In this document: positions 1-64,000 of the stretch, one piece after another | Layout of the letters: every line of letters begins with the position of its first letter | How positions within the stretch are numbered: the stretch's first letter is position 1 | Origin: [Phialemoniopsis] sp. UDSM-2020 | Lineage: Eukaryota > Ascomycota > Sordariomycetes > Thyridiales > Thyridiaceae | Direction: 5' to 3' | Assembly: GCA_018873225.1 (NCBI GenBank) | Contig: JAEILZ010000001.1 | Location: 8,520,828-8,584,827, forward strand | DNA: 64,000 bases | Position numbers and translations under genes: made by a program | Notes under the pieces: generated by a model | The model's input: only the letters and a program-made list of their open reading frames with translations | Told to the model about the DNA's origin: nothing | The model's database searches: none

Positions 1-2401
1 AGGAAACCCAAGCCAAGCCGCCGAAGACGACAGATGCCGGACAACGATGATCAGTTGCGCTGTTGACAAGAAGCTAAGCCCTGGCGGTACACAGGCTCGT
101 GCTTGGTACGAGGCCGTCGCGAGCCTTGGAACACCTTAAGCTCACTGTCGACCGGAAGTGTGCCTGTCTACGCTCGCCAAGGTACCCGGTGCTGGGCGAG
201 ATGTTTTATCATAGGCAAAGGTCAGTGACAGTGCGTCCAGCTGTCCGGGATGACGACGACCCGCTCAGTGTGACTGAGAATGAGGATACTTGGGACACAC
301 ATACAAAGTGAACCGAGATTGCCAGCGAGAGCGACAGATGACTGACTATTTCTTATCTTCCAAGGACCACCTTCGTATACTACGGCAAGTATGGCCGAGG
401 AGCTGGAGTGACACGGAATGGAGGACATGTTGGGAAAGCTTTGACTTGGAAGAGTAGTTGTTGGTGCTCTGTTGGAGAGGCAATCGACATGATCATGTCG
501 ACGACAGCCGGAGATAGGTCAGAGTTCTTGATGCAGGGCTTTGTCTTTTACACCTTTTTTTTTATTTGTTTTCTTTCTCTTGACTTTCGATGTCTTTACC
601 AACAAACAGATACAGTCTCATTTTCTTGCTTGTCTCTCAAATGCGAAAATTGTGACCAGCTATGGATATCATCTGACCTCATTGTGTGAAACAAAACTTG
701 CGGAGATCCAGTGTAGACAAAGTCATCAGCAGTGTATGACGAAGGAAACCAAGAGATCCATTGAATGATGCCCAGAATATCTACAAGGAGAGCCTCACAT
801 TCCATCGAGAAATACTAGCTACGAGTCAGCACACACCCGGGGGATGGCAAAAGCTGTTAAAGAGGCTGCCCCAATCGAGCTTCGAGCACCTAAACACATG
901 ATGCCTATCGCAGCGTTATTCAATTCCCCCCCCCCAGATGACCAATCAACGGGCCAAATCTGGGGACGGACCTGCACAGAAAGTCAACTTTTGCTTTCCC
1001 GTGCGAGATGAGCCCTGCGTGTATGAAGACTTGGGCGACTGTGTATCATTTAGAAGACATGTATGGCGTCAATACGTGGTCTACAAGCCGCACGTCCTCG
1101 CTGTTCAGACGAATCCCGGGAGCCACATCAAAAGGAGTAACAGTATGGAGCCTTTGTTCGCCTGGGGTGTCAAGACGTGTCATTCTCTAAGTGCATGCTT
1201 CACAAGGTCTTGGCAATGCATTCACGTTCAACCACACGAATCAAGTTGCATGCGAGTGAACGACATCTGGAGATCGGGAGCAATTCTTGGTACCCTTACA
1301 GTAGTAGAACACTACAGGGAACGGGTAGGTGGTTGAACAGCCCGATCCCCTTGACAGCTGCGTGTAATACTTCAATTCATCTTATCATGTGATCGGCTAG
1401 TAATAGAGTGGGGTTCATCTGTGAAGGAATTGCCGTTTTGGGCGCAAACCCGTCGAACCATCTTGGCGCAACTCTGGAAGTTTAGACTACAGATGTCGAG
1501 CTGAAGTTGCTCACCGCTTACTTGCTTAGCCATCTGCCTGACACAGCCGGATTGATTTGTAATGCCCATTTCCCTCCATCCAGACGTCAAGATCACAACA
1601 ATGGGTCTACTACAATCGCTCTACAGAACACACAAAGGTCTTGATTCCTACTCGGGGCACTTGACCACTTGATACAGGGTATGAAGCGCCAACGCTCATG
1701 TGGGATACAGACCTGGAAGGTGTCTGTGACGTCAGCTTGATGGCCTCGGACATTCCTAGTCAGGATTGGTCGGTCACGGTTGATGCTTCTAAAGCCATTC
1801 ACTCCTGATACTCTAGCGCACACCGAGACGGCAACTGGAGCAGACAGTTTTTACGCAGATGGATTGCTTGTCCAACTCGGAACTTTGCCCTCTGTCATAG
1901 TATATGCTCCAGGGCTTACTAACATGCCTGGCGCATCACAATGCATCAACCTTTGCAAGCATTGCCATTGATGGGCGCCGCCGCCGAGCTCACAGCGGCA
2001 GATGTTCAGCTGCCGAGCCCATGTGGTAGAGAACTACAAGGCTCTCTTTTCGTCCAATCGACTCCCTTCTACTTTGTACGCTGTTCAGTTATTAATGAGC
2101 TGTGGGATCTTATTGACAGAAGTATCGAGAGGACTTGGGTCGAAATGATGTTCTCAAAGAATTGGAAACCAAGGCTGTGTTGAGGCATAAACAGGGGTTC
2201 GGACTGTGGAGACGGGCTTCGGTACACTCGGGCTTGGGCATGGGAAGAGAGGTTATCGGTGCCTTGGCTGACTGGCGGCTGGGATTGAATTCATGTGTGA
2301 GCCGTACAGAATGTCAACCCTTGCAAGATCGCTATGATTATGCCCTGGTATCAAGTCCTTGCCGCGGAATTCATTCCTCTTCATATGTCTGAACCTGAAT
2401 C
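1..2401. other. Gene-poor interval, no supported gene
   Basis: I find no convincing coding gene. The open frames (longest about 132 codons, near 938-1336) lack family resemblance, splice-consistent extensions and low-complexity or membrane signatures, and they overlap one another on both strands. A short C run lies near 931-938. Base composition is ordinary, so this is not an AT-rich RIP block. A decayed gene or a non-coding transcript cannot be excluded. Confidence 0.6.
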
Positions 2402-3585
2402 CTACTTGCGCCTTTCAGCTTCGTAACGAACCAGTTCCGGGATCGAGTCCACCAAGCTGCGCTGCTTAGGTTCCCATCCGAGGTACTTTCTAGCCCTATG
2501 GGCACTTCCTCTGCTGTTGAGGCCCCATGAAATCCAATCAAAGAAATCTTTGGCTTCGGCTTCCTCGTAAGTGAAGGCCCTGGTCTTCTCACCTTCGACC
2601 AGCCCTTGTCTGTGCGCCTCCTTGACGATCAGTTTGGAGATGTCACTCCAACGGTGACGGCCATTCTCGACAAGATAATACGCCCGCGGGCCCCAGAGGT
2701 CCTCTTCGTTCTCTCCAGGAGAAACCAGAGACGCCCGCGATGCCAGGGCTACGACTAGCGCAGAGAGATCGTGGACATGGATACTGTGCCACTCGGAAAG
2801 CCCAGCACCACTGATAGGCCCAACCCCTTCTTCCAAAGTTGTATTGATCATCATAGGGACCTGTCGACTTCCATTGTTGATAGGGCCGCGACCAATGCCA
2901 AAGATAGTCGGCGGGCAGACAATCGCAACCTTGACAGCCTCCGGATCTTTGGCCGCAGCAGCTAAAACGATCTGATCGACATCGCGATGGAAGGCATGAT
3001 CTGGCAGATTCAGGAGAGCGTCGACACCATCGAGGTCGTCGTATATCTGCTCGGGAATAGGCGCTTCGCCGTAGCGCTTGTGTTCCATATCATACCAACA
3101 GAGGATTCCGGCGCCGCCAATGTGAATGTAATAGCCGGGATTTGCAGCAGAATGGGTCTCACTTAGTCCAGCTGAGATAGCCCTAGCAGAAGGCTGATGG
3201 TCCGAAGAGTCGGCAGTATCTTGACAATGGCGGTAGAATGTCAGCGGAGAGCCGGGCAAAGCTTGCGGGAGGCGGAAGAAATGAATGCTGCCAACTCACG
3301 GATAACGACATCAGCTGCAGCGGCAGCATTCTTCACGAGGTCGTAGTCGTCGAGTGTACCAATGACGACTTTGACTGTGGGATGCGCTTCCTGGACCTTT
3401 TCCTCGTTTTGCTTGCTCCTCACCAAGACGGTGATCTCCCACGTCGGCTGCGCCTGTTGCAGTGCGAAGAGAGCATCACCACCAACAAAACCAGATGCGC
3501 CAGTCCTGTGGTACGTCACGTCAGTGGAAGATGCACTGCCCGAATTTGCGTGTCGCACTTACAAGAGAACTTTCTTGGTAGACAT
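2402..3585 (-). CDS. Extended/atypical SDR, NAD-dependent epimerase/dehydratase-like oxidoreductase
   Basis: Three exons, complement(2402..3219, 3300..3505, 3563..3585), give 348 residues. Exon 1 is only 23 bp and supplies the start of the Rossmann motif. After splicing the N terminus reads MSTKKVLLTGASGFVGGD, with the TGxxGxxG dinucleotide-binding motif at residues 9-16. The next strand carries VLVRSK and the D-rich turn GTLDDYD, as in NmrA/epimerase-like SDRs. A clear YxxxK active site is not visible, so this is best called an atypical extended SDR. These proteins usually act as NAD(P)-dependent reductases or epimerases on small molecules in the cytosol; the substrate is unknown. The start has no competing upstream in-frame ATG. 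It stands alone, with long gene-free DNA on both sides. Confidence 0.85.
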
Positions 3586-4829
3586 TTTGTTCGCTTCTGC
3601 CTGGAGTGTTGAGCATGGGCAAAAAGAGTCATGGTCGATGGTCCGGGTATTCGTGGCCTGTTATATGCAAGTCACTACCCTCTTCGAGGAAAGTGTTCAG
3701 CGTAGTCGGTCACTAAATTGCAGGTTGTCGTGGATAATGAGATTTGCCGAAGAGGGGCTTGGTATCCATCAAAGTGAATCCACATCACCCTGTTTAGTTC
3801 ATCGAAGTGCATGTATCAAAGTTTCGAGGTGATGTAATCACTGCTAATTATTCATCACTATCGCTTATCTGAGCCCAAGTCATGCATTTGTCAGTCAAGC
3901 TCTCAACAGAAAAAAAAAAAACCAAAAAGAATCTACATGCAGATGCTGCGAAACACTACTATGTGATGATGTCACGTCTGTCTGTGGAGAGCACAAGACG
4001 CGCTGACCATGCTCAGGCGGTGTAATGGCCTATCCACACCCATGAAGGGGTCTTCATATGCGTAATCGTCTTCATTACCACCTTTGCATACCGGTCCGTT
4101 GTCATCGGGCTTCTTTGAGACCGATGTGCGCGTCCAAGCCAGTCATTTTTCTATAGGTTTGTACAGTGATGTACACGTAGCCTGCTGCGCATCCGTCAGT
4201 ATTGGGCGGCGGAGCTTGATGCGAAGCAGACTGGCTGCCAGGCATCACGCATGTCCCTGGCTTGAACCAATTGCATTTCAAAGATGAGTGACGGGATGCC
4301 TTGAGACAGAGATGTAGTGAGTCAACCACGACCTTCGATGCATTGCAAGGGCGTGTGATTGATGCATGCTTGAGTTGCGAAAAGCACGCTCCTTGTATGG
4401 TGTCAATGTAGGTGGAACCAGCCATCTTTGGTTACACAAGCTTTTTCTCAACCCCTGAGTCAACTACCCTGCATGAATTTGCATCGCCATTTCATTAATT
4501 AGAGTCTGAGAGCGCTTCTAGCCTGAATCGGGACGCCCGCCGAGCGCGGGCTGCAGCGACAGCCGCAGGAACCAAGCCAAGCGAGATTGCGTGTGCACGA
4601 TGCCTACTTTTCGTCCCGAGGGCATGCAATTATTTTCTCTGGTTACACAGAAAATGGTACCCTGGAGCCTAGCCGCGCTGGAAAGTTTCCGGATCTGGTT
4701 GCCGTATGCCAAAATTAGAGTCCAAACTGGGACAAGAGCAGACACTCTCATGAACAAGCGGGCATGAGATGCCACCAAGCCAAAGCCGGGGTCCCGACAT
4801 TAGGGGCAAACACGGGTTTTTTCATCATG
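3586..4829. other. Intergenic, no supported gene
   Basis: About 1.2 kb separates the SDR-like gene from the secreted-protein gene. It contains short overlapping frames without family features and an A run near 3911-3921. The right end forms the promoter of the secreted-protein gene. Confidence 0.55.
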
Positions 4830-4837
4830 TATAAATA
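4830..4837 (+). promoter_or_regulatory. TATA-like box upstream of the secreted-protein gene
   Basis: TATAAATA lies about 120 bp before the ATG at 4959. The distance suits a TATA box with a short 5' leader, as is common for inducible secreted-protein genes in filamentous fungi. No experimental start site is known. Confidence 0.45.
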
Positions 4838-4958
4838 CGTCTCTACCTCCTTCAAAAATGCGACAATGCTAAGGTTGTTCCCCTAAGCTCATCGCTATTG
4901 AGATTGAGCCCGACCATAAACCGGCACCTGCGCGACATTCTTGCTTCTGGCCTTCACG

Positions 4959-5698
4959 ATGCGGAATTTCGTTTTGTTGGCGAGCCTGCCCCTCTTCGCA
5001 GCGGCCTCCCCTCTGAAATGCCGCAACAACTCGACAATCACTCCTGTTGCCCTTCCAAACGTCTGCTCGTCGTACCCTCTATACAATGAGACGAATGGCA
5101 TAGCTGGACCGTGGGTTATCGTCGCTGATTCCACAGGTGACCCGGAGATTGATGGCCACACATCCACCACCTCAGTCGCCACCGGGTACCAGCCCATATA
5201 CTGGGGTTCGGTAAGTACCCATATTCATTGCACGTTCTGACCCTGCCACTGACAGCTTCCAAACAGATTGTTATCCAGGCAGACATGTCTCTGCCCCACA
5301 CTCTCATCCGGTGCTCCGGCGATCGGCTTGAAGCCCTGGTCCACGACTATGTCTCGGTCTGCTTGCCTTACTGTACCGGGCCGCCAAGAGACCCGACTGT
5401 GGACAAGCCGCTCAACTGGCGGCCTCTCGCGATCGGCGTCACTCAGGGGCTCAACTTTCAGTCCCAGCTCGGTGCCTCCCCGAAACCCTTTGCCCACTAT
5501 GTCGACGGCGTGCGTCAGCCTGGCGTGTTTCTCGGAGCGGACATGGAGGACGGCCAGTTCTCGACGCAGTGGCTCTTTACTCCGAGCACCAATACAAGGA
5601 ACGAGAGTACCTTCTACCCTAGCAAGATCTCTGCACCAGCTTCTGAAGGAAGTACTGTGGGATTCCTCAAGATCTCCGAAGGGACAGCAGCGGAATAA
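4959..5698 (+). CDS. Small secreted protein, unknown function
   Basis: Two exons, 4959..5210 and 5267..5698, give 227 residues. The first 17 residues (MRNFVLLASLPLFAAAS) form a typical signal peptide with an AAAS-type cleavage region. The mature part has two N-glycosylation sequons (NNST region and NETN), four cysteines (CRN, VCSS, RCSG, CLPYC region) and a segment around DMSLPHTLIRCSGDRLEALVHDY. The ATG at 4959 is chosen because it begins exactly at the signal peptide. I recognise no enzyme family. Being short, secreted and single-intron, it could be an effector-like or cell-surface protein, but the sequence does not show this directly. Confidence 0.75.
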
Positions 5699-5854
5699 AG
5701 GCTCGTATGGCGCACTGGAAAGGACAATATTTCTGTCGACGAAACATTATTTTTGGATACTGAAACTTTTAATACTGAAGCTCAAACAGATGTAAATATG
5801 GTGCAGATGATTCTAACTCAAGAATAATCTACAGTTTACTTTCGCGCCAGAACT

Positions 5855-6965
5855 CTAGCGAAACGTTGTGACCTTCCCAAAAGTATCGGCCATGCCCCAG
5901 ATGCCCATGCGTAGACAGCTTAGCTGAACAATCTGTGAGTGATCCACAAAGACATTGACGTCGGCCCCAAACTCCCTGATGTACCAGTTGAAGACCTTGG
6001 GGTCTGCCGCCTCGAACATGACCTTCTCGGCCGGCAGCTCCTTGAGAATTGCCTGAATGACATCAGTGCGCCACGACGTCACGTTCTCGGTGATGCCCTC
6101 GCTCTCAATCATGATGCGCTCGACGCCGGCGTCGACGAACCGCCGGCCGAGCGCCAGCAGCTTGGACGGGTCCGACGTCCCCATGCTCTCGAGCTCCGAG
6201 GCCTGCGTGTCCCCGCCGGCGCCAAACTGGATCCCGATCTCGGGCTTGGCCTTGAGGCCGGCGTTCTGCACGCGGTCGACGAGGCGCACAAAGTCGTCGG
6301 GCGGGATGGACAGGAAGCCCGTGGAGACCTCGACGACGTCGAAGCCTAGCGACTTGCACTTGGCCAGATAGCGGTCTACGGCCGTGTGCGGGTCCGACTG
6401 CGTCAGGACGTGCTCGATCCAGCCTCCCTGGAAACAAGTGATTAGACTCGTGATAATGCAAAGAGGGTCTATGCCTTTTCTCTTTGGCGAGGATAACGCA
6501 CAGTCGACACGTAAGCCCCGTGCTCGTGAGCCAGGTCGATGAGCTCGCGCAGCTTAGCCTCGGGGAACAATGAAAAGGAGCCGCCCGCAAACTTGACTCC
6601 GTCTACATGGTGGCCCATACTGCGAATAATATCGGCTCAGCCTGGGACCTTCCGGCCAAAGAGTTGGGGAGGATGAACATGACTTGCGTTTCGAGCACAT
6701 CGCGCAGATAATTTGGACCCATCGCCGAGTAGTACGGACCCCGGATCTCGGTGACGCCCACCTTGCGCGGCTTGGGCGGTCTCGTGTTGTGGCGGATAAA
6801 GCCGAAGCCGTCATCGTCTTCAAGGAGGATCTTTGGGTTGCTTTGTGCTGATGCTTGTAGTCTAGTGCCGCTTGTGAACGGCCGGGCCGGGGAAGCGAGT
6901 ACCGCAGCCGGCAATTCGCGGCGCATTAGCGGCCGTAGCGTGCGGACGCATGTGCGGAGTGCCAT
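5855..6965 (-). CDS. Phosphosulfolactate synthase (ComA/HSA32 family) protein
   Basis: Three exons, complement(5855..6427, 6502..6619, 6688..6965), give 322 residues. After about 90 N-terminal residues (basic and Ser/Ala-rich, possibly a mitochondrial presequence) a TIM-barrel of the ComA family follows: VDGVKFAGGSF, GFDVVEVSTGFLSIP, KPEIGIQFG, ERIMIESEGIT, WRTDVI, EKVMFEA and the C-terminal DTFGK. Archaeal ComA joins phosphoenolpyruvate and sulfite to form phosphosulfolactate; the plant relative HSA32 has a heat-tolerance role, so catalysis here is inferred. Intron 1 (6620..6687) is a GC-AG intron: the donor is GCAAGT, and only this splice restores the family motif. It is next to an aminotransferase and a TauD dioxygenase on the same strand, which supports a sulfur-compound role. 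Confidence 0.88.
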
Positions 6966-7397
6966 TTCGACTGAACTGAAATGTAGAACGACAAAAATCC
7001 AAGGCAATATGCAATCAACAATATCTGAGGCCTTAATTGAGAAAAACCAACAATCATCTGTCAGTCTATCAATCAGGGAACAATCTCAAAAGGGAGCAAG
7101 AGGCAATCCTTGCGCCGTGTGAACAACGTATGACATCACCTCCGGGCCCCAGACGTGGGCCCTGCGCAATCACCGAAGCACCTGTTTTGACGTAAACATG
7201 ACGGCCAGAAACCACCCAATCAAGTGTATCTGTTCTATCTGAATGATTACTCGAGTGGAGGCGTAGGGCCTCTGGTGCCGATGAGTTCAGCTGCAAAATC
7301 ACCATTGTCCCCCCATCCGTCTCATCCATGGATACCTGGAATACCTCAACGTCTTTTCCACGACAGCGCATCTGATCAACTCCCCTCTTCACTTCTT
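6966..7397. other. Promoter of the ComA-like gene and 3' flank of the aminotransferase gene
   Basis: A 432 bp non-coding interval between two genes on the minus strand. I see no strong TATA box or inverted repeat in it. Confidence 0.5.
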
Positions 7398-8766
7398 CTA
7401 AGAGAGAACCTTGTCCAGAGCAGCGATCAATACCTTAATTTCATCCTCTGTCATTGGGTTTAGTTTCCAGCATAATTATAAGGGATCAAGGGTCTCAATT
7501 GGACTTACCAGTGTTGTAATGGACCATGCCAACCCTCACGATGCCTGTCTTGCCGAGGCCGAGGAAGTCTTCCACCAGCCTGTTCGAGTAAAAGGATCCC
7601 CATCTGAACCCTAGGTTCGAGTCTTTTTCAACCGTCTCGACCAATTCCTGAGAGTCCCATCCCTTGACTGTGAAGCTGACCGTGGCCACTCGCTTCGAAG
7701 TGTCAGCACTTCTCTCGCCGTGAACAAGTACGTCGTCCTTCGAGTTCAGATACTCGAGCAGTGCGCCCTGAAGCTTGGCCTCGTGTTTGACGATGGCCGC
7801 TTCCTTGCCTTCCATGTACTGTACCACCGCCGGCAGTGACGGGACCAGCTCATAGCTTGCTGAACCAAGCCCGAGCTTGTCCGCCAGCGATGCGCTCGGA
7901 TTGAAGAAGTGGCCAAGCGATCGCACCTGTGACTGCGCCCGCCGACCGGCCCAAAGCATAGACAGGTGCGGACCGTACACCTTGTACCACGAAAAGGCAT
8001 ACACATCGCATCCTAGCGTCTGCACGTCGATAGCCCGGTGCGGAGCATACGCGACTGCATCGACGACCACAATGGCCTGTGCGCAGGCCGAGTGTACGAG
8101 AGCCGAGATCCCGCCCACGTCGTGGATGGTGCCGAGGATGTTGCTGGCATGCGTGAAGGCAACAAGCCGCGTGCGGTCCGAAAGCAGAGGGTAAAGGCCC
8201 TCAACAGTGAGCTTGGGGTTCTCCGTGGACGAAGGACGCCACCACTTGAGGTTCAGTTGTTGTCGAGCAGCGAGATCGACCCATGGCGCGATGTTGGCCT
8301 CGTGGTCAATGGCGGAAACCACCAGCTCGTCGCCGGCGTTGAAGCTCAAGGAGTAGGAGAGATTGCGGAAGAGCTGGGTCGTCGATGGGCCAATGACTTG
8401 TTTGGCTACATGTTAGCTTGAAAGATGAAGTGAGAAGATACTATTTGAAGCATCATACCGACTTCGTCCAATGGAGCATTGACGTATTTCGCCGCTGCGG
8501 CATAGCCTGCTTTGTACTTCTCCATGGCCGCCTTGCCGGCGGTGTAAGTTGCGCCGAGCTGAACATTGGAGGTATGTAGCCAGTCGGTGATTCTATGTGA
8601 AGAACGTGAGCAGACTGGTCCAACAAACACTGACACAGCGGCAATCTTACGCTTCAGCGACACTCCCCAAGGTCTGACTGCCACCAGCATTGTCAAGGAA
8701 GATCTGGTCTGCCTTGAGTGCCGGGAAAGCGCCCCTCACCTCGTCCATGTCAAGTGCGTTGACCAT
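7398..8766 (-). CDS. Class V PLP aminotransferase, cysteine-desulfurase-like
   Basis: Four exons, complement(7398..7447, 7509..8405, 8459..8592, 8651..8766), give 398 residues. Fold-type I PLP features are visible: DNAGGSQ near the N terminus, the cofactor-binding VVVDAVAYAPH with Asp199 and His206, and the Schiff-base lysine Lys225 in SWYKVYGPH. The C terminus VGMVHYNTEDEIKVLIAALDKVL is the usual family ending and is only obtained by splicing the last short exon. Members include cysteine desulfurases, isopenicillin-N epimerase-like proteins and other lyases. The fungal 400-residue subfamily has no fixed substrate. Its place between a ComA-like synthase and a TauD dioxygenase suggests it acts on a sulfur-containing amino acid, for example C-S cleavage, but that is inference. 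Confidence 0.9.
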
Positions 8767-9250
8767 GTTGGATCCGATATCTCGTCTGTCGGTCCCTAAA
8801 AACAATAGACCTAGGAGTATGTGATGAGTCTTGTGATGACTGGAACAAAGCTGACTTTGACTTCGGACTCCGTGGTCCTTTATTTGTTGTATAAGTCTAC
8901 CTATCTATTGATACAGGCGGGGCACGCTACGTGTTGGTCAAGATGATCCGGTTTTGAGGGGTATCTCCGAGTTTGTACGGCGCTTAATGGAGGCTAATAT
9001 CTTCGAGTTGAGCGATCGATCGGGCTACTGGCCCAGTGGGCTGCATTACGCAATCAATGCATCTTTGACCCAAGTGTTGCATGCACGTACTACCCGGAGA
9101 ACATCATTATTGAAGTCATCCTTAAAGGTTTGTATGAGACAGAAACGAGTCATCAGTCGACTTTTGTACTTCAATGTATGATTCTACCCTGAAGATCCTG
9201 AGCCTCAAAGTGTGATCTCTCGAAATTGAGAATGCTCCGTAGACATGCGA
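8767..9250. other. Promoter of the class V aminotransferase, 3' flank of TauD gene
   Basis: A 484 bp non-coding stretch. It contains one CTCCGTGG octamer (8868-8875), the form bound by NirA-type regulators, about 100 bp upstream of the ATG. A degenerate 8-mer is expected several times in a window this size, so I attach little weight to it. Confidence 0.4.
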
Positions 9251-10690
9251 TTAGTGAGCGTACAAGTGCTCGTTGTCCGGGGGAGTGTAGGTTGCTTGAG
9301 TTGGAATGCCAGCAAGAGCAGTGATTCGGATGAAGTGGCGGCGATACTCCATGTTATCCAGAACAGCTGAGTGAAGCAGTACACGCTGTCAAAAACAATT
9401 AGTATGCACTCTTGACATTTGTTCAGTAGTTGGATCAGGGGCAGATACATACCTGATCCCAGACACAGACGTCGCCCTCGTTCCACTTGTATCGCGCCTG
9501 GAAGTCAGCGCCCTTGGTGACGTGGTCGCTGAGGAACTTGAGGAGCATATCGCTCTCCTCATGGCGCAGACCCTCGAAATGGGTGATGCGCTCCGGGTTG
9601 ATATAGAGCGACTTGTAGCCGGTAGACTGCGAGTCACTGTCATTAGTGTCGGGTTCTGTGACCGAAAGTCAAACTGCGAAAGACATACAAGCTGCTCGTA
9701 AACGACAGGGTGAAGAGACTCAACCTCCCGCCTCCTGCTGGCGCCACCCACTCGCGCCGCCTTGGCCGCCATAACCTTGGATGAGTGGACGGCCTTGAGT
9801 CCGCAAAGGAACTGCTTCATGGGCGGACTCAGGCGCTCATACGCCTCGACAAGCGATGCGACAGGGGTGTCTCCGCCGGTGGGGGCATCAGCCTGCATGC
9901 AGCAGAAGAAGGTGATGCCTGGAGGCTGTCGCTCCTGGGTCTGGTCGATGTGCCAAATTGCTCGGCTCAGGCGGTTGGGCCACCAGTGCTTGCGGACCGT
10001 GTTGACGTTGTCCTGGTAGACGACGGAGATTTCGGTGGAGCCAAGAGGCCGAGGCTGCACGGCGTGCTGGTGGAGCTGGCCGTAGTAGCGCACCATATCG
10101 AGCTTCCTCTCCATGGAGGTGTCACGGAAGGTCTGCTTAACCTTGTCGTTACTTGCAAAGAAGACAATGCCCTTCTTCGCGGCCAGCAGTGCGAGCTGGT
10201 CTTGGCCGGCCTTGTCCAGGGATGCCAAGTCCAGCCCCTTCACAATCACACCAACATAAGGCGTGATCTTTCAAACCTTCTGGTTAGCGACATTTCTTGA
10301 ACAATGGATATAGACCGACTGTGAGATGGGTCATCGACACAAGAGGTAGGGGGCCAACGAGAGGATCGTCTGGGATATCATGACCGCCAAGCCGAGCTCA
10401 ATGGTCTGGTCAAGGACTAGGCATCAAACGAGATTACTTACATCCTCAACCGTCACGTGGTCGTTGTAGAACACTGGCATGGCAGGGTCGGCATCCAGTG
10501 CCCGGTCATGGTAATCAAACGGCTCCGGGTCTGGAAAGGTTTCGTTGGGGTCTTTGTACGGGGCGTACTCGGGGTACTTCATGCCCTCCGTGTTGACTAG
10601 GACGGTTTTGGTCTTATCGACAGCCGCAGCGCCCTTGGCCTCGAACGTCGTGACCGATGCTGGGGCAATCGTTGTTGCACTTGGCGCCAT
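9251..10690 (-). CDS. TauD/TfdA-family Fe(II)/2-oxoglutarate dioxygenase (taurine dioxygenase-like)
   Basis: Four exons, complement(9251..9385, 9453..9626, 9689..10267, 10442..10690), give 378 residues. The iron ligands are visible: His189 and Asp191 in WHIDQ, and the distal His339 in RVLLHSAV. Arg354 in RRHFIRITALAG fits the 2-oxoglutarate salt-bridge arginine. The N-terminal KYPEYAPYKDPNETFP and ITPYVGVIVKGL segments are typical of fungal TauD-like proteins. Bacterial TauD oxidises taurine to release sulfite and aminoacetaldehyde. Fungal homologues also hydroxylate other sulfonates, sulfate esters or unrelated acids, so the substrate is open. It is transcribed divergently from an ACS-family permease with 638 bp between start codons, consistent with co-regulated uptake and oxidation. 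The first intron (174 bp) is longer than usual and could hide an extra small exon. Confidence 0.92.
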
Positions 10691-11328
10691 ACTGGTTGAT
10701 TCTGATTGATAACTCGAATTATGGGTTTCCGTGGTATTGACCGTTTGAGTCAATGCTTGAATATGGTAGATGAGTCTGAAATGTTCGTTATCTTTCTGAT
10801 GATCTGTTTGCGATATCTGCCAAGAAGATTGACAGCTTTAATTGATGCTATTTTATATACCTAATGTCTCCTCTGGTATGCTCGCGACGGCGGTTGCCAT
10901 ATCCCGTCTGCTCTTGGTGATCCGGATCCTTGTCACTTATTCCCCGGCTTTGCAAAGCCCACGGAATCTTCAATTCCGGACACTAACCGGTCACGAAAGT
11001 AAAATTGGAGACCATTTGTGGGGTAGACGGAACTCGACCGCGAGATAACAACCTTCACCAAGGCGCTAGATAAGTCCCTTTCGCTGGGGTAATGAGGGGA
11101 AGACGCGGAGGATGTGCCCGAGATAACCTTGAAACATCCAATTGGGCGCGTTGTCTTGTAATCCGGATGCTGGGAGCGTGCTTGGCTCGTTGAGTCTCGA
11201 CTCAACAGATGCTCTTAAAAGGGAGCCTTTGCTGTGCCCCGGAAACCCTTCGCAGAACAGACCATCAACATCCTATCATCGTCCGATTCAATCATCCAGT
11301 GGATTCCCGCGGAAACTCAAACATCACC
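10691..11328. promoter_or_regulatory. Divergent promoter, TauD dioxygenase / ACS permease
   Basis: This 638 bp region separates oppositely oriented start codons at 10690 and 11329. It is non-coding in all frames of useful length. The AT-rich stretch around 10849-10861 (TTTTATATACC) may serve the dioxygenase side. No perfect inverted repeat like those found further right was seen. Confidence 0.6.
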
Positions 11329-13126
11329 ATGACGCAGGCCGACGCCATCACTGACGCCCAGAGCGTCCAGAGCATGCATGCCTCTGAGACGAAGGTAGCA
11401 GCTGGGCACCAGGAAAAAGGCGACATTGCTCTCGGCCTTGCCACCGAGCTGGACGCAGGATATCAACCTTCTCCAGAGGTTGAGCGCAGAGTACTGCGCA
11501 AGATTGACTTCATCCTGCTGCCACTCATCTCGTGCACGGCCACCTTGTCCTTCATGGACAAAGTGTCCAACAACTTTGCTAACAATGTGAGTGGCTTGAC
11601 GGGTGGAAGTCTGATTTGGCTCATGCGTGTGTGTGGAAGCTAACCAGTGTGGCATCATGCAGTTCGGCCTTTCTGATGCGCTCGGGATGCATGGCGACCA
11701 GTTCTCCTGGAGCGCCTCCGTCTTTTACTTCTCCTTCCTGGTCTGGCAGCCTGCGGTGTCGTACATGAACCAGCATTATCCCTTGGGCAAGATCGTTGCG
11801 GTGAGTAATTGACGACAACTACCTTTCTCATTTGGCTCGACTAATGTGTTGTTGGGCAGATCAACTGTATTGGATGGGGTTTCATGGTCCTTGGCCAGGG
11901 CTTCGTCAAGAACTACGCAGGCTTTCTTGCCCTTCGCTTCTTTCAAGGTATTTTCGAGGCCTGCGTGTTACCGACATTCCAGATGATGTGCTCCATTTGG
12001 TGGACGAGAGAGGAACAGTCGCTACGGACCGCTTTCTGGTTCAACTCTGTTTCGGGCATTCTCAGTGGCTTGTTTGCCTATGCCATTGGCCAGTGGCATG
12101 TGCAGCCTGGCTTCAAGCTGTACCAATATCTCTACATCACGTACGGTTCCTTCACTGTGGGCTGGGGGATCATGCTCCTGTTTGCGGTGCCAGATTCCCC
12201 CGTCACGGCGTGGTTCCTCAATCACGAAGAACGACTCGCTGCCGTGGCCCGTGTCAAGAGGAACCAGACAGGCATGATCAACCGCGAGTTCAAGCGGGAG
12301 CAAGCTATCGAGGCTGTTCTTGACCCCAAAACATGGTACTATGTCTTTTTCGCCTTGGTATCTAATCTGGTCAATGGCGGTGTCAATGCCTTCTCGACAG
12401 TCCTCATCAAGGGTTTTGGCTTCAGTAAGTTTTGACAGGCGTGTCATTGTGGCCGAATCTGGCGACTAATACTTTGCAACTAATAGGCACCCTCAACACG
12501 ACCCTCTTATCAATGCCGTGGGGTTTCCTGTCGACCGTCATCAATATCGTCATTGGGCTCTTCATCTCCTATACGTACAACAAGCGTCTATTCTACCTTT
12601 CGGCAATTGCCTTGGTTCCTTTGACCGGCATGGCCATTCAATTCGCGCTTCTCAATGGCGGGGATAGAGGTGTCCGCCTCTTCGGCTTCTATCTTACTGC
12701 TGCGTACAACACACCCTATGTCATGCTTCTGGCACTGATTTCGTCCAACACTGCCGGTACAACCAAGAAGGTCGTTGTGAGTGGAATGGTGTGGGTTTCG
12801 TACTGCGTTGGCAATATCGCAGGCCCATTCTTCTTCCGGGACGAGGACAAGCCGCGGTACCTCATGGGAGTCGGGATGATGCTGGGCAGCTTCATTCTGC
12901 AGATTTTCCTGTCTCTCGGTTTCCGTGCTTACCTGATGCTGCTGAACAAGCGAAAGGATGCGCAGGCAGACCCGGTGAACGACCATCAGGAGGATAATGC
13001 CGCCCACGCCTTTGCGGACTTGACAGACCAGCAGGTAAGACAATTGTCCAATGTTGTGACTCTCAGCATGAAAAGGTCGATGCTAACAAGTGACTGCAGA
13101 ATACGCTCTTCAGATACACGTATTGA
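11329..13126 (+). CDS. MFS permease, anion:cation symporter (ACS, allantoate permease-like) family
   Basis: Five exons, 11329..11586, 11663..11800, 11860..12424, 12487..13034 and 13100..13126, give 511 residues with about twelve hydrophobic helices. The cytosolic N terminus is followed by FILLPLISCTATLSFMDKVSNN at helix 1, RFFQGIFEACVLPTF in the helix 4-5 region and a WWTREEQ motif, all typical of the Dal5/Tna1/Liz1 group. These are proton-coupled plasma-membrane permeases for organic anions such as allantoate, nicotinate or pantothenate. The last exon is 27 bp and ends NTLFRYTY. It is divergent to the TauD gene and in line with the regulator downstream, so uptake of the dioxygenase substrate, possibly a sulfonate, is a reasonable inference. 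Confidence 0.9.
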
Positions 13127-13778
13127 TCGACCAGGGTTTACTCAGTCTGGCTTACCCTAGGACTGCCACTGCTGATTACAGGGAGCTTCTACAAAGCTGA
13201 TAAGGTTGCAACTGCAATGCCTGTTGGATGAGTGTTGTCTGGTGGTTGGACAAGCTAGTAGTTTTCTGGATGACCTTGATGCGGCTGGTGAAGGAGAAGC
13301 TGGCCGTTTATGAGGCTACTCGTAAATCAGTTCTATATATGTTGTCAAGAAGGCAGAGATGTTCCCTCAAACTCAGTCTGCGAAGACTTTTAAGAGCATC
13401 ATTCCCACATCCTGATTTCACGTGGAAACACCGGACATCAGTGACTCTCTAGTGATGCACACAACGATACCACACGTGGGGATTGACCTGTTATGCATAT
13501 TGCGTGGATTGGGCATCGGCTTTTATTTGCATTCAGCATTGGGTGCTCTCTTGCAGCGGCTGTAAGTGCTCCAGAGGGCTCTGTTAGCGGCTGTCACGTG
13601 GGGAAGCAACCAGGGGATTTAGGGCGTCATACAGCGTACACCTTTTTTTGAGACCTCCCCAATCCATTTTCCCTCTCCGCCACCCAGAATTAGTTCGTTC
13701 GGGACCAAGCCTCTACGCTGCCGTATCGCTGGACTGCTGTCGAACGTTGGTACAATAGCACTCGAACGTTGATGTAAC
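13127..13778. promoter_or_regulatory. Promoter region of the Zn2Cys6 regulator, with two CACGTGGGG boxes
   Basis: A 652 bp non-coding interval. The nonamer CACGTGGGG occurs at 13473-13481 and again at 13595-13603. The second is preceded by T, giving TCACGTG, the core bound by the yeast sulfur factor Cbf1 and by other bHLH proteins. The start codon is at 13779. Binding is not shown, and a 9-mer pair could be chance. Confidence 0.4.
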
Positions 13779-16700
13779 ATGGCGAATGTCGAGCAGTTGT
13801 CCCCTCACCGTACACAGTCAGCCGGGTCCGGAGCAGACCCGACCGGAATTGAGGACTCCGAGGGCCAGGGAGGTAGCGCGTCACGAAACACACGGAAAAT
13901 CAAACACATCAGCAGAGCTTGCAATGGCTGCCGCCGAAGGTATGATCATTGTCTTCGACCGCATTGTTGATTACACAGCCCTTTGTCTTTACTGTCATTT
14001 GATCCAAGCAAGAAAAGTGCCACTAAAGCTAAGCCTATGATGCACCGCCGATAGGAAGACTCGATGTGATGGCGAGAGGCCAACATGCGGTGCGCACTCT
14101 GCCTGAACTGCGTGGGCCAACGAGATCCTAACTTTCCCGTAGCACCTTGCATGACCTACAATGACCAGTGCACCTACGATACCGCCCGAGACAGAAGGCG
14201 GCCAGTGTCCAAGGCATATGTGGCTGCCCTCGAGGATCGTGTCGCATGGCTCGAACGAAGATTGACCGAGCGGGGAGATGGAGAGGAGAGTTTCGACAGG
14301 TCCAGTAAAATAACGGACTCTAGGGATATCGAACAATCTCCAATCTCTTCTCCTGAGAGTGCACCTTTACCGGATGTCACTGCGACTGTCCAGCCTGTCG
14401 AACGGTTGCAGGTAAGTGTGATGTCTAGCAGAAGACAGTCGTCACTTTCAGGACTCCTCTGACTTCCTTGTACCCAACTAGATTGATAATGCCACCGGAG
14501 AGGTCCGGGAGTACGGCCCAACGTCCATGTTTAAACATCTCGAGGCGCCTGGTGGTGTCGCCGCCAGTCCGGACCGTCCTCTGCACTCATCTTACAATAC
14601 CGATACCCACATGCTGGAGGCCGTACTCGATGTTCTCGACATCCCGGCGGGATTTGACGATATCATGCACCGAGAAGCTCTTGACGCCTTCTTCGCTTAC
14701 TTCAATCCATGGTGCTGGTGGGTCGACGAAGACAACTTCCGAAGCGATCTGGGCACCACCGACATCATAGGGACAGGCTCGATAGTCAAACGCACCCTCC
14801 GCACAGCCAGCTATAGTCCCCTTCTGCACCTTGCGGTCCTCGCCATAGGAGTCATGTATCTCAAAGACCTTTCCTACACGATACGGGAGTCGATCGCCAA
14901 TTCTCTCGCACGCAAAGCAGCCTCATTCCTCGAAGAGGAGGTCGAGTCAGCCAGGCTGAGTTCCGTCGCTGGGATGATGCTGCTTGGATCACATCATGCT
15001 GGACACGCCAGGCAAAGTTTGGGCTATATATATGCTGGTGACGGACTCAGGCTGACCAGGATCCGTGAGTCTTACCCTACCCTGTTCAAGCTATGCACAC
15101 GTCGCTGAATCGTCGCACTGTAGTTGGCCTTGGTATTGATGCCTCAACCTGGGTCGAGAAGGGCCGAATCACGATGGGCCAGAAGCGATCACGCGATCGA
15201 GTGTATCATACCGCCTTTATCCAAGACAAACTGTGGTCGACGTATGTTGGGCGAGCACCTGCTCCCAACTTATGTCATTGGCGCATGCCTTCTCCCACGA
15301 TTGCTCCCGAGGAAGACGCCAAACCGTGGTCAGGTTGGGGAGATTCCGACTTGCCCGCCTCGAGCCGGAACTGCTGGATCGCTTCAACGTTCACGTGGAC
15401 CACGAAGCTGGCCAGCATAGTAGAGCTTATCGTGACTAATTTGTAGGTAACACGACTGGAGCCCAAATATTCTTACTGACGGTCGCTGAAGTTATTCCAC
15501 ACGCCGTGATCCCCGTTCCCCGAGCGGACGTAACGCGCGACTCGAGTTATGGTACGTGGTATAATCAAGCCAGCTATATTGTAAAGATTGCGAGAACCTT
15601 GTTGACAGAGACAACATAGCGTCCTACTTGAGAAGTGGAACGAAGAATTGCCTGAACCACTTCGGGTCGGTCAAGCGATATATCGGGGCGGCCAGAGCAC
15701 GGCAACTTTACTCCCTCATGTCATAACATTGAATATGATGTATCACTTTGCCGTGATATTATTACACCGACCTGATTACGTTGATGTCTCGCGGGCGCCC
15801 GGACAAGCCACTACCACGAACAATGGCGAAACAAGTCCAGCTCTGACCGCAGCTGAGAGGTGTAACCAAGCAGCGTGAGTCTTCACTTGGCACTGATACA
15901 TCACTGCAAACACGGATGGGATTTATTCAGCTGACTTCTACCTACATAGTGTACGAGTCCTGCGACTTGCCGAGGTACGTTGCATTCGCTGATGCGCCTC
16001 TTTCAGAGTGCTTCTTCACAATGAACTAGTAACTAAACCTCGAACAGGTCTTCCATAGAACTTTCGGGCTTCACCACGCCCCGGTGTCAATGACCCAGTT
16101 CACCTTTACAGCCGGGACTATTCATCTTCTCGGAGCTGCCAACGGCATAGAACCCGACAAGATCGCGTTTGTCAAGGACTGCGTCGCCGTCTTGCGCTCC
16201 ATCGGGCAGACTTGGAAGTGCGCATCACAAAGCAGCGACGTTCTCGAGCGCCTCCTCCGCGAGTGGCTTGGTAGCTCAAAGAAGGGCGCGGATGCCGAAG
16301 TGCGTATCTCGAATGTCACTGGTGCCGTCAACATCCAGAAGATGCTATTACAGGACCCAGAGGTGGCTCGACAACTACAGCAACTAGGATGGGCTCCTCC
16401 TCAGCCATTGCGGCTGGAAACCACAAGTCAGACGGAATCGCCACCTGCGACTGAGCGGACCCAGGAAGACCTGTCATTATATGATGCACAGCCGGTGAGT
16501 CCCAAAGAAAAGAGTCTTCAGAGGTGTTTTGCAATGTACAGATCTAACATATAGCGGTACCTACAGCCCCCGACACTACCGGTGCCTAGCCTGGGCATGA
16601 ACAGTGCGAGGTGGATATCACCCTTACCAACGGGTTCCTCTTGGACGACAGAGTCAATCCCGTATACTCCCAGCCTTCTCCCCGGTGAAGATCAATCGCT

Positions 16701-16833
16701 CTTTGAAATGTTGATCGGAAACAATGGCATGGCGCCCGAGGCTTGGGCAAATCATTTCAATGAGGCTGCTGGCACTGCTTGGCCGCCTGGATGGGGCGGA
16801 GAGACCTCCTACACGAATCCTTACCAAATGTAA
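13779..16833 (+). CDS. Zn2Cys6 transcription factor with fungal-specific (NirA-like) middle domain
   Basis: Ten exons (13779..13939, 14055..14089, 14143..14411, 14482..15064, 15124..15442, 15492..15551, 15620..15874, 15950..15974, 16048..16494, 16555..16833) give 810 residues. The binuclear zinc cluster uses Cys48, 51, 58, 65, 68 and 75. It is only correct if the 35 bp exon 2 is joined at TGCG/GTGCGC. A leucine/arginine-rich helix (AYVAALEDRVAWLERRL) follows. The middle domain carries HREALDAFFAYFNPWCWWVDE, GYIYAGDGLRLTRILGLGIDAS and YHFAVILLHRP, as in NirA-like regulators. Nuclear DNA-binding activator is the likely role. It follows the ACS permease on the same strand and is the natural candidate regulator of the 5.9-13.1 kb genes. 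The many small exons make individual boundaries less certain than the overall gene. Confidence 0.85.
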
Positions 16834-17568
16834 TTAGTTACTTGGAGACAGAAGCAGGGACAGAGGACATCCAGCCCGCCCCGGAGCCAGTTACCTCATG
16901 CAATACAGAATTAGTTTGCTGCGATCAGAAATTGCATATGCGTGACCTTTCGCCCGTCATGTCGTTTCGCTTCCTACCCTGACTTTGTCTAGAACGCGGT
17001 TTTCTTCTCACCATGAGGATGAACCATGCTTGGCAGTGGCGCTGCTGGTCGTCAGCAGATATGGTTGACTTTGTGATCGGGCATGCACTCCGTCAGATGA
17101 AGAGAGCAAGGGGCTTATCTACGCACAACAAGGTGTTTGTCTAGCGTGTAAGTGCACTTGGCGTGCGCAGGTGTTTGCGGAGATTTGCCGCGGAATATGC
17201 AATTCCGGGCCAGGCGACTCCTCCAGAAACAATTCTGACCAATGAGGAACAACCTGAAGTCATCGACCAACCCCCGGAAAAGCGGGATCCTTTGCTTCAT
17301 GATAGCGACGTTCCACTTCATCTTCGGAAGCAGATCACAGGCCCAATCGCCATCTGCATAAGGGTCAATGGCACGTGGTGTTGCTATGGTCGGTGGCCGA
17401 CTCCGACCGGCCGGGCAGCCCACTAGAAGCATAATCTGTCTGCCCTTCGTAGTCTCTTCCCAGGTCAGGAAACGCCGTCTCAGCTGGAGAACTAGATAGA
17501 CCCTGGAAAGTTTGTGAGGCGAAGACAGTCCAGCCCACATTGCGATTTACACCTCGCCCGTCGTCATC
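16834..17568. promoter_or_regulatory. Intergenic; promoter of HpcH/HpaI aldolase with GGTCGG-N9-CCGACC element
   Basis: A 735 bp non-coding stretch between the first regulator and the aldolase. At 17388-17408 the arms GGTCGG and CCGACC face each other across 9 bp. They are the same six-base arms as the perfect palindrome at 30906-30923, where the spacer is 6. It lies about 160 bp upstream of the aldolase ATG. Spacing is critical for Zn2Cys6 dimers, so this may not be bound by the same factor. Confidence 0.4.
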
Positions 17569-18585
17569 ATGCCTGTCAATATCAATGGTAGCCCGTTGCG
17601 AAAGGCTCTAGAGGAAGGGCGCCACGCTCTTGGAGTTCAGATGGTGATACCTTCGGCGCACGTGGCTCGGGTAGTGGCTGGGGTTCCAGGTCTGACCGTG
17701 AGTCTGATACCAGCTGTGTATGTCTAGGATGAGGAGTACGGCCTGCAACTAACCGCTCCAGCTTTGGCTTCGTGGAGGCAGTACGTCATGATCGATCTGG
17801 AGCACGGCGGGCTGTCCGATATGGAAATGCATGCTTCCATACATGCCATTGCCCCATTTGGTGTGTCGCCCATCGTGAGGCTGCCTTCCGGCGAGCCTTG
17901 GCTCATTAAAAGGGCCCTCGATGCAGGGGCCCACGGCATTGTTATCCCTATGGTCTCAACACCCGTACGCGCGTCGGCGACTAGTCTTATTTTCTGACTA
18001 TGATGCACACATTCTGACATCACACTTTCAGGAAGAGGCGGCAGCCATAGCCAGCGCGGCGCGTTTTCCACCCCAGGGAACTCGTGGCTTCGGGTCGACT
18101 TATTCGCGCGATGCGTTTGGGTGGACAACAGACGATGAATACCGGCTCAAAGCTAATCGAGAGATCATCGTGGGAGTCATGATCGAGACAAGACAGGGCT
18201 TTGACAACGTTGACGCAATTGTCAACACTCCTGGTGTCGGTAGGTGGCGAGCTTGCTTGAGGTGTAGAGCCCTGAATACCTTACGGACTTTGCGATTGAC
18301 CCCTATGCAGATGTGATCTTCACTGGCGAAACGGACTTGTGTCTCAGCATGGGCTACGATCTGACGCCAAACAACCCTCCCGAAGAGGTCATTCAGGCAA
18401 TAGCGCGGGTCTCGTCCGTGGCTAGAGAGGCGAAGAAGTGGCAAGGTGGTCGCATACGACCGTCTACTGGGGGCGTCAAGGACATGATGGCCAGAGGCAT
18501 ACAGATGATTGGTGTTGGGCTGGACGCGTGGGCTCTGCGGGATGTTCTATCTTCTGCGGTTCAGCAGGCAGAAGAGACGTCGTGA
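17569..18585 (+). CDS. HpcH/HpaI-family aldolase (class II, metal-dependent)
   Basis: Four exons, 17569..17697, 17782..17964, 18032..18239 and 18311..18585, give 264 residues, the normal length for the family. Visible motifs are YVMIDLEHGG (strand 2), GVSPIVRLPSGEP with the substrate-carboxylate arginine, ALDAGAHGIVIPMVST, the metal ligand glutamate in MIETRQG, and FTGETDLCLSMGY corresponding to the usual xGxxDLS metal site. These enzymes reversibly split 4-hydroxy-2-oxo acids into pyruvate (or oxaloacetate) and an aldehyde, using Mg or Mn. Exon 2 is set by the acceptor GGCAG before TAC, the only one giving LTYVMIDLEHG. It begins the second catabolic block, ahead of a permease and regulator; the upstream substrate is unknown. 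Confidence 0.9.
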
Positions 18586-18741
18586 AATTTGCTGCTATCT
18601 ATACGGTTTGTGGCTATTCTGGTGGTGAGAAAGAGAGAGAAATACTGGCATGCGACCTAATGTCTTCGACAACCTTCTGACATTTGGCACGCGATCCGAG
18701 GTGGCTGGGCATGGAGAGTCCAAGCTGAATAGCTAAGCACG

Positions 18742-20510
18742 TTACACGACTTCCACTCTTGCAACCTGTTCCCCGTCCTCCAGATCACGTTCTGCTTTGG
18801 TGGTGTGAATAGGTATGTAACGGAAGATGATTGGCAACAGCGACGCCATCACGACACCAAAGCCTAGAAAGCTCGAGACGATGGTGAACCCTTTGGTGTA
18901 GTTGGGTGCGTCGGTGCTGGGCCACAAGTAGCTGCCGTAGATGGAAGACAGCGAGCCGAGCGAATTGACGAGGGCGATGACCACGGCGCGCTTCTCGGGG
19001 GGCTCTGACATGAGTTCCGACGTCCAATTGAGGATGAGGGGTAATGTTAGATAGGTGCCAGCGATGTAGAAGCACATGAAGCCATATCGGACCTTCATGT
19101 TGTTTTTGACAGTGAGGTTGACGACTGCGCTGATGAACCCGACAAGCAGACCACCGGCGATGTGCCAACGGCGATCTTGAAAGCGATCGGCAGTCTGTGA
19201 GAAGACGAGCAGGAAGAGCGTGCCCACTGCCCAGATTGGCACCGTCATCCACTGTGCATCCACGCCCTTGTAACCCATGTTCTTGAGCACCGTAGGAATG
19301 AAGTATGACACGGTCGTGCTTCCATTCTGTGTCATGTAGAGGACAATGAAGAAGTAGGTACGCACGTCGCTTACAGCCGCCTTGACAGACTGCAGGGCCG
19401 TAAGTCGCCTCGTCGTCGTTGCGGAGGCTGCATGGTCATGCATTATGCGGATTGCGGCGAGCTTGCGCTGCTCGGGAGTAAGGCGCTTTGTCGAATGAGG
19501 ATAATCGGGGAGGATGAATATAGAGATCAAGGCAAACCCTATGGTGATGAGTCCTTCGACAAGGAACAACCAACGCCAACCAGCGATGCCGTGTCTCCCG
19601 TCGAGCCTCGCTACCACAGCTCCGGCTATCAGGCCACTAGCAGCTCCAGAAAAGCAGAGGGCAGTGAAGAAGAAGCAAAATCGTTTCGCTAGACAAGTAT
19701 CACCCATTAGATGTGGTCGCCGAGAACCTTGTATAAGAGTTGTCACTGACCCATTTCCATTTTTTTGTACCAGCATGTCATGAGATATAGAACTCCAGGG
19801 AAGAAGCCAGACTCGATGACTCCAAGAAAGAAACGGCACACAAGAATTCCACGGTAATTGTGTACCTGCGACATGCCTGTGACCAATGCACCCCACGCCT
19901 GTTGTTCGTCAGCCAGGCTTTCTGACTCTGTCCCCCCAGGAAACAATGGCACTTACTATCATCAAGCAGGGAAGATAGACAGAAGGACGCGTCCTAGATA
20001 GGATGATATTGGAGGGGATTTCCCAAATGATGTAGCCGATAAAGAAGATCGAGATGAGCATCGAATAATCTGTTGCTATTAGTAGGATTCGGCGTTTGGC
20101 AATTGACCAATCACACAACTTACTTCCATCTGTAAGCCCCAAGTCAACGCTCATTCCGGCGGCATCTGCGTTTCCCTGTCCAGTACATGATAGTGAGCAG
20201 TTGTCTCGATGCCATGCCTTTGCCTTGGGCAGCTCACAATATTGCTGCGGTCTATATACGCCAGGACGCACATGCACCAGAGCATTGGCAGCATAACCAA
20301 GTCGACTTTGAGTAAGAGCCGCTTCTCCTCCTTGGTGCCCGGAACGTAGGCAGCAAGGGCAATGGTCAACTCATCGGCTGGAATGTCACCCTTGAGTTGA
20401 GTTCCAATGCTGTCGACGATGATTTCGCCCTCGGCAGCATCGATTGTGTTGGTTGTGGTTGTAGGTCTGATGGGCGACATGCCTGGGTCTTTGTCCAATT
20501 TCTGATCCAT
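18742..20510 (-). CDS. MFS permease, ACS (allantoate/nicotinate permease-like) family
   Basis: Five exons, complement(18742..19688, 19751..19898, 19957..20069, 20124..20175, 20238..20510), give 510 residues with about twelve hydrophobic helices. Family motifs include LAYIDRSNIGNADAAGM after helix 1, FIGYIIWEIPSNIIL, RFFLGVIESGFFPGVLYLM, WYKKMEMAKR and GWRWLFLVEG. The central loop RLTPEQRKLAAIR is also typical. Proton-driven import of an organic anion across the plasma membrane is the family role. It shares a 431 bp divergent promoter with the Zn2Cys6 regulator at 20942, and that promoter holds a TCGG-N6-CCGA site. It is therefore likely the uptake system of the 17.6-34.4 kb block. Confidence 0.92.
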
Positions 20511-20924
20511 CTTCCCAAGTGAGAATTGATGCGGTGTGCTCTCTCAGCGAGAAATTGGTGGGGAATCTGCTGGAGGACTAATGTCAAAGCCTCGAGTTGT
20601 AGTCTCGCGTTTTGAGCTGCACCTCTGAGATGGCAGTATCCTGGGATTTTATACAAATTGATGGGTGATCTAGGCAGGGGACAAGACATCCCTACGAATT
20701 TGTACCATCTATCTCTTCCCAGGTTCCCACCCTTGGATGGATGGTGGAGTTATGTCATGATAAGCGACGGACTGAACTTGGCCAACTCCATTTCCCCCGC
20801 CTTTGCTGGATCGACCTTATCTCCCCCGCAAGCACAGGCGCTAGCGCAATGCCCGGCTTGCCAAGTTAGTCTGAGGAAATCTCCCCGACTTGACCATAAG
20901 TAGAGCCGTTCTTCCAGTTCCCAC

Positions 20925-20938
20925 TCGGGCCATTCCGA
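20925..20938. promoter_or_regulatory. TCGG-N6-CCGA inverted repeat, I/J-type divergent promoter (permease/regulator)
   Basis: TCGGGCCATTCCGA lies in the 431 bp between the permease (ATG 20510, minus) and the Zn2Cys6 regulator (ATG 20942, plus). The arms extend by one base to CTCGG and CCGAG. It ends three bases before the annotated regulator ATG, so it must lie in the leader unless translation starts at the next methionine (20981). A site there could give autoregulation. Confidence 0.6.
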
Positions 20939-20941
20939 GCC

Positions 20942-23291
20942 ATGAACGGTAATCCCAGATGCCGCCAGAACTCCCCAGTCATGTCGCACCCGTCAACTCC
21001 TCGACCATTGCGTCCCCTCAGCAAACGTGGGCGAGTGTCCCATGCTTGTATCGGATGTCAGCAGAAGAAGCAGAGGGTATGTTCTGGTCTTCAAGTGCTC
21101 CAACCAAGGATCAGATGGCCGTACTAACATGCCTTGTGGCGTGGAAGTGCGACGGGCAGACTCCATCCTGTCGCAACTGCCTCCGGGCAAATAGGGGTTT
21201 GTCTGTCCCAGCCTGCCTGATTCTTCCCAGCAAGTCCAGGACCAAGGACCTGACAATGATTTCCAACGATAGAGTGTATCATCCAAGATCCAGCCACCAA
21301 GAAGAAGCATCCCCGTGGACATATTGAATCTCTCGAGCAACACATTGCTTTACTGGAGGGTGCCCTCAAAGAGCTTAGACCCGGCTTGGATCTTGACCAG
21401 CTCGCCAATAGCCCAGCCGAGCAAGGGACACCTGGCCGTGCCCAGAACCACACGGCAGACGAACCTTGGCAGGGCGATTTCAGTGCATCGCCCACGAATG
21501 CCTCCGCCCCTTCTCAGCAAGAGGCTGCTGTTGGCGGCGAAAAAGAAGGAGTTGGTAATCAGAATGATCTTTCTGGCGTCGGCCTGCTGTATCTACGGTC
21601 AGCCGGCGGCGAGCCGCACTACTTTGGGTCGCCATCGGCCATCTCCTTCTCCAAGATGTTCTCAGCCACATTGCGCGGTGTCAGAACCCAGGCACCGGGG
21701 CTGACGATGGCCGGTGTCACAGACATCTTTGCACGAACCCGGCCGACGCCGACGCCCGTCCCGCTTCCCGACCGATCAGTGACGACCATGTTAACTACAG
21801 CTTTTTTCGACCAGGTGCATCCGCAATTCCCTTTCTTGCACCGGCCAACCTACTTGCAGTGGGAGAGCGACGTCATGGCAGCTCAGGAGGGAGGCTTCCC
21901 CCCCAATCCGGCGCATCTCTTCTTCGTCTACGCTCTCGCCGCTGTTGGAGCATTGATCGGACCACTTGCCGGTGCAACACTTCCCGAGGGTCTCTACGCC
22001 TCAGCCGAAAGCTTGCTAGAGTCCGTCATGCAGCTCAATTCTCTCGAGTCGATTCAGGCGATATTATGCTGCGCCATGTACTCGATGAGATCCCCAGTCG
22101 GGGTTTCCGTATGGTAAGAAACCCAAGCCATTCTCTCCACAACACTCTTCTCACATGAGTTACGGCGGCAGGACCCTTTCAGGGTTTGCACTGAGACAAT
22201 GCATCGAGCTCGGCCTACATCGAAAAATCCCTTGGTCAAAGGTTGAATCGGATGTACTCAAGTGCCAGATGCGAAGGCGTGTCTTCTGGTGTTCCTACAA
22301 CCTCGACCGTGCTGTTGCTGTCACTCTCGGCCGACCGGTGGGGATAATGGATAGTGACATCGACGTCGAATTCCCGCTCGATATCAACGACGAGCATATC
22401 ACCGTGTCAGGACTCTTGGCCGAGCCACGCACCAGCAATACACAGCCACCGACCGTCATTTCAGCAGCGATCCACACAATCCGTGTGCGTCAGATCTGGG
22501 CTCGCATGCAAAGCCTGATGGATCCTATGACGGGAGTCGGGAGCCTTGCTATCGGGTTCGGCGGCGGAAGCCATTCTATGATCGCAGAAGGGTTCAAGAG
22601 GGAGCTGATCGAGTGGCGAGAGACCGCACCGCCACAGCTGCCTACCAATCAGTTGCATAACAACAGCTTCGGATCTCCAGAGTGGTTCGAACTGATGTTT
22701 CATCACTCCATCCTATTGCTACATCGCAACCGGCTCGGCCATGGCGGAGGTCAACATCAATCTCAGCACGACAGTACAGAAGCAATGAGCGCCGTCTACA
22801 TTGAGTGCACCCGTACTGCTCACGACATCTGCCACATATACCGTCGTCTTCTTGTTGGCCAGAGGCTGTCAGACACCTGGGGCGCGCTACACGTCTTGTT
22901 CTTGGGCGGAACGACATTCTTGCACTGTCTTTGGGTAAGCGCAGAGGCTCGGACCTCGTACCGTCTCGATCGGGTTGCCGCAACCTGTACAGCATGTGCA
23001 GTGGTCCTAGCTGTCATGGCTGAGCGTTGGGCAGCTGTAGAACCCTACCGAGATGCTTTTGACATGTTGTCAGACGCAACACAGTCCATGCTTACTGATG
23101 CGATGGCAACAAGTGCCGGTGGTGGAATCAGGAATACTCAGACGACAGGGCTGGAAGCTGTCACCCAGTCGCCAGCCATGCCTGTACTTTCGGCGAGCGT
23201 GAATGATCATCTCTCAGACTACTTGTCACATATCGCAGAAGTAGGCATGTGTTCTTCGGTTGAAGCACTGTTGTGCGATATGATTGAATAG
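20942..23291 (+). CDS. Zn2Cys6 transcription factor, Ppr1-like DNA-binding region
   Basis: Four exons, 20942..21076, 21148..21196, 21273..22113 and 22172..23291, give 714 residues. The zinc cluster is CIGCQQKKQRCDGQTPSC then CRNC and C, with Cys36, 39, 46, 53, 56 and 63, and is split over three exons. The linker DPATKKKHPRGHIESLE (67-83) matches the DPAT-PR-LE linker and coiled-coil entry of Ppr1-type factors, which recognise CGG-N6-CCG. A fungal-specific middle domain follows: VHPQFPFLHRPTYLQWE, TLSGFALRQCIELGLHRK, RRRVFWCSYNLDR and LGRPVGIMDSDIDVEFP. It is a nuclear activator, most likely of the surrounding catabolic genes, since exact TCGG-N6-CCGA sites recur in their promoters. A downstream start at 20981 is possible. 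It converges on the RidA gene with 38 bp between stops. Confidence 0.92.
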
Positions 23292-23329
23292 ATGGTACTG
23301 TTCAAAATCAACAAAGCTCCTAATATCGA

Positions 23330-23851
23330 TCATAAATGTCCAATGCATTCTATCTCTACGTCCGTGTTGCGTGCCAACTCCTTTACGCATATGCAAGCTC
23401 GAGCCTTTCGACGGAGATGTTATTTGGGGAGCCTAAGAGAGGGAGTACAAGGGTGTGCGATGAAGACTTACTGGCCTAGGTTCAGAGAAGAAATTGTTGT
23501 ACGCCTCGTTCAGCACTGGCACATCAGAGATGCTGATCACGTAAATTGTGACCTTTAGGACCTTCTCCTTGGCGGAGCCTGCAGCTTTCAACACCGACTC
23601 GAGGTTTCTGAGAGCCTGGGTCTGAGCCAAAATGTTAGCCAACTCCTTCTCAAACTGTGAAATGCTAGCTGACAATGTCCACATACGGTGCGTGCCCCAA
23701 TATTGCCTTCTACCAGTGTGTTGGTTTCGGGGTTCATGCCGAGCGAGCCCGAGCAGTAGACTATCCCGTTGTATACGGTGGCCTGCGATAACGCCGGATA
23801 CGGCCCCGGTGCCTTGTTCGTCGTTACGATCTCATAGCCGTAGCGCGGCAT
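23330..23851 (-). CDS. RidA (YjgF/YER057c/UK114) family imine/enamine deaminase
   Basis: Three exons, complement(23330..23404, 23472..23621, 23687..23851), give 129 residues, the standard RidA length. Recognisable parts are APGPYPALSQATVYNGIVYCSGSLGMNPETN, TQALRNLESVLKAAGSAKEKVLKVTIYV, the C-terminal RPARACICVKELARNTDVEIECIG and a YNNFF turn. The catalytic arginine of RidA proteins corresponds to the one in RPARACIC. RidA proteins hydrolyse reactive 2-aminoacrylate-type imines made by PLP enzymes, and catabolic clusters often carry a dedicated copy. It is divergent from a class III aminotransferase (662 bp apart), so it probably clears an imine formed in the same pathway. Exon 3 uses a weak acceptor (TCGAAAG), but only this gives the family C terminus. 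Confidence 0.92.
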
Positions 23852-24513
23852 GGTTGCATGTACCTAGGATTTCGAGATAAGAAGCTTCGGTTAGAAGACC
23901 GAAGTGGAGATGACATAGATAACACACTGGCCTACATTTTCCTTTCGGTTTGAACTGTTTGTATATACTTATCTATCGTGTCCTAGTCTGAAGTCAAGAC
24001 CCAGGGCCGAGCCCGGAGTGTTCAACCTACGCGCCATGCTAATCGGTATTACACACTGAGGATGCCGATTGTGCGATACGATGTGCTGGGTTAGTGATCT
24101 CGGCCCCGACCGGCAGGTTTTGAACACCGCGTCATCGCGCATGGCCCACAGCTCTTTGCAACCATCCGCCACTATCTTTCAAATCTCCGTGCAATTTTGC
24201 TGGAACAATACCCTACTGTTCGTGTTGGAGGGTCGGGGAAAATTGAAGTGGTGCGTTGCTTTTGTGGAGACGGGTTGGCCCGGCCATCCTTTTTAGACGT
24301 GTCGATCCATCGGTTTGGACCGAGTCCCCAAGCCCTTGGGGGGTTTACTGGATTCATACAAGTCGTGCTGCACAAATGGGTAACAATTGAGGGCCTGCAA
24401 GAAGTGGCGTCGTAGGACTACCGACTTACAGACCCATAAAGAGTGACCCGTCAGATGACGAATGAGAAAGGTCGAATTCATGACACGCGTTAACGGGCAA
24501 GGTCTGAAAGAAA
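23852..24513. promoter_or_regulatory. Divergent promoter RidA / class III aminotransferase
   Basis: This 662 bp interval has an exact TCGG-N6-CCGA site at 24310-24323. Two looser relatives lie near the RidA side: CTTCGG and CCGAAG arms across 8 bp at 23885-23904, and TCGGTTTGAACTGT at 23945-23958. A TATATAC-like stretch around 23961-23968 sits about 110 bp upstream of the RidA ATG. Confidence 0.55.
24310..24323. promoter_or_regulatory. TCGG-N6-CCGA inverted repeat, RidA / aminotransferase promoter
   Basis: TCGGTTTGGACCGA, 190 bp upstream of the aminotransferase ATG and 459 bp from the RidA ATG. It has the same 4+6+4 geometry as the sites at 20925, 27498 and 30908, and the same TCGGTT start as three other sites of the block. 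Confidence 0.65.
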
Positions 24514-25884
24514 ATGGAGACCGCTTTGAGTGCCGCGTTGGATCGCTTCAATGAGCGTAACCCCAAGTCGAGGGCCATCTTTGAAAAGGCACAGGCCAGC
24601 CTTCCCGGTGGCAACACCAGGTCTGCGATCTTTACAGCTCCGTTCCCGATTAGCATGCGAAGAGGCGTAGGCTACAAACTATTCGATGAAGACGGTCACG
24701 AGTACGTCGCCCTCGGCTAACCCTGGAATAAGAGCAAAGCCGTTTCTGACCAGTGTCACACATATAGATATGTTGACCTCGTGGGCGAGCTCACAGCAGG
24801 GATCTTCGGCCATACCAATGCCCGTCTGACAGACACCATTGTGAGCACATTTCGGGACATCGGCTTTCACCTCGGAGCGACGACGGCGCATGAGGAAAAG
24901 TACGCTTCCTACTTGTGTGACCGCTTTGGTATTGACAACATCCGCTTCACCAACTCGGGCACAGAGGCAAACCTGCATTGTCTTGCAGCAGCCCGACGTT
25001 TCACGGGCCGACGCCGTGTTGTGGCATTCCGAGGCGGGTATCACGGCGGTGTTTTGTCGTTCGGTTCTGGCGTGGCAGAGAATAATGTTGATCGTGATGA
25101 CTGGATAGTTGTCCAGTACAATGATCTGGATGAGCTCAGAAGCGCCTTTGATCAACATGGAAAGGACATTGCCGCCGTCATTATGGAAGGGGTGCAGGGT
25201 GCCAGTGGCGCGATTTCTGCCACGCCCGAGTTTCTGGACGAAGTACGGGAAGTGACGAGACGAGCTGGCAGCCTTTTCATCCTTGATGAAGTCATCACGT
25301 CCCGCCTTGCTCCTGGAGGGCTCAAAAGTCTTCTTACAGTCGAACCAGATTTGGTGACGTACGGCAAATACCTTGGCGGAGGTATGCCTTTCGGTGCTTT
25401 CGGCGGCCGTAACGACATCATGCGTGTCTATGACCCGCGGATCGGTCCGGCGGCACTGGGCCATTCGGGGACTTTCCAGAACAACGTAGCCATGTTACGC
25501 GCAGGGCTTGTTGGCATGTCGCAGATATACAGTCCTGACGTTGTGGCGCCCTTCAACGAGCGCGGCCAAGCCTTGCGGGAGCGTCTGGCTGCCATTCTAC
25601 GGGGTACTCGCATGTGTGTTACTGGTCGGGGTACGCTGATGTGTATCCACTCATCAAAGACGGAGCTGCGTGCGGAGTCAGTCACCTGCAAGGACGACGT
25701 TGTAGTAGTTGAGGATCCGAATCTCAAAAGACTATTCTGGCTTGAGATGCTGGAACGAGGGTTTTGGGTATTGCTGCGTGGCTCGATTGCCTTGAATCTG
25801 CAGATCACGGATGAAGCGATCCAAGCATTTGTAGAAGAGGTCCAGAACTTTATCCACCGACATGAGAGCTTGGTCAGAGTTTAG
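24514..25884 (+). CDS. Class III PLP aminotransferase, glutamate-1-semialdehyde aminomutase-like
   Basis: Two exons, 24514..24701 and 24768..25884, give 434 residues. Motifs in order: the GSAM-type opening RAIFEKAQASLPGGNTRS, FTNSGTEANLHCLAAAR for phosphate binding, FRGGYHGG, LFILDEVITSR with the PLP-pyridine Asp236, and YGKYLGGGMPFGAFGGR with Schiff-base Lys263, then GHSGTFQNNVAM. Fungi make 5-aminolevulinate by the Shemin route, so a heme role is unlikely. Fungal members are usually catabolic or secondary-metabolite aminotransferases or aminomutases. The neighbours (RidA, hydroxyacid dehydrogenases, aldolases) suggest it removes or moves an amino group during breakdown of the cluster substrate. 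Confidence 0.93.
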
Positions 25885-26186
25885 ACAACCATGCAAAATA
25901 GCTACTTTCTAAACCATAAGATATTGAATCAATGGCCATGCACAGTAGCATGGTTTGTACATAAATCACACCGCCTGACTTCAGCGAGTTGAAGGATGAA
26001 TCTTTAACCCGGCTTGGGCGTTTGAGAAAGATTCAACAAATTCTGACATAGTAATACAGAAAGATTGCCGGTATTTCAGTGACAGAACGACAGTAACTCC
26101 AGCGAGTACGCAAATCATACGAGGTTGGAGTGAATTAGTTCCCACGGATGTCTCTGATTAGGTTCTTAATCAATCTCGGTAATCAT
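25885..26186. other. Convergent intergenic, nothing further seen
   Basis: About 300 bp lie between the 3' ends of the aminotransferase and the D-2-hydroxyacid dehydrogenase genes. It is mildly AT-rich and contains no open frame of note, so it probably holds both polyadenylation regions. Confidence 0.5.
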
Positions 26187-27355
26187 CTAGAATGAGTTGA
26201 CCGGCGAGACCGCCTTCCCGCTGCTTCTCAATGCTATAATGTTGTTCAAGCACTCATGATATGCGTTCTTCCAAGCAACATCTGTCCACGAACCCATGTG
26301 TGGTTGGACTGTGCATTGGTCGCTCGCCCGGAAGAATGGACTTGCGTAACCTGTCAGGAAAGTTTCTCATGTCGACAGAAGGGGGAAACTCACTTGATCT
26401 TTGGCTCATTGTCAAACACGTCTAATCCTGCACGCGCAACCTTTCCTGACCACAAAGCTTGGATCAGAGCTTTCTCCTCGACAACTGGTCCGCGCCCGGT
26501 GTTAACGAGGAAGACGCCATCCTTCATTTGACCGAACTCTCTTTCCCCAATGAGTCCGCGCGTCGACTCATTCAACGGACAATTGACCGAGATGACATCA
26601 GACGTAGAGAGCAATTGCTTGAGGCTGCCACAGTACAGCACGTCCAAAGCTTCCTCGTCACTTGTGGGAATGCGTGAGCGGTTGTGATACTGAACTTTCA
26701 TTCCGAACACACGAGCTTTTCTTGCAACATGCTGCAACAAGGGATCATGTTAGGGACTCAGAATGCAGGTGAGAGGGGGCATTTCTTTACCTTGCCAATC
26801 TTGCCCATGCCTATGATCCCCAGAGTAAGTCCGTTCGGGTCCCGTGGAGGAGTCTTGGCGGTCCTCCAGCCTCCCTGGCGCACTAACCTCTCATTGTACG
26901 AGCTATCTCGGAGGGTAGCAAGGATGAGTAGAATGGCAATATCAGCAGTTGGTTCCGCCACTGCATTTATTGTGTTTGTGACATAGATCTTGTTCTCGGA
27001 GAACCAATTCAAGTCAAACTCGCTATACCCGGCATTCACGCATGCAGCGATCTTCAAGCCCGGTACCAATGGCCCTAGAAGCTCCTCGTCAAATCTATCA
27101 TAGGCAGAGTTACCCATGAGTAGTAGGACAGCATAAAAGGGACCCGACTCGGCAGCGTCGGCAATCAATTTGATCGTGCCTGGGCGGTCAGTCGGATAGA
27201 TTATCTGCGGTGCAGAATTAGTAAGTGCTCAGTCAAGGTCAAGCCGTGGCGTGACATGCACGTACATGGACATCAAACTGAGACTCGAAGTCTTTCAGCA
27301 CCTGGGGGTCAGCCCAAGTAGGCGGACCCAAAGACAGTACCTTGGGCTTAGACAT
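26187..27355 (-). CDS. D-isomer-specific 2-hydroxyacid dehydrogenase
   Basis: Four exons, complement(26187..26340, 26394..26731, 26791..27204, 27266..27355), give 331 residues. The NAD(P) motif GMGKIG is at 162-167 after LTLGII. The catalytic triad is present as Arg248 (VNTGRGPVV), Glu277 (VFDNEP) and His295 (VQPHMGSWTD). The family normally reduces 2-oxo acids to D-2-hydroxy acids, or the reverse, in the cytosol. The last exon uses the acceptor ACGCAAG, giving EPKINPFFRASDQC as in homologues. It shares a 357 bp divergent promoter with a class II aldolase, and that promoter holds a TCGG-N6-CCGA site. Together with the L-type FMN oxidase nearby, the pathway seems to handle 2-hydroxy acids of both configurations. 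Confidence 0.93.
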
Positions 27356-27497
27356 CGCAATCTAGTAAATGACAGTTACCAAAGATACCACCCAGTACGC
27401 ACTCGTTTAGGAGAATACATTTATAGCCTACTAGCTAGCCACAGAGGGGTTTCAAAGTACTGGTTTTCCGGGCCTCGGCGTTGGTAGTGGCGCGTGG

Positions 27498-27511
27498 TCG
27501 GTTCATTCCGA
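27498..27511. promoter_or_regulatory. TCGG-N6-CCGA inverted repeat, dehydrogenase / class II aldolase promoter
   Basis: TCGGTTCATTCCGA, 143 bp from the dehydrogenase ATG (27355) and 202 bp from the aldolase ATG (27713). Its central location between two divergent genes would let one dimer act on both. Confidence 0.65.
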
Positions 27512-27712
27512 GTCTCCGGGTCAGTCCAGCGAGTAGGCTTCGTTCCACATTGGTTCGCAGATGCGGGGGCGCCATGGTGGCACATCAGCGTACGGTCACA
27601 GTTCGAAGTGGTATTTGAAAGAAACAGGATAGCAGAGGATCTTTCTTGGTTCAGATGAAGTGGCAGAAATCTTAACTCAGGCATCTACTTCCTCGAGCTT
27701 GGAATTCTTACA

Positions 27713-28743
27713 ATGTCGGCCACGACGACTACCACGGCCTTGAGCCTCTCAGAGGAAACAAAAGTCCAGGCATCTCCCGTCAAGGATAGCATCACAAGCG
27801 ACTTGTGGGTGATTCCCAGGTTTACTGATAAGTATGCCGAAAGGCAATGGGCCAAGGAACACATGGCGGGTGCTTTCCGGGTGTTCGCAAAGCTTGGCTA
27901 CAACGACGGTGCAGGCGGTCACATCAGCCTGAGAGACCCTGTCCGGCCAGACTGTTTTTGGATCAGTGAGTGTTAAACCCTGGCCATGGGTCTCCGTTAT
28001 ACTTACACATGAAGACCCGTATCGGATGCACTTTGGCATGATCAGAGCGAGCGATCTCATATTGGTATCAGAAGACGGGAAGCCATTGACCCCTACTAAA
28101 TACAAGGTCAATCTTGCTGGTTTCAAGATTCATGCGGCTTTGCACAAGGCTCGTCCGGACGTTAATGCGGCCTGCCATACCCATTCCCCTTACGGCCGAG
28201 CATGGTCGACATTCGGACGTGGCATCGAGATGCTGAATCAAGGTACGGCTATTGATCAATCCGACATACCGTGATTGGGAGGCTATCGCTAAATGTACAA
28301 CACCTAGATACCTGTTATTTCTACAAGAGTCTGTCTATTTACGAGGGGTTTGGCGGGGTTGCCTTTGGAGATGAAGAAGGAGAGCGTATTGCAACTGCGC
28401 TCGGCCCAACCAATAAGAATCTCATTCTCCAGAATCACGGGTAAGTGCGGGCTCTAAGCAAGCCACCATCTTTTCGAGCTACACTAAAACATATATCAGA
28501 CTTCTTACGTGTGGAGAGACTGTTGACGAGGCTGCTGCCTACTTTATTGCACTGGAACAAGCGTGCCAGGCACAGCTGCTTGTCGAGGCTGCAGCTGCAA
28601 ATGGCGTTACGAAAAGATATATTGGAGACGTGGAGGCCGAGTTCACACATCATTCGCTCGCAAAACCGGCAGTTGTGTACTCACAGTTTCAACCTGAGTA
28701 TGAGATGGTACTCAGGGAGAGCAAAGGAGACTTTCTCGAGTGA
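27713..28743 (+). CDS. Class II aldolase/adducin family protein
   Basis: Four exons, 27713..27965, 28015..28242, 28308..28440 and 28500..28743, give 285 residues. The zinc ligands are seen as His139 and His141 in ACHTHSPYGRAW and His204 in LILQNHG; LGYNDGAGGHISLRDP is the phosphate/substrate loop. Fungal proteins of this length are annotated as fuculose-phosphate-aldolase-like or as decarboxylase/aldolase-like enzymes, mostly untested. They cleave or decarboxylate small hydroxy-oxo acids with a divalent metal. It is divergent from the D-2-hydroxyacid dehydrogenase. Together with the HpcH/HpaI aldolase, the block has two unrelated metal aldolases, pointing to stepwise carbon-carbon cleavage of the substrate. 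Confidence 0.93.
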
Positions 28744-29142
28744 CATATAGAAAAGGTTCGCTAGAGACATACAAATCCTCACCCGCCCCAATTGAAGATG
28801 AAGCCAAATAGCTATATCTGGACCTTTGTCTACCTTCGGGCACTTTATAGACCAAGAATGAGATCTAGCGATTCCGGTCTTACTTGCAGGTGACAATTGT
28901 ATCACCATTCTGGTCTTAATTATCGGAACTGTAAGCTATCATATTGTCGTTCTAATAAAGGCGAAGTCTCCATCGTATCCATCATCATATCGAGAGAATC
29001 GTTTATCAAGAGGATTTGGCCCCAAGTTAGGAAAAGCCTAGATTGGTACTCGACGTCTTTCATGATAATAGGTCTGTGATACATCTCAGGCAAGGGTCTG
29101 CAAAATAGTTTGTAGGCACGTTGGAGTCTGAGTCGTCATACT
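28744..29142. other. Convergent intergenic, nothing seen
   Basis: Roughly 400 bp lie between the 3' ends of the class II aldolase and the FMN oxidase genes. The open frame reading from 29242 down to 29060 on the minus strand is a shadow of the oxidase's last exon read in a different phase. No separate gene is supported. Confidence 0.5.
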
Positions 29143-30639
29143 CTAGAGCCTGCTCAAGAGACCGTTCGTTCCAAGAACGGAGATATGCTTTCTCGAGATA
29201 TCTTTGACGATTTTGCAGCTGGACTCTTGTCAGCCGACTCACACTCTGCGAAGTAATGAATGAATGGGGCCATTACTTACCCTGCCAGGGCCATAGCGGT
29301 CCTCAGTTCAGTCTCGAGTATCTTGACTGCAAGCTCTACCCCTTCTTGACCATTGTACTAATGATCCAAGGTGTCAGTGCAAGGTACTGGAGAGCCGTGG
29401 TTAGGCGTATCGAAGTACTTACTGCGAGTCCCCAGATTGGAATGCGTCCTATGAAACAACAGTCCGCTCCAAGAGCAAGGGCTTTGAAGATATCAGTGCC
29501 CCGTCGTATCCCACCATCAATGCCAATCTTGATGCGTCCCCTGCCCACAGGAGCACACTCAGCCAGTGCATCCACCGTGGCAGGCACACCGTCAAGCTGC
29601 CGCCCACCATGGTTTGAGATGATGATACCGTCAATCCCGTGGCGAATAGCTAGCAAAACGTCCTCGGGAGTGTAGACCCCTTTGAGCCAAATTTCCATCC
29701 TGTTTGTATGGGCCTTGATCCATGGAATCACAGATTCCCACGAGTTGCTGGCGTCGCGCCCGGAGTTTCGAAAAGAGCGTACGGGAGCTCTACGTTTGGT
29801 ACCATCCTTGTCAACATACTCATCGCCGTCGAAGTTGGGTAGACAGAAGGGCTCCGGCAACTGCAGGTTGTTTCGCTGTTCACTCAATCGATGGCCAAGG
29901 ACGGGGGCGTCTACCGTGATGAAAAGCGCCTTGTACCCAGCAGCTGCACAGACGATCATTCTTCAGTCATTGATCATTACTCATCGGGGAAGGTGCACCG
30001 ACCTTCAGCTCTCTTGATCCAGCCAAGACTTTTGGAACGATCCTTCAAGACGCTCAACTGGAAAGCGTAAGGGGTAGGCGATTGGCGTCGCTCATCAATT
30101 ACATGCTCGAGAGACACAGTGGAGTAGGTCGACAGTGCCATGGGAATCCCAAGACTTGCTGCTGCTCTTGACGTTGCTCTCTCCCCCTCGGGATGAGCCA
30201 TACAATGCATTGCTGTCGGTGCGAAACCAAGAGGTAGATTTATCTGATGGGAAGCGGCTTAGAGGCTGCTTGCACTGGCACAAACATTGCAATACCACTC
30301 ACCTTGGTCCCGAATAACTCAGTCGACGTATCCACATTGTCAACGTCTGATAGTATACGGGGTCTGATCTTGAAGCGGTCGAAGGCACTTTCATTTTCTT
30401 GAAGTCTGACGGGTGCTCATTAGTCGAGGACAATATTTCTTTCCCATGTGAACCTACGATAACATGTCCATGACACCTCCGTTATAATACTCTGTGGCCT
30501 GGTCAGCTATCAGTCTTTCGTCTTCGCCTCTGGCACAGCGTCACTCACGCCTTACTGTAGGTGCCATCTTGGCTGAGGCGGCCGCCTTCAACTCCCGTAT
30601 AGTCAATATCATTTTGGACTTGCTCGCTGTGGTGTCCAT
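29143..30639 (-). CDS. FMN-dependent L-2-hydroxyacid oxidase/dehydrogenase
   Basis: Seven exons, complement(29143..29218, 29281..29357, 29423..29943, 30003..30243, 30303..30405, 30458..30491, 30549..30639), give 380 residues, the usual length for glycolate/lactate oxidase relatives. Visible are PTVRQYYNGGVMDML, FKIRPRILSDV, INLPLGFAPTAMHCMAHPEGE, FITVDAPVLGHR, and the active-site IISNHGGRQLDG with catalytic His268 and Arg271, followed by IGIDGGIRRGTD for FMN phosphate. The end GCKIVKDISRKHISVLGTNGLLSRL is the family C terminus and fixes the last intron (29219..29280). It lacks a cytochrome b domain, so oxygen or an unknown acceptor is used. It oxidises L-2-hydroxy acids to 2-oxo acids and is divergent from the cupin gene. 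Confidence 0.92.
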
Positions 30640-31073
30640 TTCGTCGATGATGCCCCGTTGAGTTGCGATTGGGAATATTAGGTATCAGCTCTCAGAACAG
30701 GTGGCAGATTGTCGTCTTGAACATCGATACGGAATCTGTGACCAGATTAGTCAGTCAGTCACTCCTGGGATCTCGCCCGCGGTCAAGAACTCGTGGCCGA
30801 TCCCGAAAGTGGTCCCGGCCAAGTGAAAAATCAGGGTAGATGTTTGCCATCAACCCGGACTTGGATGATCCCGGAATCATCGCCCCGCCCCACATTGGAG
30901 GATTTGGTCGGTTCGAACCGACCTTCTCTCCACGCCACCAATCTGTCCCCGTGATGCAAGGTCTACATCTAACATGAGCAGGGCCATCATATTTGTATGG
31001 AAGCAATGGAAGGTGACGCCGCTGAAAACAAAAGCTCCAGCAGAAGGGTCATCCTTGAACAGCTTCACGAGAG
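30640..31073. promoter_or_regulatory. Divergent promoter, FMN oxidase / cupin
   Basis: The 434 bp between ATGs at 30639 and 31074 contains the perfect 18 bp palindrome at 30906-30923, 267 bp from one start and about 150 bp from the other. No coding frame is supported here. Confidence 0.6.
30906..30923. promoter_or_regulatory. Perfect 18 bp palindrome containing TCGG-N6-CCGA
   Basis: GGTCGGTTCGAACCGACC is its own reverse complement over all 18 bases. The core TCGG-TTCGAA-CCGA (30908-30921) is the strongest of the set. Ppr1 of yeast and UaY of Aspergillus bind TCGG-N6-CCGA-type sites (established knowledge). Binding by the regulator encoded at 20942 is inferred. Confidence 0.72.
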
Positions 31074-31709
31074 ATGGACACGATGAGTCCCCCAGAAGAG
31101 TACTGCTTGCGTCCAACACAATGGGTGCCGAACAGCGTATTGCCAGCACTAGTGTATCGAGGCGCTTGCAGTCACTGTGCAAACGAGGATGAAGTCAAGG
31201 CATTTCTCGAGTCCAACGGAGGATGGGTCAAAGTTGTAAGTCTTGCCTTTTGGGGCCCTGGTTAAGGCTCGCCTCAGAGGCACAGTTTCACTGACTCATT
31301 ATTTGGAGTGAAGGGGGCCTGGAACTCATGGTTCAAAGCGCACTATCATCCGAATGTCCACGAGTGTTATGGCGTTGTTCGCGGGTCTTCGGAACTGTCA
31401 ATTGGGCGTGGACCATTGGACGATGCCTCCAAGGGCCAGCTTATCAAGGTGAACCGAGGCGATGTGGTCGTCCTGCCTGCCGGGGTTTCTCATTGTTCTT
31501 CGACTGCAAGTGAAGATTACCGCTTCGTTGTGCTGCTTCCCAGGCAAGGGCCAGGTTTCATTAGTCATTGGTGCGACAGTGCACAAGCTGCGGCAAAGGA
31601 CAAAGAAGAGTGTCGTGCTGTCCCAATTCCTGTCTTAGATCCAGTCCAGGGTGCTGGCGGATATCTAGTGAAACGATGGTATGAGATTGGCTCTCGCCCT
31701 CTAGAATAG
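31074..31709 (+). CDS. Cupin-domain protein, YjlB-like
   Basis: Two exons, 31074..31235 and 31314..31709, give 185 residues. The segment FKAHYHPNVHECYGVVRGSSELSIG is cupin motif 1 with His/His/Glu-type metal ligands. VNRGDVVVLPAGVSHCSS is cupin motif 2 with the third histidine. The opening (CLRPTQWVPNSVLPALVYRG) and overall length fit the YjlB-like group of small single-domain cupins, whose reactions are not established. Candidate roles include isomerase, lactonase-like or dioxygenase activity, or sensing. It is divergent from the FMN oxidase and just upstream of the Baeyer-Villiger monooxygenase. A second in-frame ATG lies at 31083, and either could be used. Confidence 0.85.
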
Positions 31710-32373
31710 CCACTTCAACCCTGACTCGATTTCAACGTAATGGTAATCCGCAACTTTGGAAACTCCTTAACTGTGCATCTTCAGGGCAATCTAACCTCAA
31801 TATCCTACCCGCATTCACGCGTTTGACACTGGCATCTCTTGTGATGACTTGGAACTTTAGCAGACAAGTCTTGTGTGTCTATCAAGTTCTGAAAGTCGTC
31901 AATGAATGATGAGGTCAACTTCCAGTAACAGATGCAAAGTGAGTCGGGTGTAGCCCATTTTCCGGGCTCCGCTTCGCCCCCGGGCACAGCTGCCCAATGG
32001 TTGCGGATCACCAGATCGGTTCAATGCGAATGGGTACTTGGGTGATGTATCATTTTCCTCCGACAAGCCTTGAATTTACCCCACCGTCGGTTCAGCCCGC
32101 CGGAGGCACCTTGAATTCGTGCACACTCGTCGCACAACATTCACGTAGGTGGAAGCTCTCCCATGGGCTGATCCTTGGCTTAGGATTGGATACAATCAAG
32201 GTTCGAACTCGAGAAGAGACATGATCATAAGGCCACAGAAACCTGACATATCAGTAGAGATCTAACCCTTCGGAACATAAGAATTGCTCTTCATTTTATT
32301 CAGAAAAGGACTTTTTACTACTAGAAACGCCTTCTTTCTAATTCTTCTACCGCACATCCCCTTACAGACAACG
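31710..32373. promoter_or_regulatory. Promoter of the Baeyer-Villiger monooxygenase with two CGG-N6 elements
   Basis: A 664 bp non-coding interval. TCGGTTCAGCCCGC at 32087-32100 matches TCGG-N6-CCGA except for the last base, so CGG-N6-CCG is intact. TCGGTTCAATGCGA at 32016-32029 has one mismatch in the right arm. Both begin TCGGTTCA, like the sites at 27498 and 30908. They lie about 270 and 345 bp upstream of the ATG. Confidence 0.55.
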
Positions 32374-34430
32374 ATGAGTGCAGCACGTGCGATCCCTAAA
32401 CCACAAGATGCACCGGTTGACTATGCCAGGCCGATCAAAGTGATTTGTATCGGAGCTGGTATGTCAGGCATACTTGCTGGCATCCGATTTCAGCAGAGAA
32501 TACCCAACCTTGAGCTCACGATATATGAGAAGAATGACGAGGTTGGCGGGGTATGGTACGAGAACAGGTAATGTCTTCTTTAATTAGTCTTGGGGTAAGG
32601 ACAAACGTCTCTGACTGCAGTGGTATAGATATCCCGGAGTGACATGTGGTAAGAAAGCACGCCTGCCGAGCTACGATGACATTGGTAACTCAAAATATAA
32701 GACAGATGTCCCCTCGCATTGTTTTCAGTACACTTTCGCGAATAACCCTGACTGGTCCCATTTCTTCGCCCCCGGGAAAGAAATTGGCGACTACTTTCGG
32801 GATGTCGCTGAAAAGTACGGGGTCAGGAAGCTCGTCCAATTTGAGCACATCTTCCGGTCTGCACGATGGCTTGACAGCAGATCTCAATGGGAGATCAAGG
32901 TCTTGCGTGTCCGGGACCAGCTGGTATGTTTCCAGGATACTGATGGAATTCGAGTTGCTAAATTCCGATTCTAGGAATTCGTGGACTATTGCGATGTCTT
33001 CATCAAGGCGACCGGGAACTTGAACAAATGGACATGGCCGAAATTTCCTGGACTGAACAAGTTCAAGGGTGACCTGATCCATTCCGCACACTGGGATGAG
33101 TCCTTCGATCCTGAAGGAAAGCGAGTTGCTGTTGTGGGCTACGGAGCAACAGCTGTGCAGCTAGTTCCCGCATTACTCCCCAAAGTTCAGTCTATGGATC
33201 ATTATGTCCGAGGGCAAGCCTGGATCTCGCCGGCGGGCTATGTGGCGGCCGATCCAAGAAAGGCAAACACTGACGTCCACAACTGTAAGTTGACCAGATG
33301 AACATGCTCGTATTCGCATATAATAACTTGTTATAGTTGAGCATCCCCTGGAAGAGCGACAAAACTTTGCAAACCACCCCGAATTATATATACAATATCG
33401 CAAAACGGTCGAGGACTATGTGAACAACGCTCAGATGATCCACTGGGTTGGATCCTCAATGAATGAGACCTTCTCTAAAGCCACTGAAGATTCAATGGCA
33501 CGGAGACTATCGAGGAAGCCAGAGATTTTCAAGCACATGAGACCCACATACCCAGTCGCGTGCCGCCGAGTCTCTCCTGGCCCTCGCTACCTGGAGTGTC
33601 TCGTGGAGGACAAACTCAACTTCATCCCAAAGGGCGTCAGGCAAGTGACGGAAACAGGCATAGAAGATGATGACGGGACGCATCGAGAAGTGGATGCAAT
33701 CATCTGTGCCACGGGATTCGACACGTAAGAACTTGGCTTTTGACAGCTTCCGAGCCCAAAACTAACGTACAACGGGTGCAGTTCCTTGAGAACGAACGAG
33801 ACACCAGTCTACGGTATTGATGGTGTTTCATTAGATGACCTATGGCTCGAGGATCCGGGCGCATACATGTCGATCTGCCCGCCACAGATGCCAAACATGT
33901 TTCTCTTCGTCGGTCCCAACGGCGCTCCTGGGGCTGGTTCCACGATCCACATGAGTGAGTGCGCTTGTGAGTACATTATCAAATGTATTAAAAAGCTACA
34001 GATAGAGAATCTGCGATGGATGATGCCCAAGGACTCGGCCGTGAGAGCCTTTATGAGGGAAGTAGATCGATACTTTGCGAAGACAACCTTTGCATTCACG
34101 TGTAACAACTGGGCAAAGAGGACGGCGAATGGGAGAATGTTGGGATATTGGCCTGGCGCTGCGGTACATCAGAGGGCCACTCTAGAGAACGTGCGGTTCG
34201 AGGACTTTGAGTATGCATCATTCGAAGATGAACAAGACAGCCTTGCATGGATGGGCAACGGAAGAATCATGGCGGCGGAGAAAGGGTTGTCGACCTCGAC
34301 TTACTTGGATCATGCCGATGTTCCGCCTATTCCGGGTGCAGCGTCAGCGGTTCCATGCGTAGCTGCAATGACTCCCATCACTGAAGGCGAGTACGTCTTC
34401 GATATCGGCAAGGTGGACTGCTCGGATTAG
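32374..34430 (+). CDS. Baeyer-Villiger-type FAD monooxygenase
   Basis: Six exons, 32374..32567, 32629..32648, 32706..32923, 32975..33284, 33337..33724 and 33782..34430, give 592 residues. Exon 2 is a 20 bp microexon needed for NRYPGVTCDVPSH. Two Rossmann motifs are seen, CIGAGMSG (FAD, 25-32) and VAVVGYGATAVQ (NADPH). Between them the type I BVMO fingerprint FxGxxxHxxxWD sits at 174-185 (FKGDLIHSAHWD). Such enzymes insert oxygen next to a ketone, forming an ester or lactone, with NADPH and O2; a few are N- or S-oxygenases. In this block it may open or extend a ring or acyl ketone before hydroxy-acid oxidation and aldol cleavage. No obvious esterase/lactonase gene is next to it. Confidence 0.94.
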
Positions 34431-34579
34431 ACTCGCGCTTGGGGGGAAATCCATTGGCGTGAAGAGGACAAAGAATGCTTCCATTAAACCTGAAAATATA
34501 TACAACTGACGCCAATCGCAAATTTCGACCCGAGTGTTTGCGACTGTGGTTCCCAATTCTTATTCACTGCGATTTCATA

Positions 34580-35026
34580 TTACATGATACCAGATACAAG
34601 CCCGCTCATAAGCAGCGCAAACACTGCCGCTCCTAGTACCCTCGGCCGGTCCCCTCGCCCATGGGTGTGGGCTCCAGACTCCTGGATATTTGCACTGTAC
34701 GCGCTACTTGTATTCTTGCCGCCGTGGTCGCCAAGGCATTCGATGAATTGGCGAGTCGCCCAATTGTGTTTGTCGGAGGTGCCGGCACCTTGCAGGTACT
34801 TGCTAGGGAGCTGGCACCATACATAACAGCCCTCGATGAGATTGACCTGATATGGGGCGCAGCACGCCTGGAAAGCCGGATCTGTGACATTTCCTCCCGT
34901 GATAATGTAGTCGATGTCTTTATTGATGGGAAGCTCACTCGCTGGGGGTACCATCGCTGAGTTGGGACAGAAGGCGGCATAGTCCTCCGAGAACCCCTTT
35001 CTCGACACGAGCTTTGGCGACAACAT
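34580..35026 (-). CDS. Small protein with C-terminal hydrophobic tail, unknown function
   Basis: Single open frame of 148 residues. It has six cysteines (FCPNS, ACCAPY, EGCYVWCQ, ECLG), an NVT and an NTS sequon, a charged histidine stretch (GAHTHGRGDRPR) and a hydrophobic C terminus LGAAVFALLMSGLVSGIM, resembling a GPI-attachment signal. The annotated N terminus (MLSPKLVSRKGFSEDY) is not a convincing signal peptide, so an upstream exon may be missing. If so it would be a cell-surface protein; if not, a tail-anchored one. I recognise no family. Confidence 0.5.
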   Translation of the reverse strand: MLSPKLVSRKGFSEDYAAFCPNSAMVPPASELPINKDIDYIITGGNVTDPAFQACCAPYQVNLIEGCYVWCQLPSKYLQGAGTSDKHNWATRQFIECLGDHGGKNTSSAYSANIQESGAHTHGRGDRPRVLGAAVFALLMSGLVSGIM

Positions 35027-35541
35027 GGCTGCGTGCTGGTGTGGTTCAGATACCGATGTGACGAGTGAATTGAGTGATGAGGAAGAGACACTGATCAGGT
35101 CGTGGGCTGTGGTTTGTCTGGTTCGGCACGGTGATCGTGCGGAGACGGGAAAGATATCTTCTTTTGTAGCCCATCGCCGCCGTGTTACAGGATGCCGGGG
35201 GCGGACTTGGCATACTTAGTTCGCGGCACAGACTGTGATCATCATGCTCAGCCGCCAGCTGCTTTAACGGACGGGGCAGCGTTCGGCTGGGATAATGACG
35301 TAGCTGCCACTCAAGAGCCATTGTCGAGAAAGCGGACCGAGGACGCTCCATTGAAAACAAGATTTGTTTTGGGCATGGACAGCAGCAAAAGCGGTAAATT
35401 GCGGGGATGCGATGGGGTTGGTCGAAGCCTTGGCAGTCAGCAGCCTGTGCGGATTGGGAATAGCTTCAGCTGACACCCACGCCTTGATGTGACAGCTGTC
35501 TGCGCTGGCGCCGCCCGCGTGTCGTGAACGGAACGACTAAC
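35027..35541. other. Intergenic, no supported gene
   Basis: About 515 bp separate two minus-strand genes. The overlapping short frames on the plus strand (for example 35192-35473) have no recognisable features. It contains the promoter of the small tail-hydrophobic protein and the 3' end of the bZIP gene. Confidence 0.45.
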
Positions 35542-36787
35542 TCAACTCGGATCAACGGCCGTAAGCAGCGAGTCTTGCTGTGCCTCAAAATCACACGGTT
35601 CGCTAGGCTGCCAGACAATTCCGCACATCGTCATCCACGAACACACTGCTCTCATTGCAAACTCCGCATGCCACCCCATCCCGTTCCCGAGGCACAAGCA
35701 GTTCGAGCCCAGAACGCGGGCCAGAGGCTCAAACATCCTGCTCTGCGCCGGGGCGCTGTGGACCAAAGCCCATTGGAACTGGGCGAATTGGCAGGAACCC
35801 ATTCTCTCCTCGATGTAGCGCTCTGTATCCAAAGGCGACCAGAGCTGGTCCCGCGTCAAGCCCTTGTTGGCAAAATCTTGAAAGACATGGCGTTGTAAAA
35901 GCTCTCGCTTGACCGCATCGGCGCCCGGATGCTCCCCCGACATGTAGCCCAGCTTGACGAACTCCATCCGCACATCGACCATCGCCGCAATGAATTGCAC
36001 GTCGCGCAGGGCTTCGGAGTGGCGAATCGAGCGCTCGAAGACGTTGCGGAAGGTCGAATCGGCCGGCAGGGTGTAGATGTCATTCAAGGTGTGATCATTG
36101 ATGACCTCTTTGAGAGCTTTATAACAGTAGCCCATCGAGGTCCACGCCAGCCTTCCGGCCATGGTGCTTTTGCCCGTGCCGACGTATGGTGCAATGTCCG
36201 GGGGCGGCTCGAATATCCTGACCGGCCGCGATGGCTCGAACCAGACTCCGTAGTCGAGTCGGGGGCTGAGGCGTCCGGCGTGAGTAGTAGATACGTGCTT
36301 GGAGACCTCTACGGATCTGGCCGTTCGGGTGTCTTCGGATGGCCCATGTTGGCATGGCTCTTGGGTTGCAGCCGGTGGACGAGTAGAGGCAGAGCATGAG
36401 CTCTCCGGTGTCAAGGCAGACTGGGCTGCTGTATCCGGACCCTCTTCTGACTTGTCCTGACCTGATGACGGGCACGCTGCAGACAACCGTTCGGCTCGCT
36501 GAACAGCAATCTCAAGCCGAGAAGGGTCGTCGGACTTGGCAGCCCGCACGATGTCGGCAACTAGATTCTTAAGCGTCGCATTCTCTTCCTTCAATCTCTG
36601 CACCGATGCTGATTGCCGCTGGCGGAATGCGCGCTGGGCGGCCTTGCCGCGATCTCGTCGACGCTGAGAGACATGTCAGCAATCTCTGGGCCATTCGTCG
36701 TGCGAGTCATTGAATCACGTTGAGGTGTTGGTGTGTGCTTGTTTGAGGAAGGTAACTCACTCGCAGTTCTGCTTCCGCATTTTCCAT
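35542..36787 (-). CDS. bZIP transcription factor with DUF3425-like C-terminal domain
   Basis: Two exons, complement(35542..36663, 36761..36787), give 382 residues. The 27 bp first exon gives MENAEAELR and joins to RRRDRGKAAQRAFRQRQ, a fungal bZIP basic region, followed by a short leucine zipper (LKEENATLKNLVADIV). A low-complexity Ser/Pro/Thr linker leads to a C-terminal helical domain: TLPADSTFRNVFERSIRHSEALRDVQF and YIEERMGSCQFAQFQWALVHSAPAQSRMFEPLARVLG. This architecture is the DUF3425-type bZIP group common in filamentous fungi, often linked to stress or secondary metabolism. It is a nuclear DNA-binding regulator. The neighbour upstream is a divergently transcribed SDR (ATGs 585 bp apart). 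Confidence 0.88.
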
Positions 36788-37372
36788 GGCACCCGCTCTG
36801 TCTGTCTGTTCATTCATCGCGACCCGGTGTCCGTCCAACCGCATCCGGGGACCTTCGGTAGGAAGATTGGGGCTGGATTACGTGATGTTATGTGAGGCAC
36901 GAAGATCGGAATGATCGGTGCAAACCGGAAGACGCTAATCAAATGGAGACTCTTGGGCTGGTGTGGGCCCGGAGCAGTAGTTGATTGATGCTTTAAGCTA
37001 ACTTAACCCCGGCCGGCCGGCGCAATTCCAAGCCGATCACGTAACATCACGTACAATCACTAACATCACTGAATCGCCATGTCAAAAATGACCCTTACCC
37101 AACGGACACCCCTACTGGCGTGGGCCGCTGGCCACGGAATCTTCTCATGATAATCAGTGATTACAAACGCTTCAGACGTTTGATTGCAAATACTCGTGCT
37201 TGGAAGACTAGATGGGATTTTGATTTTATATAAGAATGGACTTGAAGTTGGTTGGTATTGAACGGAACAATACGAATAGACTTTGCCTTGCATCCGCAAT
37301 TAAACATCAAACACAGCCAACCCATCTTCTGACAGCCTTTTGACTCCTTTGAATCGTTCAAACCCGCACACC
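36788..37372. promoter_or_regulatory. Divergent promoter, bZIP factor / SDR
   Basis: A 585 bp interval. A TATA box, TATATAA, lies at 37227-37233, about 140 bp upstream of the SDR ATG. A GC-rich block of overlapping CCGG/GGCCGG repeats lies around 37009-37021, and ATCACGTAACATCACGT repeats around 37037-37053 place ACGT cores of the bZIP type near the middle. Confidence 0.5.
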
Positions 37373-38333
37373 ATGGCGTTCCCTTGCCCTACCAAAGCCT
37401 GGCACAGCGACACCTACCCGGCCATCTCCCCAGAACTATCCCAGCTGTCCAAGGCGGGCAAGTCCGTCTTCATCACTGGCGCTAGTCCAGGTGGCATTGG
37501 CTCCGGCATCGCGACCTCCTTTGCCCGTGCTGGTGCTCCAGTCATCGGCCTCTTTGGCCGCAGCCAGGCGAACCTGACCAAGACCAAGGAGGCCATCGCG
37601 ACCGTCGCACCCAAAGCCGCCGTGCACATCTACATCGGCAATCTCACCGATAACGCGTCCGTACAGAGCGCCGTGTCCGACTTTGCCACAAAGTCACCAT
37701 CGGGCACAATCGATATCCTGGTCGCCAATGCCGGCTACATGGCTGACATGCACAGCATCACCGACTCGGACCCTGCCGATTGGTGGTTGGGCTTCGAGAC
37801 CAACATCCTCGGAAACTTCCACCTCGTCAGGGCCTTCTTGCCCCATGCCACTCCCAATAAAGAGGGACAAGGTGCCACTATTGTGCACATAAGCACATCA
37901 GCCATCCACATCCCCTTTACCCCCGGGTTCAGCTCGTACCGTGGCTCCAAGATTGGAGCGCACAAAGTGTTCGAATATGTTGCTGAAGAGAACCCGGACA
38001 TCCATGTGGTTCAGGTCCATCCTGGCCTGATCTTGACCTCGGAGCTCTCCACAAAGTTCTCTGACAAGCTCGCCGAATTCAAGATAGAAGGCCTTGTCGC
38101 GGATACCAGTAAGTGAAGAGAAGCCAAACCTCTCGTGCAAGAGTAACAGCTAATAATTCGTGATAGCGACGCTATCGGGTGATTTTGTCAACTGGGCGGC
38201 CAGTGCAGAAGCCAAGTTCTTGAGAAATCGCATGATCCATGCCAACTGGGACGTCGAAGAGCTCAAGGCTATGGAGTCTGAGCTTGCCAAGGACCCTTTC
38301 AAGTTCAACATGGGGTTGTTGGGCTGGTTCTAA
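37373..38333 (+). CDS. Classical short-chain dehydrogenase/reductase (SDR)
   Basis: Two exons, 37373..38108 and 38167..38333, give 300 residues. The classical motifs are present: FITGASPGGIGSG (cofactor), a downstream Arg after LFGR, ILVANAGYM (NNAG-type), HISTSAIHIP with the catalytic serine region, and SSYRGSKIGA as YxxxK. HPGLILTSEL follows at the cofactor carboxamide. The TGASPGGIG glycine motif has one extra residue compared with TGxxxGIG. NAD(P)-dependent oxidation or reduction of a hydroxyl or carbonyl group is the reaction class, and the substrate is unknown. The protein has no signal peptide and is probably cytosolic. Confidence 0.92.
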
Positions 38334-38504
38334 AGTAAGGGGCTGGGCAGCACCAGGCTGGATCTGCATGTAACTGAGAGTTGATCAGGACACAATCAGG
38401 CATGACCATAGATATAGAATTCATTTGAATTGTTCATCTCCTTGGGTATCTTTAACTGTGACTTCCTTTCCCCTGGCTATCGACCTTGTGAATCCTTCTT
38501 TCTC

Positions 38505-40052
38505 CTATGGTGTTGTTCTTAAGCTCAAACGACTACCTTGCGAGCTTCTGTCTGGGCTTCTCGGCCTATCGACGACGGGCGTGCCCGCGGTAGTACCAAA
38601 TGTGAACCTCCTGTCTCGCCCAATGTAATCTGACGGCGTTGGGAGAGGAGGCTCACTGCTCCCGACACTCAGCCTCGTGCGCACACTCCGCGTGTACATT
38701 GTCTCGGTATCGGCATCGAAACTTCTGCGTTGCTCCGTCCGCGACGTGGCTGCAGAACGAATACTTTTCCCGGCCGACTTTACAATGGCGATTGATCGGC
38801 GATACCAACTTGTCGATCCCTCAAGCTCAAACGGTCCACGCTCTGCCTCAAGTTCCCCCGGTGGAGGGCTCGCATCCATCTCTTCTACCTTGATTATGAT
38901 AGGCTGATGGCGTGGATGCACTGCTTTGCTCGCAGTCTCGACTTGAGCCTCGTCAGTCTTTTGCCTCCGACGGAGAAAAGGTATCGGAACATTGCGGCCT
39001 CTCTTGATGCATATGCAGGCCAGACTTCCGATGATGATTGCGTTGGCAATGACAACGCCAAGCGCGATCCCGACTTTGGTCCCCGCCGACATGCCAGACC
39101 CAGCGCTACTCGGTACTGCCGACCCCGTCGGAGCACCGCTCTCTCGACTTGCTGTGGAGGATGGATCTGTTCCAGCCGTTCCGCTCGGACTGTCACTTGG
39201 TCCGGATGACGAGCTCGTCACAGGAAAACTACTGGTCGGAGAGCTAGCAGAAGATGAAGCAGCTGAAGCAGCCGTTCTGGTCCTGGATGAAACAGAAACA
39301 GTGGAGAATCCACCCTGAGACTGTGTAGTCTTCTCGGCTGTGGCCGTGGTCAGCGTGCTCAGGATGGCACTGGGAACCTGGGAGGATATGCTAGATGATG
39401 GTGGCGGTGCCGGAGGAGGTGGAGGGGGCGGCGGTGTCGCCACTTCTATTGTGCTGGTGCTGAGGACTGGTGCATTGTTCTGAGCTTGGTGTTCTTGTAT
39501 CCGGCTGGGGAAGTCCTGGAATCCCTTGGTTGTAATCACAAAGTCGAAATTTGATGTCGACGACACACCTGGGCCAGATGTCGGCCCTAGCACTGCTTGG
39601 ACGCTCATAAGATCGTTCCATGATTCATCGAATGGCCGAAAGGGGATTGTGAGTTTAGCAACTGGAGGTTTCCCTGCCGTCCGTTGCACCGATACTGCAA
39701 CATGTCAACTAAACAATCGTGCGAATCGTCAGACCGCCCACCCACCTTGTAGTGTGACCGGCAACGCAGTCGAACCTGAAGGTTGGCTCGCTGGCGTCCA
39801 TATGCCCAGAACAGTCTTTGCACCCGTTACGTCGGCGATGATGCGAATCTCGGTAAAGTCGGACACGCTGTCCGTCCCCGTCAGAGTCACGGTTGATGTA
39901 TCGTCGGAATCGACACCGGTTGGAAAGATGGGTGGTTTGGGGAATCCGCTGAAGACTGTTCCACCGCTTTGCGCTGCAACGAATGAGAAGAATAGCTGCG
40001 GAAAAGCGGCTGCTATACTGCCGAGAGTGAGGCAGCGAACCGGAAGCCTCAT
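38505..40052 (-). CDS. Single-pass membrane protein, Ser/Thr-rich ectodomain (Mid2/WSC-like sensor)
   Basis: Two exons, complement(38505..39694, 39746..40052), give 498 residues. The N terminus (MRLPVRCLTLGSIAAAFPQLF) is a signal peptide. An extracellular beta-rich part with NaturallY variable loops (SVSDFTEIRIIADV, AKLTIPFRPFDESWNDL) is followed by a run of eight prolines and a long Ser/Thr-rich stretch. One transmembrane helix (VGIALGVVIANAIIIGSLACICI) and a basic, phosphorylatable cytosolic tail (KRGRNVPIPFLRRRQK onward) complete it. The layout is that of fungal cell-wall stress sensors (Wsc/Mid2 type), but I see no WSC cysteine domain, so only the topology supports this. The gene is convergent with the SDR. 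Confidence 0.8.
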
Positions 40053-40910
40053 AATTGCTCAAGTTGATGACGACGAATTCGCCACATACTTCGTAACTAC
40101 GGAGACAGATCGAGTAGTAAACATTCAAAAACAACAACTCGAACGATCAGCACAAAGGTTGGGCGGCGGGATCGTCAGATGTGAGCGTGGGCAGCGTACG
40201 ATCTTTCATGCCCAGCCCTGAGGAGGGGGGGGGGGAGATCAGGTAGCTTGACCCGGTCCTGCCTTTTGACAGGTGTATGTGCTTCCCGGGAATTCTGAGG
40301 GGTTCAAACAAGGTTAAACAAGGGATGGTTTCATCCTCCTGGGGTAGCCAAGACAGATTGTTAACACGGCGTCTGTTAGCTAATCGTGTCTATTGGTTGA
40401 ACTTTGACATGGTCATCTGCCATCACCCATGGGTTCGGTAAGTACGACGGTACAGTCACGAGAAGAATAAACGCGCAGCGGCGCAGTCCTCGTCTAGAGG
40501 TTGGTGGTTGTTTCAGTTGGGTCGCAGCGACGTCGCATAAATGGCATGGACCCTTGTCGCAAGTCCTTTTCGGCACCCTTGCGGGTCCACGTCTTTTCAC
40601 ATACAAACCTCGCTTCGGAATCTACGGATACACCATGACGTCTTTGTCGATGTGGTCTTGAAGAGAAAATTTAATGCAAGTAATGCTCAATTCGTTACTT
40701 CATTGTCATGAACAAACGGCTCAGGTAGAGTCGGAGGAGGTATTTCCACGACACATCCTTGCTGCCCAATCTGAACTATTGCCTTCGACAGTTGGCTTGT
40801 TAAAATGTCTTTGCTAGTACAAGACGCACGTAGGGTAGGCCGAATAGTATTGTGGTCCTGATCGACCTACTCGCACGGCCAGAAAGGGCTCTGTCTGGGG
40901 ACACTGTTGC
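40053..40910. other. Intergenic, no supported gene
   Basis: A stretch of 858 bp. It has a G run near 40215-40228 and short frames without features. It presumably contains the promoter of the membrane sensor gene and the 3' region of the next minus-strand gene. Confidence 0.5.
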
Positions 40911-41465
40911 TCAGGCTGCGAATGATTTTCTTCTAGTTACTTGCGGGCAAAAGGGAACATCATAGGAGCCAGGAAACTGAGCACCCCCGGAGAAGTACTC
41001 TGTAGGCTTCTGGTTACCAAGATCATGGCCACCGGCCTTGTAACCGTTGCCATTGTTCTTTTTGTACCCTTCGTAGACAGACTTGACAACGTCTTCGACT
41101 TTGAGCTTACCCCACTGCTTGCCATCCATCACGTCATGGGTACCGCCTGGAAGAGGCTCGAAGAAGTCGCCATCATCGCACGTCTCGTCAGCTAGCGGGT
41201 GACAGTCAGAAGCTTGTGCGCTGAGAAGATACATCCAGATCCCATCGACACAAACGCGTGTTGCTTGGGCCGTCTTGTCGCTGCAAGCCAGCTTGGTCAT
41301 GGAACGCTTGTCGGTGTCGCACTTCTCATCCGTCTCGAGCACGATGGGAGTATATACCTTCTTCGGGCTCAATCTCCACGCCTGGGGGATCATCCGAGCG
41401 TAGACAAGTCTTCGCATTTCGGCCCGTAGATCTTCGACGTCGACGTTGAGATTGTTGTTCGGCAT
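40911..41465 (-). CDS. Hypothetical Cys-containing protein, possibly the 3' part of a larger gene
   Basis: An open frame of 184 residues. It starts MPNNNLNVDVEDLRAEMRRLVYARMIPQAW and has regularly placed cysteines (EKCDTDKRSMTKLACSDK, RVCVDGIW, DCHPLADETCDDGDF) and a Gly/Asn-rich end (KKNNGNGYKAGGHDLGN). The composition and codon use look coding. There is no signal peptide, and the upstream minus-strand DNA has additional open segments (41928-42377) that could contain earlier exons; I could not join them convincingly. The end may also be spliced, since a CAA/GTAACT donor lies just before the last residues. Function unknown. Confidence 0.45.
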   Translation of the reverse strand: MPNNNLNVDVEDLRAEMRRLVYARMIPQAWRLSPKKVYTPIVLETDEKCDTDKRSMTKLACSDKTAQATRVCVDGIWMYLLSAQASDCHPLADETCDDGDFFEPLPGGTHDVMDGKQWGKLKVEDVVKSVYEGYKKNNGNGYKAGGHDLGNQKPTEYFSGGAQFPGSYDVPFCPQVTRRKSFAA

Positions 41466-43291
41466 GAAGTCCCCATTCCTGAGTAGGTTGAAGAGCTACT
41501 GTCCAAATTGGCCTTCGCAACTGCCTCTGCACATCTCAGCAATGACTTGAAGCTCTATCAGATAAAGTCAAAACAAGACCTCGGTGACCTGCGCGTGGAA
41601 GGCTCATCCTGACACGATCACCCGATCCGCATGTCTTTCTTTCGCGGGACATGCTATTTTCGTAATTGCTGCAATTGACAATTTGAATTTTCAGTGCAAT
41701 GTCAGAGCTCATTCTTGTCCATGTCCGAGTTACCACACAAATCAAGTCTCAAATTTCTATTCACACCTTCACAAACAACTATGAGTCGGTTGGCGACGTA
41801 CTTGCTGTGATTATGTGCGTCTCGGGCCAAAACCCAAGAAGTGTCATCGCCAGCGAATCAGAGCTCATTACATTGCACCCGGATTTGCGTTTTGCCTAAA
41901 AGGTCGGTTCGCTGATCCGTCAACAAATCAGAGCCGCTCACGGATCTCGATCAGGCCGGCAGATGCTCGACTCGCCACTCTACTAGGCTCAGCTACGTCT
42001 GAGCCTGCACGAAATGTGCGCATCGTTGTGACATGGTAAGAGAACAGGAGCGACGAACCGAAACGATTTCCGATACATGAATGCGAAAGACTGGTGCATT
42101 GCTGATCAGGGTCGACAACGAGAGTGCGGAGACTGACAGACCAGTTCTCGACGAGTGGAGAAACAAGAACTGGTACCTGGCGATCAATGGAGTCGCCGAA
42201 AGCCTCGGCGCTCAGGTCTAGGCTTGACATGTCCTTGTCCGTGCGATCGGGGCATTTTATCCAGACGGCCATAGAACCTAGAATCCGATATGCCGGTGCT
42301 AGAGTGGGGAGGACGCTGCCAACTGCCAGCGAACTGGGTTCTGGATTCCTATATAGCCTGTAGACAATATGTACCACCGACAGGGGTTTGGAGGTGGTGA
42401 GGCGAGGAAGACGGCAAGTGAATGAGAAATACCGAAATTAACCATATTGAGGCCACGCACGGGCAGGCTGCATTCAAGCTTTGCTGGGCCATTGCAACTG
42501 CATGTCTCGCTGCTGTACCTGCAAGTCCTGTCGTACAGGAAAAGACGCGTAATAGAGACCTAAAATGAAGACGGCGAACAGGCCTAGAAGCGTCTTTCAG
42601 TCGGCCCAGCGGGCGAATTTTCCCAGTCTTCTCCCGCTTAGCTCCATGCAGGCGTCCGCAATACGGGTCAAGATACTGGGAAGTGAGCGCAAAATGACGG
42701 CAAACTCGGAAGCAACTCATAAAAAGAAATAAAACCTTCGCCCTTCCGGGCTTCTAGAGACTTGGCGGATTCTCGACGGGGTTTTCTTCTGCTCGTCAGT
42801 TTAATCCACCGCCCACGGATTCGCTCGTTTCACGTTCACGGCCGCAACTTTCGCTTCACTTGGAATCGCAACACCGCCGCCACAAATACTCCCGCCAGGA
42901 TTTGCATGCAATTCAATCTATCAGGATAGGGAGCCCACACAAGGTCCTGAGTTCTCTGACGCGCCGGCGATTGCAAAATCGCGCCCTTTGGATTTCTCCG
43001 CCAACGGTCTGCCAATTTACTTCAAAGCTACCAGTCGCATTCACTACTCGACGACCACGCCGAACTCCACTCGAGGCGCAATCACTTTCACTGATACCAA
43101 CAAGGCACCTGCAGGCCATCCCGCGGTACATATTTCCAATTGGCAAAAAGACCGAGTTGGGCCTTTGTTCTCGCAAGGAGCGATCACCACCCATACGGAT
43201 TGAATCGCTTCGCCAGCCTCTACCACCCATTCGCTGTATCATCCAAGGTTTTCGGAGGTCTCTGTGACCTTGGCCTGTCTAGTGAGCCGCC
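41466..43291. other. Long intergenic interval, unresolved
   Basis: About 1.8 kb without a supported gene. A minus-strand frame at 41928-42377 (149 codons) has no recognisable family and no clear splice link to the hypothetical gene at 40911. The plus-strand frames at 42860-43267 appear to lie in the leader of the gene starting at 43292 and could include upstream ORFs. Confidence 0.45.
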
Positions 43292-44592
43292 ATGGGTCAC
43301 TTTTTCACCAGTTGGGCGCTATGGGAGGAGATGACCTTTGTAAGCCAAGAGCCGAAAGGGAGGGCAGTGTTCGACGTCCACTAACGATGATGCAGGTCTT
43401 GGGCATGTCGATTGTCGTGGTATTCTGCATGGGACTGCTTAAACTATGGTGGACCAACAGAGCAGTCAGGCGACACGAAATACTCGATACTGAGAAGCGC
43501 GCGCGATTGACCGAGATGCGAAAGACTGGCCTATCCTCGAAACGCGGCGGCGTCGACATACCTTTCGGTATCCGAGCAATACAGAGTGGTGTTGAGGTTG
43601 ATGGAATCTGGATCTCGCGACCGCCGAGTGCAAACCGGGCGTCATCAAAGCTCGAGATGTCCACGACAACAACACTCATTGGAGATTTCGACGGACAGAG
43701 GGGCAAGGACCGCAAGAAGCACATACTGGAGGAAGCGAAACAAGACTCTCGACCTACATCATCATCTACGGCTGGCAAACCCGTGCCATGGCGGACTACC
43801 TCGGATCAATCCACCATGGAAAGCCACCTGGCATCAGATGTTGCTTCGAACAAGTCAATGCCCCTGCCTCAAATATCCGAGGATCCATCTCAGTTCGATC
43901 CCAGCAGGAATGCGAGCACACTGAACGAAGAGGCACTGCTTCAACTGGAAGGACAGCAAGGCTATCGGCCTTCCATCAACACATATATGCCATCACGTTA
44001 CTCGTCGCAGCACTCAAGCTTGCACAGAAACTATTATCGGCCCACAAAGCGAAGCTCGGCATCCGTTTCCTCGACGTCGTCTGTATCTAGCGACTCGAGC
44101 CATAGCCAAGGTGCCGCCCAGCCCAAGTCTGACCCCAGCTCGCGAAACTCGAGCTCCTCCAGCGGAGGCTACCGCTCGTACGCCGGCAGAAGGGTGTACG
44201 AGCCGAGATCGGTTCCAGCGAGCCCTTCTCAGCCATCACCCAATAAGTCGTCATTTGAGTCCGCTACGATTCCGAACTCCCCCAGAGCGGACCAGAATTG
44301 GCTGCATCAGAGTGATGCGCAAGCCTTGCGGCAGGGGTCGCATCATGCGTTACCCATACCACAACCGACTTTTGGACCGAGTGACAGTTATACGCATATG
44401 AACCGAGCATCAAGAAAAGTCAATGCCGGATTTGAAGTACTGCCAGCCGGAACCTTTGGATATCCGCAACAGCCTCTGAGCTCGAACAGCGAGGGATCTC
44501 AAGAGGGCGATGCCGATCGAGACCCGGCGATCCGAGGACAACGAAAGCTACACAAGAAGAGCAGCGGATCTGCACTTACCTTCGCTCCTTAG
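43292..44592 (+). CDS. N-terminally membrane-anchored Ser-rich protein, unknown function
   Basis: Two exons, 43292..43339 and 43396..44592, give 414 residues. The ATG lies in an ideal GCCGCCATGG context. Splicing joins MGHFFTSWALWEEMTF to VLGMSIVVVFCMGLLKLWW, a single N-terminal membrane helix followed by a basic, charged helix (RRHEILDTEKRARLTEMRKTG). The rest is hydrophilic and low complexity, with several Ser-rich tracts (SSASVSSTSSVSSDSSHS, SSRNSSSSSGGY) and no enzymatic motif. It is likely an anchored cytosolic-facing scaffold or regulator at ER, mitochondrial or plasma membrane. The family is unknown to me. It stands directly upstream of RAD51 on the same strand. Confidence 0.8.
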
Positions 44593-45091
44593 AAGGGACG
44601 TAAATTCCGGCGTAAGTGAGAAGCTGTGGTCACAAGGAGTTTGTAAGGACGTCGCAGTCACACGGCAACGATCGATGGCTCGTTTGTGCCAGATTGTAGT
44701 ATAATGAGTAAAAAGCATAAGAGATGCGTCTAGAGAGTCTGCATATACTACTTACTTTATATAATCAACTTGCATGGTCCCTCGTCTTCAAACCGTGGAT
44801 GGCCAGGCTTCGCCCCCCGTTAAGAACCCTAACCCTTCATTGTGCCACGGCGGAAAAAATATGGTCACCTGACTTGGCGTTGCTGCCTTGAGAGTGGCGG
44901 CGGGGCTGCTACGCGCTTTCCACCTTTGCGTCGCGTCAACAAAGCCCCCCAACATTTTTATCGCGACCTGCTCGGTGGCAACTTCGTCTCCCAACACCTT
45001 TTCATCACCCAGACAAGGCCACCTGGACCGCTGCGCAACGACTCGCACCTCGATCAATCAATTCCCTTCTCTCCGCCTACAAATACACGCG
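44593..45091. promoter_or_regulatory. RAD51 promoter region
   Basis: A 499 bp non-coding interval between two plus-strand genes. I saw no TATA box. Downstream of about 44870 it is GC-rich and contains GCGTCGCGTCAAC and CGCGAC elements, as expected of a cell-cycle or damage-responsive promoter, though no defined motif is proven. Confidence 0.4.
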
Positions 45092-46265
45092 ATGACCATG
45101 GTCGAAGAGTACGACGAGAACGCCAATGTTGATGATGGCGGAGCGACCGGTCCTGGCGCTCCGACGCCTTTGACCGCGCTGGAGGTGCGCGTCCATTTGC
45201 CTCCTCAAACTCATGGTTTATCCTTTTTATGCTGATATCTGTACTATTCAGGGCGTCGGAGGTTTGACGAAACGCGACATCCAATTGATCGTCGATGGCG
45301 GCTACAATACGGTCGAGGCGGTTGCCTACACCCCCAGGCGATTGCTGGAGCAGATCAAGGGCATTTCGGAGCAAAAGGCCGGCAAAATCCTTGCCGAAGG
45401 TATGTTGGCACACTCTTCCATTGCGGTGTTGTGGCGCAGGCTGACCTGAACAGCCTCCAAACTTGTGCCCATGGGCTTCACCACCGCGACCGAGATGCAC
45501 CAGCGCCGCAGCGAGCTGATCTCCATCACCACCGGCTCCAAGAATCTCGACACTCTCCTCGCTGGCGGCGTCGAAACCGGTTCCGTCACAGAGCTCTTCG
45601 GCGAGTTTCGCACGGGCAAGTCACAGATCTGTCACACTCTCGCAGTCACCTGCCAGCTGCCTTTTGACATGGGCGGTGGCGAAGGCAAATGCTTGTACAT
45701 CGATACCGAAGGCACCTTCCGTCCCGTACGTCTGCTCGACGTTGCGAATCGCTTCGGTCTCTCCGGCGAGGAGGTTCTGGACAATGTTGCCTATGCCCGC
45801 GCCTACAACTCAGACCACCAGCTGCAGCTTCTGAACCAAGCCGCAGCCATGATGTGTGAGACCCGGTTCAGCCTCCTCATTGTTGACTCGGCAACCTCGC
45901 TGTACCGGACGGATTTCCTCGGCCGAGGTGAGCTCAGCAGCCGACAGACTCACCTGGCTAAGTTCATGCGGACACTGCAGCGCTTGGCCGACGAGTTTGG
46001 CATCGCCGTCGTCATCAGCAACCAGGTCGTCGCTCAGGTCGATGGCGGCCCTTCGGCCATGTTCAACCCGGATCCCAAGAAGCCCATTGGCGGGAATATT
46101 ATTGCCCATGCAAGCACGACGCGGATCAGTCTGAAGAAGGGCAGAGGAGAGACGAGAATCGCCAAGATCTATGACAGCCCGTGCTTGCCAGAAAGCGATT
46201 GCCTCTTCGCGATCAATGCCGACGGCGTTGGTGACCCAGCCCCGAAAGATATGGAGAAGGAGTAA
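45092..46265 (+). CDS. RAD51: DNA repair recombinase RAD51
   Basis: Three exons, 45092..45184, 45252..45399 and 45454..46265, give 350 residues, the normal RAD51 size. The N-terminal helix-hairpin-helix part ([54 protein letters not shown]) precedes the RecA core. Walker A is GEFRTGKS at 130-137 and Walker B is [12 protein letters not shown]. The L2 region is [38 protein letters not shown]51 forms ATP-dependent nucleoprotein filaments for homologous strand exchange in the nucleus. The frame allows starts at 45092 or 45098; the second, [14 protein letters not shown], gives two residues fewer. No lesion is seen. It is a single-copy housekeeping gene about 18 kb from the telomere. Confidence 0.97.
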
Positions 46266-47510
46266 CGGGTCCGAGTGCGGTAGTAGTCAAGAGTTTTCTC
46301 ATACCGGGGGAAGATATATTCTTGCCTGTTTTCACATCCTGTATTGCATTGTTGCCGGCGTTTCGGCATGGGAGCTTCAATTAGCTATGGCGCAGTCTTT
46401 GCTTCCAAATGAATAATTAATGTAGATGACACCAGCCTTGGCTGTATCGATGTGGGCGATACTCTCTTCTTGTAACGTCTGGTGCCCAGGTTTGAGATCG
46501 ATTTGTCCTGGGCCTTTAAGGTTCAGTGTCCGTATGGCAGTGCTCTAAGAACGGCTTGGCAAGTAAATGGGGAGAGGGACGTGGATAATCTCTTGCAGAT
46601 CCAGGCAAGATATCGTGCTTGTATAGCATCGTGAAGCTTCGGCGCTCATTGTATATTGCTCCCTTAAATTTAAATGATTGTCGGTGCTTGCATCTCTATA
46701 TCCGACATGTATATCCTTGCTATCGGCTTCGCATCCAAATAATACTGAGGGCAGTGATCGATGGCTCTGTCGGAAACCCTCTGCAAAGCTGGATCGTGTC
46801 ACAGAGTCAGTCTCAGCTGTTCCTGTGGATGATGAGGATTTGGAGGATCAAAGTATCCTGCGAGATATCGGCATGGGGTGGAGCCGGAGATGAAGTTAGT
46901 CAAGTCCTTCGGCACTGACAATGAACCAAAGAGGCATCAACTTTACTCGGAACTCGCGTCGGCGTCTCCTCTGAACCCACACTTTCTGCGGCAGGGCATA
47001 TCAATCTTGGGCTGAGTTAACACTTGTAATGTGGAGAATTGCTGAAATCATCATCCAAATAAGTATCGTCATTCTTGGAGATTGGCAGCGCCAAGCCAGC
47101 ATGTGTACATGGTGTGTTGAACATCATTATGAAGGATCACAGAGCCACAAATAGCTCTCTCGCATGCTTTATCCAGATTTAGAGGGAGAGCCCGCCCTAT
47201 TGTCACTGGTCCAACTTTCCTTTGCTTTTCCAGCGGAGTGATGTTGGCACGTGTGGCTTAGCAGCTTGAACCACCTTTCCGGAACGTCGTCCATCCAAGC
47301 GATGTGCCGGCCAGCTTGACGCAACCAACACGCCAAGGGGTCCGCTGTGGAGAAGAGAATGGAATTACCAAAAATGACTAGTGCTGAGCATCTTCATGGG
47401 AAAGAGGTTCCTGAATCGCAAGGTGAAGATTTATATTGATGCTGCTCTCCCCAGCATCCTGGGGCTCCAAACACGGGCTTCACAACTCTTGGCTTTCGAA
47501 ACACGCCATA
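46266..47510. other. Intergenic, no supported gene
   Basis: About 1.25 kb without a supported gene. Short frames occur on both strands but carry no motif. A moderately AT-rich patch with ATTTAAATTT sits near 46664-46676. The right end is the promoter of the acyltransferase gene. Confidence 0.5.
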
Positions 47511-48959
47511 ATGCCAAAGCAGCAAGTTTTTCATTTGCACCCCACAGGGTGGGAGTCTGACCCAGAGGACGAGTATCTCCGGGTGTCGACTCTCGACTAT
47601 TGTGTCCCTCAGACCTATACAGCCTTTGCACTATTTTTTCGACTGCCAGACGATAAGAAGGCTGATGCAGTCCCGGTACTCAAGAGTGGTCTCGAGATCA
47701 CACTAAGTCAATGCCGCCAGCTATGCGGATACCTCGAACAATATCCCGACCACAAAAGGTCGCTTTGTTTCCACAAGAAGAAAGACAGCACCGTTGAATT
47801 CCACGTGGAATGGCTGGATGGACCGGAGGACACAGCGCCCACGCTTCAAGACTTGGAGAGCGGTTACTTCTCGACACTGTCCATGGGAAATCTTGACCAG
47901 TGGTGTGTGGCCCCCATGACGTTTGGGGCGAAGCCCGAGGCCGAGGTTTGGAACCGACCCAAGGCCGCCGCCTTCAAAGTCACCTTTATCAAGGGCGGCT
48001 TCGTGTTTGTAGCACATCACCATCATTACGCAAACGACATGATGGGGTTCGCGGGTGAGCTGCATCAGCTCGCCGAGAACTGTTCGGCTATTTGGAACTC
48101 TCAAGAGCTCCCTCCGTGGGATCCGGCATGCCTGGATCTCTCAAGGCTCACCAAACCCGACCTGCCTGAAGACAAGCTTATCGACGGTCCCAGCGCCCCG
48201 ATCGCACACCCAGATCACAAACGTACTCTATTCTACATATTCCATCTCGCCAAAAGCAAGGCGGCCAAGCTCAAGGCTCTGGCGACGCCTGCAGACGGGA
48301 GCTACTGGATCTCGACCTACGACGCCTACATGGCGTTTATTTGGCGCATATTGACGAAGCACCGGGCGCGGCTGCATGGAGCGGACCTCTCGCAGCCTCT
48401 GATCTGGGGCGAGGCAATTGATATGCGTACGCGCCTTGACGACCCGCCGGTACCATCTCGCATGCAAAGCAACGTCTTGTGTGCCCTGATGAACACGCAA
48501 ATCCCAGGGCTGCCGCCCATCACGGCCGCCCAGGTCATTTCCGAGGAGCCGCTGACGAAACTCGCATGGTACATCCGCCAGGTGACCAACCACGCCACCC
48601 AGGAGACAATGGACGCCGTGCTCAACGATATTGCTCCCATTCGTGACAAGACGGGCCTTGCTGGGGCTACGCGTGCCGATTCCTTGCCGCCACTCAGTAA
48701 CTTCACGACCGACTGGCGCCGCTGCAACCCGTTCAACGCGGACTTTGGATTCGCAAAGCCCTATGCGATGCGCTGTCCTGCTGACCACGCCTCGGTCGGC
48801 TTGACTGCGGTCTGGCCTCCCCGAATCCACGATCCACCCGCCGGTGACGATGAGGGAAGCGAGTTTGATATTGCCCTTGAGGTAGAACTCATCAACGACC
48901 TGATTGAAGACCCTGAGTGGGCCGAGTATTTTGATTATAGAGGAATAGACATGGGCTAA
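47511..48959 (+). CDS. BAHD/trichothecene-acetyltransferase-like acyltransferase (PF02458-type)
   Basis: Single exon of 482 residues. The catalytic HxxxD motif is His172-Tyr-Ala-Asn-Asp176 within a run of four histidines, followed by DMMG. The second family motif is DFGF at 411-414, in place of the common DFGWG. The opening (HLHPTGWESDPEDEYLRVSTLDYCVPQTYTAFALFF) is typical of fungal members, which transfer acyl groups from CoA to hydroxyls or amines of natural products. It has no secondary-metabolite backbone gene nearby in this window, so it could tailor a product made elsewhere or detoxify a compound. ATG 47511 is chosen over the upstream in-frame ATG at 47436 because conserved sequence starts here. 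Confidence 0.9.
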   Translation: MPKQQVFHLHPTGWESDPEDEYLRVSTLDYCVPQTYTAFALFFRLPDDKKADAVPVLKSGLEITLSQCRQLCGYLEQYPDHKRSLCFHKKKDSTVEFHVEWLDGPEDTAPTLQDLESGYFSTLSMGNLDQWCVAPMTFGAKPEAEVWNRPKAAAFKVTFIKGGFVFVAHHHHYANDMMGFAGELHQLAENCSAIWNSQELPPWDPACLDLSRLTKPDLPEDKLIDGPSAPIAHPDHKRTLFYIFHLAKSKAAKLKALATPADGSYWISTYDAYMAFIWRILTKHRARLHGADLSQPLIWGEAIDMRTRLDDPPVPSRMQSNVLCALMNTQIPGLPPITAAQVISEEPLTKLAWYIRQVTNHATQETMDAVLNDIAPIRDKTGLAGATRADSLPPLSNFTTDWRRCNPFNADFGFAKPYAMRCPADHASVGLTAVWPPRIHDPPAGDDEGSEFDIALEVELINDLIEDPEWAEYFDYRGIDMG

Positions 48960-49502
48960 GAACCAGGCTGAGTTCATCCTAGACAAGGCCTAAAGTACAA
49001 GTTCAATGCACCAAACGATACAATCAATGACAGGGCATACCGACGCTTTCCATAATTGTATGAAAGTAACCTCAGTAAACCGATGGGCTTGAACAAGAGC
49101 TGAAGTCTCTAAAATCATCGCTATCAAAGAATTTGACCTAGACATCTATACCTTCGCGACCCGTGGTTTTCTTTGCGCCTTATTCTTTACCGCACCGATT
49201 CACGGAAGGTCACTCCTAGCCTAGCAAGCGTGCTTCTTTGAACTACTAGACTAGCGAAAGCCAAGCCTAGCACAGACGGATTGAGATTGATGACGGGGTA
49301 AATTCGGCGGACAATGCAGCTAGCCAAGTGGAGCAGTTCTCCGTGGTTCGTGGGTATTTCGGGTATAAGACTGGATATTCTCTCGGGAAAAGAACTAGCC
49401 TTTATGGATACTTCGTTTCCATTTTGTTTCCAGCATCCCGAGTATCAACGCACGTAGCTTACCCCGGAAGCAACCGCATCCCTCGATGCTGATTCCGTGG
49501 AA
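48960..49502. other. Intergenic, promoter of the next regulator
   Basis: A 543 bp interval between the acyltransferase and the third Zn2Cys6 regulator. I see nothing specific in it. Confidence 0.45.
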
Positions 49503-51748
49503 ATGACCGGGCGTGAAGAGGTCTCCGAAGAAGTACCCACGTCATCGGTATCGTTTCCCGCCACCAGCTCCAGGGCAGATGCAGTGACAACGCCGCCACT
49601 GCGTCGCCGAGTTGGTAGAGCTTGTGACCACTGCAAAAAGTAAGTTTGTGCGCTCTATTTCATACTCAGCCAATTATTTTTCTTGCTAAGAGGAATCTAA
49701 GAAAGAGGATACGATGTACAGGCGGGTGCCCTTGCCGGAACTGTGATGCAGAAGGGCTGCAATGTGAATACAAGGCACCATACCACCGAGGGCAGAGAAG
49801 GAAACGTCGTACGAACCAGCATAGCCAAAGCGCAACCTCCAGAACGCTCACGGAAAACGAGATTGATCCATCTGCACAAGAGTCAGACCCAAATTCATAC
49901 CAAACGGACGATACGATACAATGTCGAGACGCGACAGAGGCCTCTCTAAGGGCAGACCAGGGTCCGTTTGTTGGGGCTGCTTCGAGCCTCAACTTCCTGT
50001 CACGCCTTCAGAGGCGGCTCCGGAATGAGACACAGGCAAGTAAAACTGCCTCGTCGACTATTTTCACACGTGGAGACGAGACACTCCCCGAGTTCGATGA
50101 AGCCAACTTCGTTCTCCCGCCTCGTGAGCGGGCAGAAAGTTTGTCGAAGATCTATTTTGAACTGGTATCACCAACCTACAAATTCCTCCACCGTCCAACT
50201 GTTGACGGCTGGATTCGACAACTCTATGACCATGGACACATTCTAGAAGAACATGCAAACAGCAAGTATGCTGTTGTGTTGATGGTCTTTGCACGAGCCG
50301 CGCGATACCCATATGGAACGACAGGGGCATTTGATGAGCACGACGCTGACACTGGGTATTTGGACCCTCGAGATCCAAGTTTGAAGTGTTTATGCTAATA
50401 GCTACGCGCAACACAGTGTTGAATATTTCCAGGCTTCTGAACGATACTCAAGTCGCGAGTCGGTGCCGGCCACATTGAACAGCATCCAGGCACTGCTTGG
50501 GTGCTGTCTCTGGGTTCTATCGAAGCAACGCTTCCATCACTGTTGGACGTTGTTCGGCACAGTGACGCGGCTCATACTCGTTCTTGGACTTAATCGAAAG
50601 CGTACAGTATACGATGCTGGCCAGCGCGACCGAGTGCAAGAAGAATGCGGGAAACGTGTCTTCTGGTGTGCATACGTCCTCGACAAGTATCTCAGCTCTA
50701 TGTTCGGCCGACCTTGTGCGTTCCATGACGAAGACATAGATCAAGATATGCCAGCTGCTGTTGAAGACGACGACTTGACCACCGCCATAATCAATACTGT
50801 ACCTGCGTCCAGAATGAACACGATGATGGCGGCAGTCTGCCACCAGACGCTTGCGAAGCTTCTCAGCCAGACTCTACGACTACTCTATGGAATTGCGCCA
50901 CTAGAACGTCGTGTGCTCCTTGATAACATAAAGAAGATGGGCGAGAAGGTCAAGAGATGGCGCGAAGAGCTACCGGCGTTTCTCAACCAGGAAAAGGTCG
51001 ACTCCTGGAACTTGGTCAGGCCCTTCCAGGACCAGAGTGACATACTGAATTTGGCGGCCGGACACTTAGAGATACTGATATTTCGGCCATCTCTACTCAA
51101 TACCGTCCATGTTCCCACAGCCACGCAAGGTCGACGGAACATAGACCAGTGCATACGGGCGGCTCTGAGTGTGGTGACCATCGTCACTCGCATGATCGAC
51201 ACGAACCGTCTGCCAGCCGCCGCATGGTTACCGAATCATACGGCATTCTGCGCGATTGTGGTTCTCTACACTTGCGCGACACTCGACAGACACAGCGACC
51301 CGTCCCACTGGCTCAGATTTTTCCGCGCGGCGGAAGACTGCCAGAAGAAGATTGCCACCATCGCCGGCACTGACCCCCTTGCTCGTAGATACCTGATCAT
51401 CATGGAGGAGTTTCGGCTCGCAGTTGTCAAACACATCCAGCATGATTCATCGTCACCGCACGCAGTGTCTGAGCAAGAGCAGGGCGAAATCGATCCTTTG
51501 TTCCTGGATTATGAAAATAATCCTTCCCCATGGGTAGATGAGTCCGGCGACCAAATTGCCAACTTTCTTGATATGCCCAATTGGGAACAGCTTGGTTCTT
51601 TAGTAAGACCGCCCCTTTCCCGCTCATTGTCTTTTCTTCTTTCGTTTACATCACTCCCAACCCTGTGCCAGACAGAGACACTAGCTGATACATTCCCCAG
51701 GCACTTGATTTCAGTAACATTCTTCCGGATCTAGGTGGCGCGATATAG
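49503..51748 (+). CDS. Zn2Cys6 transcription factor with fungal-specific middle domain
   Basis: Four exons, 49503..49639, 49702..50355, 50417..51602 and 51701..51748, give 674 residues. The zinc cluster, split by intron 1, has cysteines at 41, 44, 51, 57, 60 and 67 (CDHCKKKRIRC, PCRNC, QC), with an additional Cys55 in the loop. A basic stretch (HRGQRRKRRTNQ) follows. The middle domain includes FELVSPTYKFLHRPTVDGWI, VEYFQASERYSSRESVPATLNSIQALLGCCLWVL, GLNRKR, KRVFWCAYVLDKYLSSMFGRP and FHDEDIDQDMPA. The last exon gives a short acidic tail (DFSNILPDL). It is a nuclear regulator. The next genes are a MR/MLE dehydratase (convergent), an ACS permease and a glycosidase, its plausible targets. Confidence 0.9.
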
Positions 51749-51919
51749 GTCTGGATGTTGGAACTTGCAATCATGAAACTCGAAGCAGACATAAGCAGAC
51801 CGAAGGGGAACATATGCATTACTCTCAACAAGAACTATCCATTTTCTGCTTAGTGACTTGAATTTTCAAGTATCATTTCCTGCCCACTTCTCGAGTCATA
51901 CAAATAAGCAACTCTCTTA

Positions 51920-53104
51920 TCATTCATCTACGACAAATCCGTCTCTGTGTAGGCGCATCCTTATGGGTTGAACTACAGGCGGTCTTATAGACTCTGCGTT
52001 TGCTAGAAGATTCACGCCAAGACCTGCTCTCGAGGGTATGTCAACAAAGCCATCCTTTGGTGCTGGTACAAAGTCCACAATGTTGCTTCCAAGGTGCTCT
52101 GACCCGTTCACCAACGCTGTCCGTCCTTCAAGTCCTGTGGTGTACTCTTGAATACAGAAGTTCGGAATACAAGCTGCAAGTTGGAGGCATGCGGCAAGCC
52201 CAACTGGAGAGAGCGGGTTGTGAGGCACCACTTGGACTTGATGCGCTTCGGCCATAGCCGCTATTTTCTTCGCTCCAGTAAGACCACCGCATACAGCAAC
52301 ATCGATTCGGACGTACTCGACGGCATTCCGTGCCAGCAGTGCCTGAAATTCGTACAGGGTGCAGAACCGCTCGCCAGTACCGATCGGCACGGGCCCAATT
52401 CGGTCTGCCACGCGCGCCATAGCGTCGGCATTCTCAGGACGGATCGGATCCTCGACAAACAGGGGATGCGTGTCTTGGATCCCCTGGCAGAAGGTAATTG
52501 CTTCTGCCGGTGTAAGCCTTCGATGGACTTCCAGTAAGAGGTCTACCTCGTCGCCAACAAGGTCTCGTATCTTTTTGACGTTCTCGATCGCATCGCGGAT
52601 TTTATGGACATGTGTTTTGAAATACTCGATACTCGAATCCTCTTGGAGAAACGGGTTGATCTGGCCGAAGGCTGTATATCCAAGGGCTTTCTTCCGTTCG
52701 CATTCCGCCAAGACCGCCTCGATGGTGTCACCATAGACATGGCAGTACACTCGCGCCTTTGATCGACACATGCCACCCAGCAATTCATAGATAGGGACAT
52801 CCAAAGCCTTGCCCTTAATATCCCAAAGAGCGATATCTATTGCTGAAATGGCGGCATTGATCGCCAGGCCCTGAAAATAGCTGAAACGATGCATAACATT
52901 CCAGTGATGTTCAATATCGAAGGCTCGTTTCCCAACCAGGTACTCGGCGAATCGTTTGATACAGTGCCCGGCCGCCTCGATGTGGCCCCATATTCCAGCT
53001 TCACCATAGCCAACAATACCGCGGTTGGTGGTGATGCGACAGAACATGAACTGGCCAACATGCAACGGCTCGACAGCCTCTATGATTTGCTCCTCGCGAG
53101 GCAT
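51920..53104 (-). CDS. Mandelate racemase/muconate lactonizing enzyme family protein (sugar-acid dehydratase-like)
   Basis: Single visible exon of 394 residues from ATG 53104. The capping domain and barrel are recognisable: RGIVGYGEAGIWGH, AISAIDIALWDIKGKALDVPIYELLGG, then LLEVHRRLTPAEA, PLFVEDPIRPEN, GTGERFCTLYEF, DVAVCGGLTGAKKIAAMAEAHQVQVVPHNPLSPVG and IQEY. The metal-ligand carboxylates and the late histidine in VVPHNP fit enolase-superfamily acid-sugar dehydratases of the RspA/mannonate dehydratase type, so dehydration of an aldonic or uronic acid is likely. The usual KxK site is not obvious (AFGQINPF). TTACAG directly precedes the ATG, so an upstream exon could exist. It is divergent from an ACS permease. 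Confidence 0.88.
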   Translation of the reverse strand: MPREEQIIEAVEPLHVGQFMFCRITTNRGIVGYGEAGIWGHIEAAGHCIKRFAEYLVGKRAFDIEHHWNVMHRFSYFQGLAINAAISAIDIALWDIKGKALDVPIYELLGGMCRSKARVYCHVYGDTIEAVLAECERKKALGYTAFGQINPFLQEDSSIEYFKTHVHKIRDAIENVKKIRDLVGDEVDLLLEVHRRLTPAEAITFCQGIQDTHPLFVEDPIRPENADAMARVADRIGPVPIGTGERFCTLYEFQALLARNAVEYVRIDVAVCGGLTGAKKIAAMAEAHQVQVVPHNPLSPVGLAACLQLAACIPNFCIQEYTTGLEGRTALVNGSEHLGSNIVDFVPAPKDGFVDIPSRAGLGVNLLANAESIRPPVVQPIRMRLHRDGFVVDE

Positions 53105-53614
53105 CTGTAACAATCAGGCGATATTCTGAGCAGGGGTGCGTGTACTCAAACTCACTCTTTCAGCAGGCTAACAGCAGTAAGCGAGTCAAGGAGGAAAAAG
53201 AAGGATGTACAAAGTAATGAGATCAATCTCAGCACGTCAATGAAAACGTGGTCAGGTGCGGTCATGTGGTCTCCTTCCCCCGATGAAAAAGAGGATATAC
53301 CAGTGATGGAATGCACTCTCAACCAAGACCTTGCTTATCCAGGCCAAAGCACTAAATACCCAAATTCGTATCCGGGCTGGCTACTTGTGTGGATACTTGA
53401 AGCATCCAAAATAGCCAGAGGATCCACTCAACATCTCGCCCGCAATGTTCTCCTCGTGCGTACACTTCCCCGTGGGGTCTCTGCTCTATTACAATCTTCC
53501 CCAGACCCTCCGCACATAAAGACCATGGCTTTCCCGTGTTGCATCTGTCTGTCGCAACCAAGTCTGCTAAAGTCACGTCTTGTCTTCGAGTCTCGAACCT
53601 TTTACAGCTTTGCA
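53105..53614. promoter_or_regulatory. Divergent promoter, MR/MLE dehydratase / ACS permease
   Basis: The 510 bp between start codons is an open frame on the plus strand that runs into the permease, but the permease homology starts only at 53615. The upstream part is treated as promoter and leader. No TCGG-N6-CCGA element was noticed here. Confidence 0.5.
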
Positions 53615-55607
53615 ATGGCAGCTAACCAAACCTCTACACGCCGCTCCCTCGACAGGACTAGTGACAAAGACAATGAATTGCACGCAGCTTGTGCAGAAGC
53701 CGAGTCGAATGTCGATGGTCGCGAAAGCAACACAAGGGACATTGCCGATCGCCAATTTGTTGAAGCATTCCCCGACAAAGACAAACGGCGACTCCTAAGG
53801 AAGATGGATCTGCACATCATACCGATTCTGATCAGCCTTTACAGTACGTCGAACAATTTGGGCCACGGGGCACTGTCGATGCTTAAACTGACGGGTTGCA
53901 GTCTTGTCCTTCATTGACAGAGCAAACATTGGTAATGCCCAGGCTGAGGTATGATGCCATAGAGCAGCTCTCCTGACCTCCGAACTTGTCTAACTTCGCT
54001 TAGGGGATGAGTGAAGACCTTGGCCTGACTGGAAATCAATACAATGTTGTCCTTTCCATTTTCTTTGTCACTTACATCCTATTCGGTTAGTGTTTCACGC
54101 CTTGATACAGCTGACCTCGTCGCGATATTGCAACTTACGCTCTGATGCTAACGTTCGACTTCAGATGTGCCCAGCAACTACGTCTTAGAAAACTATTTCC
54201 GACTGCACCCATCGTGGTATATTGGCGGCATTACACTGTTGTGGGGGATAATGATGACTCTGGTTGGTCTCGCATTGTATCGCTTCCAAAGTACAGGCCG
54301 CTGATGCACAGTCACCAGCACGGTATCGTTCGAGGTTACGCATCCCTTATGGCAGTCCGACTTCTCATGGGTCTTTTCGAAGCCGGTTCGTATTACTAGG
54401 ATCTTTTATTCATGTATGAGAGACTAAAATGGTACAGGCTTGGTTCCCGCTGCCTTTCTGTTCATGTCCAAATGGTATGCAAAGTTCGAGCTGGCCACCC
54501 GATTTAGCATCTTTTACGTTGGTTCTGCCTTGTCGGGAGCCTTTTCGGGACTCTTGGCCTATGCCTTTGCGCAAATGGACGGCGTGGGCGGCCTTGCTGG
54601 GTGGAGATGGATTTTCATCATGGAGGTCAGAGCTTCGCATGCTGAGCTGTGTGGCCCAGACGTTGTGCAAGCTAACTCTACAGTAGGGCCTCATGACCGT
54701 CCTCGTTGGTGTCCTTATTCCACTCCTTCTTGCCGACACTCCACAAAACGTTCGATGGTTGAGCAAGGATGAATCCCGTTATCTCGTCGCTCGGATGACA
54801 ATACAAAATGGTGGATCCGGGGTCGAGGAACTCGGCCATCGTTTCAGTTGGAAGCTGGTATGGTCGGTCGTCTCTGACTGGCAATTCTACATCTTCGCTT
54901 TCAACTACTATTCGAACAATATTCCTACCTACGGCCTGAAGTTTACCATGCCTCAAATCATGAAGAATATGGGGTTTAACGGTAATAACGCTCAGCTCAT
55001 GTAAGGCTCACACAGTCCTTGCCCTTTATCGTCCTGTGCCTTACCCATTTGTTCAAGGACAATACCACCATACGTTGCTGGCGGTATCAGCGCGTACATC
55101 TTTGGACGTCTTTCCGACAGATTCAAACGACGCTCATACTTCCTCATCATCCCCCAGCTCCTTGTCATCGTGGGATACTCCATTCTGACTCCCTTGGCAC
55201 CGAGAATCAAGGAGAACATGGGTGCCTGCTACTTTGCGATCGTGCTCGCAAATATTGGCCTGTATCCAATAAGTCCGGGATCTAGCTCATGGATTGGAAA
55301 CAACCTTGCTGGGCCTGCGAAGCGGGCACTGGGCTTTGGTTATATGGCCACAATTGGCAACCTTGGTGGGATTGCATCCTCCTATATCTTTATTCAGTCA
55401 GAGGCACCGGCCTACCCCACTGGATTCGGCACTTCTCTGGCCTTCGCGGTAATGGGCATTGTTGCTTCGACAACACTTGACATTATATATATTCGTATAA
55501 ACAACAAGAGAAGCCAGATGCCGGAGGAAGAAGTACGAGAGAAGTTCACTGAAGAGGAGCTTGCGGACTTGGGAGACAAGTCGCCATTGTTCCGATACAC
55601 GCTTTGA
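53615..55607 (+). CDS. MFS permease, ACS family
   Basis: Eight exons, 53615..53843, 53902..53948, 54004..54085, 54165..54262, 54319..54385, 54438..54625, 54687..55000 and 55058..55607, give 524 residues with about twelve hydrophobic segments. ACS motifs are LSFIDRANIGNAQAEGMSEDLGLTGNQYN, FFVTYILFGDVPSNYVL, RLLMGLFEAGLVPAAFLFMSKWY and GWRWIFIMEG. The C-terminal half has AGGISAYIFGRLSDRFKRR (loop 8-9) and GNLGGIASSYIF. Exon 5 is bounded by a GTTGGT donor and CACCAG acceptor, the least certain junction. It is likely to import an organic anion such as an acid sugar for the dehydratase next door, and it converges on a secreted glycosidase gene. Confidence 0.88.
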
Positions 55608-55953
55608 TGGTACTGGAATCAAGTTGGACGTATCTCCAGATGGACCTTCACGCTACTTAAGGCTCGCCAGTGTTCTATACCCGTGCGACTGCTTGTCAAC
55701 GAGATAGGACGGGTTGCTTTTCTAGGGTTTTCTCTTGCGATCTCTGACGATTGACACAAAAGAGATTTACGGAGCTCTCTAAGAAGAAGTTACGCCTGTC
55801 CAAGATTGCCAAGTATCACAATCAACAGTGTTTGCCGTACTGGGTATTGTGAGACAGCAGGCACACCTTTGGCTCGTCCCGCGAAGAGAGATATGATTCT
55901 GCTGTCCGCAGCCATTGCATCTTGACCTCTGAAGCATCAATTTATCGCGAGTC
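55608..55953. other. Convergent intergenic, nothing seen
   Basis: A 346 bp interval between the 3' ends of the permease and the glycosidase. There is no open frame of note. Confidence 0.5.
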
Positions 55954-58831
55954 TTACTCTACGACTACAGCATCGATGAACGGAGTGCCCTCTGTTCTGA
56001 AGAGAGTGACCACGTTTCCCCCAGGCAAGAAGTCAACATCCACAGTCACGTTCTGCCTCTCCTTGTGAACCACAGTGCTGCCATTCACGGCCGCAGCCGA
56101 CCCGTCAAATACCGCCGTGACATTAGTCAAAAAGTTCATCTGCAACTGCACAACCCCGGACCCGGTACCGATGACCGTGAGCTTTCCTGGTCCACCCTTG
56201 GCCTCCGGCCCGGCCCTTACGTCCGCGATTTCGACCCAGCCTCCGTGGGATAGGACCACACCACCTCCGAGCGGGTTATCCGTCGAGGCCAGAGCGACAG
56301 TATTGTTCATTCCAAGAGGCGGTTTCCAGAACCCACCGACGAATGTACCGGCCAATCCATCTTCAGCCTCGTATCGTGGACCCGAGGGAGATTCCACCCA
56401 AATCTGCAGTTCGCTTAGTGCCGTGCCCATGGCCACTTTGCTGATGAGCACGATTCTCAGCTGGTCTGTTGTCACCCCTGCCCCGGTCGCCGCAGTGGTG
56501 GCATTTGCCTTTGTGCCAAGTGCCACTGGCCTGGCGAAGTTAATGGTGTTGAGGGCGTTGCCGACACAATCGGTCCAGGGGCTCCGGCTGGCAATCAGTT
56601 CGTTTGTGCGGTTGTTGATGACGTGTATGGCCAGAGGGCAGTCGATACCCTGGTCGGGGAAGGCCTGGACTGCCAGGCTGATCGAGCCGAAGGTGCGTTG
56701 GCGGGGGAGGTTGACCCACACTGTGGCCCAGAAGCGGTTATTATCCAGGTTGACCCAGCGATTGTCCGGCTCCATGTCATAAAAGACCAAACCATCGTTC
56801 AGTCGCCATGGCATATGCGCAGTGCTGTGACTGCTGCTAGGGACCCACCAAGTGTCGGCGGTGATCTTGGGATAGCCGTGTGGAGCATCGTTGTTGGCTA
56901 GAATGTTGGCATAACGGGGACTGGCGGAAACAGCGGCGATGGCCTGGGTCTGGTCCGCCATGGTCATGTTGAGAGGCGCAAGAGTCGCCTGGTGGTGGGC
57001 GAGCCTGCCATTGACATAGATGCTGAGTCCTCGCTCATGCTTGTAGTCGGGGTAGGCCGTGCCCGCCTCGTCCCAGAGGAAGGACAGAAGAGCGCCTTTA
57101 GCGTGAAGTATCCGTCAGTCAGCAGCCGTGTATTCTGCGTAAGAAGGAAGATTCTCACCATGATACGGCAGGTTCTCCACCGCGAATTTGGTCCAGTTGC
57201 GAGGAATCAATGGCCGCAGCTCCAGGCGATCATCCAGGGTTGGTATGATACCCAGAAGGTTTGTGAAGATGTTATCTCCATATGTCGAGTGGAGGTAGTG
57301 CTCGCTGTGATTCCGAGCATCTGCCGACCACTTGTCTCTGTTTGGGTAGTGGGACTCGGCCACATATGGGATGCCGTTGCGTGTGTTTGTCCTGGTGTAT
57401 GTGCGTAGCTGTTGGTAGAAAAAGTCTGGCGTGACTAACGTGCTGACATTGGTCCTGGCCATCATAGCAAGCGTGTGCAGATATGTGCAGGTGCTGAACG
57501 GCCACGACTGGCCATTCCAGACCTTGGAATGGATCAGTCATGAGGGTTATTTATTGCTGGACGAAGCACTCACTGTGTTGGTCGTCGAGTTGATGACTGC
57601 TGTGTAGTACTTGTTTGTCTTTGACAATGTCGTTGGCCCGTATTCGTCCAGGAAGTGCTCATCAGTCAGCCCAAACTCGAGACCTTTCTGAAATTCTTCT
57701 CCAATGCCAATTCCAAACCGATAAGGAAAGTAGCCAACCAGTTGGCGCCCCAAGACCTTCAAATTGTTCTTCTCCGGAATCACGTCGATCCAGAAATTTA
57801 CCTGCTCGTTCCACAAAAGGTCATACATACTGCGCTCCAGTATATCAGTGGTCGCTTCCCACTGGGCGGCCAATTCAGACTGTTTGCTCAGCTTGGCCAC
57901 TTTGGCGATTGCTCGGGCGTTGGCTACCATGTAGGAGTTGAAAGACGGACGGTAAGTCTCCGGTCCGCTATTGTGCATCTTGAAGTTGTTGTTCCAATCG
58001 AAATAATTAGTCAGCTCTGTTCCATTGGGACCGCCGAGGACATAGCCTGCCAAGGTATACTCTTGGGCATCATTTACTGGCTTGCGAAAGTAGAGACCGG
58101 TTGTGTTGTCTCGTTTCGAGTCCCACAGTTTGAACATAGCAATCATGCCTTGTAGCTGCGAAGTCAGAAAGTCAATATCCCCTGATACCTCGGCATGCTC
58201 GTAGATTGCGTTCAGGATGTGGTGTGTAAAGGTCACATCGGTCAGTGCTTCAACGCCTGCACGAGTGTAGAGCTGGATTACGTCTCTCGCATAAGAAGGG
58301 TCTCGTAACCAACGCGCTTCTGCTATGTGATATGGTGCAGAATCTGCAATAGTCTGAAATTTTGCCGCTTCAAGGAATGTCAGTCTTTGGCCAAATCTGG
58401 AGAGCTCTCTCAAATTGTCTCATCGCAAGGATCTTACCATGATCAACGCCATGAATGAACTCGGTGAAAACCCATCCTGCCAAGCGTTGTGATCAGTTTT
58501 GAAGCGGGAAAGGCTATCCAATGGCCTGCATGCAAAACGAACCGTGGCCTTGTCGCGTGTATTTGAGATGCCGCTTGTTGACGGATTGACGATAATAATA
58601 CACATCCTGTACCAGCTGGTCTGGAAAGTCCACGAATGGGATGTTATCAAGATACCACTGTGGATCGTGGAATCCTGTCAGATATGAAGTGTGGTTGAGA
58701 ATGGCCTCGGTGCCAAACCTCCTTTCTCTGTTACCATTGGTAAGAGGGTATGGTCGGAACGGGTCTTTGAGAGCATTTGCAGTGGCCAGAAGTCCAACGA
58801 CCAAGGTCGATGGTGCCGTGAGTAAGAGCAT
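55954..58831 (-). CDS. Secreted six-hairpin glycosidase (MGH1-like glycoside hydrolase)
   Basis: Five exons, complement(55954..57095, 57159..57522, 57574..58343, 58438..58476, 58543..58831), give 867 residues. A signal peptide (MLLLTAPSTLVVGLLATANA) opens the protein. The (alpha/alpha)6-barrel shows LTGFHDPQWYLDNIPFVDFPDQLVQDVYYYR, GHGWVFTEFIHGVDH, IAEARWLRDPSYARDVIQLY, YRPSFNSYMVANARAIAKVAKL, NTVWNGQSWPFSTCTYLHTLAMM and HYPNRDKWSADARNHSEHYLHSTYGDN. A C-terminal beta-sandwich or carbohydrate-binding-like part of over 300 residues follows (YEAEDGLAGTFVGGF, GGVVLSHGGWVEIADV), consistent with a CBM35/CBM6-type fold. Its activity class cannot be fixed from sequence. Many N-glycosylation sequons support secretion. 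It may release the sugar or uronic acid used by the neighbouring permease and dehydratase. Confidence 0.9.
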
Positions 58832-59836
58832 TGCGGCAGGTAGTTTCAGCTCAAGCGCCCAACAGCCATCGAAGTCTTACTGTGCATGCTTGGCCAGTAA
58901 TCTCTGAGAAAGAGGAGATTGTAAGAGATACGGGCGAGCAAGTCCATGTTGAGTGGTAGATATACAGCCACAACCATGCTCAGAAATGTCACCTCAATCC
59001 GGCAGTTTCGCTGGCAGGAGCGGGGTTCCTGTTGGTCAGCAGATGTCAAGTTGTCAAGCAGGGATCCCCAGATTTTGACTGCTTGGCGCGAACCACCCCA
59101 GGTCGGCTCCTGATTTCTCCTTGGTGCGCTTCTTAGCGCAGGCATTAGATTGTGGGTCACAAAAGCTTGAACAGCGACAGCAATTACCACTCTTGGGAAT
59201 GTCGTTTTTCTGGATTGCTAGACTTTGCACCTGAGCATGAGAAAGCAACGAGGTTGATCTCTTGGGCCAGGAAGGTCGATACACATGCAAACAGTGGTGA
59301 ATCGCACTGGATTGCTGGCGAGGAGAGTAAGCTATAGGGAACATACATCAGAAAGGAGCAACATGCAATCACAAGACTCAAGACATATCAAGGTGTTGAC
59401 TTCAAATAAGTCCAGTTCATAACAATCTAACACTGATAAGGATCTAGTCGTCGTCGCGATATATGACCTTGTCAGTAGCAGGCATCTTGCCTCCTTATCG
59501 CGACTGACTAATTGTTATCGCCGGTGCTGGATCCGGACGATGTCTCATCACGTTTCTGCCACACGACCAACTCGGTAGTCATCACAAAAGACGGACCCGC
59601 AGAAGAGGAGGCATCTGGACCTGGGGAGAAGTCATTATTGCTGAAGGGGTTGGGGCTTCGCGGATCCGGATCCCTCTGCTGCTGTCTGCTCGGGACACGC
59701 AGTGTTCCGGGGTGATGCATTGATCGGGTCAATGACGCGCCGTCCATCTTCGTTGACCTTTGACGATCGACTTGAGATCTGCAGCGACAAGTCCGGCTTT
59801 GAGCACTTCCGCACCCTTTCCCCATTTTGCCCAACC
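58832..59836. other. Intergenic, no supported gene
   Basis: About 1 kb. Small minus-strand frames (58846-59190, 59054-59344, 59508-59834) look hydrophobic or basic but have no family signature and no clean splice links. I treat them as chance. Confidence 0.5.
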
Positions 59837-61859
59837 CTACTTAGCGATCCGATCGTCCCCTTCACGGGCGGTATCTGACCACAGACTGCGCTGTGCGGAG
59901 ACAGAAGGGACCAGGGCACGATTCTTGGGTCTTGAGGGGATAGCCGGGGGCACTGGACGCGACGGGGTCAAGGTCTCGGCCTCGCTCCTGCCATTGTCTG
60001 TACCATCCCCCCCAACTGACGCCGGAACGGGATCTAAGGGTGCTGAGGATCCAACCGGCAGGTGTGCATGGGAATGGCTTAAAATCTCGGCCCTGTCCTT
60101 GTATCGATCCTCTGCACGGGTTGACTGGGGCGCGGTTGTTTGCTGCTCGGCGATTACGTCGGCATACGCTTGGACCTCAGTCGCATAGGGCGCTACCTGT
60201 AGGTCTCTGCCATACTTATATTGGTCGAAAGCCAAGACAGTAGATTTGCTGGGATGCTCTCCAACTAACGGCATAGATTAGCAACTTGAAAATTGGTACG
60301 GAAATCTCTCTCTGACACTCACATAGTCTGGAGTAAAGCTCAGCGTCCACTGCCCAGTGGAAGTGCTCGAGCCAGACCCAAATGGGGGATAGGTCGGACG
60401 TGCGATACCGTTCACAGATCTCGCTACAGACCTGAATGGCAGCCATCGTAATCATAGATGTTATCTTTTTACTATCATGCTCAACGAGGCCCTTCTTTAT
60501 GGCCTCATTAAACATGTTTAGGCGACGCCTCTGCGTCGTATCGCTAGCACGCAGGAACGAGTTCGCCGTTTTCATGGCTTTCTTCATTGCTGGGTCTGCC
60601 ATGGTGCTGGGTTTGAATGCTGATTTTGAATAGCTGCTGGTGAGCGCTCCTCCCTCTGGCGTCGGCCGAGAGGCGAGATCATCTCGAGGTGGAGACTGGT
60701 GGTTATTGCGCGGTGGCAGACGCCGGTCCTCTGTCGCAGCCCTCTCTTCATGTGACTTTGGCCGTTTGTCCCGGTGCGTGTCATTGCCCTTGTTCGGTCC
60801 AGGAACGTCTTCTGGTTCACGCTGACGTTTTACAGCGGCCGTCGCCGGGTCTGGCCCCTTGCTGAAACCCCCCAACTCGGACTTTCCACCTAAAGCTGGA
60901 AACATGCTATCCACAACGGAATCGATCTTCAGGTTCCCTCTGGGTGCATGCTCGCCGTCGAACTTGGGGTCCTTGTGGGGGCGAGGCGAATCATCCCTGA
61001 CATAGAACAGCATAAAAGTCTGGAAGGCACCGCTTCCGATGTGCCAGTAATGATTACGATGAGCAAAGCAGCCGGGTTTCTCTGCCACGACTTGCACTCC
61101 GTTCATCGCGAATGTGTGGACCATGTCGACTGAGGTGGAGTCCGTGCGTAGACCAACCGCTGCTGTCAGTCGATATCGATGCTTTCGCGGCTGGCCTTGA
61201 TCTATCGAGAAGCCGCAGAGGTCCAGGAAGCGCAATCGTTTATCGGGGTGGCATGCGTATCGCACGCGGATGACGAATGGTGCTTCCCATACGTTCAGCC
61301 AACGCATTCCGGCACTCACATCCTCGACGAGGCCAATCTTCTCGAGAATTGCGTCCTGGAGGCTACGTGTGCCGTCAAATTCCACAAGACCCTTGCTTGA
61401 GATGGTCGTACAGATTTCCGGACCGTCGAGTAGTGCCCAAGACTCCTCCCCGAGCTTCTGGCGATAACGGCTGAACAAAAGGTAATCCTGGGTCGACCAG
61501 AACAGCTTCTTCACAATCAGACTCTCGCACAGAAGCTCAAAGCTTAGCTGGTCCAGTCCGACTTCTAATTCCTTGCACAGCCAGTCCACCGTGCTCTCGC
61601 GCTCGCGCTGCTTGTAGTTGCTCTCGGCGTAGTCGCCCAGGATGTAGCTCGTCAGTGGGTTATGTGTCTCAAAAGTCGGCCACCATTTCGGATCCATGAG
61701 GCTGACGATGTGGCGAATGACGACGGCCAGACTGTCAACGGCAGCCGAAGGCCTGAGGTAGGTGTTCTGCTCCCATGGAGGGGGATGCTGCAGCTGAAGC
61801 TTTCGCTGGGTTGCAAGTATCGCTCGCTTGTCACTACTTCCAAGGTCGAGGAGAGGCAT
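59837..61859 (-). CDS. Large subtelomeric protein, unknown family
   Basis: Two exons, complement(59837..60264, 60323..61859), give 654 residues; the intron (GTGAGTGTC...CGTTAG) keeps the frame. The N-terminal ~300 residues look like a globular domain (YILGDYAESNYKQRERESTVDWLCKELEVGLDQLSFELL, LVEFDGTRSLQDAILEKIGLVED, FVIRVRYACHPDKRLRFLDLCGFSID, YRLTAAVGLRT, HYWHIGSGAFQTFMLFYVRD). The last pieces resemble the final strands of ubiquitin-specific proteases, where a catalytic histidine precedes the FMLFY strand, but I see no clear catalytic cysteine box, so this is only a hint. A basic, disordered linker (KRQREPEDVPGPNKGNDTHRDKRPKS) and a helical C-terminal part (MKTANSFLRASDTTQRRRLNMFNEAIKKGLVEHDSKK) follow. 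It is the last long gene before the telomere. Confidence 0.78.
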
Positions 61860-62140
61860 CTTCGACGCGATGTAGGGGTCTTTATTGACGGTTCAAAACG
61901 TCAAACTTGTTGTTCTGGTGATTTAGTGTTGAATATCACTGAATTTGCGCGCCGAGGTTTGCTGATGGATTTTCTGATGGGTTGGTGCCAAGGGGTCCGT
62001 GTGCTGGGGGGGCAGTCTTTCAGTCTTTAAGGTTTTTGACCAAGGTGGAAATCATTCCAACGAAGTTATTCAATTTCATCTCAGAATCACCACACAAAGT
62101 TCACTGCCACAAAGCAAGCAAACCAAGCAATCTTATCGCA
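61860..62140. other. Divergent subtelomeric promoter
   Basis: 281 bp between the start codons of the large subtelomeric gene (minus) and the small coiled-coil gene (plus). No notable motif is seen. Confidence 0.4.
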
Positions 62141-62773
62141 ATGTCTACTCGAAGTTGGAACCATTGCCGCAAGGACACTCAAATTCGCCGCCAAAGAATG
62201 TTCAAATGGGCTGTAAAGGCGAAATACATCGAATTCGAGGACAAGACCTCCATTCTCGAACAGGCGATGCAGCACACCTGTGAGAAGATCTGGGCCGAGT
62301 ACTCCAGCCAGGGCAAATCCTGCGATCAGGTTTCTGCCGAATTCTTCCACTATCACATTGATATAGCCATCTAGGAGCGTATCTGTAAGTCTTCTGCTCT
62401 GTACCTTTTCCTTTGATACTTCAGCTTTAACTAATAATTCAATGTAGTTTCCGGCAAAAAGGTTATTCCCTGTCAAGTCTATCAGTACCTCACTGAGGAT
62501 ACCAAGTTATATGAGGAGGATAACGGTAAAAAGCCCTTTGCGTGCGAGGTACAACAGTTTGCCGAAGCAAAGCTTGCCGAGATCAGGGCTGCCGGAGCAA
62601 AGCTTGCCAAGGCTAGGGCTGCCGAAGCAAGAGCCGCCGAAGCAAGGGCTGCAGAAGAGGCTAGACTAGCCCTTATCAGCCCGGATACTATTTCTGATCA
62701 CCTTTCCGCATTTAAGCAAGCATTCGCTAGGCATAGACATACCGTAGAAAGACTACAGACCATCAAGCAGTAA
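62141..62773 (+). pseudogene. Subtelomeric coiled-coil gene with in-frame TAG (broken or mis-spliced)
   Basis: Two segments, 62141..62384 and 62448..62773, joined by a normal intron (GTAAGT...AACTAAT...TAG), give a continuous frame of about 189 residues except for a TAG at 62372-62374. The first part reads MSTRSWNHCRKDTQIRRQRMF; the second has five near-repeats of (A/G)EAKLAEIRAA / AEARAAEARAAEE type, a charged Ala-rich coiled coil, and ends LQTIKQ. CAG-to-TAG is a CpA-to-TpA change, the RIP signature. Alternatively a 45 bp intron 62330-62374 (GTTTCT...CATCTAG) removes the stop in frame and the gene is intact. The second half has no ATG of its own. I cannot assign a family. Confidence 0.55.
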
Positions 62774-63209
62774 TACATTGAATTCAGGAACCGACAGAAC
62801 GAGCCTAATACTCAGCACGGCCTGGATGTAATGAAGGTGATTGAAGCTATCTTCGAAGAGTACCTATCCCTTAATAGCCAAATAATTCTAGTAGATTTGA
62901 TTTATTTTACTAGGAGGGATGGTTTGTGTGTAATGAAGATAGGGGATAGATTTAAATTTATTTTATAGAGTAGATTTGAATTTAATAAATCCTTTTAAAT
63001 TTTCTGAAATTTCTTATATAATAAGATAACTTTATAAAGAAGACCCTATAGGAATTCTATTTAGTATATCTTAATACTTAAAGAGTTATTATATCTTAAA
63101 GATTCTTAGGGTTAGAGGTGATTATTAAGATTTAACTAATTAGAAAAGGTAGGTAAATTATATAATAAGAGATAAAATAAATAGATTATATAATAAGAGA
63201 TAAGAATCT

Positions 63210-63668
63210 TTAATTAAATAGTAGATTATTAATTATACTTACTAAGGATAAATAATAATATAATTAAGCTTAATTCCTTTATCTTTACTTTATAGAGTTT
63301 AAGATTAGATACTAATTATATATTTAATTAAAGTTCCCTTTTAGGTAATAGAATAACCTTAGGTAATTAGGTTATAAAATAACTTTAGATAATTAGTTAA
63401 GAATTAAAAGATTTAAATAGGTTATATAATAAAAGAATTATATAATAAGAGTTTAAAGTTTTTTCTTATTAATAATTAACTTTTAAAGTCTCTTTTAGTT
63501 AAATAGTAGATTATTAATTATACTTACTAAGAATAAATAATAATATAATTAAGTTTACTTTCTTTATCTTAGTTTTATAAAATTTAAGATTAGATGCTAA
63601 CTAAGAATTTAATTAAAATTCCTTTTTAAATAGTAAAATAACCTTTAATAACTAATTAAGAATTAAAG
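63210..63668. repeat. Two diverged direct repeats, ~170-200 bp, offset 285 bp
   Basis: Copy 1 (about 63210-63410) and copy 2 (about 63495-63668) share AAATAGTAGATTATTAATTA, then a TACTTACTAA-GATAAATAATAATATAATTAAG block, a shared ATCTT run, a TTTAAGATTAGAT block and CTAAT/TTAATTAAA. The differences are scattered substitutions, mostly T/C and A/G transitions, as RIP would leave. Boundaries are approximate. Confidence 0.7.
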
Positions 63669-63719
63669 AGAAATAAGTAAATTATATAATAAAAGGATTA
63701 TATAATAAGAGTTTAAAGT

Positions 63720-63876
63720 CTCTTTCTACTAATAATTAATTTTTAAAAAGTTCTTCTTACTAATAATAAACTTTTAAGATCTCTTTTTATTAATAATTAA
63801 CTTTTAAAGAGTTTTTTTCTATTAATAATTAACTATTAAATAGTTAGTTTTAATTATTAATAATTAATTTTTAGTA
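63720..63876. repeat. Degenerate ~31 bp tandem array next to the telomere
   Basis: Five consecutive units start near 63720, 63751, 63780, 63811 and 63843, 29-32 bp apart. The shared pattern is a pyrimidine run (TCTCTTT or GTTTTTTT), then CTATTAATAATTAACTTTTAAA. A related single copy lies at about 63459-63490. This is a small subtelomeric tandem repeat directly abutting the telomere repeats. Confidence 0.7.
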
Positions 63877-63893
63877 TCTTTTTTATATAATAA

Positions 63894-64000
63894 TTAGGGT
63901 TAGGGTTAGGGTTAGGGTTAGGGTTAGGGTTAGGGTTAGGGTTAGGGTTAGGGTTAGGGTTAGGGTTAGGGTTAGGGTTAGGGTTAGGGTTAGGGTTAGG
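63894..64000 (+). repeat. Telomere, (TTAGGG)n
   Basis: About 18 uninterrupted TTAGGG units run to the last base. The G-rich strand reads 5'->3' towards the right end, so the right end of the window is the physical chromosome end, or the assembly edge of it. TTAGGG is the usual telomere repeat of filamentous ascomycetes. Confidence 0.98.

Follow-up and report, generated by a model that had tools for sequence, protein, structure and literature searches.

Ppr1 of Saccharomyces cerevisiae and UaY, the purine activator of Aspergillus nidulans, are Zn2Cys6 activators whose sites are TCGG-N6-CCGA. The same motif recurs at the gene cluster described here, and with UaY binding it, the motif would mark a regulator subfamily rather than being unique to the regulator of this cluster; the original prediction does not name UaY. 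On the side of the enzymes, the cluster's aminotransferase is closest to the beta-phenylalanine aminotransferase of Variovorax paradoxus (4AO9), and one of its other enzymes is a relative of the aldolase-fold enzyme TqaM, whose substrate, 3-amino-2R-hydroxy-3-methylbutanoate, is an alpha-hydroxy-beta-amino acid according to an excerpt of PMC11880133. Natural compounds contain beta-amino acids, whose degradation by microbes is described as rarely studied; breakdown of beta-phenylalanine leads to acetophenone, for which a BVMO step has been suggested (excerpt of PMC6150868).

In the window, by which we mean the whole 64,000-nucleotide stretch of DNA analysed, our gene models span 17569-34430 and comprise ten uninterrupted genes. 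The nine gene families named in the original prediction hold in a domain search of the modelled proteins. The tenth gene, left unnamed there, is an HpcH/HpaI aldolase at 17569-18585. The cluster lies near a telomere. The genes are:

17569-18585, + strand: A, HpcH/HpaI-type aldolase (4 exons, 264 aa; PF03328, 107.9 bits)
18742-20510, - strand: B, MFS permease (4 exons, 528 aa; PF07690)
20942-23291, + strand: C, Zn2Cys6 regulator of the Ppr1/UaY type (4 exons, 714 aa)
23330-23851, - strand: D, RidA family (3 exons, 129 aa; TIGR00004 over cut-off)
24514-25884, + strand: E, class III aminotransferase, beta-phenylalanine-aminotransferase-like (2 exons, 434 aa)
26187-27355, - strand: F, D-2-hydroxyacid dehydrogenase (4 exons, 331 aa)
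27713-28743, + strand: G, class II aldolase-fold protein, TqaM/NovR-like (4 exons, 285 aa)
29060-30639, - strand: H, FMN-dependent 2-hydroxyacid oxidase (7 exons, 402 aa)
31074-31709, + strand: I, cupin (2 exons, 185 aa)
32374-34430, + strand: J, Baeyer-Villiger-type flavin monooxygenase (6 exons, 592 aa)

A sequence search of solved structures at E 0.001 gave no relative of cupin I, which also has no NCBIfam family, and monooxygenase J has NCBIfam names below cut-off only. On balance we think it probable that these genes form a catabolic cluster under its own Zn2Cys6 activator, C, with beta-amino-acid breakdown as the best guess for the pathway.

A motif scan of the window found four exact copies of TCGG-N6-CCGA where they had been predicted, each between divergent genes, so that all four divergent promoters carry one. 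A one-base variant predicted at 32087, before the monooxygenase, is present in the promoter of J. The exact and one-mismatch sites at the cluster are:

20925-20938: site 1, TCGGGCCATTCCGA, upstream of B by 415 bp and of C by 4 bp (43 bp if C starts at Met14)
24310-24323: site 2, TCGGTTTGGACCGA, upstream of D by 459 bp and of E by 191 bp
27498-27511: site 3, TCGGTTCATTCCGA, upstream of F by 143 bp and of G by 202 bp
30908-30921: site 4, TCGGTTCGAACCGA, a perfect 14-bp palindrome, upstream of H by 269 bp and of I by 153 bp
32016-32029: one-mismatch site, TCGGTTCAATGCGA, upstream of J by 345 bp
32087-32100: one-mismatch site, TCGGTTCAGCCCGC, upstream of J by 274 bp

The copy at 32016 was absent from the original prediction, as was a fifth exact copy at 37766-37779, inside an exon (37373-38108) of an SDR gene. 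Eight of the ten genes thus have an exact shared site; J has one-mismatch sites only, and a scan of 569 bp upstream of gene A found no exact N6 site. Six regions upstream of cluster genes were scanned for TCGG-Nx-CCGA with x from 0 to 15: four contain N6, and N2, N3, N8 and N9 occur in one region each. A direct repeat, CCGA-N2-CCGA, is found in two of the six scanned regions. The position of site 1, only 4-43 bp from the start codon of C, is odd for an activator of C, and we count it against the regulon.

The window holds five exact matches against a mean of 1.05 in dinucleotide shuffles, and none of 100 shuffles reaches five. The four promoters hold four sites for a combined expectation of about 0.035, and the chance of one site in each is 4.7e-9 before correction for the post hoc choice of the motif. 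The promoter site shared by eight of the ten genes is therefore above chance. We regard it as very unlikely that the sites are effects of chance or composition and that the promoters are not co-regulated through them, even though the eight-base motif was chosen after the sequence had been seen and one exact copy lies in the SDR exon (37766). With one mismatch allowed the window has 39 matches against 25.7 expected, a number reached by 1 of 100 shuffles, and for this reason the one-mismatch sites alone carry little weight. The spacer bases TT, by contrast, are common to three of the exact sites and both one-mismatch sites before J, and further sites lie in a paralogous cluster, both of which count against chance.

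A genome-wide count, suggested in the original prediction as a check on enrichment, gave 824 TCGG-N6-CCGA sites, fewer than the 973 of a reversed-pattern control, that is, no overall enrichment, which together with the number of one-mismatch sites in the window counts in favour of chance. The special feature of the locus is the local concentration of sites in promoters, not their abundance in the genome. The extended form TCGGTT-N4-CCGA, its TT likewise chosen after the sites had been seen, occurs at 39 places in the genome, three in the ten-gene cluster and one in the C6 paralogous cluster. We compared 26 of the 36 places outside the cluster, as three-kb loci, with the ten proteins; besides the C6 cluster (L036) they gave weak paralogue matches only (L028, F-like, 34%; L035, E-like, 32%), and one B-like match (L013) came from 14 control loci that carry the motif but not the TT. 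The C11 site TCGGTTCAAACCGA is treated as chance, because the 10-kb locus that contains it (L068) gave no match to any of the ten proteins.

Paralogous modules lie at C6:3921-3935 kb, C10:2576-2586 kb and C4:278-291 kb. The 10 kb read of the C6 paralogous cluster (L067) contain three exact sites, and each of them falls in one of its two divergent promoters. One had already been known when the locus was chosen; the two further sites have a probability of 0.015 in 10 kb and of 2.3e-4 in the two promoters (1157 bp). Among 29,900 10-kb segments of a 3.0-Mb stretch of C1, none reaches three exact sites. Of the ten query proteins, C, F and G alone found matches in the 10 kb read at C6. In a paralogous module on C10, the 2 kb that separate dehydrogenase and aldolase contain neither an exact nor a one-mismatch site, and the closest paralogue of the regulator (L066) has CGG-N6-CCG only, with imperfect flanks.

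The start codon of the regulator lies at 20942 or, alternatively, is that of Met14 (20981). The protein scores over the cut-off of Pfam PF00172 and contains the zinc cluster CX2CX6CX6CX2CX6C with Lys-Lys between the second and third Cys (ACIGCQQKKQRCDGQTPSCRNCLRANREC). The Ppr1-type linker claimed for it, DPATKKKHPR, is present: residues 34-96 align to Ppr1 (1PYI), the best of 20 solved-structure matches, and because this 63-residue alignment is gap-free, the linker between zinc cluster and dimerisation helix has the length of that in Ppr1. Lysines are present at the CGG-contact positions (K42 and K43), the role of the two lysines in this contact being described in an excerpt of PMC4245848.

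Relatives of the regulator, the aminotransferase and the cupin appear to share contigs in Thozetella, Hypoxylon crocopeplum and Clonostachys rosea, and we presume orthologous clusters in these (Thozetella sp. PMI_491) and in H. texense; in Whalleya, Clohesyomyces, Capronia, Corynespora, Pleurostoma and Colletotrichum siamense some relatives are on different contigs. Two annotated models from Colletotrichum fuse a relative of J (69-71% identity) with a relative of C (48%). The regulator thus appears to travel with cluster enzymes in some other fungi. Among the 62 relatives of C listed, two bear the name positive regulator of purine utilization and a third is called related to it; C is 25% (P0180) and 40% (P0153) identical to UaY-like-named proteins, which are relatives by name and not the UaY sequence itself.

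With UaY of A. nidulans binding TCGG-N6-CCGA, an alternative is that some other regulator of the UaY/Ppr1 type, for example UaY, is the main reader of the sites and that C has a different or additional target. A title in the reference list of PMC5746545 ties the binding specificity of UaY to PPR1, and 83 stretches of the genome, several per gene, resemble regulator C, so that some of those regulators could share the motif. We nevertheless hold this reading to be quite unlikely, since C has the right, Ppr1-like domain and appears to accompany the enzymes in some fungi. The neighbourhood of uricase (L064, 3.4 kb), one purine gene, has no exact site and a one-mismatch TCGGAGTGGCCCGT only; purine control by UaY, once considered as the main explanation, is kept as a rival for that reason.

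Clues to the substrate come from E and G. The best solved relative of E is the beta-phenylalanine aminotransferase 4AO9 (372 bits over query residues 2-431, 44% identity). Three beta-transaminase sequences score 372, 336 and 336 bits against at most 215 for other solved sequences, and E is accordingly closer to beta-transaminases than to GSA aminomutases, its best NCBIfam match, which stays below cut-off (257 of 398 bits). R36 and R400 of E align to R41 and R398 of 4AO9, which we take to be substrate-binding arginines; a search of open-licence PMC literature found no paper confirming these residue numbers and roles. Protein G is assigned by NCBIfam, over cut-off, to the class II aldolase/adducin family PRK06208, and its H...HxH region aligns with that of TqaM and NovR, where it presumably binds metal. 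Among solved structures G matches 4XXF, named fuculose-1-phosphate aldolase, with 208 bits, TqaM with 200 and NovR with 168, whereas fuculose-phosphate aldolases of the E. coli type score no higher than 47. The slight lead of 4XXF, with its aldolase name, over TqaM makes a TqaM-like chemistry of G putative. The relatives of E and G together lead us to propose beta-amino-acid catabolism as the substrate class. Bacterial operons lend this pathway no support, as partner genes are missing at most bacterial beta-aminotransferase loci: of 80 kept, some of them short, two have a G-like gene, two an A-like gene and one an F-like gene.

TqaM is itself biosynthetic (excerpt of PMC11880133), and this, together with the near-telomere position, counts for a small cluster that makes a non-protein amino acid instead of degrading one. 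A domain search of the ten genes found no NRPS, PKS or terpene synthase domain, and in our judgement the MFS permease, RidA and the hydroxyacid-oxidising enzymes fit catabolism better, which makes a biosynthetic role distinctly improbable. The same oxidising enzymes suggest another kind of catabolism, that of aromatic or aliphatic 2-hydroxy acids (mandelate- or lactate-like), with the aminotransferase handling a side intermediate. H resembles glycolate, lactate and 4-hydroxymandelate oxidases, F resembles glyoxylate reductase and, at a lower score, D-mandelate dehydrogenase, G matches NovR, and the C6 sister cluster keeps F- and G-type genes. In our judgement such a route offers no easy place for E, RidA and J, and we consider it unlikely, though with a real chance of being correct.

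For a beta-amino-acid pathway under C, we infer the binding, the activation, the inducer, and every reaction and its order as follows. In each of the four divergent promoters a dimer of C would bind TCGG-N6-CCGA, and the two one-mismatch copies before J would probably be weaker targets. With inducer present, C would turn on the permease, aminotransferase, RidA, dehydrogenase, oxidase, aldolase-fold protein, cupin and monooxygenase together. Permease B would import a beta-amino acid, perhaps with an alpha-hydroxyl or aromatic group, E would take off the beta-amino group, and RidA (D) would hydrolyse reactive imines. The resulting beta-keto acid may lose CO2 to give a ketone, which J could oxidise to an ester. 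F and H would interconvert 2-hydroxy and 2-oxo acids, with oxidative decarboxylation by G and retro-aldol cleavage by A as further putative steps. The predicted dedicated regulon under a local Ppr1-type regulator stands in part: it is favoured by the gap-free Ppr1 match, the sites in all divergent promoters and in the C6 cluster, and the apparent co-conservation; the lack of a site before A, the one-mismatch sites of J and the motif-free 2 kb of the C10 module speak against its full extent.

Beyond this locus, we tentatively suggest that paralogous modules of a regulator, a class II aldolase-fold enzyme and a hydroxyacid dehydrogenase have spread over the genome and diverged in substrate, at least two keeping the same operator, and that they may include a fungal beta-amino-acid pathway (possibly for alpha-hydroxy-beta-amino acids such as isoserines) under a UaY/Ppr1-type activator. 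If true, a fungal cluster with apparent conservation in several species would acquire a likely substrate class, and there would be a case, within one genome, of duplicated regulators keeping or losing their operator while enzyme sets change.

In open-licence PMC literature, no title or abstract opening was found that points to this cluster. The nicotinate (hxn) cluster of A. nidulans likewise consists of clustered, co-regulated genes with their own regulator (excerpt of PMC5746545), but that regulator is Cys2His2 rather than Zn2Cys6 and the other genes differ. Compared with the V. paradoxus beta-phenylalanine aminotransferase, E is fungal and lies within a multi-enzyme cluster, and its activity on beta-amino acids is putative. 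TqaM and NovR are decarboxylating enzymes with a class II aldolase fold; G resembles them in sequence, and its substrate and any decarboxylation by it are putative. Ppr1 and UaY are, like C, Zn2Cys6 activators, and the linker of Ppr1 matches that of C in length; C differs from both in that the ten-gene enzyme cluster around it has no purine or pyrimidine genes.

The ten genes run without interruption from 17569 to 34430 in the gene models, which together with a family profile search bear out the nine gene families originally named; the tenth gene (A) encodes an HpcH/HpaI aldolase. The window forms the right-hand end of contig C1, one of 11 contigs in a genome of 44.18 Mb. Because the window closes in the telomere repeat (TTAGGG)n at 63894–64000, the cluster is placed near a telomere, at about 29.5–46 kb from the chromosome end; AT-rich DNA precedes the repeat (GC 0.32 across the final 2 kb of the window). 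The closest protein relatives, among the matches listed in a protein search, come from Thozetella, Hypoxylon, Clonostachys and Penicillium; together with the introns and the Zn2Cys6 regulators they indicate an ascomycete.

A motif scan recovers all four predicted exact TCGG-N6-CCGA sites, at 20925, 24310, 27498 and 30908 (sites 1–4), in the divergent promoters of permease B and regulator C, RidA (D) and class III aminotransferase E, D-2-hydroxyacid dehydrogenase F and class II aldolase-fold protein G, and FMN 2-hydroxyacid oxidase H and cupin I. A fifth exact copy, at 37766, lies within an exon of an SDR gene. Between a site and its facing start codons lie 143 to 459 bp, except for site 1 toward the regulator, where the gap is 4 bp to the first Met or 43 bp to Met14. 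Site 1 also lacks the TT that follows the first half-site in the other three and in both one-mismatch sites upstream of the Baeyer-Villiger-type monooxygenase J. When six upstream regions were scanned for TCGG-Nx-CCGA with x from 0 to 15, N6 occurred in four, N2, N3, N8 and N9 in one each, and the direct repeat CCGA-N2-CCGA in two. Within the 569 bp scanned upstream of gene A there is no exact N6 site. Other arrangements were also seen: TCGGTGGCCGACTCCGA at 17390–17406, upstream of gene A, carries nested half-sites with N3 and N9 spacing, and TCGGTTAGAAGACCGA at 23887–23902, near the RidA start codon, is an N8-spaced version of the motif. Farther along, a bZIP-like gene (35542–36844; no match in a Pfam search) and the SDR gene (37373–38333) share a divergent promoter that contains TCGGTGCAAACCGG at 36915–36928, one mismatch from the motif; this copy may point to additional regulon members or be due to chance.

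The genome-wide scan proposed with the original prediction showed no overall enrichment, since the motif occurs 824 times against 973 for the reversed control. At this genome-wide rate, about 0.035 sites are expected jointly in the four divergent promoters (431, 662, 357 and 434 bp). The probability of at least one site in each is 4.7e-9 with no correction for picking the motif after reading the sequence, or ~3e-6 once 600 alternative motifs, a guessed number, are allowed for. The extended form TCGGTT-N4-CCGA, in which the TT was selected with the sites already known, has 41 hits at 39 places genome-wide (reversed control 57 and 56 per strand), and 3 in the cluster against 0.012 expected.

Regulator residues 34–96 align without gaps to Ppr1 (1PYI; 45.9 bits), with Lac9 and Gal4 scoring below. 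UaY, the Aspergillus purine activator, reportedly recognises TCGG-N6-CCGA. The title of a UaY paper, as it stands in the reference list of PMC5746545, ties UaY binding to PPR1. Across an alignment with 13 relatives, picked for carrying the zinc-cluster domain, K43 and the linker DP are invariant and K42 is nearly so. According to PMC4245848, two such lysines touch CGG in both Gal4 and Ppr1, and half-site spacing is determined by the linker. The proposal of a ten-gene regulon is well supported for eight genes and weakly for J; its extension to gene A is unsupported.

Co-location in other fungi was inferred from contigs of equal base count, the protein search giving no positions. Among the matches listed, relatives of E, C and I apparently lie on one contig in three species (Thozetella sp. 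PMI_491, Hypoxylon crocopeplum and Clonostachys rosea), those of E and C in two more (C. byssicola and Penicillium angulare), and those of C and I in another two (H. texense, with regulator and cupin locus tags 007133 and 007135, and P. glandicola); five of the eight named cupin relatives appear to share a contig with a regulator relative. For the cupin relatives of Whalleya, Lindgomyces and Clohesyomyces (41–46% identity) there is no regulator among the matches listed. The listed aminotransferase is on a different contig from the cupin in Whalleya and Clohesyomyces, and from the regulator in Capronia epimyces, Corynespora cassiicola, Pleurostoma richardsiae and Colletotrichum siamense. With no more than 8,000 candidates scored in the protein searches, and with the aminotransferase relatives being the best 120 of 7,696, a relative missing among the matches listed carries little weight. 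Two Colletotrichum models fuse a J relative (69–71%) with a C relative (48%), which makes it probable that both genes are direct neighbours in that genus.

The genome holds 83 regulator-related stretches. The second-closest paralogue, at C6:751598–753512, was picked on that ranking, with the proximity of one site (5605) known beforehand.

Neighbours of the regulator paralogue in locus L067 (C6:750001–760000)
HGLS protein (2-oxoadipate dioxygenase/decarboxylase family): PF07063, 496 bits
Class II aldolase, G-related: 59–66% in two pieces
Gene with weak resemblance to racemases: Asp_Glu_race 21.7 bits, under the cut-off
Dehydrogenase, F-related: 40–56% in two pieces

The 10 kb scanned contains three exact sites, at locus positions 5605, 5808 and 8364, all between divergent start codons (5399 and 6049, 8117 and 8626), each start being assigned to the first ATG in its reading frame; the frame of the racemase-like gene stays open through the third site, with its first ATG located past that site. 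At least three sites per 10 kb gives a Poisson p of 9e-4, site 5605 having been known nearby before the locus was chosen, and the remaining two alone give 0.015 over the 10 kb and 2.3e-4 over the two promoters. Over the initial 3.0 Mb of C1, scanned on the 57 places listed out of 824 genome-wide, no 10-kb window has as many as three sites. The closest paralogue (L066) is divergent from a B-related permease (47%); this locus has no exact TCGG-N6-CCGA, and its shared intergenic region carries CGG-N6-CCG at 3606 and 3842. Judging mainly from positions, related regulators also accompany G-like and F-like genes at C6:3921–3934 kb and C10:2579–2586 kb, and an F-like gene at C4:278–291 kb. The 3–4 kb loci that hold these modules' regulators (L048, L049, L052 and L053) contain no exact site, and the 2 kb scanned between dehydrogenase and aldolase of the C10 module contains none even at one mismatch. 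Two exact copies, at 1857 and 3771, were seen in the 4.8 kb (L056) surrounding a more distant paralogue (28% identity; C1:5663207–5664970).

The best solved relatives of E are beta-phenylalanine aminotransferases, and E keeps in alignment both arginines that we take to be their substrate-binding residues. RidA proteins have a role in clearing imines, and D would suit such clearance. By family, A would be suited to retro-aldol cleavage, and H and F to 2-hydroxyacids. All 10 proteins lack a canonical peroxisomal signal at the C-terminus, the GHL of RidA coming nearest. Among solved structures, G matches first a chain labelled fuculose-1-phosphate aldolase (208 bits), then TqaM (200) and, lower down, NovR (168). 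TqaM is described in PMC11880133 as catalysing decarboxylative oxidation of 3-amino-2R-hydroxy-3-methylbutanoate. For the beta-keto acid derived from beta-phenylalanine, PMC6150868 reports CO2 loss to acetophenone and suggests a subsequent BVMO step. A 2-hydroxyacid substrate is a serious rival, being what H and F would handle; the family evidence for E, G, J, H, F, A and RidA taken together points to a beta-amino acid, possibly alpha-hydroxylated, as the putative substrate. No neighbourhood is common to 80 bacterial aminotransferase loci; two of these 80 beta-aminotransferase loci have a G-like class II aldolase nearby (L131 1550–2122 and L140 12967–13629), a possible bacterial counterpart of the E–G pair.

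Of more interest than the regulon itself are the class of substrate predicted here and the sister modules as a family; a pathway-specific cluster with its own predicted Zn2Cys6 activator, well supported for the eight genes, is of a type already known.
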